Assembly (NCBI GenBank): GCA_944322255.1
Contig: CALUOK010000019.1
Span: 1-37,371 of the forward strand
Source of the DNA: Candidatus Methanomethylophilaceae archaeon
GTDB taxonomy: Archaea > Thermoplasmatota > Thermoplasmata > Methanomassiliicoccales > Methanomethylophilaceae
Direction: 5' to 3'
Length of the DNA: 37,371 nt
Both the position numbers and the translations under genes were made by a program. Every line of letters begins with the position of its first letter. Position 1 is the stretch's first letter. The notes beneath the pieces are model-generated. The model worked only from the letters and a program-made list of their open reading frames with translations, had not been told where the DNA came from and made no database searches. This document shows, piece by piece, positions 1 through 37,371 of this stretch.

Positions 1-2
1 AA

Positions 3-929
3 GGATTCATACCTGACATCTTGGAAACGGACTTTTTTAATGGATCATGTTTCAAAAAAATTAGGTTCGTGACTATAATCTATATCATATCCTATATCGA
101 GAGCTACTTCCCCCCGGAACGTACGAAACGCATATTGGGAAAACTCGGAGGACTAGGAGGAAGGGTTGTGGGCGCACTGCTCGGAACTGTGACCCCGTTC
201 TGCAGCTGTTCATCCATTCCGATATTCATAGGGTTCAACAAAGCAGGCCTTCCCCTGGGAACTTCGATCTCATTCCTGATTTCATCGCCTCTCGTCGACA
301 TAGCCTCCATCATAATCCTGATGGGTGTGTTCGGAGCGGAGGTTGCATTCCTGTATGTGATCGTCGGGATTATCCTGGCCGTTGTCGGAGGGACGATCAT
401 CGACAGGATGCACATGGAAGACCAGATAATGGATTTTGCAAAAGCCCAATCATGCTCTTGTGGATCCGGAAACTGCTGCAGCGTCGAGGAACAGGCCCCC
501 CATGATTTCAGAACCAGATCCGCATACTCATGGGAGCAAGTGAAGCTCACGGTCAGTAGGGTCTGGAAATACATCCTCATAGGAGTGTTCATTGGAGCCC
601 TCATTCATGACTGGATTCCGACAGACATCATCCAGGCAGTGCTCGGCGACAACAATCCGTTCTCGGTCATAATCGCCACCCTTGTAGGTATACCGATATA
701 TGCTGATATCTTCGGCACACTCCCAATTGCCGAGACGTTGCTGAGCAAAGGGGTCGAGATTGGTACGATCCTTGCATTCATGATGGGAGTCACAGCCACA
801 TCCCTACCGTCGATAATGATGCTGAAGAGCGTTATGAAAACCAGACTCCTAGCCGCATTCATCGTGATTGTGATTGTGGGAATAATCGTGACAGGATACC
901 TGTTCAACTTCATCCAACCTTTTCTCTGA
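3..929 (+). CDS. Permease with CSC motif (COG0701/DUF318-like), 5' end outside window
   Basis: Multi-spanning membrane permease of the COG0701 group, which includes ArsP-type organoarsenical exporters and other metal(loid) permeases. The reading frame is open to the window edge. A TTG at 21 could start it, but family members normally carry another segment before the SYFPPER-like region, so the true start is probably upstream. Counting from the TTG, the signature TPFCSCSSIP lies at about residues 58-67 and is followed by a conserved FLISSP stretch. A cysteine cluster (CSCGSGNCC, about 145-153) sits in a predicted cytoplasmic loop and could bind a metal(loid). The stop is 9 nt before a thioredoxin-like gene, implying one operon. 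Base composition is visibly richer in A+T than in the core genes further right. The family call is firm; the substrate (arsenic species or another thiophilic metal) is inferred from the redox neighbours. Confidence 0.8.
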   Translation, partial: GFIPDILETDFFNGSCFKKIRFVTIIYIISYIESYFPPERTKRILGKLGGLGGRVVGALLGTVTPFCSCSSIPIFIGFNKAGLPLGTSISFLISSPLVDIASIIILMGVFGAEVAFLYVIVGIILAVVGGTIIDRMHMEDQIMDFAKAQSCSCGSGNCCSVEEQAPHDFRTRSAYSWEQVKLTVSRVWKYILIGVFIGALIHDWIPTDIIQAVLGDNNPFSVIIATLVGIPIYADIFGTLPIAETLLSKGVEIGTILAFMMGVTATSLPSIMMLKSVMKTRLLAAFIVIVIVGIIVTGYLFNFIQPFL

Positions 930-938
930 GATGATACG

Positions 939-1229
939 ATGTTCGGAAAAAAGAAGAAAGAAGAGAAGCACCAGAATGCGTTCGTCAAAATACTCGGCGC
1001 TGGCTGCAAGAACTGCGAAATGCTAGAAGCTAACGTTAGGAAGGCCTTGGCCGAATCCGGTCTTGCTGACGAAGTCGAACATGTGACCGAGATCGACAAG
1101 ATTGTCGCATACGGGGTCATGCAGACTCCTTCCCTCGTCTTCGGTGACGAGGTTGTGTCTGTTGGCAGGGTGCTCAGCGTCGAAGACATCAAAGGTCTCA
1201 TCACCAAACACAGGGAGATGTTCGAGTGA
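939..1229 (+). CDS. Small thioredoxin-like redox protein (CxxC)
   Basis: A 96-residue protein with a basic N-terminus (MFGKKKKEEK) and then a thioredoxin-like fold. The redox motif C23-K-N-C26 follows the first beta strand (FVKILGAGC), and the cis-proline region is MQTPSLVFGD at about residues 76-85. It resembles the small archaeal glutaredoxin-like redox-active disulfide proteins. Proteins of this type occur next to COG0701 permeases, where a disulfide relay to the permease cysteines or to an ArsC-type reductase is plausible. It lies 9 nt after the permease, and its stop overlaps the next start (GTGA). The fold call is firm; the partner is inferred. Confidence 0.82.
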   Translation: MFGKKKKEEKHQNAFVKILGAGCKNCEMLEANVRKALAESGLADEVEHVTEIDKIVAYGVMQTPSLVFGDEVVSVGRVLSVEDIKGLITKHREMFE

Positions 1230-1549
1230 AGATGCTAGAGGAGTTCTGCCCCGATTTCGTCGAGAAGATGTATGACCTGGAGACGGAAGTCGAGAACAAC
1301 ATGCCGTTCGACGAAAAAACATACCAACTGATCTGCTTTGCACTGGCTGTCAAATCCAGAAGCGCCCCTTGTGTGAAGAAACACTTCCGCGGAGCCCTAA
1401 TGGCAGGAGCCACGGTGAAACAGGTCTCATACACCCTGGCACTTGTCATGAAGGAATCCGCTGGAGCTGATGATTGCTGGACCCACGAGGTCATCGGAGA
1501 TTGGACGGAATTGCTGAAAGAAGACTTCCAATGCTGTTGCAACAGATGA
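1226..1549 (+). CDS. Carboxymuconolactone decarboxylase / AhpD-like protein
   Basis: A 107-residue all-helical protein resembling the CMD/AhpD family. The start is GTG (1226), overlapping the upstream stop, with GGGAG 8 nt before it. The family active site is normally C-x2-C-x3-H. Here the region reads S46-A-P-C49-V-K-K-H53, so the second cysteine and the histidine are kept but the first cysteine is serine. The typical helix RGALMAGATVKQV follows. Three adjacent cysteines near the C-terminus (CCCNR) could supply a resolving thiol or a metal site. It is the third gene of the permease/thioredoxin unit and may act as a thiol peroxidase or reductase in metal(loid) or oxidative stress. The family call is moderately secure; the chemistry is uncertain. 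Confidence 0.7.
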   Translation: MKMLEEFCPDFVEKMYDLETEVENNMPFDEKTYQLICFALAVKSRSAPCVKKHFRGALMAGATVKQVSYTLALVMKESAGADDCWTHEVIGDWTELLKEDFQCCCNR

Positions 1550-1557
1550 TCAAAACA

Positions 1558-1579
1558 GGTGTGATGGCGACATCACACC
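1558..1579. terminator. Strong hairpin between convergent genes
   Basis: The arms GGTGTGATG and CATCACACC form a perfect 9-bp stem closed by a GCGA (GNRA-type) tetraloop. It lies 9 nt past the CMD-like stop and 13 nt before the end of the convergent ArsC-type gene, so it could serve as a two-way terminator. Confidence 0.7.
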
Positions 1580-1591
1580 GACCTTCTTCAA

Positions 1592-2002
1592 TTATCTTCG
1601 AAGAAGACCTGCCTCGGACAGTCTTTCCTCCAACCCAAGAACCCTCTTCTCGATGACGTCTATAATTTCCGAATACTCCTGATCTGTTCTGCCAGTTGGA
1701 TCAGAAAGGCCCCAATCCTCATGGTAGACGCAAGGAATGGCTGGACAACCGGAAATGCAACCCATCGTTATCACAACATCAACAGGAGGAATATCGGACA
1801 GCTGTTTCGGATATTGTGTCTGGAGAATGTCCACATCGAACCTTTCTAAAATCAACCTGGCAGCGGTTGGATCGATGCGGTCTCCGGGCATGGTTCCAGC
1901 AGAGAAACATTGGAAAACATCCGAAGCGAACAGTCTACAGATTGCCTCAGCAATCTGACTCTTACAGGAGTTATGAGTGCAGACAAAGGCTACTTTCAAC
2001 AC
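1592..2002 (-). CDS. arsC: Arsenate reductase / low-molecular-weight phosphatase-type protein
   Basis: Protein of the low-molecular-weight tyrosine phosphatase fold, closest in motifs to thioredoxin-coupled arsenate reductases. The P-loop is VCTHNSCKSQ, with lysine where most members have arginine. Further cysteines occur in MGCISGCPAIPC, matching the position of the redox cysteines that shuttle electrons in ArsC. The acidic segment DWGLSDPTG follows. The frame can be extended upstream to a TTG at 2044, but the protein normally begins directly before KVAFVC, so GTG at 2002 or TTG at 1999 is more likely; I see no clear ribosome-binding site. It converges on the permease/thioredoxin/CMD unit, and together they make a coherent arsenic-type redox and efflux set. 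The exact substrate is inferred. Confidence 0.75.
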   Translation of the reverse strand: MLKVAFVCTHNSCKSQIAEAICRLFASDVFQCFSAGTMPGDRIDPTAARLILERFDVDILQTQYPKQLSDIPPVDVVITMGCISGCPAIPCVYHEDWGLSDPTGRTDQEYSEIIDVIEKRVLGLEERLSEAGLLRR

Positions 2003-2128
2003 GAGTTGCAATATGATTTTTCGAAGATATCCTTTGGGTTTCAACTTTGGTTACTCTGTTCAAGTCTATGGGGCCTACGCTTCGATCCGGCCCCCGTCCG
2101 CCGCTACGCGGCGTCCGTGAGGGCGTGC

Positions 2129-2161
2129 GGGCGCCCCTGCCTAACGGCGACGGGGGCGCCT
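2129..2161. repeat. GC-rich inverted repeat in a gene-free stretch
   Basis: Between the ArsC-type gene and the Rep gene (about 2045-2282) I see no credible coding sequence. The stretch is strikingly G+C-rich compared with its neighbours. It contains a perfect 8-bp inverted repeat, GGCGCCCC (2130-2137) and GGGGCGCC (2153-2160), around a 15-nt loop. Smaller hairpins lie nearby: GCCGC/GCGGC around 2102-2113 and CTGCC/GGCAG around 2194-2208. Function is unknown; a structured element end or replication signal of the adjacent Rep element is possible. Confidence 0.45.
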
Positions 2162-2275
2162 CGCCCGCCCGACAATAGAGATATGACGTGGTCTGCCTGA
2201 GTGGGCAGAGATGAAGAATGAGAGAAGATGGACAGCTTCCGCTGACAGAGATGTTCTGATGAATCCAGAAGGTTT

Positions 2276-2304
2276 CGAAAAATCAACCTGGGACCGATGG
2301 TCCC
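2276..2304 (-). terminator. Putative terminator overlapping the end of the Rep gene
   Basis: Reading the minus strand, the arms GGGACC and GGTCCC surround a 3-nt loop within the last codons of the Rep gene. They are followed by the stop codon, which itself opens a run of five T residues. This is a plausible intrinsic terminator. Confidence 0.45.
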
Positions 2305-3311
2305 TTCGAGAACGTGTTTGGATCGAGTTTGGAACAGTCGTATCCCATCCATTCGTACAACCGAGGATCTGTGCGATGCACCGTGTTCACCCACATCCAG
2401 TTACCCTTCCTGATCTCCACCTCCTCCTCGAGCTTCTGCATGTCGTCCTTGAAGGCCTTGGAAATCACCCAGGTGTGGGAGTTCCAGATGAGACTGTTGA
2501 GGATCGTCCACACCGCCGTCCGATACTTCACCGGGAGCTCCGAGACCCTCTTGCACTTCCTGAACTCCTCCACATGGTCGAGGTCTAGGGACTTCGTGAT
2601 GTACTTCGAGATGTAGTTGATCGGGGTGGCGTACCCCTTGATTCCCATGTCATCCTTCGTGAACGCGTAGATATCGATGAACCCTTCCTTCCAGATCGGA
2701 CTGACGGAGTTCCAGTCGTCGAGATTCTTCAGCCTGCCGAGGATGCTACGCGTGTAGGGATCCGATGGATCCGGGCGGAAGGAGTTGCTCTTCCTGTGGA
2801 ACCTGATCTTCAGGGGCTTGTCCAGATGCAGCAGGATGTGGACCGCGGGATAACCGGAGACCGTCGACTCCTTGACGATCACCTTGGAGTAGCCTCCTTC
2901 GAGGGCCTTCTCCAGACGGGAGAAGAACCTGGAGATTCCCTTGCCCCTGGACGTTATGAAGAAGTTGGCCTGGTCGCGGGACATGACCTTGTGGTCGACG
3001 GTCAAAGTCATGAAGAACAGATGCGAATACAACCCGTCGGCCCTCTCCTCTGAGATCCTCGACTTCTTCAGGATCCTGTTGAGCTGCTTCTTCTTGACGG
3101 ACTGCCTGAACGCGTACTGGGGATTCCCCCTGCGGGACACCGGGCTGGCGGAATGCTCGCCGGTGTCGAGGTTCGCGAAGAGGTTGTAGTACTCCGCATC
3201 GACATGCTCGACAAGGTCCGGAAGAAGGGTATCCGCATCGACCTTCCCGGAGAGGACATCCTCCTGCAGCTGCCTCCTGTGGGCGTTGTCGAAGATGCTC
3301 AGAGGGAGCAC
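2283..3311 (-). CDS. HUH-family rolling-circle replication initiator (plasmid/virus Rep)
   Basis: A 342-residue protein with the three landmark motifs of rolling-circle Rep endonucleases. Motif 1 is FFMTLTVDH (about 99-107). The metal-binding region is SGYPAVHILLHL (about 152-163). The catalytic motif is YISKYITK (Y233, Y237, with K236 and K240). Such proteins nick the plasmid origin and stay bound to the 5' end through a tyrosine. In the second motif the usual H-U-H reads A156-V-H158, so the first histidine is missing. The listed start is a GTG. A better signal, GAGGGG then ATG at 3326, lies upstream but is one base out of frame across a run of five G residues, hinting at a frameshift. The gene has no operon partners here. 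I read it as the replication gene of an integrated plasmid or virus, possibly inactive. Confidence 0.75.
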   Translation of the reverse strand: MLPLSIFDNAHRRQLQEDVLSGKVDADTLLPDLVEHVDAEYYNLFANLDTGEHSASPVSRRGNPQYAFRQSVKKKQLNRILKKSRISEERADGLYSHLFFMTLTVDHKVMSRDQANFFITSRGKGISRFFSRLEKALEGGYSKVIVKESTVSGYPAVHILLHLDKPLKIRFHRKSNSFRPDPSDPYTRSILGRLKNLDDWNSVSPIWKEGFIDIYAFTKDDMGIKGYATPINYISKYITKSLDLDHVEEFRKCKRVSELPVKYRTAVWTILNSLIWNSHTWVISKAFKDDMQKLEEEVEIRKGNWMWVNTVHRTDPRLYEWMGYDCSKLDPNTFSKGPSVPG

Positions 3312-3476
3312 CCCCTGAGGTTCATGATACCCCTCGCGGAGGAGGTGTCGAATCCTTCAGCCTCACGGCTGCCTGTGGCTGGAATCAATAGAATTTACGC
3401 CGGCATTAGACAGAATCTATCGCCAGAGAATGGGGCTCCATAGAATCGGAAAAGAGGTGTCTGGACAGGTTCGGTG

Positions 3477-3497
3477 CGAGTCCCTTCAGGCCCGCCA
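3477..3497 (+). other. tRNA 3'-end-like segment, candidate attachment site
   Basis: These 21 nt fit the 3' end of a tRNA gene. They read as the last five bases of a T-loop (CGAGT), a T-stem strand (CCCTT), a 7-nt acceptor strand (CAGGCCC), a discriminator G and an encoded CCA. No matching 5' acceptor strand (GGGCCTG) or other tRNA arms lie upstream, so this is not a complete tRNA. Such fragments are typical of the far end of elements integrated into tRNA genes. If so, the intact tRNA would lie left of the window and this is the right boundary of the element carrying Rep. Confidence 0.4.
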
Positions 3498-3565
3498 CTT
3501 GTTTTCAGCCACGTTGCTTTCAGCGTCAACGGTCATTTCACTTCGTCCATCCAGCTGAACCCAAT

Positions 3566-3630
3566 GTGCGACATATACGACATGGATGTGCGACATGTGC
3601 GCCATCATGCATGACATGTATGACATGACG
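3566..3630. repeat. Iteron-like cluster of GACAT repeats
   Basis: The pentamer GACAT occurs five times, at 3570, 3579, 3592, 3613 and 3622. Two pairs have the same 9-bp spacing (GACAT-N4-GACATG). The cluster lies in the 376-nt gene-free stretch 3312-3687, between the Rep gene and the end of the purine permease. It could be a protein-binding array such as replication iterons, or a leftover of the integrated element. Apart from this and the tRNA-like segment, I see nothing coding in the stretch. Confidence 0.45.
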
Positions 3631-3687
3631 CGTGCCATCGAAGTGGAGTTCTTCTCGGATCGGTGGGTTCGATGGAAGCGGAGCCGA

Positions 3688-5052
3688 TCATCCCCCGACG
3701 CCCATGACCGCCTGCAGCGCGAACACCAGGATGAACAACCCGGTCACCGCCCACATCACGCCCGACACCTCGGACCTCCGGCCGGTCACGACCTTCATCA
3801 GGCAGTATGTGATGAACCCCATGGCGATCCCGTAGGAGATGTTGTAGCACAGGGCCATGAACAGCCCCGCGAAGAACGCGGGGACCGCCTCGGCCATGTC
3901 CTCCCAGTCCACGTTCCTGAACGACGGGAGCATGAGTATCCCCACAAGTACCAGCACCGCCCCGTAGGCTGACGCGGGGATCATGCTGATAGCCGATGCG
4001 AAGAGGGAGCTGACGGCGATGCAGACCGCCACCACCAGGCTGGTGAGGCCGGTGCGACCTCCCGCCTCTATGCCCGCGGTGGACTCGACCACCGTGGTCG
4101 TGTTCGACGTGCCGAACACCGCCCCCACGGATGTCGCGCAGGAGTCACAGAGCAGGGCGCGGTCCAGCCTGGTCCTGAACCCGCCGCTGTCCACCGACGA
4201 CAGCTCCTCCTCCGTGAACAGGCCGCTGCGCCTGCCGGTGCCGATGAACGTGCCTATGGTGTCGAAGGTGTCGACCAGGCTGAACGAGATGATCGCGACG
4301 ATGGCCGACGGTATCATCGCCGTGTCCGAGAACAGCGACGGGAGCCCCTCCGACGTAAAGATCGCCCCGAAGGTGTCCGGAAGCTGTCCGACCGCATCGA
4401 TGAAAGACACCGGGTCGGTGGCGCCGGTCAGGCCCAGCGGGATCCCGACCAGGGTGGTGACGACGAGGGCCACGACGATGGAGCCGCGGACGTTCCTAAT
4501 GTACAGGACGATGGCGAGGACGAGGCCGAACAGGAACAGGAGCACCGCCGGCTCCGCGAACGACGCCAGGGCGGGTGTGCCCCCGTCGAACGCGATGGCC
4601 CCGACCTGTATCAGACCTATGTAGGCCACGAACAGCCCTATTCCACCCGAGATCGCGTACTGCAGGCTCCGGGGGATGGCGGCTATGATGAGCCTGCGGA
4701 TGTTGGTGACCGTGATCAGGATGTTTATGAACCCGCAGATGAACACCATGGACAGAGCCTGCTGCCAGGTGAATCCCATCTGGCCGCACACCGTGACCAC
4801 GAAGAACGAGCACATCCCCAGCCCGGGCGCGAGGGCGAACGGGACGTTGGCGTACAGAGACATCACCAGCGTCCCCACCACGGATGCGATGACCGCTGCC
4901 AGGAACACGGCGCCCCACTCGATGCCCGACTGGGAGAGGATGCTTGGGGCGACTATGATGATGTAGGCCATGGAGAAGAACGTGGTGAGACCCGCTATGA
5001 CCTCGCGGCCCCTGGTGGTGCCGTGCTCCTCCAGCCTGAAAAAATCGCCCAT
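3688..5052 (-). CDS. NCS2-family purine permease (AzgA-like)
   Basis: A 454-residue membrane transporter of the AzgA branch of the NCS2 nucleobase family, which imports adenine, guanine or hypoxanthine with protons. The protein opens MGDFFRLEEHGTTRGREV followed by AGLTTFFSMAYIIIVAP, the usual N-terminus. The ALAPGLGMCSFF segment and a later GTSNTTTVVESTAGIEAGGRTG stretch are hallmark regions of the family. About a dozen hydrophobic segments are visible. I chose the ATG at 5052 because homologues begin at this point; the frame runs 24 codons further upstream without recognisable sequence. It follows the Fic gene in the same direction with a 22-nt gap, but a functional link is not evident. Confidence 0.88.
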   Translation of the reverse strand: MGDFFRLEEHGTTRGREVIAGLTTFFSMAYIIIVAPSILSQSGIEWGAVFLAAVIASVVGTLVMSLYANVPFALAPGLGMCSFFVVTVCGQMGFTWQQALSMVFICGFINILITVTNIRRLIIAAIPRSLQYAISGGIGLFVAYIGLIQVGAIAFDGGTPALASFAEPAVLLFLFGLVLAIVLYIRNVRGSIVVALVVTTLVGIPLGLTGATDPVSFIDAVGQLPDTFGAIFTSEGLPSLFSDTAMIPSAIVAIISFSLVDTFDTIGTFIGTGRRSGLFTEEELSSVDSGGFRTRLDRALLCDSCATSVGAVFGTSNTTTVVESTAGIEAGGRTGLTSLVVAVCIAVSSLFASAISMIPASAYGAVLVLVGILMLPSFRNVDWEDMAEAVPAFFAGLFMALCYNISYGIAMGFITYCLMKVVTGRRSEVSGVMWAVTGLFILVFALQAVMGVGG

Positions 5053-5074
5053 GCATCCGGATTCAGTTCCGCGG

Positions 5075-6196
5075 TTATCTCCGTTGCGACCTGCACCATT
5101 CGACCCGGATGCGATCGCGCACATCCTCGAACGGGTCCAGGAACCTGTATCCCTCCCCGTATCTGGTATCCGACTCCTCCACCAAGCCCATCGCCTGAAG
5201 GTCCCTCAGACACTCCGCCGCCTGCCCCTCGGTCAGAAAGGTCTCCTTTGCCATGTACGGGACCGTGAAGTATCCGAGACCTCTCGCCGCGAACGCCACG
5301 CTCCACAGGGGTCTGCCCATGCCCTTAGCGAGATCCTTCGAACTCACCGCATCATACAGATCCGTGTATGCCCGATGAACTGATTCGACGACATAATCCA
5401 CAAAGGGCCCGTAGTCCCCCACCGAGTCTGTGTACGCGAGGAGGTCGTAGTAGGTGCCGGTGTCCGACAGCAGGGCCTCGGCCCATCCGCTGTTCCTGCA
5501 ACGGAGGAGCTCGTTTTCCTCCATCCACTGTTCGAACAGTGCCCTCCCGGTGCGACCGTTCCCGTCAGCGAACGGATGGATGCTCTCGAACTCGTGGTAC
5601 TTCAGAGCCGGCCCGACGACCTCGTTGTACCCCCCATAGTCCCATCTGTCAAGTGAGCGGATCTCCTCCACCACATGGTCCTTCGGACAGGCGATGAACT
5701 TCACCCATCCACTATCGGACATCACCACAACATCTGATGTCCTGAACGCCCCCGGAACAGTTTGGTCCAGGCCTTCCATCAGGACCCTGTGCGTACCGGT
5801 GACAGGATGCTCCATCCCGAACGGTCCCCGGTTGAACGAAAGCGTCGCCTGATTGATTATCTCGCGGACCTGCTTGTCATGAAGGTCCTCCTTGCGTCCG
5901 TCCACGAAGCGTGAGATGATACGATGCACCCCCTCGTACGGGAGGGTGTTGCCCTCGATCTTCGTCGACCAGTGGATGTTCCGGGCATATGCACCTACCA
6001 CCAGGTCCCTGTAGTCCATCTCCGACAGGAGCATGAACTCCATCTCCTCGTCCATCGAACGGATCTCGCTGACCATGTCCTCCGATTCCGGGGACACCTC
6101 GGCCTCCGGCTTGAAAGGAACCTTCTTCCTGTGCTTGACCGGATATCCGCGCGGCAGATATTGGCTGTAATCCCTCAGACTGCGTCCTGAAGTCAT
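5075..6196 (-). CDS. Fic domain protein, probable self-inhibited AMP-transferase
   Basis: A 373-residue protein with a complete Fic active-site motif, HPFADGNGRTGR (H207 to R218). Fic enzymes use this loop to transfer AMP or related groups from nucleotides to hydroxyl side chains of target proteins. An N-terminal inhibitory helix motif, S77-TKI-E81-G82-N83, fits the S/T-x3-E-G/N consensus of class II Fic proteins, in which the glutamate blocks ATP binding. The C-terminal third, with an SVAFAARGLGYFTVPY-like segment, looks like a winged-helix region. No antitoxin gene is adjacent, as expected when the inhibitory helix is in the same chain. An ATAATATA box (6221-6229, minus strand) centred about 29 bp before the ATG suggests a short leader. 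The target is unknown. Confidence 0.9.
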   Translation of the reverse strand: MTSGRSLRDYSQYLPRGYPVKHRKKVPFKPEAEVSPESEDMVSEIRSMDEEMEFMLLSEMDYRDLVVGAYARNIHWSTKIEGNTLPYEGVHRIISRFVDGRKEDLHDKQVREIINQATLSFNRGPFGMEHPVTGTHRVLMEGLDQTVPGAFRTSDVVVMSDSGWVKFIACPKDHVVEEIRSLDRWDYGGYNEVVGPALKYHEFESIHPFADGNGRTGRALFEQWMEENELLRCRNSGWAEALLSDTGTYYDLLAYTDSVGDYGPFVDYVVESVHRAYTDLYDAVSSKDLAKGMGRPLWSVAFAARGLGYFTVPYMAKETFLTEGQAAECLRDLQAMGLVEESDTRYGEGYRFLDPFEDVRDRIRVEWCRSQRR

Positions 6197-6220
6197 GATT
6201 GTGTTTTCGATATCGGTAGT

Positions 6221-6229
6221 ATATTATAC
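6221..6229 (-). promoter_or_regulatory. TATA box of the Fic gene
   Basis: An AT-only octamer on the minus strand, about 29 bp upstream of the Fic ATG (6196), at the normal archaeal TATA distance for a short leader. It shares the divergent intergenic space with the cyclophilin promoter (TTAATAAA, 6243-6250, plus strand). Confidence 0.5.
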
Positions 6230-6297
6230 GTTCGTGAATACGTTAATAAAATCACATTTACAATCGTGAGTTGTCCGCAGCATGTTCGGAAACCAAT

Positions 6298-6804
6298 ATG
6301 ACTGAGAAGAAGATACGAAGGGACATGACCATCGTTGTACTGCACACATCGAAGGGAGACATCAAAGTGAAGATGCACGAGGACATGCCGATCACCACCG
6401 GCAACTTCGTCAAGCTGGCCAAGGAGGGCTTCTACAACGGGACCATCTTCCACAGGGTCATCGACGGGTTCATGATCCAGGGCGGGGACCCCACCGGAAC
6501 CGGAATGGGCGGACCCGGCTACACCATCGAGGACGAGTTCGGCAAGGGACACTCCAACATCAGGGGAACCATGGCCATGGCCAACACCGGCCAGCCCCAC
6601 TCCGGCGGCAGCCAGTTCTTCATCAACACGGTCAACAACACCTACCTGGACAAGGAGGACCCCAGGACCCCCTACGCCCACCCCGTGTTCGGGACCGTCA
6701 TCGACGGCATGCCCATCGTGGACCTCATCGGCCGCGTGGAGACCGACAGGAACGACAAGCCCCTCAAGGACGTCAAGATCATCAGCGTCGACGTCATCGA
6801 GTGA
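6298..6804 (+). CDS. Cyclophilin-type peptidyl-prolyl cis-trans isomerase
   Basis: Cytoplasmic cyclophilin that isomerises X-Pro peptide bonds. The core signatures are present in order: NFVKLAKEGFYNGTIFHRVIDGFMIQGGDP-type sequence (split here as NFVKLAKEGFY, then FHRVI, then FMIQGGDP), GTMAMANTG, GSQFFIN and HPVFGTVIDGM. These include the catalytic FHR arginine and the FxxQGG floor of the proline pocket. There is no signal peptide. The domain itself begins at a second ATG (6325); I list the ATG at 6298 because it adds only nine residues, and the second site has only a very close GAAGGG before it. A G+C-rich hairpin directly follows the stop. Either start leaves a complete enzyme. Confidence 0.93.
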   Translation: MTEKKIRRDMTIVVLHTSKGDIKVKMHEDMPITTGNFVKLAKEGFYNGTIFHRVIDGFMIQGGDPTGTGMGGPGYTIEDEFGKGHSNIRGTMAMANTGQPHSGGSQFFINTVNNTYLDKEDPRTPYAHPVFGTVIDGMPIVDLIGRVETDRNDKPLKDVKIISVDVIE

Positions 6805-6813
6805 TCGTCAAAC

Positions 6814-6840
6814 GGGGGCGCACGCCCCCTTTCCTTCTAT
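6814..6840 (+). terminator. Intrinsic terminator of the cyclophilin gene
   Basis: The arms GGGGGC (6814-6819) and GCCCCC (6824-6829) pair around the loop GCAC, followed by the pyrimidine-rich tract TTTCCTTCTAT. It begins 10 nt after the stop. Confidence 0.75.
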
Positions 6841-6859
6841 ATAGAGTCCTTAGACTCCA

Positions 6860-6867
6860 TTTATATA
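6860..6867 (+). promoter_or_regulatory. TATA box of the marker 8 gene
   Basis: TTTATATA lies 30-37 bp upstream of the ATG at 6897, implying a leader of about ten nucleotides or less. It supports placing the start at 6897 rather than at the upstream ATG 6801 in the same frame. Confidence 0.65.
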
Positions 6868-6896
6868 CTCACATCCCTTTTCCCGACACGGTCATC

Positions 6897-7724
6897 ATGT
6901 CCAGACACGTCATGGAGTGCCTCGGGATGAGCCGCGTCACCATCGAGGATGGCAAGGTCGTGGACGTCACCGAGCCCAGGGTGAGGTACTGCCCCCTCTT
7001 CGCCAAGAGCAGAGGCATGGAGGAGCTCAACAGGGATTCGATCAGGGAGAACATCGAGTTCAGGATCGCGTCCTTCGGGATGTGCAACGACGACAGGGTC
7101 ACCGAGATGGACAACTTCCTGAACTTCGGCATCTCCGAGACGCTGTGCTCCGCACTCATGAACGGGAAGATAGACGCCGCCGTCATCGCCGCAGACGGAT
7201 GCGGGACCGCGGTCGTCACCGAGCCGAGACTGGTGCAGGGCCTCGGGGGCAGGATCTCCGGGATCTGCGAGACCGAGCCCATACCGAAGGTCGTGGAGGC
7301 CGTCGGCATGGAGAACATGCTGGACCCCGACACCGCCAGGATCGACATGGAGGCCGGGGTGGACAAGGCGTTCGCCATGGGCTACCGCAGGGTGGCCGTC
7401 ACCACGCCGTTCGTGGACTCCGCCGTCAGGATGAGGGAGAAATACGGTGACAAGCTGATAATCATCGGCGTCCACACCACGGGCATGACCGAGGAGGATG
7501 CCGTCAGGGCGTTCGACACATTCGACATCATCACCGCCTGCGCGTCCAAGCACCTGCGCGAGGAGTGCCTCAGGAGGCCGGACACGCTGGTGGCTGGGAA
7601 CAAGGTGCCGGTGTACGGCGTGACGGAGAAGGGAAAAGAGCTTGTCCAGGACAAGCTGGACGAGGTCGGAAAGGAGCCTTGGCATCCGGGGGAGCCCACC
7701 GTGGACCCCAAACCGCTGGTCTGA
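6897..7724 (+). CDS. Methanogenesis marker protein 8 (DUF2099)
   Basis: A 275-residue protein matching methanogenesis marker 8, a DUF2099 family largely restricted to methanogens and of unsettled function. Typical segments are the start MSRHVMECLGMSRV, then RYCPLFAKSRGMEEL, ENIEFRIASFGMC, LNFGISETL, AADGCGTAVVTEPRLVQGLGG and ENMLDPDTARID. Conserved cysteines (in RYCPL, FGMC and DGCGT) could bind a metal or cluster. The frame extends upstream to 6801, overlapping the cyclophilin stop, but that part holds the terminator and TATA box, so the start is 6897. It is monocistronic and converges on the PIN gene with a 3-nt gap. It is the strongest sign in the window that the organism is a methanogen. 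Confidence 0.88.
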   Translation: MSRHVMECLGMSRVTIEDGKVVDVTEPRVRYCPLFAKSRGMEELNRDSIRENIEFRIASFGMCNDDRVTEMDNFLNFGISETLCSALMNGKIDAAVIAADGCGTAVVTEPRLVQGLGGRISGICETEPIPKVVEAVGMENMLDPDTARIDMEAGVDKAFAMGYRRVAVTTPFVDSAVRMREKYGDKLIIIGVHTTGMTEEDAVRAFDTFDIITACASKHLREECLRRPDTLVAGNKVPVYGVTEKGKELVQDKLDEVGKEPWHPGEPTVDPKPLV

Positions 7725-7727
7725 GCC

Positions 7728-8099
7728 TCAGATCTCCTCGCCGAGATAGGTGTCGACGGCGAGATGGGTGCCGGACCTCAGGAATATTATCGGGATCTTC
7801 TCCTTCCTGAGCCTGCGCCTGAGCTCCTTGTCGTTGGTCAGGACGTAGCCGCCGGTCTTCTTCGCCAGCTCCATCACGGAGTTGTCGCCTGTGGTGACGG
7901 TGGGCACGATCTCGTACTTCCTCGCCAGCGCCAGCGCGGCTCCGGCGAACTTGTGGTCGAGGTGCTTCAGCTCCCCGACCAGGGGGCCGGGGACGACGAT
8001 CCTGACCTCGCCCAGGAGCTCCCTGATGGCGAGGTCGAGGTTCATCTTGATCTCAAAAGGCATGAGTAAGGCGTTTGTGTCGAGGACAACGGTCTGCAT
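7728..8099 (-). CDS. PIN-domain protein in the aIF2-gamma operon
   Basis: A 123-residue single-domain PIN protein. The acidic metal-binding residues expected of PIN ribonucleases are visible: D7 in VVLDTNALL, E43 in VGELKHL, D72 in TTGDNSV and D90 in VLTNDKEL. It lies 5 nt after aIF2-gamma in the operon S6e / aIF2-gamma / PIN, an arrangement common in archaea. This suggests a housekeeping RNA-processing or ribosome-related role rather than a toxin, and no antitoxin gene accompanies it. The ATG at 8099 is used; the same frame stays open far upstream across aIF2-gamma, but that part is shadow sequence. Confidence 0.88.
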   Translation of the reverse strand: MQTVVLDTNALLMPFEIKMNLDLAIRELLGEVRIVVPGPLVGELKHLDHKFAGAALALARKYEIVPTVTTGDNSVMELAKKTGGYVLTNDKELRRRLRKEKIPIIFLRSGTHLAVDTYLGEEI

Positions 8100-8104
8100 C
8101 GTCC

Positions 8105-9340
8105 TCACTCTACGATGCCGTAGCCGATGAGCCTCCACTTGTTGGAGATCCTTCTGGAGATGGCGACCCTCTGCCCGGGCAGTATGCACACCGGGATCTT
8201 GAGCGCCACCTCGGCCGAGTCGTTCCTGGCGCTCTTGACGACACCGACGGTTGTGGCGGTGCCGACGCTGAGCATCAGCGGCTCGTTGCTCTTGATCTCC
8301 TCCACGGAGAGCTCCGCGGACGATCCGACGACGCGGTCCAGCAGCACGGTCTTCATGCTGAAGTCGTGCGCGACCCTGGGCAGTTCGCCGGGGCGCCCGA
8401 TGACCCTTCCGGTGAGTCCGTCGGACTTCGTGATTGCTGCGTCCAGTCCGGTACCGATGGCGATCAGTCCACCGGGGAGCACCTTGTCGACGCTCCTCCC
8501 ACCGGCCTCCAGGGAGGTGATGGTGGCGGTGATCCTCTCGTACACGGTCTTCCCGGCGACCTCGGTCTTCCTGCCGGGGGCGATCTCGATCTCGTCGCCC
8601 ACGTGGAGGGTCCCCTGCATGAGGGATCCTCCCAGGACTCCGCCCTTCAGGTCCTCCGGCTTGGTTCCGGGAGCGTTGATGTCGAAGGAACGGGCCACGT
8701 GCATCAGCGGGGGCGCGTCGACGTCCCTGACCACCTTGGAGACGATGTGCTCCTCGATGGCCTCGATCAGCATGTCGATGTTGACGCCGCGGTTGGCGGA
8801 GATGGGGATGATCGGGGCGTTCTCGGCGATTGTGCCCTTGACGAACTCCTTGATCTGCCTGTAGTTCTCCACCGCCTGCTCCCTGCTGACGATGTCGATC
8901 TTGTTCTGGACGATGATGATCTTGTCGATGCCGATGATGGACAGGGCCATCAGATGCTCCTTGGTCTGGGGCTGGGGGCACTTCTCGTTGGCGGCCACCA
9001 GAAGGAGGGCGCCGTCCATCAGTGCTGCTCCGGAGAGCATCGTAGCCATGAGGGTCTCGTGTCCCGGGGCGTCCACGAAGGAGACGGCCCTGAGGAACTC
9101 CGTGTCCGCGCCGCAGTTCTTGCACTTCTTGGTGGTGCCGTATGCGGCGGGCCCCTGGCATTCGGGGCATTTGTAGAATGCTACGTCCGCGTACCCGAGA
9201 CGGATAGAGATGCCTCTCTTCAGTTCCTCGGAGTGACGGTCGGTCCACTCGCCGGAGAGCGCCTTCGTGAGGGTGGTCTTCCCGTGGTCGACGTGACCGA
9301 TCATCCCGATGTTGATCTCGGGCTGCTGAGGTACTTTCAT
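8105..9340 (-). CDS. eif2g: Translation initiation factor aIF2 subunit gamma
   Basis: A 411-residue GTPase subunit of the archaeal initiation factor that delivers methionyl-initiator tRNA to the ribosome. The G1 motif is [10 protein letters not shown] (about 15-24) and the G3 motif is [11 protein letters not shown]4 is NKID and the SANRG segment gives G5. A zinc knuckle inserted in the G domain is seen as CPECQG and CKNCGA. The two beta-barrel domains that bind tRNA follow. It overlaps the S6e stop by one base at its ATG (9340) and is followed by the PIN gene, so the three form one transcription unit. Confidence 0.98.
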
Positions 9341-9750
9341 CAGTTCTCCGCGGGAGCCTCACCCTCGGGTGCGGGGTTGAGGCACTCCTCGATGGACTTG
9401 GGTCCGTACTCGGCAACGGCCATGTTGATCTGCACGATCTCGGCGGAGATGGCGGATCCGCGGATGGCGACTCTCTTCCTCTGTCCGGGGTACTTCTCGT
9501 GGAATCCCTTGCTGTCGGACAGCAGGAGCTTGACCCTCTTGTTGCCGGGGAGGTCGGACCTCATGGGGGTTCCGTTTCCGTCGGAGCCGCCGGTGATCTT
9601 CAGCTTGTAGTCGGGGAGACCGACGAAAACTCCATCCACGACCTCTCCGATGTTGACACCAATCAGAGAGTTCGCGTGGTGACCAGACACTGTGACGTTG
9701 TAGGACCTTCCAGTCTTGACGTCGTTGACAATGGCTTTGAATTCTACCAT
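9340..9750 (-). CDS. rps6e: Ribosomal protein S6e
   Basis: A 136-residue small-subunit ribosomal protein. Family sequence is evident from the start ([17 protein letters not shown]) through the [20 protein letters not shown] region and the [19 protein letters not shown] tail. It is the first gene of the operon with aIF2-gamma and the PIN protein. The ATG is preceded by AGGTG at a good spacing, and a TTTATAAA box lies about 37-44 bp upstream. The acidic C-terminal tail (EGEAPAEN) is typical of archaeal versions. Confidence 0.97.
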
Positions 9751-9785
9751 TTGAACACCTGTAAAGGCTGGCTAACGGAGGATTG

Positions 9786-9793
9786 TTTATAAA
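9786..9793 (-). promoter_or_regulatory. TATA box of the S6e / aIF2-gamma / PIN operon
   Basis: The palindromic box TTTATAAA sits 36-43 bp upstream of the S6e ATG (9750), leaving a leader of about 10-15 nt that contains the AGGTG ribosome-binding site. The short intergenic space also separates the operon from the end of the phospholipase-D-like gene. Confidence 0.65.
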
Positions 9794-9808
9794 TCTTTTT
9801 GAAAGAGC

Positions 9809-11176
9809 TCAGTTGAAGAACATCATCAGCCTGGCTATCCCGATCCTGATGACGTCGGCGAAGGTCCTGCGCCTGTACTCCTCCGGCAGGCACTCCGCGC
9901 CCGACTCCGCCTCTGCCACGATGTCGTCGGCCACCCTCCCGGCCACATCCGGGGAGTAGGTCACGCAGCAGAGGTTGAAGTCCTGGGCCAGGGGGCGGCT
10001 GGAGAAGTCCCCCGAACCCACGCAGCAGACCCTCCTGTCCGAGGCTATGACGCACTTGCCGAGCATCTTGTCCACGAAGTACACCTTCGCGCCCGCCATC
10101 ATCAGCGGGTTCGAGGCCGCCAGGGAGTTCCAGGACTGGTACCAGTGCTTCCCCCTCCTGGGGAGGAGGATCCTGACGTCCACGCCGGACACCACGGCCA
10201 GCTTCACCGCCGCGTAGAAGTCGTCGTTGGGCAGCAGGTAGGGGAACGCCATGTACAGCGTCTCCCTGGACCTGGACACCAGGTCGTTGTAGCAGGAGAA
10301 CATCGGGTACGACTCGCCGTGGTCGGGACCGTCGGCGACCACCTGCACCCCGCATCCGCCGGGCACCTCGGGAGGAACCTCGTCGGGGAGGCCCATGTCC
10401 TCGTGGGCGCCGTACATCCAGTCCGCACGGAACCTGCGTTCCAGGCGTTCGGCCGCCGGGCCCTCGACCCTCTGCGAGGCCCCCCTGCCCTGGTAGGCGA
10501 CCCTGCCGTCTATGACGGCCATGGCGCGGTAGTTGCGGTTGGCCGGCCTCACCGAGAACATGGAGTACACCGGGTTGTGGAATGTGCAGAACCGTACCCC
10601 TGCGTGTCTGAGGTCCCTGATCCCCCTTGTCCTGCCGAAGCCCCGGGTCGAGGTCATGAGACGCACGTCCACCCCCTCCGCGGCCTTCTCGGCCAGCAGG
10701 CGGTGGATCTCCCCGCGGTCGCCGGGCATGCGTCTGGCCATGATATGCACGGACCTGCGGGCGGACGCGATGTCCGCCGCCATGTCGGAGACCATGTCCG
10801 AGCCGTTCCAGTAGAACCTGACGTCGTTCCCGGAGGTGTAGACGTCGGCGCCCAGCGCCTCCAGGCACTCGGCCCTCTGGCGGTCCCCCTCCGATGGGAC
10901 GCTTCCCTCGCCTCCGAGGAAGCGGGCGTCCCCTGCGTGCTTGTGGTTGGTGAACCTCCACCGGGAGTACAGGGTGCTGCCGAACAGGAGGTACAGCAGG
11001 AACCCCGCGAACGGCACTATCACCACCACGGATATCCAGAATATGAGCGTCCGGGGGTTGAACCTCTCCGCGAACACCATCAGCAGTATCGCGAACATGT
11101 CCACCAGCAGGAGCGGCAGCCATACCGGCTCCAGGGCGAATATGAAGCCCAGGAAGGGCTTTGTCAGGTACGACAT
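9809..11176 (-). CDS. Cardiolipin-synthase-like PLD-superfamily protein with altered HKD motifs
   Basis: A 455-residue protein with the architecture of a cardiolipin synthase: two N-terminal membrane helices (about 8-35 and 43-66, ending FLLYLLFG) and two phospholipase D domains. Active enzymes need HxKx4D twice. At the first site the expected RNHRKIVVID reads RNYRAMAVID, so histidine is Y216 and lysine is A218. At the second, the expected HAKx4D reads LGKCVIAS, so histidine is L372 and aspartate is S379; the following VGSGDFSSR matches the usual VGSANLDxR. Both catalytic histidines are therefore absent, and ordinary phosphatidyl transfer is unlikely. It is the last gene of the L7Ae-to-aIF5B operon, 9 nt after aIF5B. 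It could be a structural or lipid-binding relative, or use other chemistry. Confidence 0.8.
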   Translation of the reverse strand: MSYLTKPFLGFIFALEPVWLPLLLVDMFAILLMVFAERFNPRTLIFWISVVVIVPFAGFLLYLLFGSTLYSRWRFTNHKHAGDARFLGGEGSVPSEGDRQRAECLEALGADVYTSGNDVRFYWNGSDMVSDMAADIASARRSVHIMARRMPGDRGEIHRLLAEKAAEGVDVRLMTSTRGFGRTRGIRDLRHAGVRFCTFHNPVYSMFSVRPANRNYRAMAVIDGRVAYQGRGASQRVEGPAAERLERRFRADWMYGAHEDMGLPDEVPPEVPGGCGVQVVADGPDHGESYPMFSCYNDLVSRSRETLYMAFPYLLPNDDFYAAVKLAVVSGVDVRILLPRRGKHWYQSWNSLAASNPLMMAGAKVYFVDKMLGKCVIASDRRVCCVGSGDFSSRPLAQDFNLCCVTYSPDVAGRVADDIVAEAESGAECLPEEYRRRTFADVIRIGIARLMMFFN

Positions 11177-11185
11177 GCGACCGGA

Positions 11186-12934
11186 TCACATGCCCCAGAA
11201 GGGCTCGTCCTTGCGCTTCAGGGCGACGGTCTCCTCCATCGCCATCTTCTCGTCCTCGGTGAGCTCGAGGGTCTGGAGCTGCTTGTAGCCGGACTCGATG
11301 AGGTCCACGTAGAGGATGTCCTCCTCGTCGATCTGCCTGCCGACGGTGACTCCCTCGATGGCCACGGCGACCTCCTCTCCCTGCTTGGCCTCCTTCAGCG
11401 CGTCCTCGCCGGTGTGGATGCTCTTGATCCTGCCGGCGTCGCGGCCGTCGGCGCCCAGGAGGTTCTCCCCGGGCCTTATCCTGCCCGCCAGCACCCTGAC
11501 ACCGACGATGGCAGGCTTGCTGGCGCGGAAGATGCAGTTGGGGAGGATCTTGAACTTGGCGGGGAAGGAGAACTCCGAGCGCTTGTCGGTGTCAGTCTTC
11601 TTCTTGCTGTCCTCGACCCACTCGATGTAGTCGTCTATCAGCTGGTAGACGATCTGGTTGGTCATGACCTTCATGTCCTCGTGGTTGGCCAGCTCGGCCT
11701 CCGCGTCCTTGGACATGTTCACGTTGAATCCCAGGATGACGCAGTTCTTCTTGTCGCCGTAGGCGGCCTCGACGATGTCCCTGCGGGTGATCTCGCCCAC
11801 GCCGTACTTGCGGATGGGGATGTCGTGCTCCCTGGCCTCGTAAGCCAGGGCCTCGAGGGATCCGATGGCGTCGGCCTTGATGGTGATGCCCTTCTCCTGG
11901 GTCTCGATCTTGATGCTGGTCTCCTCCTGGAGAGCCTTGATGGCCGGGTCGTTGGGACCCTTGACCACGATGATCGGCGCCCCGGCGATGACCCCCTCGC
12001 AGTTCTGGCAGGAGATCTTGACACCCGCGGCGGCGTGGAGCTCCTTCACGGAGTCGAACCTGTCCCTCGGGTCGCGGATCTCGTCCAGGGGCTTGGGCTT
12101 GAGGATGGCCTTGATCTTGGTCACCACCGGCGCCCCGCGGGTGCCCATGGCGACTGTGTCCCCCTTCTTCAGGGTGCCCGAGTACAGGATCATGTCCAGG
12201 GTCTTGCCCAGACCGCGCTCCTCCTTGATCTCCAGAATCGTCCCCTTTCCGGGACCCTCGCCTTTCTCCAGCTGGGACTCCAGGAAGCGCTGGGCCAGTC
12301 CGATGAGCACCAGGAGCAGGTCGGGGATCCCCTCGCCCTCCTTGGCGCTGATGGGCACGAGGGCGACGGCCTTGGTGAAATCGTCGATGCGGTCGTACCT
12401 GTCGGCGGAGATGCCCTGCTCGGCGAGCTGGGCGATGACGGTGTAGAGCTTGTCGTTGAAGGCGGCCAGGGTGTGGTCCTGCTGGACCTTCTCCGCGAGG
12501 ATGAACGGCCTGCCCTCCTCGCTGATCCAGCCCTGGATGGTGTCGACCTTGTTGAGGGCGATGACGAACGGCGTCTTGTACTGCCTCAGGATGCGGATGG
12601 ACTCGATGGTCTGGGGCATCAGACCCTCCCTGATGTCGATGACGAGGACGGCGATGTCCGCCAGGGAGCCTCCCCTGGCCCTGAGGGTGGTGAACGAATG
12701 GTGGCCGGGGGTGTCGATGAACAGCAGCCCGGGGACGTCGAACTTCTTGCTGCCGATCAGCTGCTTGCACACCTTGTAGATGTGCTCTATCGGGACCTCG
12801 GTGGCACCGATGTGCTGGGTGATCGCCCCGGCCTCGCGTGCCTGGACGGATGTTCCCCTGATGCGGTCGAGAAGCTTAGTCTTTCCATGGTCGACATGAC
12901 CAAGGACACTGACAACGGGTTGCCTTATCGCCAT
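11186..12934 (-). CDS. infB: Translation initiation factor aIF5B (archaeal IF2)
   Basis: Large GTPase that promotes ribosomal subunit joining. G1 is [13 protein letters not shown]3 is DTPGHHSF; G4 is NKVD, followed by a long GTP-binding domain. Beta-barrel domains II and IV and the linker helix follow; the C-terminus ends near ALKRKDEPFWGM. The frame can begin at GTG 12943, but GGTG lies six bases before the ATG at 12934, and homologues start close to that residue, so ATG is chosen (582 residues). It follows NDK in the operon with a gap of about 60 nt and precedes the PLD-like gene. Confidence 0.96.
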   Translation of the reverse strand: MAIRQPVVSVLGHVDHGKTKLLDRIRGTSVQAREAGAITQHIGATEVPIEHIYKVCKQLIGSKKFDVPGLLFIDTPGHHSFTTLRARGGSLADIAVLVIDIREGLMPQTIESIRILRQYKTPFVIALNKVDTIQGWISEEGRPFILAEKVQQDHTLAAFNDKLYTVIAQLAEQGISADRYDRIDDFTKAVALVPISAKEGEGIPDLLLVLIGLAQRFLESQLEKGEGPGKGTILEIKEERGLGKTLDMILYSGTLKKGDTVAMGTRGAPVVTKIKAILKPKPLDEIRDPRDRFDSVKELHAAAGVKISCQNCEGVIAGAPIIVVKGPNDPAIKALQEETSIKIETQEKGITIKADAIGSLEALAYEAREHDIPIRKYGVGEITRRDIVEAAYGDKKNCVILGFNVNMSKDAEAELANHEDMKVMTNQIVYQLIDDYIEWVEDSKKKTDTDKRSEFSFPAKFKILPNCIFRASKPAIVGVRVLAGRIRPGENLLGADGRDAGRIKSIHTGEDALKEAKQGEEVAVAIEGVTVGRQIDEEDILYVDLIESGYKQLQTLELTEDEKMAMEETVALKRKDEPFWGM

Positions 12935-12996
12935 GTCCGCCACCTTCTGTGTGATAATGAAAAAGGGGTTTGGGATGTAAATGGTTTAGGTCTGAA

Positions 12997-13452
12997 TCAC
13001 TCGTAGATCCACTGGTCCGCGGTCCTGTCGTAGGAGACGAGCTCCTCGGGCTTGAAGAAGATGGAGATCTCCCTCTTGGCGGACTCGACGGAGTCGGAAC
13101 CGTGGATGATGTTCATGCCGGTGACCATGGCGTAGTCGCCGCGGATGGTACCGGGAGCGGACTCGGCGGGGTTGGTCTTTCCCATCATTCCCCTGCACAC
13201 GGAGACCGCGTTCTCCCCCTCGAGCACCATGGCCATGACGGGGCCGGAGGTGATGTAGGAGATCAGGGAGGGGAAGAAGGGCTTGCCCTTGTGCTCGCCG
13301 TAGTGGTTCTCTGCCGTCTCCTTGGAGATGACCATCATCTTCATGGCGACGATCTTGAGGCCTTTCTTCTCGAAGCGGGAGAGGATCTCGCCGCAGAGTC
13401 CGCGCTGGACTCCGTCGGGCTTGACCATGAGGTAGGTCTGCTCCATGGCCAT
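12997..13452 (-). CDS. ndk: Nucleoside diphosphate kinase
   Basis: About 151 residues, transferring the terminal phosphate of ATP to nucleoside diphosphates through a phosphohistidine. The start region [14 protein letters not shown] and the active-site loop [17 protein letters not shown], containing the catalytic histidine, are canonical, as is the KPEELVSYD end. Three in-frame ATGs compete. The one at 13458 overlaps the L24e stop as ATGA. The one at 13452 has GAGG seven bases upstream and is chosen. It is part of the conserved archaeal order L7Ae / S28e / L24e / NDK / aIF5B. Confidence 0.97.
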
Positions 13453-13454
13453 GC

Positions 13455-13679
13455 TCATTCCTCTTTCTTCTCGGCGGCCTTGAGCCTGGCGGCCTTCTCG
13501 ATGGCGGCCTTCTCGGTCCACTCGGTGGTCCTTGCGACCCTCTTGAGCTCGATCATGTTCTTGTAGCACTTGTTGGTGTCGAAGAACAGAATTGTGCCGT
13601 CCTTCTTGACGTACATCTTGCCGGTTCCAGGCTCGATGGAAGCGCCGCAGAAGGAGCATTTCCTAGTTGTGTCCACCAT
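13455..13679 (-). CDS. rpl24e: Ribosomal protein L24e
   Basis: A 74-residue large-subunit protein with an N-terminal zinc ribbon ([22 protein letters not shown]) and the second half [16 protein letters not shown]. Homologues carry four zinc-binding cysteines; here C-x2-C and one later cysteine are visible, and the fourth is not clear. The ATG at 13679 has GAGGTG six bases before it and is preferred over the upstream GTG at 13688. It follows S28e with a 5-nt gap. Confidence 0.95.
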
Positions 13680-13684
13680 GCCAA

Positions 13685-13897
13685 TCACCTCATTCCGAGT
13701 TTCCTGGCCTCTCTGGATGTCTCCCTCAGCATGAGGATGTCTCCCATCCTGACGGGACCCATGATGTTCCTGGTGATGATTCTTCCTTTGTCACGGCCGT
13801 CGAGCACACGGACCTTGACCTGGGTGGCCTCTCCGGTCATCCCGGTCCTTCCGATGATCTCGACAACCTCCGAGGGGATGCTGTCAGTGTCGACCAT
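13685..13897 (-). CDS. rps28e: Ribosomal protein S28e
   Basis: A 70-residue small-subunit protein of the S28e family. It has the OB-like core [18 protein letters not shown] followed by [13 protein letters not shown] and [13 protein letters not shown], and the conserved tail [11 protein letters not shown]. It lies 10 nt after L7Ae and before L24e in the same operon. Confidence 0.97.
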
Positions 13898-13907
13898 TCA
13901 GCTCACC

Positions 13908-14273
13908 TCAGTTCTTGAGTGCCTGGACTGCCTGGGCGATCTCGTCGCAGAGGGCCTTGCCCTTTCCGACATCCATGATGGCGACGGAGGCTGCGGGCTT
14001 GTCGAGTCCGATGGCCTTTCCGAGCTCGATCTTGCTGGGGACGTAGACGTAGGGGACTCCCCTCTCCTCGCACAGGGCGGGCATGTGGGCCAGGATCTCC
14101 GGGGGCTCGACGTCGGTGGCCATGATAACGATGGCAGCGGCGCCGCGCTCGACAGTCTTGGTGACCTCGTTGGTTCCCTTCTTGATCTTTCCGCCGTCCC
14201 TGGCCATCTCGGCGAGAGAGTAGGCTTTGTCGGAGAGTTCCTTAGGTGTCTCAAACTTCACGAATACGGACAT
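13908..14273 (-). CDS. rpl7ae: Ribosomal protein L7Ae
   Basis: A 121-residue kink-turn RNA-binding protein, part of the large subunit and, in archaea, of box C/D and H/ACA RNPs and RNase P. The core [18 protein letters not shown] and the segment [19 protein letters not shown] are typical, as is VPYVYVPSK. The ATG at 14273 has GAGGT seven bases upstream; the frame extends to 14318, but that part has no family sequence. It heads the operon, behind an ATATATAT box at 14355-14362. Confidence 0.97.
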
Positions 14274-14354
14274 TTCAATTACCTCTTTCAGACGCTCAAA
14301 GGCGCCTTCATCATTCATCGGCTCTTGGAGAGCAGGCCGGACTAGAAGCTGATG

Positions 14355-14368
14355 ATATATATTGGTTC
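14355..14368 (-). promoter_or_regulatory. BRE/TATA promoter of the L7Ae operon
   Basis: On the minus strand GAACCA precedes ATATATAT, resembling a TFB-recognition element plus TATA box. It is about 82 bp upstream of the L7Ae ATG, giving a leader of roughly 55 nt. The same 13 bases occur again upstream of the HddA gene (25885-25897). Confidence 0.6.
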
Positions 14369-14405
14369 CCTTGGCCGTCTTTTTAAGGCCGAAGGGGCCC
14401 CGGGA

Positions 14406-15713
14406 TCATCTGGCTCTCCTGGATATTATGACCCTGCGCTCGACCGGGTCGGACCCGGGAGGGGGCGAGACGGCATCCCCCGTGGGACGGCGCATCCCGT
14501 CGAGGACCATGCACGTCAGCCACACGGCCAGGACGTTCCTGGCGAGGATGACCATCATCCCCAGGTCGTTGATGTTCTCCCCGCCACCCAGGTAGCCGGC
14601 GTTGTAGGCAAAGTTCGCCTGGGTGAGCACCAGCACCAGCACGGACAGCCAGAGGAGGCGCCTCTCGAACCCGGTGTCGCGGGAGGCGACTACGAACGCG
14701 ATCGGTGCGATGGCCCATATCAGGTACTGGGACGAGAACACCTTGTTGGCCACCATGAACAGCATGAGCACGGCCACCGCCGCCAGGCCGATGATCCTCA
14801 GGTCGTCGTCGCGGACGCCCCTGTGCCTCAGCACAGCGTAGTAGGCATACACGGCCAGGATCAGGACCACCATCAACGGCATCATCACCGATGCCACCGC
14901 GTCGGGCAGGGGCCCCATCAGGTTGTCCGAGCCGAAGCTGTCCGGATCGGCGAACGGCTGGATCCACACTTCGGTCAGGCCGAACATGGACAGCAGGTAG
15001 ACGACGGACGCGGGGACGGACTCGATCTGCAGGGGACGGTCGGTGTGGTACGACAGGAAGTTGGTGATCAGCTCCGGATTGATGAGCCAGGCGACGCCGA
15101 CGATCAGGACGCAGGTCCCGAGGAAGGCGGCGCAGGACACGGCGGCATCCCTCCATTGGCGGCCGTACGCAAGATAGAGAAAATACAGCGGGAACAGCAC
15201 CGCGGGGTAGAGCTTGGTCATGGCCCCGACCGCCAGCAGGAGGCACGCCCACCCGTGGCGCTTCGAGGCGAACATGTAGAATGATGCAAGCGTCAGGATC
15301 GCCGGGAAGATGTCGTAGCGGTCCACGACGAACTCCAGCATCAGCAGCATCAGGACGGCGTAGACCAGCATCGCCCTCTTCTGGTCGTGGCCCATGCGCT
15401 CGGCGAGCTTCGACACCAGCAGCAGGCCGATGACCATGAAGACCAGGACCTCGGCCACGTACGCGACGTTGTATCCCCATGGGGTGTCGGCGAACAGCCT
15501 GGGGATGGCGAAGAACACCAGCGCGAACGGGGGGTACTCCATCACCGGGACCTCGCCGTTGAACAGGGGCTCGGCGTTCTTCCAGAAGCGGTCCCTCATG
15601 ACCTCGGTCTCGATGTCCAGGAAGTGGACGGCGACCAGGTACCCTATGCAGGCGACCAGGAAGAGCGCCGCGATGATGATCTGGTACTTGCGTACGCCGT
15701 CGACCGCCTTCAT
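14406..15713 (-). CDS. GT87/DUF2029-type polyprenyl-phosphate-dependent glycosyltransferase
   Basis: A 435-residue multi-spanning protein with about ten to twelve hydrophobic segments. The N-terminal membrane helix (about 11-30) is followed by an extracytoplasmic loop with VPVMEYPPFALVFF, typical of DUF2029 (GT87) enzymes. These transfer mannose or a similar sugar from a polyprenyl phosphate outside the membrane. FVVDRYDIFPAIL and TKLYPAVLFPLYF are further family-like stretches. The ATG at 15713 starts the hydrophobic N-terminus; the frame extends upstream, but only as shadow sequence. It is the downstream neighbour of the two small membrane genes at 15740-17007, all in one direction with a 26-nt gap, so it may be their third operon member. 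Confidence 0.72.
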   Translation of the reverse strand: MKAVDGVRKYQIIIAALFLVACIGYLVAVHFLDIETEVMRDRFWKNAEPLFNGEVPVMEYPPFALVFFAIPRLFADTPWGYNVAYVAEVLVFMVIGLLLVSKLAERMGHDQKRAMLVYAVLMLLMLEFVVDRYDIFPAILTLASFYMFASKRHGWACLLLAVGAMTKLYPAVLFPLYFLYLAYGRQWRDAAVSCAAFLGTCVLIVGVAWLINPELITNFLSYHTDRPLQIESVPASVVYLLSMFGLTEVWIQPFADPDSFGSDNLMGPLPDAVASVMMPLMVVLILAVYAYYAVLRHRGVRDDDLRIIGLAAVAVLMLFMVANKVFSSQYLIWAIAPIAFVVASRDTGFERRLLWLSVLVLVLTQANFAYNAGYLGGGENINDLGMMVILARNVLAVWLTCMVLDGMRRPTGDAVSPPPGSDPVERRVIISRRAR

Positions 15714-15739
15714 GAGTGTGGTTAAGCCTGGTGCGACGA

Positions 15740-16426
15740 TTAATCGCTTTCGCCGTCGATCTCGAACGCCCTGCGACCGAACCGTACCTTGGAGGAGATG
15801 TCCGACGGCGAATGGTCGCCGAGATACCAGTAGACGCAGATGGTGATCACGATGGCTCCGATCAGGTCCGCGGAGAGGTCCCCCATGGTGTCGGCGGCGC
15901 CGTAAACCATGTACGCGTTGCCCGTGACCCCGTCCGTGAAGCCCTCGATCATCTCCCAGATGCCGCCGAAGCTCAGCGCCACCAGGAGCAGCATGATGCA
16001 CATCCCGACACGGTTCCCGAACGTCACGTGCGCGGGGGAATGGGCCTCGATCAGGCACAGCCCCACGAACACGATGCACGTCACGATGGCCGAGGACACC
16101 ACGTGCCCGAAGTCACCGAACCAGCTCACGTTGAGGTAGAGACCTCCGCAGAGGCTCAGGACGTAGAAGAATATGTTGACGTAGATCGCCGCGATGAGCA
16201 TTGGCGGCAGCGACACGAGGTTGAGGAGCCTCAGGATCGGCACGACGAGCGAGATCACGGCCCAGGCGAAGCATGTGGCCACCAGGTACTCCTCGGGATG
16301 GCCCGCATCCAGACCGGGGGCGATCCCCGCGACGACGAATGAGCACACGACCGCGAGCAGGGCGGGGGCTGCGAAAAGCAGGATCCACGCCACGCGGCGC
16401 TCCTTGGAATCCTCGTAGGCGTTCAT
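15740..16426 (-). CDS. DUF2238-like membrane protein, cassette copy 1
   Basis: A 228-residue protein with about six membrane helices. Two motifs recall the DUF2238/YjdF group: WFGDFGHVVSSAIVT (a loop with D and H) and GIWEMIEGFTDGVTG followed by YGAADTMGDLSADLIGA. It aligns by eye over these regions with the protein at 21377-22018: SYDTITHTLSSMTVS, VYWEVIEYSSDVLTG and YDTLTDLVCDFTG. The conserved acidic and histidine residues at membrane borders suggest a catalytic or lipid-handling role, but none is established. Its ATG overlaps the upstream gene's stop by four bases (ATGA), so the two are co-translated. The family match is moderate. Confidence 0.65.
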   Translation of the reverse strand: MNAYEDSKERRVAWILLFAAPALLAVVCSFVVAGIAPGLDAGHPEEYLVATCFAWAVISLVVPILRLLNLVSLPPMLIAAIYVNIFFYVLSLCGGLYLNVSWFGDFGHVVSSAIVTCIVFVGLCLIEAHSPAHVTFGNRVGMCIMLLLVALSFGGIWEMIEGFTDGVTGNAYMVYGAADTMGDLSADLIGAIVITICVYWYLGDHSPSDISSKVRFGRRAFEIDGESD

Positions 16427-17007
16427 CCCATCACCACCATCCCGTTCTCGTTGATGATGAGCCTGTTCTTCCTCATGTAGTGGGACAGGATGACCCCGAA
16501 CACCGCCATTATGATGAGCATCGTCAGGAGGCCGTACAGGATGTACCCGTTGTCCACTATGTCGGAGTCGAGGTACTCCACCACGTATCCGGGCACCTGC
16601 ATCCCCATCGCTATGAACGGGCTGAGTCCGCGGACCACGGCCCAGTTGTAGGACGCCTCCGACACGGATGCGGTTATCACGAACGTCGAGAAGGTCAGGG
16701 GCACCAGGGGGACCGCGTGGACGACCGCCGTCAGGTAGAACCAGAGGAACTCGAACTCGGAATCCTTCTCCACGGAGCTCTGGGCGAGAACCGTCGTGGT
16801 AAGAACCGTGCAGACCAGTGTGACGAATGACGCGATGAGGATCAGACGGTTCATCTTCAGGGAGCAGCGCTTGGAGGCGATGGCGCCGAACACCAGCACG
16901 AAGAAGGATGTGACTACCATGCTGCCCTCCCTCCCGTCTACAGCCAGAATCAGCGACACCAGTGCCACTGCGGCACTGAGTATTGCACCTGCACGCCCCG
17001 AGTCCAT
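16423..17007 (-). CDS. Small polytopic membrane protein, partner of DUF2238-like gene, copy 1
   Basis: A 194-residue protein with five or six hydrophobic segments. I do not recognise a named family. It is a paralogue-like counterpart of the 211-residue protein at 22015-22650. Both carry an acidic stretch before an LTA-containing helix (EFEFLWFYLTAV versus MFLEVDIFTVLTAA) and a loop with D, Y and NG before the last helix (YLDSDIVDNGYILYG versus FYDTERYTNGILM). Both overlap the following DUF2238-like gene by four bases. The ATG at 17007 is chosen because upstream codons in this frame run into the divergent promoter region. A subunit pair with the DUF2238-like protein is likely; the function is unknown. 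Confidence 0.65.
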   Translation of the reverse strand: MDSGRAGAILSAAVALVSLILAVDGREGSMVVTSFFVLVFGAIASKRCSLKMNRLILIASFVTLVCTVLTTTVLAQSSVEKDSEFEFLWFYLTAVVHAVPLVPLTFSTFVITASVSEASYNWAVVRGLSPFIAMGMQVPGYVVEYLDSDIVDNGYILYGLLTMLIIMAVFGVILSHYMRKNRLIINENGMVVMG

Positions 17008-17119
17008 GGTAGCCCCAACAGCATGCCATATTAATCTATTATGAGCAGAAGCAACGGATTGTCCGGGACCTGACGCATCCCGAAATACCGATTTATAGAG
17101 ATAGTCGCTACCCCGGGGC
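17008..17119. promoter_or_regulatory. Divergent promoter region
   Basis: A 112-bp space between divergent membrane genes. On the plus strand TTTATAGA (17092-17099) is about 21-28 bp before the ATG at 17120, a distance expected for a leaderless transcript. On the minus strand an ATTAATA-like box near 17029-17036 sits at a similar distance from the ATG at 17007. Confidence 0.55.
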
Positions 17120-18499
17120 ATGGAGTCGTGCGGGCACATCGCCGGCCGTCTGACCGATACATGCCTCAGGCACCCGATCGCAACCGTTGTCGTGGTGGCG
17201 CTAGTCGTACGCATCGTGCTGATGCCGTTGCTCACCTATGACTACGACATCTACCACTGGGGAGTCATCATACAGAACCTCCAGAGCGGCAACGGCCTGT
17301 ACGATGTCTCCGGATACTACTACACGCCGACCTGGGGATACATACTGGGGTTCATCTCGGCGGCAATCGATGCCATAGGAGCCGTGGATGTGTTCGGCAT
17401 AAGGTTCACGGACCTGTTCCCGATAGAGGGGCTGGACTTCGACTTCCACACGGCCACCACGACCACGGTCGCGTTCAACGTCGCCATGAAGGTCCCGCTG
17501 GTCATCGTAGACATAATTGTGGCGCTCCTCCTGCGCTGGCTCATCATCGACGTCACCGGCAGCGAGAGGAAGGGGCTGGCGGGGATGGTGCTCTGGCTGT
17601 TCTGCCCGACAGTCATCTACATGTCCGGCATACAGGCCCAGTTCGACTCGATATCCGCCCTCATGATGCTCCTGACCGTAATCCTCGTGTACCGCGACCG
17701 CTGCTTCCTCGGTGGCATGATGTTCGGGGCGGCGGTGCTCCTGAAGTTCTTCCCGGGGTTCGCCATACTGGTCATGGTGGCGTACATAGTCGTGAGGCAC
17801 AGAGATGACGGCACGGCCGTCAGGCGGGTGCTGGAGGCGGCCGTCGGTGCGGCGCTGATGTGCGCGGTGCTGTTCCTGCCGCAGATCCTCGACGGGACCT
17901 TCGAGTACACGCTCGGCTTCATATTCGGCCGCATGGACATGCAGAGCGACAACGGCTGGTACGTCGTGGTCGCCCAGTACGCGCTGATAGCGATCGGCCT
18001 CCTGGGAATGGTGTTCGCCGGGATCAGGATGTACAGATCCGATGCGGCGGACGCCGACCGGAACTACTTCACCAACCTGCTGTTGGCCATGGGCTGCGCC
18101 ATGTTCATATCGGCGACCCCCCAGTACATGATGGTCATGCTCCCGCTGCTGATCCTGGTAATGATGTCCTCCGAGGGACGCCTGAGGATCTGCTGGATAC
18201 TGATAACGTTCGGGAGCTTCATCGGTGCCTTCGCCAACAACAACATCATGCTGCTGGACTCCGCATCGGAGTTCCTGGGGCTGGTCACCCCGGAGTGGAT
18301 CGTGTCCGTGGCGGAGGGCATCGAATCCCACACCCTGTTCGGGATCACCCCTGTGCTGCTGGTCAACAGCCTCGGGAGCATCATTGAGTACGTGGGATTC
18401 GTCATACTGGTGCTCCTGTGCTTCGACGAGGCGCTGCGTGCAAAACTACCAAGAATATCCGAGGCCCTTAGCAAGATAAAGAGGTGGGACGTTGACTGA
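17120..18499 (+). CDS. GT-C-type membrane glycosyltransferase, paralogue 1
   Basis: A 459-residue polytopic protein with about ten to twelve membrane helices. The first extracytoplasmic loop starts right after helix 1 and carries YDYDIYHW (40-47), then SGNGLYDV and YTPTWGY. This arrangement resembles GT-C enzymes, where an acidic residue in loop 1 is catalytic and the donor is a polyprenyl-phosphate sugar. FDSISALMMLLTVILVYRD and LLKFFPGF are further family-like features. Its nearest relative in the window is the protein at 19543-20889, which keeps the same loop (YTYDVHSW, SGNGLYDV, YTPTWGY) at identical residue numbers. It overlaps the next gene by eight bases. The GT-C class is inferred from topology and motifs; the substrate is unknown. 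Confidence 0.72.
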   Translation: MESCGHIAGRLTDTCLRHPIATVVVVALVVRIVLMPLLTYDYDIYHWGVIIQNLQSGNGLYDVSGYYYTPTWGYILGFISAAIDAIGAVDVFGIRFTDLFPIEGLDFDFHTATTTTVAFNVAMKVPLVIVDIIVALLLRWLIIDVTGSERKGLAGMVLWLFCPTVIYMSGIQAQFDSISALMMLLTVILVYRDRCFLGGMMFGAAVLLKFFPGFAILVMVAYIVVRHRDDGTAVRRVLEAAVGAALMCAVLFLPQILDGTFEYTLGFIFGRMDMQSDNGWYVVVAQYALIAIGLLGMVFAGIRMYRSDAADADRNYFTNLLLAMGCAMFISATPQYMMVMLPLLILVMMSSEGRLRICWILITFGSFIGAFANNNIMLLDSASEFLGLVTPEWIVSVAEGIESHTLFGITPVLLVNSLGSIIEYVGFVILVLLCFDEALRAKLPRISEALSKIKRWDVD

Positions 18500-19538
18500 A
18501 AGGAAATCCGACAAACCCGCGGTGATCATCGCGGTGGCCCTTCTGGCGATCATCCTGATCGGCGAGGTCATCGTGTACACCTCAGACTACACGGACTACT
18601 CCGCCGAGGCGGGACTGGAAGGGGACTCACTGGGATACCAGGTGTCCGCGGACGGCTCCAAGACGTACTCGGTCGTGGTGAACGACAACGGGACCTACGA
18701 CGGCATGGACCGCCTGTACATCTACTTCGACGAGTCGTACCCCGCCAACTACGAGGACGTGGACGTCTCCATCGGAGCGCAGGCCCTCGATCAGAGGTAC
18801 TACCTGGAACAAGTGGTCAATCTGCTGAAACCTCGCAACTTCCACGACATCACCTATGTCGACGCGGAGCAGCTGGCGGATGCGCTGGCCGGGGACCTCG
18901 CTTCGGACGGATGCGGGACCGCTGGACTGCTCGTCATCTCCGGAGTCCTCCCCGACACCGTGTACACGGGGAACGCCGACGACACCATATTCCAATGGCT
19001 GTCCGGTGGCGGCAGCCTCTACTGGCTCGGGAACCTCATCGGAGAATGCTACGCCACGACGGACGGGCTCCAGCACGTCGATGGCTACCAGGAGCTGTTC
19101 TTCGGAGCGGAGTGCCTGAACACCGAAGGCGTCGACACGGCGTACAGCGAGGTGGACGGCAACGACTACACCCATGCTCTGGCCCTCCAGAGCAACAGCG
19201 TCAAGTACGCCGTGGACGGGGACAGGGTCCCGGACGACCGGGCCCACCTGAGCATCGGGTTCACGGAGGGCGGATACTCCAGCATAACCCTCGTCCAGTA
19301 CGGTTCCGGGATGGTCTGCGTCCTGGGAGGAGACTACTCGAACTATCAGCGCAACGACCTGGTCCAGATCATATCGTCCGGCCTCGGGCCCCAGTCCTCC
19401 ATCGTCTCCGTGGAGACGGGGACGGTCACCAACGGCACCGTGTCGGGGAGGATCGAGGGTGTGACCGGCAGCAGCCTGTCGGCGTTCATCTACCTCGGCG
19501 GATACTATCCGGTGTACAACAAACTGTTCTGGCTGTGA
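18492..19538 (+). CDS. Membrane-anchored extracytoplasmic protein, possible GATase1/ThuA-like fold
   Basis: A 348-residue protein with one N-terminal membrane helix (about 10-29) and a large, acidic, tyrosine-rich external part. It starts at TTG 18492, backed by GAGGTG five bases upstream, and overlaps the preceding GT-C gene by eight bases. Within the ectodomain, LLVISG (146-151), WLSGGGSLYWLG (169-180) and YGSGMVCVLGG (270-280) resemble the strand-loop pattern of class I glutamine-amidotransferase-like folds such as ThuA or DUF4350. I see no convincing catalytic Cys-His pair, so it may be binding rather than enzymatic. It sits between two paralogous GT-C genes and probably works with them outside the membrane. 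No function is assigned. Confidence 0.65.
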   Translation: MTERKSDKPAVIIAVALLAIILIGEVIVYTSDYTDYSAEAGLEGDSLGYQVSADGSKTYSVVVNDNGTYDGMDRLYIYFDESYPANYEDVDVSIGAQALDQRYYLEQVVNLLKPRNFHDITYVDAEQLADALAGDLASDGCGTAGLLVISGVLPDTVYTGNADDTIFQWLSGGGSLYWLGNLIGECYATTDGLQHVDGYQELFFGAECLNTEGVDTAYSEVDGNDYTHALALQSNSVKYAVDGDRVPDDRAHLSIGFTEGGYSSITLVQYGSGMVCVLGGDYSNYQRNDLVQIISSGLGPQSSIVSVETGTVTNGTVSGRIEGVTGSSLSAFIYLGGYYPVYNKLFWL

Positions 19539-19542
19539 TACG

Positions 19543-20889
19543 ATGCTCGCCGACGTGCCCCTGAGGTTCCGGATCGGAAGCGGGTTCCTCCGCAAGGACG
19601 TCCTGATCGTCCTGGCACTGGGACTCGTTATCAGGTACGTCGTAGGGTTCTTCCTCACCTACACCTACGACGTCCACAGCTGGGCGCTCATAATATCCAA
19701 CTTCGAGAGCGGCAACGGCCTGTACGATGTGGCGGGACACAACTACACCCCGACCTGGGGGTACGTGTTGGGGACGTTCTCGGCGATCGCCGAGGCTCTG
19801 GGCCTCGACGTGTTCGGCGAGAGGCTCACCGACGCCCTGCCAGTGGAGGGATACGACGGATGGTTCTACTCCGCCAGCGTGCCCACGGTCGCCTTCGCCC
19901 TGGCTGTGAAGACGATGTTCTACATAGTGGACGTCGCCGTCGGCTACGCCATATTCTGGATCATAAGGGAGCGCACGTCCGACGAGAGGAATGCCGCCAT
20001 CGGGTTCGCGCTCTGGTTCCTCTGCCCCTTCGTGATCGCCGTCGGAGGGATCGGAGGCATGTTCGACACGTTCACCGTGCTCCTCACCCTGCTCACCGTG
20101 ATCTTCCTGATGAGGGACAGGTACCTCCTGGCGGGGATGTCCCTGGGAACCGCCGCGCTCATGAAGATCTTCCCCGGGGTGCTGGTCTTCGTGATGATCG
20201 CCTATGTGCTGCTGAAGCACAGGGACGACGGGAAGGCCTTTCCGGCACTCCTCCAGTCGTTCGTGGGCCTGGTTGCGATGATCGTCGTGATGCTGATCCC
20301 GCAGATCCTCGACGGGACACTGTCGGACTGCTTCGGGTTCCTGTCCTCCAGGGCGGGGGACGGCATGGGGGTCGGCGGGGACATGATCACATATGCGACG
20401 TTCGCGGTCTACGCGGCCATCTTCGCGGTGACCCTGCTCCTCGCCTACAGGATGGCCCGCGGGAAGGGGACAGACCCGGACGGCACGCTCCTGACGATGC
20501 TGATGGTTAACGCCGCGGTGCTCTTCCTGTACCCGTCCACCCCTCAGTACATACTGCTGCTGACGCCGTTCCTGATCATGCAGATCGTCCTGACGGACCG
20601 CAGGTACCGCATCCCGTACATCGTCCTGGCCGTCGGCACCACCATGTTCGCCCTCGGAGGGAACGCCACGTTCCTCCTGTCCGTGGCCGGGTTCACGGAC
20701 CTGGTCTCCATGGACGCCGTCCTGGCGGGGACGGACTGGTTCCTGACACCCGGATGGCTCGGCATCGCCCCCATCAGCGTGATCTACTACGGCGGCGGAG
20801 TGCTGCAGTACATCGGCACCATCCTCGTCCTTGCGGTCTACGCCAAGGTGCGCTCCTGCAGCGGGACATCCGCGGTACCGGCGAGCTGA
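19543..20889 (+). CDS. GT-C-type membrane glycosyltransferase, paralogue 2
   Basis: A 448-residue polytopic protein clearly related to the protein at 17120-18499. Loop 1 keeps D43, W47, SGNGLYDV and YTPTWGY. Later segments also match by eye: ALWFLCPFVIAVGG with LWLFCPTVIYMSG, LMKIFPGVL with LLKFFPGFA, IPQILDGTL with LPQILDGTF, and STPQYILLL with ATPQYMMVM. The first acidic residue of the other copy (D41) is threonine here, which could alter specificity. The ATG at 19543 is 4 nt after the ectodomain gene, so the three form an operon. The two enzymes may add successive residues to one glycan. Confidence 0.72.
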   Translation: MLADVPLRFRIGSGFLRKDVLIVLALGLVIRYVVGFFLTYTYDVHSWALIISNFESGNGLYDVAGHNYTPTWGYVLGTFSAIAEALGLDVFGERLTDALPVEGYDGWFYSASVPTVAFALAVKTMFYIVDVAVGYAIFWIIRERTSDERNAAIGFALWFLCPFVIAVGGIGGMFDTFTVLLTLLTVIFLMRDRYLLAGMSLGTAALMKIFPGVLVFVMIAYVLLKHRDDGKAFPALLQSFVGLVAMIVVMLIPQILDGTLSDCFGFLSSRAGDGMGVGGDMITYATFAVYAAIFAVTLLLAYRMARGKGTDPDGTLLTMLMVNAAVLFLYPSTPQYILLLTPFLIMQIVLTDRRYRIPYIVLAVGTTMFALGGNATFLLSVAGFTDLVSMDAVLAGTDWFLTPGWLGIAPISVIYYGGGVLQYIGTILVLAVYAKVRSCSGTSAVPAS

Positions 20890-20932
20890 CACCCTGTCAC
20901 ATTTATGTACGTGGAACACCTGCGAGCCACCG

Positions 20933-21376
20933 ATGGGCAAGATAAGCTACCTCATGATGGTCCACAGAGAGGCCATCATGTATGTCATAATGGGCGGGTT
21001 CACCACACTCGTCACATGGGCATCCTATGCGGGATTCGTCCACTTCGGCGTGTCCGAAGAGGTGAGCAACGTCCTGTCCTGGGTCTGCGGAGTGGTCTTC
21101 GCGTTCATTGTGAACAAGTGGATCGTCTTCAACAGCAAGACCCTGAAACCGAAGGAAGTGGCGCGTGAAGTCGTGTTCTTCTTCGGATCGAGGATCTTCA
21201 CGCTCGTGGTGGCGGTCATCGCGTTCCCCGTCCTGATCGACATAGGCTTCGACCAGGAGCTTTTCGGAACGCCGGGTATGGTCGCCAAGATCATCACCAG
21301 CGTCATCGAAATCGTCCTGAACTGGGTGCTCAGCAAGTACCTGGTGTTCAGGAGCAAGAAGGCCAGGACCCAGTGA
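20933..21376 (+). CDS. GtrA-family membrane protein
   Basis: A 147-residue protein with four membrane helices in the GtrA pattern: YVIMGGFTTLVTWASYAGF, then LSWVCGVVFAFIVNKWIVF, and the end LNWVLSKYLVFR. GtrA proteins are proposed to flip polyprenyl-phosphate-linked sugars across the membrane. The frame extends upstream to 20831, overlapping the GT-C gene, but the ATG at 20933 starts just before recognisable sequence. The 43-nt gap after the GT-C gene has a weak TTTATGTA box. It fits the neighbouring GT-C enzymes, which need a lipid-linked donor outside. Its stop and that of the convergent gene abut as TGATCA. Confidence 0.88.
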   Translation: MGKISYLMMVHREAIMYVIMGGFTTLVTWASYAGFVHFGVSEEVSNVLSWVCGVVFAFIVNKWIVFNSKTLKPKEVAREVVFFFGSRIFTLVVAVIAFPVLIDIGFDQELFGTPGMVAKIITSVIEIVLNWVLSKYLVFRSKKARTQ

Positions 21377-22018
21377 TCACTCCTTCGAACGGTCGGTGAA
21401 CGCCAGGTCCTTTATCTTCTGGTTCAGCTCGAACGACTCGATCAGGTCCTTGGGGCTGCGGCGGCTCATGTAGAATCCGACGAACACGGATGCCAACAGC
21501 GTCCCAGTGAAGTCGCAGACCAGGTCGGTGAGCGTGTCGTAGGGGCTGTACTGCGTCACCGATCCCGTCAGGACGTCCGACGAGTACTCTATGACTTCCC
21601 AGTACACGCTGAACGTCATCCCCAGGAGCGCGGTGAAGAATGCGAGGGCCCTGCCGGTGAAGTTGACCGCTCCCTTGGCGTAGTACTGGAAGCATGCGAG
21701 CACCAGGAATATGCATATGCTGACGGTCATCGAGGACAGCGTGTGCGTTATGGTGTCATAGGACCCGCCGAGCACGTAGATATTGACCGCCAGTCCGAAA
21801 GCGTGCAGGAACGCGGAGGCGATGATCAGTACGTTGAGGAAGACGGGGATCGTGAACGCCCCGGTCTGCCTGATCACGAACGGTATGAAGCAGATGATCC
21901 CGCAGATGACCGTGACCCTCACGTTGTGATCCAGTATGTCGGGGGAGAAGAAGGCCATGGCTATGATGGCGATTCCCACGACCATCGAGATGACATCGAG
22001 CAGCCTGATGTTCCTCAT
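21377..22018 (-). CDS. DUF2238-like membrane protein, cassette copy 2
   Basis: A 213-residue protein with about six membrane helices. It has the same landmarks as the 15740-16426 protein: YDTITHTLSS, then VYWEVIEYSSDVLTG, then YDTLTDLVCDFTGTLLASVFVGF. The order of D/H loop, W-E-x-I-E and Y-D-T-x-x-D-L-x-x-D recalls DUF2238. The short C-terminal tail is cytoplasmic and charged (ELNQKIKDLAFTDRSKE). The ATG at 22018 overlaps the upstream gene's stop by four bases, exactly as in the first cassette. The pair sits on the other side of the GT-C/GtrA genes. Function is unknown. Confidence 0.65.
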   Translation of the reverse strand: MRNIRLLDVISMVVGIAIIAMAFFSPDILDHNVRVTVICGIICFIPFVIRQTGAFTIPVFLNVLIIASAFLHAFGLAVNIYVLGGSYDTITHTLSSMTVSICIFLVLACFQYYAKGAVNFTGRALAFFTALLGMTFSVYWEVIEYSSDVLTGSVTQYSPYDTLTDLVCDFTGTLLASVFVGFYMSRRSPKDLIESFELNQKIKDLAFTDRSKE

Positions 22019-22650
22019 GTTCCGTCCTCCGTCGTGTCTATGAATATGTCCTTGCTCAGTCCGCGGTACGCCAGGACGGTGTAGACCGCCATCACCGCGG
22101 TGACGATCGTCGACATCACCGGCGTCGTCATCAGGATGCCGTTGGTGTACCTCTCCGTGTCGTAGAAGTCCTCGTTGAACACCGGGTACCCTGCGACGTA
22201 CATGTTGCTGAACACGAAGAACATGTCCAGGGCGGAGAGGGCCATGGCGAAGGCGAGGGCGAATACGATCATCCACATCTTCGTCATCCTCATCCCGAAC
22301 GTGCGGTCCATCAGGACGGCCAGCATGGAACCGATGATGAAGCACTGGTACGACTGGATGGCCGCGGTCAGGACCGTGAATATGTCCACCTCGAGGAACA
22401 TCTCGTCATGGAGGTTCGTCGCGTAGTCCGCCGTGGCGACGACCACCGCGAGCACCGGTGCCACCATGGACATGATGATCATCCCCCTGTTGTAGCGGTA
22501 CCCCAGGTTCATGAAGTACGGGATGGAGAGCATCACGATGCACAGGACGTCTATGATGAGCCACATCCAGTCCCGGGCCAGAAAGGCGATGAATCCCAGG
22601 ACCACCGACAGGGCTACCGACATCGAGACGAGAGTCTTGGTGGAGGTCAC
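22015..22650 (-). CDS. Small polytopic membrane protein, partner of DUF2238-like gene, copy 2
   Basis: A 211-residue protein with about six hydrophobic segments and no recognised family. It is the counterpart of the 194-residue protein at 16423-17007; conservation is weak outside the acidic/LTA helix and the final D-Y-x2-NG loop. The start is GTG at 22650. A TTATAA box at 22673-22678 is centred about 25 bp upstream, so the message is probably leaderless. The same gap holds a palindrome at 22651-22665 that could be an operator. It is translationally coupled to the DUF2238-like gene by a four-base overlap. Confidence 0.65.
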   Translation of the reverse strand: MTSTKTLVSMSVALSVVLGFIAFLARDWMWLIIDVLCIVMLSIPYFMNLGYRYNRGMIIMSMVAPVLAVVVATADYATNLHDEMFLEVDIFTVLTAAIQSYQCFIIGSMLAVLMDRTFGMRMTKMWMIVFALAFAMALSALDMFFVFSNMYVAGYPVFNEDFYDTERYTNGILMTTPVMSTIVTAVMAVYTVLAYRGLSKDIFIDTTEDGT

Positions 22651-22665
22651 GCCCCATGATGGGGC
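22651..22665. promoter_or_regulatory. Palindrome between TATA box and leaderless start
   Basis: The 15-bp palindrome GCCCCATGATGGGGC (7-bp arms, one central base) fills the gap between the TTATAA box (22673-22678) and the GTG start at 22650. A repressor bound here would block transcription initiation. It is in the right place for an operator, but this is inferred. Confidence 0.45.
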
Positions 22666-22713
22666 GCGACGGTTATAACGTTTTCAGAACTTGGATTCGA
22701 GAAGAGTGGAAGA

Positions 22714-22727
22714 GGCCCCGAAGGGCC
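22714..22727 (-). terminator. UUCG-capped terminator of ilvE
   Basis: On the minus strand GGCCC and GGGCC pair around a TTCG tetraloop nine bases after the ilvE stop. The pyrimidine-rich TCTTCCACTCTTC follows. Confidence 0.7.
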
Positions 22728-22735
22728 GTGAGAGT

Positions 22736-23665
22736 TTAGTTGACGTAGTCCAGCCAGGCCTCGTACTTGGGGTCCTTGCCGGTGACGATGTCGTGGAACT
22801 TGGCGTGGATGCTGGTGGCGACCTTGCCGATCTTGCCGTCGCCGATGGGCCTGCCGTCGACGCTGGTGACGGGTGCGATCTCGGCGGCGGTTCCGGTCAT
22901 CCAGACCTCGTCGGAGGACATGAGCATGAACCTGGAGACCTCTGTCTCGACGACCTCGTAGCCCATGTCCCTGGCGACCTGGATGATGGAGCGCCTGGTG
23001 ATGCCGTTGAGGATGCTCTCGGCGCTGGCAGGGGTGACGATCTGGCCCTGCAGGTACATGAAGATGTTCTCCCCGGTGCACTCCGCGACGTGTCCGACGG
23101 AGTTCAGCATGACGGCCTCGTTGGCGCCCTGGCGGACGGCCTCCCTCTTGGCGAGGGTGGACGCGACGTAGGATCCGTTGACCTTGGCTCCGGCGGGTCC
23201 GCAGAGGTTGTCGGGCCTCTGCCAGGAGGACGTGATGAGCTTGGCTCCGGCTTCGCTGCCCTTTCCGAGGTAGTTGCCCATGTGGACGCAGGTGATGGCC
23301 ATGGTGACGGGGACCCCGATGGGGTTGAGTCCGACCTCCTCTCCGCTGAGGAAGACGCAGGGCTTGACGTAGTCGACGGCTTCGCCGTTGGCGCGGACGA
23401 CGTCCTTGATGGCGTTGCAGATATCCTCGAACCCGTAGGTCTTGCCACCGAACTCGAGGTCGATGCCCATCATCTTGCATCCGTCGACCATCCTCTGGAC
23501 GTGGTCCTTGAGCCTGAAGATGGCGGGCCCCTTGGGAGTCTGGTAGACCCTGATGCCCTCGAAGACACCGGTTCCGTAGTTGAGTGCGTGGGCGAGGACG
23601 TGGACCTTCGCATCCTCCCAGTCGACGAGCTTGCCGTTCAGCCAGATCTTTTCCGTCTTGTCCAT
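22736..23665 (-). CDS. ilvE: Branched-chain amino acid aminotransferase
   Basis: A 309-residue class IV PLP aminotransferase that performs the last step of leucine, isoleucine and valine synthesis. The N-terminal signature HVLAHALNYGTGVFEGIRVY, the PLP-binding lysine (K161 in GAKVNGSYVAS) and the phosphate-binding TGTAAEIAPV are all present. The ATG at 23665 follows GGTG. It appears monocistronic, with a terminator behind it. The 96-nt gap upstream holds a palindrome (23695-23711) and AT-rich sequence suited to a promoter. An ACT-domain gene of the same pathway lies about 2.3 kb away, beyond the heptose genes. Confidence 0.95.
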   Translation of the reverse strand: MDKTEKIWLNGKLVDWEDAKVHVLAHALNYGTGVFEGIRVYQTPKGPAIFRLKDHVQRMVDGCKMMGIDLEFGGKTYGFEDICNAIKDVVRANGEAVDYVKPCVFLSGEEVGLNPIGVPVTMAITCVHMGNYLGKGSEAGAKLITSSWQRPDNLCGPAGAKVNGSYVASTLAKREAVRQGANEAVMLNSVGHVAECTGENIFMYLQGQIVTPASAESILNGITRRSIIQVARDMGYEVVETEVSRFMLMSSDEVWMTGTAAEIAPVTSVDGRPIGDGKIGKVATSIHAKFHDIVTGKDPKYEAWLDYVN

Positions 23666-23694
23666 GGAATCACCTTGGAGATGTGCCGATTTCG

Positions 23695-23711
23695 GGGACC
23701 TCAGGTCCCCT
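23695..23711. promoter_or_regulatory. Palindrome in the ilvE leader
   Basis: The arms GGGGACCT and AGGTCCCC flank a single central base, about 30 bp upstream of the ilvE ATG and downstream of the AT-rich promoter-like stretch 23728-23746. It could be an operator for ilvE or a hairpin ending the gmhAB message; no T-run follows it in the gmhAB direction. Confidence 0.4.
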
Positions 23712-23761
23712 GTGACGAAAAGTGCACTTATGTTTCATTATTTACACATTATGTGGAAGTT

Positions 23762-24802
23762 TCAGTTCCCACGTGTGCGCAGGATCTCGTCGACAGCATC
23801 GGCGAATGTGTACGATTCCGAGACCTGTATGGATCTGCAGCCGAGACGGCGACCGAACTCCATGTCCTTCTCATGGTCGCCGACCATGAACGACCTGGTC
23901 GGATCGATGCCGTGCTTGGCCATCGCGGCGAGGCCCATCCCGATCTCGGGCTTCCTGCAGGAGCAGTGGTCCTCGGGAGTGTGCGGGCAGTAGAAGATGT
24001 CGTCGATGCGTCCGCCGGCCGCCTCCACGGTGCGCACGAGCTTGTCGTGGATGCGTCCCAGAGTCGCCTCGTCGAAGTACCCGCGGCCTATGCCGGACTG
24101 GTTGGTTATCACAATCACTAGGAAACCTGCGTCGTTCAGCTTCCTGACGGCCTCGGGCACGAAGTCGTAGAGTTCGAACTTGTCCGGGTCGTCGCAGTAC
24201 GGGACGTCCTTCGCGATCGTGTCGTCGCGGTCGATGAACACCGCTCGCTGTCCGAACATCTCCCTCTCGACGATGCCGCACATCGTGTGGCATGCGCAGA
24301 GGTACCCCTCCTGGATGCGGGGGGTCTCCTTCGAGGGTATGATGACGGCATGGTCAGCGATCTCCCTCATACGGCCGCCGTCCCCGGTGAATGAGATGGT
24401 GACGGCGCCGCGCTCCTTGGCGGCCTCCATGGCGAGGATGACGTTCTTGGAGTTGCCGGACGTGGACATGCCGATGACCACATCGCCTTTCCTGCAGATC
24501 GCCTCGATCTGCCTCTTGAAGACGAGGTCGTAGCTGTAGTCGTTGCCGATGGCGGTGACCGGAGCGATGTTGGAGAGGCACACGCCGGGAAGCGCGGGGC
24601 GCTCGAGCATGTACCTGCCGGAGAACTCGGCGGCGATGTGCTGGGCGTCCGCGGAGGAACCTCCGTTGCCCATGAAGATGACCTGGCCACCGTTCCTGAA
24701 GGCCTCGATGAGAATGTCTGCGGCCTTCCTGATCTGTGCGGGATCGATCCTGGAGATCGTGTCTGCGCTCCTCTTCAACTCTGCTACGATGGCGTCATTC
24801 AT
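23762..24802 (-). CDS. GmhA-GmhB fusion: sedoheptulose-7-P isomerase plus heptose-bisphosphate phosphatase
   Basis: A 346-residue protein with two enzyme domains. Residues 1-185 are a SIS-fold phosphoheptose isomerase like GmhA, with GNGGSSADAQH (45-55), STSGNS (113-118), E59 in AEFSGRY and H172 in the CACHTMCGIVE helix. Residues 186-346 are a HAD phosphatase like GmhB, with the nucleophile motif DRDDT (D191, D193), ITNQSGIGRG, a zinc loop CPHTPEDHCSCRKP and MVGDHEKDM. Together they would make heptose 7-phosphate from sedoheptulose 7-phosphate and remove the 7-phosphate after kinase action. The ATG is preceded by GGAGG at seven bases and overlaps the HddA stop by eight bases, so the steps between the two domains' reactions are encoded next door. 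These enzymes are usually separate proteins. Confidence 0.88.
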   Translation of the reverse strand: MNDAIVAELKRSADTISRIDPAQIRKAADILIEAFRNGGQVIFMGNGGSSADAQHIAAEFSGRYMLERPALPGVCLSNIAPVTAIGNDYSYDLVFKRQIEAICRKGDVVIGMSTSGNSKNVILAMEAAKERGAVTISFTGDGGRMREIADHAVIIPSKETPRIQEGYLCACHTMCGIVEREMFGQRAVFIDRDDTIAKDVPYCDDPDKFELYDFVPEAVRKLNDAGFLVIVITNQSGIGRGYFDEATLGRIHDKLVRTVEAAGGRIDDIFYCPHTPEDHCSCRKPEIGMGLAAMAKHGIDPTRSFMVGDHEKDMEFGRRLGCRSIQVSESYTFADAVDEILRTRGN

Positions 24803-25811
24803 CTGTATACCTCCAAGAGATCACTCCCTCGGGTTCGAACATGTAGTCCGTGACCTTCGCGCCCATCTTGAGCAGCTCCTTCGCCACGTTGTACTTGCGG
24901 TCGTATTCGCATATGAAGTACATGAAACCTCCACCGCCCGCACCGGAGACCTTTCCGCCGATGGCGCCCTCCCTCATGGCGGCGTCGTAGAGGGCGTCGA
25001 TGTGGGGGTTGGTGATCTTGTTGGAGAACTGCTTCTTGTACATCCATGACTCGTCGAGGAGCTCTCCGGCCTTGTGGATGTCTCCCCTCTCCAGGGCCAC
25101 CGTCAGCGACTTGGCGATCTCCTTTGACCTGTCCAGCGCCTCCTCGTTCTGGCCCTTGTTGAACTTGTCCACCTGGCTCTCGATGATCTTGGCGGACTCG
25201 CGGGGGCTTCCGGTGTAGCAGAGGAGCGAGCAGTACTGGAGCTCGTTCTTCGTGTCATCGGAGATCCTCACGCGGTTGACGTTGACCCCGTGGCTCCCGA
25301 ACTGCATGAAGTTGAACCCGCCGAAGACGGCGGCGTACTGATCCTGCTTCCCGCCCTTGAGGCCGATCTCCTCGCGCTCCAGCTTGTACGCGAGCTGGGC
25401 CATCTCCATGCTCGTGAGCCTGATGTTCTGCCACTCGCACATGGCGGCGATGATGGACACGATGACCGTGGACGATCCGCCGAGACCGGAGCCCGGAGGG
25501 GCCTCCGACTGGAGGAATAGCTTGAAGCCGTCCGTGATCTCGAAATGGTTGGTGACGGCCTTGATGAGGTCCATGTTCCCGTCGAGCGGCAGGGGGCCGC
25601 CGTCGAGAGGGGCCTCGTACTTCCCGTAGTCGGTGGAATGGACGGACATAGAATGGTCGTCGGTGGGCGTGATGGTACAGTATGCGTACCTGTTGATCGT
25701 GGTGTTGAAAACGGCACCGCCCTTCTTCGAGGCGTATGGATCGACATCCGTCCCGCCTCCGGCCAGTCCTATTCTCAGAGGGGCTCTTGCTCTGTAGTGT
25801 ATCCCATCCAT
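24795..25811 (-). CDS. hddA: D-glycero-alpha-D-manno-heptose-7-phosphate kinase (GHMP family)
   Basis: A 338-residue GHMP kinase. It has the N-terminal RARAPLRIGLAGGGTDVDPY typical of HddA, the ATP loop PPGSGLGGSST (about 105-115) and the C-terminal glycine-rich GKVSGAGGGGF. It would phosphorylate heptose 7-phosphate at C1, the step between the two activities of the downstream fusion protein. HddA is the kinase of the GDP-heptose branch, in contrast to HldE of the ADP-heptose branch. The ATG at 25811 has GGTGG four bases before it. A promoter lies at 25885-25897. Related fucose and galactose kinases share the fold, but the pairing with GmhA/GmhB makes the heptose role likely. Confidence 0.87.
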   Translation of the reverse strand: MDGIHYRARAPLRIGLAGGGTDVDPYASKKGGAVFNTTINRYAYCTITPTDDHSMSVHSTDYGKYEAPLDGGPLPLDGNMDLIKAVTNHFEITDGFKLFLQSEAPPGSGLGGSSTVIVSIIAAMCEWQNIRLTSMEMAQLAYKLEREEIGLKGGKQDQYAAVFGGFNFMQFGSHGVNVNRVRISDDTKNELQYCSLLCYTGSPRESAKIIESQVDKFNKGQNEEALDRSKEIAKSLTVALERGDIHKAGELLDESWMYKKQFSNKITNPHIDALYDAAMREGAIGGKVSGAGGGGFMYFICEYDRKYNVAKELLKMGAKVTDYMFEPEGVISWRYTDE

Positions 25812-25884
25812 CTTACCACCTGGTGCGCAGGGCTGGTCACCCTACGACGTCATTGGAATCGATTGTGCGTTTTACGGGGTCCTC

Positions 25885-25898
25885 ATATATATTGGTTT
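25885..25898 (-). promoter_or_regulatory. BRE/TATA promoter of the heptose operon
   Basis: On the minus strand AACCA precedes ATATATAT, about 75-80 bp upstream of the HddA ATG. The 13 bases are identical to those of the L7Ae operon promoter. The 196-nt gap 25812-26007 otherwise shows no gene. Confidence 0.55.
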
Positions 25899-26007
25899 CA
25901 GCAGAACTCTCCAAAACCCACTGCTGGCACATTCACACGTCCGACATACGTCGAATACCTGCAAATAAAACCGTTCTGGACGAATCCAGCAGATGGATGC
26001 TCCCCAT

Positions 26008-26370
26008 TCAGAGGGCGTTGAGGGCCTTGACGTACCTCTCGGGCTTGCTGCGCTCTATGAGCTCCTCCACCTGGTCGGAGCCTCCGACGACTCCGACGTT
26101 CCCATTGGACGTGGAGAGGAGGGCGTAGGCGGACTGCCCGGACTCGGGGACGAGCTCGGCGTTGTAGACGTCCTGCAGCTTCTGGAGCCTCCCAATGGCG
26201 GTGACCGCGGCATCGTGGCTGATGACCGACAGGACCATCCTGGACTTCCCCGGGATCTCGCACTTCCCGACAACGATCGTCTCGACGTTGATCTTGTTGC
26301 GGGTAAACTCACCCATGACCCTCTGCATGACACCGAATTCGTTCTTGACTATGAGTGAGATGACGTGCAT
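26008..26370 (-). CDS. ACT-domain protein, acetolactate synthase small-subunit-like
   Basis: A 120-residue protein with an N-terminal ACT domain: HVISLIVKNEFGVMQRVMGEFTRNKINVETIVVG (read as ISLIVKNEFGVMQRV, then RNKINVETIVVG). This closely follows the regulatory subunit of acetolactate synthase (IlvN/IlvH), which senses valine. The protein is shorter than the usual 160-170 residues, and the C-terminal part (about 85-120) does not resemble the second IlvN domain. No catalytic subunit gene is adjacent. It may be a shortened regulator or an ACT protein with another partner. It ends 196 nt before the HddA start and shares its direction. Confidence 0.7.
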   Translation of the reverse strand: MHVISLIVKNEFGVMQRVMGEFTRNKINVETIVVGKCEIPGKSRMVLSVISHDAAVTAIGRLQKLQDVYNAELVPESGQSAYALLSTSNGNVGVVGGSDQVEELIERSKPERYVKALNAL

Positions 26371-26446
26371 GTTAACCGCGGCGTCATGCCCGTGGTGGAT
26401 TTAAGTTCTATCGATAGGTGCGGGAAGGGATGAACAAGCTTTACCT

Positions 26447-26481
26447 ACGTCCTCGCACATCCGGCACACAGGTGAGGACGT
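26447..26481 (+). promoter_or_regulatory. Inverted repeat covering the start site of the GT4 gene
   Basis: ACGTCCTC (26447-26454) and GAGGACGT (26474-26481) are perfect inverted repeats around 19 nt. The second arm covers sequence just before the GTG start (26480) and its first two bases, next to the GGTG ribosome-binding site (26471-26474). If transcribed, the hairpin could limit translation. Whether the transcript begins upstream of the first arm is not known. Confidence 0.4.
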
Positions 26482-27643
26482 GCGCGTTATCCTTCTGACC
26501 GACAGCTACCACCCCACGGTGGACGGAATGGTCTTCGTGGTCGATTCTGAGAAGAAATGCCTTGAGAGGCTCGGACACGAGGTGTTCATCGTCGCACCCG
26601 ACCCGGGGGAGAAGGACAGGATCGAGGGTGTCTACTACTTCAAATCCAAGTCGTTCTCGTCCTACAAGGGCTACTTCGTTCCGGTGTACCCCTCGCACAC
26701 CAAGAAGGTCTTCGAGGAGATCAGGCCCGACGTGGTCCACTCCCACGGACTGACGCTCATGGCCCTGAAGGGCTTCCTCGCCGCGCACAGGATCAAGGTG
26801 CCCTACGTCGTGACGATGGGTACCATGGTCACGGACGCCATGAAGTACTATCTCCCGATCAAACTCCCCGTCAAGACCATGGAGAAGCTCTCCTGGGTGT
26901 ACCTCAGGCAGCTGCTCAACCGCTCAGACGCCGTGGTCTCGTTCACCACTCCCATCCTGGAGGAGCTCAGCGCGGAGGGCGTGGAGCCCAGGCAGTCCAG
27001 GGTCATAACCGCGGGAGTGGACACCGACATGTTCCACCCGATGGAGGAGCCGGAGGGGCTGAGGGAGTCGATGAACCTCGTCGGCAAGAGGGTCATCATG
27101 TGCGTCGGAAGGCTCTCCTTCGAGAAACATGTGGAGGAGGTCATCCAGTCTCTGAAGTACCTGCCGGACGACATCGACCTGATCATCGACGGGGACGGCC
27201 CCGCCAGCGAGTACATAGCCCAGGTCATCAAGGACGAGCACCAGGAGGACAGGGTGCACCTGATCGGGATGGTGAAGCGCGAGGACTTGCCGAAGTACTA
27301 CACGATGGTGCAGGTCTGCGTGTCCGCATCCAGGTTCGAGACCCAGGGCCTCAGCCTCATGGAGGCCATGGCGTGCAGGGTGCCCATCGTCGTCCCCAAC
27401 GTCAGGGCGTTCAAGGAGATCATCATCGACAACGAGAACGGGTTCCTGTTCGACGGCGGCATCGAGGACATGGCCAAGCGCATAGTCGAGGCGCTGGACG
27501 CCAGCAGGGACGACCGCATCAGGGACGCCGCGATGGAGCGCGCCAAGTCGTACTCCGAGGACAGCAGCGCCAGGAAGCTCGTCGAGCTCTACGAGTCCGT
27601 GATCGAGGCGAAGAAGAAGCGCCTCGCCGAGGGCAAGTCGTGA
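26480..27643 (+). CDS. GT4-family glycosyltransferase (GT-B fold)
   Basis: A 387-residue cytoplasmic glycosyltransferase. It has an N-terminal TDSYHPTVDGM acceptor-domain start, HSHGLTLMA, a linker with ITAGVDTDMFHP, the donor-domain opening VGRLSFEKHVEEVIQS, and the E-x7-E-like nucleotide-binding region SRFETQGLSLMEAMACRVPIVV (read as SRFETQGLSLMEAMAC, with E at both ends). The start is GTG with GGTG five bases upstream. It resembles enzymes that mannosylate or glucosylate lipids, but substrate cannot be read from sequence. It is transcribed alone, converging on the glf gene; the two stop codons abut as TGATCA. Confidence 0.9.
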   Translation: MRVILLTDSYHPTVDGMVFVVDSEKKCLERLGHEVFIVAPDPGEKDRIEGVYYFKSKSFSSYKGYFVPVYPSHTKKVFEEIRPDVVHSHGLTLMALKGFLAAHRIKVPYVVTMGTMVTDAMKYYLPIKLPVKTMEKLSWVYLRQLLNRSDAVVSFTTPILEELSAEGVEPRQSRVITAGVDTDMFHPMEEPEGLRESMNLVGKRVIMCVGRLSFEKHVEEVIQSLKYLPDDIDLIIDGDGPASEYIAQVIKDEHQEDRVHLIGMVKREDLPKYYTMVQVCVSASRFETQGLSLMEAMACRVPIVVPNVRAFKEIIIDNENGFLFDGGIEDMAKRIVEALDASRDDRIRDAAMERAKSYSEDSSARKLVELYESVIEAKKKRLAEGKS

Positions 27644-28777
27644 TCACAGCGTGGCAGCCAGTTCCAGGGCGCGCCTCAGCGCCTGATCCATGTTGTAGTA
27701 CCTGAAGTCGGCGAGCCTCCCGCAGAAGGACAGGTTGTCCACGGACTCCGCCATCGACCTGTATCCCTCATACACGGCCTTGCTCTCCTCGGTCAGGACC
27801 GGATAGTACGGCTCCAGTCCCTTACCGGGCTCGTACTCCAGGGACCTCTCCAGGGCGTACACAGTGCCGTCGCCCTCCTGGACGGGCAGCTTCTTGTACT
27901 CGGTTATGCGGACGACCTCCGGGTCGGATGGGTACGCCACCACCGGCGCGGGCTGGAACGAATCCTGGTCCGAACGGCGGAACTCGAACTCCAGGGAACG
28001 GTACGGCAGCCTTCCGTGAACGAATCCGAACAGCTCGTCCAGTGCACCGGTGTACACCACATGGACGTCGGGCATGCCGTCCACCACGACCCTGCCGTCC
28101 TCGATCCGCAGACGGTCCAGGGCCTCGACCCCCAGCTCCACGGCGATGTTCGGATGGTCGAGGAGGCGGCGGAAGAAGTCGACGAAGGTGGTCCTCGGCA
28201 TGACCTGGTAGGTGTCGTCGAAGTAGCGGTCGCCGTACGACATGCGGAGCGGCACCCTCTTCAGGACGCTCGGGTCGATCTCCGCCGGGGGTATCCCCCA
28301 CTGCTTGGAGGTGTACGGGCGGTAGTCCTTCTCGAACAGGTACTCCGCGTAGCCGCGGATGACATGGTCCTCGGAACCCAGGGCCTCCACGACGGTGACG
28401 GTCTCCCTGCCCGGGTACACCTCGGCCACGCGGGCCTTGATCTCGGCCGCCTCGGCTTCCGGGAAGAACGTGTCGATGGTCGTGAAGTTGAACGGCGTCG
28501 GGGTGTACTCCCCGTCCCAGACCGCCCCGCACCTCAGTATGTACCCGTCCCACTCGGAGAACCTGCACATGTAATCGTACAGTGACTTGTCGGAGGTGTG
28601 GAACGTGTGCGGACCGTACCTCTGCACCAGGTACCCGCTCTCCGGGTCCCGGTAGTCGTACATGTTTCCGCCGATGTGGTCGCGGCGGTCCCATATGGTG
28701 ACTTCCTCCCCTCTCTCAGCCAGCTCGCGGGCGACAACGCCCCCCGACAGACCGCAACCGACTACCAGATAGCGCAT
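27644..28777 (-). CDS. glf: UDP-galactopyranose mutase
   Basis: A 377-residue flavoenzyme converting UDP-galactopyranose to UDP-galactofuranose. It has the FAD-binding N-terminus YLVVGCGLSGGVVARELAE, followed by DHIGGNMYDY and the RYGPHTFHTSD segment with the histidine typical of the family. NFTTIDTFFP, EKDYRPYTSKQWG, the VVYTGALDELFGF segment and the ITEYKKL region are also recognisable. It is the last gene of the five-gene operon, one base after the rmlC-like gene. Its presence implies galactofuranose in the surface glycan of this archaeon. Confidence 0.95.
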   Translation of the reverse strand: MRYLVVGCGLSGGVVARELAERGEEVTIWDRRDHIGGNMYDYRDPESGYLVQRYGPHTFHTSDKSLYDYMCRFSEWDGYILRCGAVWDGEYTPTPFNFTTIDTFFPEAEAAEIKARVAEVYPGRETVTVVEALGSEDHVIRGYAEYLFEKDYRPYTSKQWGIPPAEIDPSVLKRVPLRMSYGDRYFDDTYQVMPRTTFVDFFRRLLDHPNIAVELGVEALDRLRIEDGRVVVDGMPDVHVVYTGALDELFGFVHGRLPYRSLEFEFRRSDQDSFQPAPVVAYPSDPEVVRITEYKKLPVQEGDGTVYALERSLEYEPGKGLEPYYPVLTEESKAVYEGYRSMAESVDNLSFCGRLADFRYYNMDQALRRALELAATL

Positions 28778-28778
28778 G

Positions 28779-29354
28779 TCAGAAACCGCCGTACTTCTCC
28801 ATGAACTGGGAGAACGTCTGAAGGTTCTCGTCCTTCTCGGAGAGGATCACAGCGCCCTCGCCTCCGACCAGCTCCAGCGGCCAGTCCACGGCCAGGTCGG
28901 GGTCGTTCCACACGATCCCGTCGTCGTACTCCCCGTAGAACTTCTCGGCGCATTTGTACGAGACGATGGAGTCCTCGAGGACCAGGTACCCGTGGGCGCA
29001 GCCCGCCGGGACCAGGATCTCGTTGTGCCTCTCCCCCACCAGGTCGAAGGCCAGCCACTTCCTGAACGTGGGGCTGTCCCTGCGGAGGTCCACCGCCACG
29101 TCCCAGACGTGGCCCCAGATGCACCTCACCAGCTTCGGCTGCTGCATCACCCTCTGGAAATGGAGGGCGCGGACGACACCCTTGTGGCTGGTGGTGTAGA
29201 ACACCTCCGCCAGGTCGTGCCTTATCCCGTGCGCCTCGAAGACCTCCTTGGAGTAGTCCTTCGTGAAGCATCCCCTGAGGTCCTCCGCGTTGAACGGGGT
29301 CACCTCGATCAATCCCGGGATCTCAGTCTCCCTGAACTCGAACGGCTGTACCAT
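28779..29354 (-). CDS. rfbC: RmlC-like nucleotide-sugar 3,5-epimerase
   Basis: A 191-residue cupin of the dTDP-4-dehydrorhamnose 3,5-epimerase family. It has GVVRALHFQR with the catalytic histidine, DVAVDLRRDSPTFRKW, VPAGCAHGYLVLEDS and SYKCAEKFYGEYDDG, then WNDPDLAVDWPL. The active-site tyrosine of the family is in the SYKCAEKFY part. The neighbouring genes encode CDP-glucose enzymes and no RmlA, RmlB or RmlD is present. The real substrate is therefore probably CDP-4-keto-6-deoxyglucose rather than the dTDP form. It lies 3 nt after the reductase gene and 1 nt before glf. Confidence 0.85.
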   Translation of the reverse strand: MVQPFEFRETEIPGLIEVTPFNAEDLRGCFTKDYSKEVFEAHGIRHDLAEVFYTTSHKGVVRALHFQRVMQQPKLVRCIWGHVWDVAVDLRRDSPTFRKWLAFDLVGERHNEILVPAGCAHGYLVLEDSIVSYKCAEKFYGEYDDGIVWNDPDLAVDWPLELVGGEGAVILSEKDENLQTFSQFMEKYGGF

Positions 29355-29357
29355 GAT

Positions 29358-30275
29358 TCATCCCTCTGAAACAATCCAATCCCTCGTGCGCCTGCACCCC
29401 TCGGCAAAGGACACCTGCGCCCTGAACCCCGTGTCCCTCTCGGTGCCGGAGCAGTCGAACACCGACAGGGGGAGGTCCACGCCTGTGAACGGCATGTCCC
29501 CGAAGCAGAACTCCAGCCCAGGGGCGATGGCATCGTGCATCTCCATCAGGAACTCCCTCAGCGGCCTCGCCATGGAGCTCCCTATGAGGTACTCGGTGAA
29601 CGGCTGACCCCTCTCGCCTATGAGACGGAACGCGCGTGCCGCGTCGTCGATGTAGACGAAGTCGTAGTTCTGCGTCCCGGATGTGAACTGCGGCGAGACG
29701 CCGTCGATGCACTTGCGGATGGTCGTGTTCACCAGCCTTGGGCTGCGCTCCCCCGGACCGTAGGCGTTCGTGATGGCTGGCCAAACGAGCTCGGTGCCGA
29801 TCTCCGCCGCGACAGACATGCACATGATGTGGGCCGCGACCTTCCCGCACCCGTAGATGTATCCCTGCCCGGGACGGTTGCCGTCCCTGTAACCGGCGGC
29901 CATCGTCTCGTGCTCCATTATCGACCCCGAGTGGAGGAAGCGTCTGCAACCGAGCTCCTTCGAGACCCTCAGCGCGTCGACCGTCCACATAGCGTTGTCC
30001 AGCTGGAGGCGGACGTCCGCCCTCCTCGGTCCGGCCGACCCCTCCCATGCCAGGTCGTAGAACGTGTCGCATGCGCCGGACGGGATCTTGCCGACGAGGC
30101 CGCGAGCATCCCTGACATCGAAGTCGACGATGTGCAGCCCCTTCGCGTCCGGGAGGTTCGACCTGTTCCCCCTGTGGACGGCGGCGTAGACCTCCATCCC
30201 GTTGGAAAGGAGCTCCCCGACCAGGGCGCTCCCCACGAAGCCGTTGGCCCCTGTGACCACCACGGACTCCATCAT
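29358..30275 (-). CDS. SDR-family nucleotide-sugar reductase/epimerase
   Basis: A 305-residue extended short-chain dehydrogenase. It has an NAD(P)-binding GANGFVGSALVGELL at residues 9-23, the core DLAWEGSAG, a SGSIMEHE segment with the active serine and the Y-x3-K pair in YGCGKVAAH. The N-TNAYGPGERSP part is typical of sugar epimerases. In the operon after rfbF and rfbG, it is well placed to reduce a 4-keto intermediate, giving a CDP-6-deoxyhexose, as in abequose- or paratose-type synthases. No 3-deoxygenation gene is seen, so a plain 6-deoxy sugar is expected. Its ATG overlaps the rfbG stop by four bases (ATGA). The product's stereochemistry is unknown. Confidence 0.82.
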   Translation of the reverse strand: MMESVVVTGANGFVGSALVGELLSNGMEVYAAVHRGNRSNLPDAKGLHIVDFDVRDARGLVGKIPSGACDTFYDLAWEGSAGPRRADVRLQLDNAMWTVDALRVSKELGCRRFLHSGSIMEHETMAAGYRDGNRPGQGYIYGCGKVAAHIMCMSVAAEIGTELVWPAITNAYGPGERSPRLVNTTIRKCIDGVSPQFTSGTQNYDFVYIDDAARAFRLIGERGQPFTEYLIGSSMARPLREFLMEMHDAIAPGLEFCFGDMPFTGVDLPLSVFDCSGTERDTGFRAQVSFAEGCRRTRDWIVSEG

Positions 30276-31321
30276 ATCGCCTCGTACGCTTCGATCTGGT
30301 CCCTCATCACGGCGAGAGTGTCGCCGCCCGAGACCCATGCCTTGGTCCACTCCACGGTCCGGGACACCGCCTCGCGGATGTGCCACCTGGGCTCGAACCC
30401 CAGGGCCTCGCGGATACGGGTGCTGTCGAGCTTGAGGAAGTTGGCCTCGTGGGGGCCGTCGTCGTTGTTGGTGACCCATCCGGATCCGTCTCCCCAGCAT
30501 TCGCAGAACAGGTCCGCCAGCTGCCCGGTGGTGACGCAGTCCTCCGCCCGGGGGCCGACGTTGTACGCGTCCGCCAGGGACGGGTCCGCCCACTGGGCCT
30601 GGACGATCTCCAGGTAGGCGTGCAGCGGCTCCAGGACGTGCTGGTACGGACGGACCGAGTTGGGGTTGCGGAGCTCTATCGGACGTCCGGCGATGGCCGC
30701 GGCCACGCAGTCGGGGACGATCCTGTCCTTGGCGAAGTCCCCGCCGCCGATGACGTTCCCCGCCCTGGCGGTGGAGACCGCGCACCCCTCCGACAGGAAG
30801 CTCCTGCGGTAGCTGTGGGTGACGAGCTCGGAGCAGCTCTTGGAGTTGGAATACGGGTCGTATCCGTCCAGCGGATCCGACTCCGTGTAGAACTTGTCGG
30901 TCTCGATGTTGTCGTAGACCTTGTCGGTGGTGACGTTGAGGAACGACCTCGCGGTGGGATGGAGCCTCTGGCACTCCAGGATGTTGACTGTGCCCATCAC
31001 GTTGGTCTCGTACGTGTACCTGGGTTCCCTGTACCCCTCCCTGACGATGGGCTGGGCGGCCATGTGGATGACGATGTCCGGCCCGACGTCCGCGTAGTAC
31101 TCCTCGAGCCTGTCGAAGTCCCTGACATCCCCGGTCTCGGATTCCACCAGGTCGCCGATTCCGCCGATGTCGAAGAGACTCGGATCTGTGGGCGGGTCCA
31201 GGGCGTATCCGTGGACCTCCGCGCCCATGCCCTCCAGCAGGACGCACATCCAGGAGCCCTTGAACCCGGTGTGACCGGTCATCAGCACCCGCTTCCCTCT
31301 GAAGAACCCGGGGTCGAGCAT
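30272..31321 (-). CDS. rfbG: CDP-glucose 4,6-dehydratase
   Basis: A 349-residue extended SDR that removes water from CDP-glucose to make CDP-4-keto-6-deoxyglucose. The start GKRVLMTGHTGFKGSWM is diagnostic of this family. The DVRDFDRLEEYYADVGPD region, HMAAQPIVREGY, VTTDKVYDN, the Y-x3-K pair in PYSNSKSCSE, and ARAGNVIGGGDFAKDRIVPD are all as expected. It begins 4 nt after the rfbF stop in the same operon, and the pair gives a complete entry to CDP-deoxysugars. Confidence 0.95.
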   Translation of the reverse strand: MLDPGFFRGKRVLMTGHTGFKGSWMCVLLEGMGAEVHGYALDPPTDPSLFDIGGIGDLVESETGDVRDFDRLEEYYADVGPDIVIHMAAQPIVREGYREPRYTYETNVMGTVNILECQRLHPTARSFLNVTTDKVYDNIETDKFYTESDPLDGYDPYSNSKSCSELVTHSYRRSFLSEGCAVSTARAGNVIGGGDFAKDRIVPDCVAAAIAGRPIELRNPNSVRPYQHVLEPLHAYLEIVQAQWADPSLADAYNVGPRAEDCVTTGQLADLFCECWGDGSGWVTNNDDGPHEANFLKLDSTRIREALGFEPRWHIREAVSRTVEWTKAWVSGGDTLAVMRDQIEAYEAI

Positions 31322-31325
31322 GTGC

Positions 31326-32096
31326 TCACCAGAGCTTCCAGGGGGCCTCTCCGGAGTCCCAGAGCCTCTGCAACTTCTCCTTGTCGCGCATGGTGTCCAT
31401 GCACTGCCAGAAGCCGTCGTGCTTGTAGGCGTTCAGCTCGCCGTCGGCTGCCAGTCTCTCCACCGGCTCGCGCTCGAACGTGGTGGAGTCCCCGTCGATG
31501 TAGTCTATCACGGACGGCTCCAGAACCATGAACCCGCCGTTGATCCATCCGACGTCGTCGATGCTCTTCTCCCTGAACGACCTGATGTCGTTGCCGTCCA
31601 TGTCGAGTGTGCCGAAGCGCCCCTCCGGGCGGACGGCGAGGATCGTGGCCTTCTTGCCCTCCCTCCTGTGGAAGTCGACGACCTTGTCGATCGGCGCGTC
31701 GGTGACGCCGTCGCCGTACGTAAGGCAGAACGGCTCGTCCTCGTCCAGGAAGCGCCTTATGCGCTTGACGCGCCCGCCGGTCATGGTGTTCAGACCGGTG
31801 TCGGCGATGGTCACCGTCCACGGCTCGGACTCGTTGTTGTGGACGGTCATGCCGTTGGACCTGAAGTCGAAGGTGACGTCGCTGTTGTACAGCGCGTAGT
31901 TGGAAAACCACTCCTTGATGATGTGCTGCTTGTACCCGGCGCAGACTATGAAGTCGGTGATTCCGTAGGACCCGTAGATCTTCATGATGTGCCAGAGTAT
32001 CGGCTTGTCCCCGATCTCGATCATAGGCTTGGGCTTGAGATGGCTCTCCTCGGAAATCCTGGTTCCGAAGCCGCCGGCAAGGATCACTGCCTTCAT
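31326..32096 (-). CDS. rfbF: Glucose-1-phosphate cytidylyltransferase
   Basis: A 256-residue nucleotidyltransferase making CDP-glucose from CTP and glucose 1-phosphate. The signature GGFGTRISEESHLKPKPM carries the triphosphate-binding loop and the SEESHLKPKPM part distinguishing RfbF from dTTP enzymes. CLTYGDGVTDAPID holds a metal-binding aspartate, and the segment WINGGFMVLEP and the end KHDGFWQCMDTMRDKEKLQ are also typical. The ATG at 32096 heads the five-gene operon rfbF / rfbG / reductase / rmlC-like / glf. A GATATATG box at about 32129-32136 lies 35-40 bp upstream. Confidence 0.96.
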   Translation of the reverse strand: MKAVILAGGFGTRISEESHLKPKPMIEIGDKPILWHIMKIYGSYGITDFIVCAGYKQHIIKEWFSNYALYNSDVTFDFRSNGMTVHNNESEPWTVTIADTGLNTMTGGRVKRIRRFLDEDEPFCLTYGDGVTDAPIDKVVDFHRREGKKATILAVRPEGRFGTLDMDGNDIRSFREKSIDDVGWINGGFMVLEPSVIDYIDGDSTTFEREPVERLAADGELNAYKHDGFWQCMDTMRDKEKLQRLWDSGEAPWKLW

Positions 32097-32128
32097 AGGT
32101 ATCGCATGTGCGAACGCCGACGCCCGTC

Positions 32129-32137
32129 ATATATCAT
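32129..32137 (-). promoter_or_regulatory. TATA box of the CDP-sugar / glf operon
   Basis: A TGATATATG-type box about 33-41 bp before the rfbF ATG. It overlaps the last codons of the DedA-like gene, so the operon probably has its own promoter. Confidence 0.5.
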
Positions 32138-32742
32138 TCGATGGGTTCGTCGGGCTTCCTCTGGGAATCGTCCAGGCCGTTGCGCCTCTTGACCACGTAC
32201 GACAGCAGGAAGCTCACCGCCAGGATGACCACCAGCAGGAGGATCGTCAGGGTCTGGGCGGACTCCGCGTAGTAGTCGTACATGTAGTCGCTGAGCAGCA
32301 TGATCGCGCCGTACTTCAGGATGCATCCGACCGTGATGTAGAACCAGCACTTCTTCAGGTCCCATCCGGCGATGTGTATGAACGCCCCGGCGAAGGGTAT
32401 GGTGGGGGCGATGCGGTTCAGGAGCAGGAGCTTCTCGTCCTTCAACAACAGGAAGTTGACGTACTTGTCCACCACGCGGGTGACCTTCTTCGGGATGCGG
32501 ATGTGCTTAACCACGTAGTACAGCGAGAATATCCCGATCCACTCCGCCAGGACCGCTGCGAGCAGGAGTTCCAGCCCGAACTCGATCGACGGGTCGTAGG
32601 AGAAGCCTAGGATGAAGAAGAGCTCCGGGAACGTGGGGAACAGGAAAGCATCGATCAGGAAGATCAGGAAGATGCAGAGCACCACGCCCCATCCTCCGTC
32701 CGCGCCGAAGGTGTCGAAAAGGAACTGCCCCACGTCAACCAT
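32134..32742 (-). CDS. DedA/VTT-like membrane protein
   Basis: A 202-residue protein with about five membrane helices. The segment DAFLFPTFPELFFILGF and especially LLLLNRIAPTIPFAGAFIHIAGWDLKKCWFY (the R-x2-P-x(n)-G-x(n)-G-x3-F pattern) resemble the DedA/VTT group, thought to be lipid scramblases or polyprenyl-phosphate flippases. This would suit a glycan locus that must recycle its lipid carrier. It follows the GT4 gene at 32752 by 9 nt, implying joint transcription. The family call rests on the single motif and topology. Confidence 0.7.
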   Translation of the reverse strand: MVDVGQFLFDTFGADGGWGVVLCIFLIFLIDAFLFPTFPELFFILGFSYDPSIEFGLELLLAAVLAEWIGIFSLYYVVKHIRIPKKVTRVVDKYVNFLLLKDEKLLLLNRIAPTIPFAGAFIHIAGWDLKKCWFYITVGCILKYGAIMLLSDYMYDYYAESAQTLTILLLVVILAVSFLLSYVVKRRNGLDDSQRKPDEPIE

Positions 32743-32751
32743 CGTCGCACC

Positions 32752-33843
32752 TCAGATCGTCCCGTCCACAACTGAACGGTACAGGTCCTCCAGCTTCAGG
32801 ATCTGCTGGTCCCAGGTGACCGCCCTGGAGACCTTCAGCGCGTTATCGGACAGCTCCCTGCGGTAACCGTCGTCGGCCAGGAGCCTGTTGATGCCGTCGG
32901 CGAGACCCTTGGGGTCCTTCGGCTTCACGTACAGGCCGGCGTCCTTCACGTTCCCCGGGAGCCCGTCCACGTCCGTGCAGACGATCGGCTTGCCGTAGGA
33001 CATGACCTCCAGGGCCGCGAGCCCGTACGACTCGTAGATCGAGGGCATGACGAAGAAGCGGCATGTGTCCATGAGACGGTTCCTCTCCTCCTCGGACACC
33101 CATCCCCTGATCTCCACACGGCCCTCCAGACCGTACTTCGACACCAGACGGCGTATGGTCTTCTCCTCCGGGCCGGTCCCGCATATGACGAGCCTGTAGT
33201 CGACGTCCCTCATCGCCTCGATCAGGTAGTCGAGACCTTTGGTAGCCACCAGGCGCCCGAGGCTCAGTATGAAGTCGCCCTCGGTGCGGGTGATCTCGGG
33301 CACCACGTCGAGGCAGTTGTCCACGGAGGTCACCCTCGATGGGTCGATGCCCCTGCGTATGAGGTCGTCCCTCACGTAGTCGGTCACGGCGACGATGTGG
33401 TCGTAGCGGTCCAGCTTCTTCCGGTACAGGGCGTCGTTGGCCTCGGATATGTACCTCTGGTACCCCACGCCCTCCCCCCACATGTTGTGGTAAGTGAACA
33501 CCTTCTTCCCGGTGTATCTGGAGACCTCCCCGTCGAACGAGAAGGCCCATCTGTAGTTGTAGTTGACAATGTCGGGGGAGATGCGGTTCAGAGCGTCGAG
33601 GACGCCCTTGCTGGTCACGTACGGAGGGTTGTAGATGTTGTAGAACTTCGAGGGGACCCTGACAATGCGGTATCCGTACTCGGTCTCCTCCTCCGCAGGG
33701 GTCCCCGGGAGCTGGGCGGTCAGCACCGTCACGTCATGACCCCTCTCGGCGAAGTGCTTGCTGGTCACGTGCATCCTGTTCTCGATGCCTCCGAGATGCG
33801 GGAGGAAGTACGGGTTTGCCTCGACTATGCTCAGTGTCTCCAT
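32752..33843 (-). CDS. GT4-family glycosyltransferase (GT-B fold)
   Basis: A 363-residue glycosyltransferase. It opens SIVEANPYFLPHLGGIENRM, typical of GT4 acceptor domains, and contains VDNCLDVVP, LGRLVATKGLDYLIEAM and the donor-binding MPSIYESYGLAALEVMSYG with the E-x7-E pair. The ATG at 33843 starts at the conserved N-terminus, and a TTATAA box (33880-33885) is centred about 39 bp upstream. It leads the unit GT4 / DedA-like. The sugar donor cannot be read from sequence. Confidence 0.9.
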   Translation of the reverse strand: METLSIVEANPYFLPHLGGIENRMHVTSKHFAERGHDVTVLTAQLPGTPAEEETEYGYRIVRVPSKFYNIYNPPYVTSKGVLDALNRISPDIVNYNYRWAFSFDGEVSRYTGKKVFTYHNMWGEGVGYQRYISEANDALYRKKLDRYDHIVAVTDYVRDDLIRRGIDPSRVTSVDNCLDVVPEITRTEGDFILSLGRLVATKGLDYLIEAMRDVDYRLVICGTGPEEKTIRRLVSKYGLEGRVEIRGWVSEEERNRLMDTCRFFVMPSIYESYGLAALEVMSYGKPIVCTDVDGLPGNVKDAGLYVKPKDPKGLADGINRLLADDGYRRELSDNALKVSRAVTWDQQILKLEDLYRSVVDGTI

Positions 33844-33879
33844 CGGTACGCGACCTGAGGTTGCAATTTTGAACCGGAC

Positions 33880-33885
33880 TTATAA
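33880..33885 (-). promoter_or_regulatory. TATA box of the GT4 / DedA-like unit
   Basis: TTATAA on the minus strand, centred about 39 bp upstream of the GT4 ATG (33843), in the 64-nt gap after the nucleotidyltransferase gene. Confidence 0.5.
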
Positions 33886-33907
33886 TGCTTTGTCGGAGAG
33901 CCGCGGA

Positions 33908-34936
33908 TCAGACGGCCCTGTCCCCCTCGACCACCGCCCCCGGCGGGACGGTGGTGCCGTCGGCCAGCACCGCGTTGCGGATCCTCGCCCCCTTCCCGAC
34001 GACGCATCCGTCGCCCAGGATGCTGTCCGCGATGTCCGCACCGCCCACGGTGCAACGATCCATGACGAGCGTGTGGCGCAGGACGCTGTCCGACACACGG
34101 GATCCCCTGAGGACAACGGCATCCTCCATCCTGGACCCAGTCACGACGGCGTCGTGCCCCACGTAGACGGTTCCGGAGACCTCCGTGTCCACCACATCGC
34201 CCGGGAACCCGTCACGGAACTCCGTGGCGGCCACGGTCAGGTTGGCGCGGAGCAGGTCGTGGGGACGTCCGACGTCCATCCACAGTCCGGACAGCTCGAA
34301 CCCCTGGACCCTGCGGCCGGCTGCGATGACCTTCGGGATGATGTGCATGGAGAAGTCGCTGAACTCGTTCTCCGGAACCAGGTCCAGCACATCGCGCTGG
34401 ACCACGTATACCCCCGCGTTGATGAGGTTGGAGAAGACCTCCTCCGGGCGGGGCTTGTCCTTGAACTCGGATATCCTGAGCTGGTCGTCCACATGCGCTA
34501 TGCCGTACTCGCAAGGGTTGTCCACCGGCGTTAGCAGGTCCGTCACCGCCGCACCCGTCTCGATGTGCCTCGCGATCTCCCCGGCCACGTCCAGGTCCGC
34601 GAAGACGTCCCCGTTCGCAGCGACGAAGGTGTCGTCCAGACGGTTCTGGACGAGCTTCATGGCTCCCGCGGTGCCGCGGGGTTCGTCCTCGTAGGAGTAC
34701 ACGATCCTCACGCCCAGGTCGCTGCCGTCCCCCAGGGCCTCCATCATCCCGGGCTTGTATCCGCAGCCGAGGATGACCTCCTCTATGCCGGCACGTGCCA
34801 TGGACCTGATGAGGTACCAGATGCAGGGCCTGTCGGCCACCGAGAGCATCGGCTTGGGCTTGTTCTCCGTCAGAGGGAGCAGGCGTGTGCCCTTCCCTCC
34901 CACCATCAGGACGGCCTGCCTGACCTCCCCTGCCAT
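33908..34936 (-). CDS. Sugar-1-phosphate nucleotidyltransferase with C-terminal beta-helix
   Basis: A 342-residue protein with an N-terminal nucleotidyltransferase domain and a C-terminal left-handed beta-helix. The signature GGKGTRLLPLTENKPKPM is at about 13-30. AANGDVFADLD holds a metal-binding aspartate, and the acceptor region includes FSNLINAGVYVV. After about residue 240, hexapeptide-like repeats (VYVGHDAVVTGSRMEDAVVL and so on) form the helix. Relatives make GDP-mannose, UDP- or dTDP-sugars. As heptose genes are nearby and no other candidate is present, it may activate heptose 1-phosphate (HddC role), but this is inferred. It starts directly after the DUF89 stop, so the two are cotranscribed. 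Confidence 0.85.
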   Translation of the reverse strand: MAGEVRQAVLMVGGKGTRLLPLTENKPKPMLSVADRPCIWYLIRSMARAGIEEVILGCGYKPGMMEALGDGSDLGVRIVYSYEDEPRGTAGAMKLVQNRLDDTFVAANGDVFADLDVAGEIARHIETGAAVTDLLTPVDNPCEYGIAHVDDQLRISEFKDKPRPEEVFSNLINAGVYVVQRDVLDLVPENEFSDFSMHIIPKVIAAGRRVQGFELSGLWMDVGRPHDLLRANLTVAATEFRDGFPGDVVDTEVSGTVYVGHDAVVTGSRMEDAVVLRGSRVSDSVLRHTLVMDRCTVGGADIADSILGDGCVVGKGARIRNAVLADGTTVPPGAVVEGDRAV

Positions 34937-35818
34937 TCAGGCACCCTCCGGCATGATGACCCTGACCACGTTGATGTTCTCGGGGACCCCCAGGGATGAG
35001 GCGACCGGCATGCACTTGGTGCGGAGGATGTGGACTATCGGCACGGGCAGCCTCCGGTCGGAGGTGGCCTCGTAGTTGGCCATGCCCTTGGCGATGATGA
35101 GCCCGCATCCGCGGATCTCCTTCTCCAGCTCCGCCGGGATGTCGTCCCAGTCTATGCCGACGTAGAACTTGCCGGTGGTCAGCAGCCTGTCCATCTCGCG
35201 GTCCAGGCCGATGCGCAGGGCGTCCTCCTCGGTGACGTCGTTGAGTATCGGTGCTCCGCGGACCACTCCCACGACGCGCTTCCCCATGCGCCTGAGCTGC
35301 CTTATGAGGACCTTGTCCAACTGCGACTCACCGCAGTTGTCGAACATGTACACGACTCCGGGCACCCTCTCGAGCAGTTCTCTGAGTACGTCTGTGTCGT
35401 CGCAGCCCAGGCCCTGGGCCACCATCCCGTCGAAGACGCCCATGAACTCGTCGGGATCGCTGATGGCGGACCCTCCTCCGAAATCCATGATGTTGCCGAC
35501 CACGGCGGCGACGATCGCCGACCTGAGAGGGTCGTCGGAACGCTCCACCGCGGCCTCCAGCATATCCACGTACGGTTCGGCGACCGTGTCCGCGCGGACC
35601 TTGATGTCGCGGTAGGGGTCGTCTGACCCTATGGCCTGATAGGCCCTCCGATGGACGTCGGTGGCTATGTCCACGGACGTGGTGCCGTCCGCCATGCGGT
35701 CCGAAAGCACATCGACGGCCGCCTTCACGGCCTCGAACTCGAGGCCTCCGCCCTCGAGACGCGATTGGAAAAGGACGCGCCTCATGAGACATGGGGCGCA
35801 ATCAGCGGTGAATCTCAT
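34937..35818 (-). CDS. DUF89/ARMT1-like metal-dependent phosphatase
   Basis: A 293-residue protein of the DUF89 family, whose studied members are metal-dependent damage-control phosphatases acting on sugar phosphates and related metabolites. The archaeal subtype begins with a C-x2-C motif (TADCAPCLMRR, residues 4-14). Landmarks are GNIMDFGGG, YMFDNCGESQLDKVL (the D-N-x-G-E metal site) and the late CGLIIAKGMANYEA. AAGGAGC lies about nine bases before the ATG at 35818; the frame extends further upstream only as shadow sequence. It abuts the nucleotidyltransferase gene, so a role in clearing wrong sugar phosphates is attractive but inferred. Confidence 0.88.
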   Translation of the reverse strand: MRFTADCAPCLMRRVLFQSRLEGGGLEFEAVKAAVDVLSDRMADGTTSVDIATDVHRRAYQAIGSDDPYRDIKVRADTVAEPYVDMLEAAVERSDDPLRSAIVAAVVGNIMDFGGGSAISDPDEFMGVFDGMVAQGLGCDDTDVLRELLERVPGVVYMFDNCGESQLDKVLIRQLRRMGKRVVGVVRGAPILNDVTEEDALRIGLDREMDRLLTTGKFYVGIDWDDIPAELEKEIRGCGLIIAKGMANYEATSDRRLPVPIVHILRTKCMPVASSLGVPENINVVRVIMPEGA

Positions 35819-35873
35819 GGAAGAATGCTCCTTGTAAACGGTTTGCCGCTTCCGCGGAAGATGATTGGAACAG

Positions 35874-35890
35874 GTGGGGTTGTACCCCAC
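35874..35890 (-). terminator. Terminator of the zinc-ribbon / aEF-1-beta operon
   Basis: The arms GTGGGGT and ACCCCAC give a perfect 7-bp stem with a 3-nt loop, 11 nt past the aEF-1-beta stop on the minus strand. Confidence 0.6.
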
Positions 35891-35901
35891 GGTTTGTGGT
35901 C

Positions 35902-36171
35902 TCAGACGACGGTGTTGGAGACGCACTCGACGTTCTCGATTCCGGGGATGGAGCGGAGAGCGTCCTCGAGCTTGCCACCGACCTCTTCGTCGGCGTCGTC
36001 GATGAGGAACCCGGCGTTGACCTTCATGAGTCCGAAGGCGACGGGCAGGATCTTGGTCTCCAGGAGCTTGACCCCAGCGGGGAGGACTCCGTCGAGCTGC
36101 TTGATGACGCCATCGAGATCGATCTCGGTGCTCTCGGGCATCAGGTCGTATGCTGCTGCGATCTGTCCCAT
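35902..36171 (-). CDS. ef1b: Translation elongation factor aEF-1-beta
   Basis: An 89-residue nucleotide-exchange factor for aEF-1-alpha. The start MGQIAAAYDLMPES and the core LLETKILPVAFGLMKVNAGFLIDD are typical, as is the end IENVECVSNTVV. The ATG at 36171 has GAGGTG five bases upstream and is preferred over GTG 36177. It follows the zinc-ribbon gene with a 9-nt gap, an order common in archaea. Confidence 0.95.
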   Translation of the reverse strand: MGQIAAAYDLMPESTEIDLDGVIKQLDGVLPAGVKLLETKILPVAFGLMKVNAGFLIDDADEEVGGKLEDALRSIPGIENVECVSNTVV

Positions 36172-36180
36172 TCTCACACC

Positions 36181-36348
36181 TCACGGTCCGACGAATCCGC
36201 ATTTCTTGCACTCGTACGAAACGCCCTGGTCGCGGCACTGAGCGCACCTTCCGATCTCGTACTCACCGCAGCGGGGGCACTTGAAGAAGGTGTTTCCCTT
36301 GCCAACCAGTCTCTTTCCACAGGAAGAGCATATTTTATCGGCTGCCAT
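36181..36348 (-). CDS. Small zinc-ribbon RNA-binding-type protein (COG2888-like)
   Basis: A 55-residue protein, rich in cysteine, with four C-x2-C knuckles: CSSC (7-10), CPRC (24-27), CAQC (35-38) and CKKC (47-50). This pattern and the position directly upstream of aEF-1-beta identify the small zinc-ribbon family predicted to bind RNA (COG2888). The four knuckles would give two zinc sites. The ATG at 36348 is preceded by a TTTAAATA box centred about 26 bp upstream, so the transcript is probably leaderless. The gene is easily missed because of its size. The molecular role is not established. Confidence 0.88.
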   Translation of the reverse strand: MAADKICSSCGKRLVGKGNTFFKCPRCGEYEIGRCAQCRDQGVSYECKKCGFVGP

Positions 36349-36369
36349 GAGCAACCGATTAGATTTCTT

Positions 36370-36378
36370 ATATTTAAA
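36370..36378 (-). promoter_or_regulatory. TATA box of the zinc-ribbon / aEF-1-beta operon
   Basis: TTTAAATAT on the minus strand, centred about 26 bp before the ATG at 36348, the distance expected for a leaderless transcript. There is no ribosome-binding site between them. Confidence 0.65.
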
Positions 36379-36426
36379 GAAGGATGGTTTGGTTTAAGTC
36401 GTTTCAACACGCGCGCGGATGCGAGC

Positions 36427-37191
36427 TCACTTCCTCTCGGCGGGGTACATCTCGTAGTAGTCAACGCCGTACATCTTCGCGATGATCTTGGCGGTGAGCT
36501 TCCCGAACCCCCACAGCTGGTGGAACGTCATGATGGGGACCTTGGGGTTGAGGTGGGACTCGCCCTCGGCCCTCTCGCCGAAGTCATACCTGTAGTAGCG
36601 GACGTCCATGCGACGGTCGGCGTACTTCAGGAGGTCCATCAGCACCTTCCATCCGCGGAGCTCGAAGTTGTCCCAGTTCTGCTCGATGATCGGACGGAAC
36701 ACGTCGCAGCGGAGGGCGAAGAGGCCGCTCATCATGTCCTTGGTGGTCTGCTTGCGGTGGAGCATGAAGAAGAACTTGCAGTAGACCTCGACGAGCTCGG
36801 ACCCGAGGGTCCTCTTGAGGCCCATCGCCATCCTGCTGTTCCTCTGACCGACGCACAGGTCGGCACCCTTGTCCATCTCGGCGACGATGCCCCCGAGGGC
36901 GGAGATCGGATGCTGGAAGTCGCAGTCCATGCACATGGCGTAGTCGGTGTCCGCGATCGCGAAACCCTGGAGGACGGATGCTCCGAGGCCCCTCTCCTCC
37001 GGCTTGCGGACGAAGAACGTGACGAGGGGGTCGTTGAGCGCCTCGACCTCCTCCCTGCTCCTGTCGGTGGAGTTGTCGTCCATGAACAGGATCTTGTAGT
37101 CGGGGTAGGCCGCCCTGATGGCCCTGGCCATGTTGGCTATGTTCTTCTCCTCGTTGTATGTGGGAATTACGATCGTGCATGTTCCGGTCAT
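36427..37191 (-). CDS. GT2 glycosyltransferase, dolichyl-phosphate mannose synthase-like
   Basis: A 254-residue GT-A enzyme. The start TIVIPTYNEEKNI, the MDDNSTDRS turn, LGASVLQGFAIAD and the metal-binding MDCDFQHPIS (D-x-D-x-Q-H) are the signature of polyprenyl-phosphate mannose or glucose synthases. MSGLFALRCDVFRP and GWKVLMDLLKY follow, as in DPM1. There are no C-terminal membrane helices, so it is the short soluble type. It would make the lipid-linked donor used by the GT-C and GT87 enzymes elsewhere in this window. The ATG at 37191 starts at the conserved N-terminus. Confidence 0.9.
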   Translation of the reverse strand: MTGTCTIVIPTYNEEKNIANMARAIRAAYPDYKILFMDDNSTDRSREEVEALNDPLVTFFVRKPEERGLGASVLQGFAIADTDYAMCMDCDFQHPISALGGIVAEMDKGADLCVGQRNSRMAMGLKRTLGSELVEVYCKFFFMLHRKQTTKDMMSGLFALRCDVFRPIIEQNWDNFELRGWKVLMDLLKYADRRMDVRYYRYDFGERAEGESHLNPKVPIMTFHQLWGFGKLTAKIIAKMYGVDYYEMYPAERK

Positions 37192-37269
37192 GTCCTCATG
37201 CTCCCGCGGTCACTGCGGATTGTAACGGACATCAGCTCTGACGGGCCAAATCCGAAGTTGCACAGGCAA

Positions 37270-37279
37270 GTGCTTTATT
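37270..37279 (-). promoter_or_regulatory. Possible promoter of the GT2 gene
   Basis: A TTAATAAAG-type box on the minus strand, about 80 bp before the GT2 ATG; it would give a leader of around 50 nt. The same AT-rich bases could serve a rightward transcript. Confidence 0.35.
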
Positions 37280-37321
37280 AATGTTGTTGGTGGATGTGCA
37301 GAGTACACAGTTCGTGTGCGA

Positions 37322-37345
37322 GTGTCTCACGCGCGCGTGAGACAC
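37322..37345. repeat. 24-bp perfect palindrome
   Basis: The arms GTGTCTCACGCG and CGCGTGAGACAC are exact reverse complements with no spacer. Imperfect outer arms (GTGTGC before, GCGCAC after) extend the symmetry. It lies in a gene-free stretch from 37192 to the window end. Possible roles are an operator for a dimeric regulator, a hairpin ending a transcript from the right, or a cruciform site. No T-run is adjacent. Confidence 0.6.
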
Positions 37346-37371
37346 GAGCGCACGTCCACTGTGACGGAATC

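Follow-up and report, generated by a model that had tools for sequence, protein, structure and literature searches.

Paired lipocone-like membrane proteins, one probably active and one inactive, beside glycosyltransferase genes of a Methanomethylophilaceae archaeon

What is the function of two similar pairs of small membrane-protein genes that flank a set of genes for extracytoplasmic glycosylation? The question is raised by a 37,371-nucleotide contig of a gut methanogen, a Candidatus Methanomethylophilaceae archaeon (GCA_944322255.1, CALUOK010000019.1), the whole of which we refer to as the window. Pair 1 (15740-17007) and pair 2 (21377-22650) both lie on the reverse strand, and each consists of an A gene followed by a B gene: A1 (16423-17007; 194 aa, 6 TM helices) and B1 (15740-16426; 228 aa) in pair 1, and A2 (22015-22650; 211 aa, GTG start) and B2 (21377-22018; 213 aa) in pair 2. 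At both junctions the sequence ATGA combines the A stop codon TGA with the B start codon ATG in a 4-nt overlap, so that the ORF coordinates bear out the common order, strand and overlap given in a preliminary description of this DNA. The forward strand between the pairs encodes a GT-C glycosyltransferase with weak GT87, PIG-M and ALG6 matches (17120-18499), a membrane-anchored ectodomain protein for which no Pfam family was found (18492-19538), a second GT-C copy (19543-20889; PIG-U, PF06728, E 1.2e-6) and a GtrA/DPMS transmembrane protein (20933-21376; PF04138, E 6.2e-19). The two GT-C copies are 39% identical over 433 aa, confirming that they are paralogues. A further GT-C gene, the third, belongs to the GT87 family (PF09594, E 9.7e-18) and had been passed over. 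It lies on the reverse strand at 14406-15713, 26 nt downstream of B1, with which and with A1 it forms an A1-B1-GT87 unit, and no other gene is linked to pair 1 so tightly.

B1 and B2 are homologous (BLASTP 23%, E 6e-15), and it is these two proteins that carry the motifs previously ascribed to both pairs (a D/H loop, WExIE and YDT/ADT..DLxxD); A1 and A2 lack these H/E/D motifs. The residues are D88, H92, W140-E141, E144, D148, D161, D165, D169 and G172 in B2, and H108, W157-E158, E161, D165, D179, D183 and D187 in B1; position -4 relative to the His is not an Asp in B1-type proteins (G104 in B1). The helix map, the charge distribution and the DUF2238 alignment described below delimit a predicted active-site segment in B2 (21500-21760, reverse strand), in which DxxxH opens TM4, WExxExxxD closes TM5 and DTxxDxxxD opens TM6. 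Among 60 homologues (B2 numbering), W, E141 and E144 are each conserved in all 60, the His and D148 in 59, D165 in 57 and D161 in 56. The AF2 model of B2 (pLDDT 86) has a 2-TM N-terminal extension and a four-helix core, as in Wok proteins, with a TM helix before H2 and none after H4, and the helix map and charge distribution predict a cytoplasmic C-terminal tail. Lys and Arg residues number 0.7 per protein on the active-site face versus 8.6 on the opposite face, and by this positive-inside count the conserved residues of B face the extracytoplasmic side.

Searches of Pfam and NCBIfam with single A and B proteins as queries gave sub-threshold matches only, and Foldseek returned, at E<=0.001, neither a solved structure for B or an A-B fusion nor a match among viral models. 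Since there is no PDB match, the evidence for the fold membership of B is its profile similarity, together with the published account of the lipocone superfamily (eLife 2025, PMC12419801). The B profile aligned with a six-member DUF2238 alignment that includes Escherichia coli YjdF (hhalign 95.7%, E 9e-9), with the DxxxH, ExxE, D..D and G columns matched, and with YjdF alone at 90.8%. The DUF2238 model PF09997 was matched by 18 of 37 B members (best E 1.6e-5), although most members, including B1 and B2, scored below the Pfam gathering cut-off. As defined in PMC12419801, lipocones have an active-site His in H2, Glu in H3 and Asp in H4, and H3 carries a polar residue close to its end; B2 has H92, E141, D161/D165 and D148 in these places. 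The Wok family, which DUF2238 partly covers, is characterized there by a 2-TM N-terminal extension, a cytoplasmic tail and a ‘handle’ in the H3-H4 linker. By these comparisons, B is a distant homologue of DUF2238 (YjdF), which would place it in the Wok family of the lipocone superfamily. It shares with Wok/DUF2238 proteins the order of the DxxxH, ExxE, D..D and Gly motifs as well as the extension, four-helix core, C-terminal tail and extracytoplasmic site, but lacks the R-N that precedes the Asp in DUF2238, and its H3-H4 linker, the element compared with the Wok handle, is short (~8 residues; about six longer in YjdF).

The A proteins tell the other half of the story. BLAST detected no similarity between A1 and A2, and their kinship became visible only through family profiles (hhalign 92.6% over 178 columns for A1-type against A2-type) and the tree; the claim that the pairs are paralogous thus stands directly for the B proteins and by this indirect route for the A proteins. 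The A profile aligned with the B profile at 97.8% over 185 columns, and directly with DUF2238 at only 2%. In the larger tree A and B separate at 100/99, and a second tree grouped all active proteins at 100/99. The His and Glu are kept together in none of 50 A proteins of the order and none of 12 from haloarchaea. A and B can therefore no longer be regarded as unrelated subunits, a possibility we dropped on these profiles and trees, and appear instead to be opposite sides of one old duplication. Because B keeps the signature and A does not, each pair probably comprises one enzyme and one inactive partner. A single site formed by D, H and E residues of both subunits, as considered earlier, is not supported, as only B carries them.

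Among the 60 B genes found in the order Methanomassiliicoccales, 43 directly follow a profile-confirmed A gene, with a spacing of exactly -4 nt in 28 cases; a further seven B genes are fused to A, and seven more follow a small unassigned ORF. Haloarchaeal loci are paired or fused in 12 of 13 cases, with A inactive in all 12 and B intact throughout, and in Natrialba magadii a fused A-B gene adjoins a glycosyltransferase gene. The model of a fused A-B protein (pLDDT 83.9, pTM 0.83) has six TM helices in each half, the halves being alike. Adjacency, translational overlap, recurrent natural fusions and largely congruent A and B trees support the proposal, already made in the preliminary description, that A and B would act as a two-subunit membrane unit. 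The occurrence of the pairing in other methanogens and in haloarchaea points to an old archaeal partnership, examples of which the lipocone paper may already list.

The family is thus a known one, contrary to the earlier view that the pairs had no described relatives, and what would set these proteins apart is the conserved archaeal pairing of a probably active with an inactive member. The Wok/DUF2238 proteins compared here are single subunits, whereas B is coupled to, or fused downstream of, its inactive paralogue. In the cpCone clade (PTDSS1/2 and duplicated cpCones), a second Glu follows the H3 Glu by three residues, as in B, and duplication with one inactive copy also occurs; there, however, the inactive copy is the second, whereas in A-B it comes first and is usually a separate gene. 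According to PMC12419801, cpCones have H1 placed after H4 by circular permutation and a polar residue, usually Asp, at -6 from the H2 His. We rejected cpCone membership for B, in which no circular permutation was seen, no TM helix follows H4 and the conserved Asp is at -4. VanZ membership was rejected on motif spacing; VanZ-1/VanZ-i proteins do combine an active and an inactive lipocone domain in one chain, as A-B fusions do, but they are bacterial, their motifs differ (DxDDxxxN and others) and their inactive copy is C-terminal. The GT-C beside pair 1 matches the family (PF09594) of PimE, a GT87 enzyme that uses polyprenyl-phosphate-mannose. We know of no lipocone partner of PimE.

How far, then, do the pairs belong with their glycosylation neighbours? 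Among GT87 homologues in 100 relatives, each of the nine closest is an immediate neighbour of a type-1 pair and the more distant ones are not, for which reason we no longer considered that pair 1 and GT87 adjoin by chance. The GT87 gene is upstream of the pair in two genomes (L068, L084) and downstream elsewhere, and in another genome a type-1 pair forms a unit with a PMT_2 protein. Glycan genes occur within five genes at 30 of 40 family loci; a control of random regions had none among 408 genes, drawn from four genomes with detector seeds partly taken from pair neighbourhoods. The ectodomain gene is adjacent to, and co-directional with, a GT-C of the family that accompanies it here at all 17 loci holding one. 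Of 60 family genomes, however, 13 carry the cassette but no B gene and six carry B but no cassette, and we therefore abandoned a fixed dependence of the pairs upon this cassette; the proposed tie to extracytoplasmic glycosylation survives for pair 1 with GT87. Outside the window’s family most pairs, including the haloarchaeal ones, stand away from glycosyltransferases, so that the grounds named in the preliminary description for refuting the association apply in part to the protein family at large, though not to pair 1 or its relatives. A link with glycan genes thus does exist within certain lineages, and the data suggest that it is tight for pair 1 and less tight for pair 2 with its GT-C/ectodomain/GtrA neighbours. 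A purely positional origin of the link, by synteny near the L7Ae-S28e-L24e-NDK operon, where many family pairs are found, is rather unlikely: pair 2 homologues do lie beside unrelated genes in two genomes (L034, L035), but the A1-B1-GT87 adjacency is kept where gene order varies, and GT87 linkage follows relatedness as described above.

Our data are most consistent with a model, which we consider probable on sequence and context, where B, partnered by the pseudoenzyme A, works on the extracytoplasmic side as a transferase or phosphoesterase of lipid head groups. In two haloarchaea the pair adjoins metallophosphoesterase and phospholipase D genes, contexts akin to those that PMC12419801 gives for Wok. 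Each pair would be a heteromeric integral-membrane enzyme closest to Wok/DUF2238, with the 6-TM B protein as the active subunit, in which the H2 His, the H3 ExxE with its following Asp and the H4 D..D are predicted to converge at the extracytoplasmic face. Its substrate would be a membrane or polyprenyl lipid, whose phosphate-linked head group B would either cleave or exchange for another group that bears a hydroxyl. A, as an ancient duplicate that kept the 6-TM layout, lost the site and became coupled or fused to B, would probably complete the complex, whether as a gate, as a docking site for a partner or by giving the lipid pocket its shape. Pair 1 may cooperate with its GT87-type GT-C neighbour, and pair 2, more loosely, with the GT-C/ectodomain/GtrA set, the outcome being a lipid-linked or lipid-anchored glycan built outside the cell.

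Other readings were weighed as well. It is possible, if somewhat doubtful, that the pair exchanges phospholipid head groups in the manner of PTDSS or cardiolipin synthase and remodels archaeol or caldarchaeol phospholipids, the glycan genes being relevant only through lipid glycosylation. PMC12419801 proposes that some Wok proteins act as cardiolipin synthases; the two haloarchaeal pairs beside phospholipase D and metallophosphoesterase genes would fit; the source genome has one CDP-alcohol phosphatidyltransferase; the GT87 enzyme PimE glycosylates a phospholipid-based glycolipid (PMC12041525); and the membrane of a related methanogen is tetraether-rich with mostly glycosidic head groups (PMC5628862). 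This support is indirect context, however, and since 18 of 60 family genomes, several of them nearly complete, have no B match, the pair cannot make an essential core lipid. Direct action on dolichyl-phosphate- or diphosphate-linked sugars, as a dedicated part of the neighbouring GT-C pathway, seems improbable to us. It would account for the type-1 units with GT87 (nine genomes) or PMT_2 and for the frequent glycan genes near family loci; the genome encodes an STT3-type oligosaccharyltransferase, and PMC12419801 reports that TelC cuts polyprenyl-diphosphate head groups and that VanZ members occur in exopolysaccharide loci. Against it stand the unequal distributions of B and the cassette, a second GT87-GT-C-ectodomain set in the same genome (C26) with no B family match, the lack of glycosyltransferase neighbours at haloarchaeal pairs and at most pairs of other families, and a separately encoded PAP2 phosphatase. 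That the pair is not an enzyme at all, B serving as a sensor, channel or assembly factor that has kept a site for a ligand or a metal and A as a structural partner, is very unlikely. Our literature search found no biochemical evidence on DUF2238 proteins, and universal stress proteins and transporters recur near the pairs, but the H/E/E/D/D/D cluster is near-invariant in B and lost in A, and the characterized active lipocones are enzymes, of a superfamily said to act on lipid head groups, polyprenyl-linked sugars among them (PMC12419801).

Lipocones have been newly defined, and almost nothing is known biochemically of those from archaea. The A-B pairing, repeatedly fused and near lipid and glycan genes, offers a two-protein target for the function of DUF2238/Wok proteins, raises the question of why such enzymes need a pseudoenzyme, and is carried by culturable haloarchaea such as N. 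magadii. A bolder version of our model, which we hold to be quite unlikely, is that an ancient heterodimeric lipocone of Thermoplasmatota and Halobacteria, its two subunits coupled or fused, swaps or removes phosphate-linked head groups of archaeal ether lipids at the outer face of the membrane so that GT-C partners (GT87) can build glycosylated tetraethers, a missing step of outer-leaflet glycolipid synthesis in archaea. If pair 1 does act with GT87, it would open a way to study the decoration of the outer membrane face in these methanogens.

The window corresponds to contig C19 of an archaeal genome of 1.88 Mb, and the close relatives that carry its genes are named Methanomethylophilaceae or Methanomassiliicoccaceae, i.e. 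methanogens of the Methanomassiliicoccales. Both membrane-gene pairs of the preliminary description, A1/B1 (15740-17007, minus strand) and A2/B2 (21377-22650, minus strand), are present as claimed. The A/B junctions (...GTGATGGGATGAACGCC... and ...GACGGAACATGAGGAAC...) each contain ATGA, so that the A stop codon overlaps the B start codon by four bases. B1 and B2 are homologous (E 6e-15). BLAST found no similarity between A1 and A2; their family profiles align over 178 columns (92.6%), and the entire A profile aligns with the entire B profile (97.8%, E 7e-13). Taken together, these matches place all four proteins in one family, with A as a copy of B that has diverged. The listed motifs, earlier ascribed to both pairs, are motifs of the B proteins.

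Pfam DUF2238 was matched by 18 of 37 B proteins (best E 1.6e-5), and the B profile matched a six-protein DUF2238 alignment that included Escherichia coli YjdF (95.7%, E 9e-9), with DxxxH, ExxE, D..D and a late Gly in register. Burroughs, Nicastro and Aravind (eLife 2025, PMC12419801) assign DUF2238 to the lipocone superfamily, as part of its Wok family. They describe lipocones, of which PTDSS1/2 and TelC are characterized, as four-helix cones in the membrane that carry His on H2, Glu on H3, Asp on H4 and one more polar residue; the predicted activity is cleavage or exchange of lipid head groups linked through phosphate. Wok proteins also have a cytoplasmic tail and, at the N terminus, two extra transmembrane (TM) helices. 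The B2 model (pLDDT 86) has TM helices at residues 6-24, 30-52, 59-77, 86-113, 122-151 and 159-186, and places H92, E141/E144/D148 and D161/D165 at one shared end of TM4, TM5 and TM6. Lys plus Arg average 0.7 per protein on the site-bearing face of B versus 8.6 on the opposite face, which places the site on the outside of the cell, in agreement with the lipocone model. A fold search of B against the PDB gave no match at E<=0.001, and the lipocone assignment therefore rests on profiles and motifs.

Across the order, the putative site is near-invariant among the 60 B proteins examined (H 59, W 60, E 60, E 60, D 59, D 56, D 57). The His and Glu are retained in 0 of 50 A proteins, the site columns of the most diverged coming from a joint alignment and being less certain than for the 23 found by the B profile itself. 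A is a pseudoenzyme-type paralogue of B. Outside the order, the partner is sometimes absent, with a lone active B in several Thermoplasmatota; it is only partly decayed at two loci from another family of the class (L137 and L140), and at L139 a fusion joins an inactive N-terminal half to an active C-terminal half. Single ORFs at L141:7821-8990 and L150:7639-8829 (both minus strand) encode an active B-like lipocone followed by a further domain. In L141 this domain matches TYW3, a tRNA wybutosine methyltransferase (E 1.1e-46), so that a membrane protein is oddly joined to a tRNA-modification enzyme. Another lineage of Thermoplasmatota (L152:7790-9824, minus strand) has lipocone genes in tandem, two of them intact and the third interrupted by a stop.

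Within the order, a profile-confirmed A lies immediately upstream of 43 of 60 sampled B genes, with a spacing of exactly -4 nt in 28, while seven B genes are fused with A in one ORF, seven follow a small ORF unrecognized by the profiles and three have no upstream partner called. Haloarchaeal plasmids show the same arrangement, with nine overlapping pairs, three single fusions of 428-439 aa and one lone B among 13 loci; the site is absent from 12/12 partner proteins and kept in every B. In the larger tree, A and the class-level inactive copies split from all active proteins (100/99). All active proteins again cluster at 100/99 in a second tree that includes the haloarchaea, where haloarchaeal A and haloarchaeal B each join the same class-level pair. 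Branching within A largely mirrors branching within B; for example, pair 1 groups with loci L031 and L071 in both subtrees, and pair 2 with L031 and L035. Long A branches warrant some caution, but the simplest reading is a single ancient duplication, with the two products remaining together afterwards. A model of a natural A-B fusion was confident overall (pTM 0.83, a whole-fusion rather than an interface score), with six TM helices in each half, and suggests a defined A-B arrangement.

Pair 1 is linked to a GT-C enzyme of the GT87 family (14406-15713, minus strand), whose gene starts 26 nt past B1. The nine GT87 homologues closest to it in 100 relatives (at least 51% identity) all directly adjoin a pair-1-like A-B pair, upstream or downstream, and more distant homologues do not; at L080 the neighbour of the pair is a PMT_2 protein. 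Glycan or lipid-phosphate genes lie within five genes of the pair at 30/40 loci in the window's family and at 8/24 loci in the order's other five families, and nucleotide-sugar, flippase and PAP2 genes are among the neighbours. A control of 408 genes (20 regions, four genomes) contained none, the seeds having come partly from pair neighbourhoods. Other counts speak against a fixed system: across 60 genomes of the family, B and the ectodomain gene occur together in 36, the ectodomain gene alone in 13, B alone in six and neither in five. A second GT87/GT-C/ectodomain set lies elsewhere in the window's genome (G000:C26:11784-15431), with no B family match there and no lipocone pair nearby.

The GT-C and ectodomain genes are themselves a conserved pair, adjacent and co-directional in 17/17 loci holding them. 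This pair, whose ectodomain protein lacks a Pfam match, occupies 17120-20889 in the window and occurs at L031, L038, L045, L046, L048 and others; among the 100 relatives, the ectodomain protein was seen only in the window's family. Beyond pair 2 (26480-37191) lies a dense nucleotide-sugar and glycosyltransferase cluster with two GT4, one GT2, two sugar nucleotidyltransferases, SDRs and a Glf-like mutase. Beside pair 2, a GmhA-GmhB-like fusion, an HddA-like kinase and a nucleotidyltransferase (23762-25811 and 33908-34936) are candidate heptose-nucleotide pathway genes in an archaeon. In haloarchaea, a GT-A gene lies downstream of one A-B fusion, and two pairs adjoin metallophosphoesterase and phospholipase D genes, much like the gene contexts that the lipocone paper gives for Wok (PMC12419801).

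The superfamily is already known; what appears new is that an active and an inactive Wok protein are coupled, that this pairing recurs in two groups of archaea, and that it forms a unit with GT87. None of the three was found in the main text of the lipocone paper, nor were the terms ‘Thermoplasmat’ and ‘heterodimer’; that text mentions duplicated cpCones and VanZ copies that are inactive (PMC12419801).

Most likely, B would act in the outer leaflet, where it would hydrolyse or exchange a phosphate-linked lipid head group, with A as its required structural or regulatory partner. The GT-C partner of pair 1 shares its family, GT87, with PimE. PimE transfers mannose from a polyprenyl-phosphate donor onto a phospholipid-based glycolipid (PMC12041525), and a related methanogen has a membrane rich in tetraether lipids, whose head groups are mostly glycosidic (PMC5628862). 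The main alternative is that the pair acts on polyprenyl-linked glycans. Given the chemistry of PimE and the glycosidic tetraether lipids, a role for the pair in glycolipid synthesis is an attractive, if unproven, possibility.
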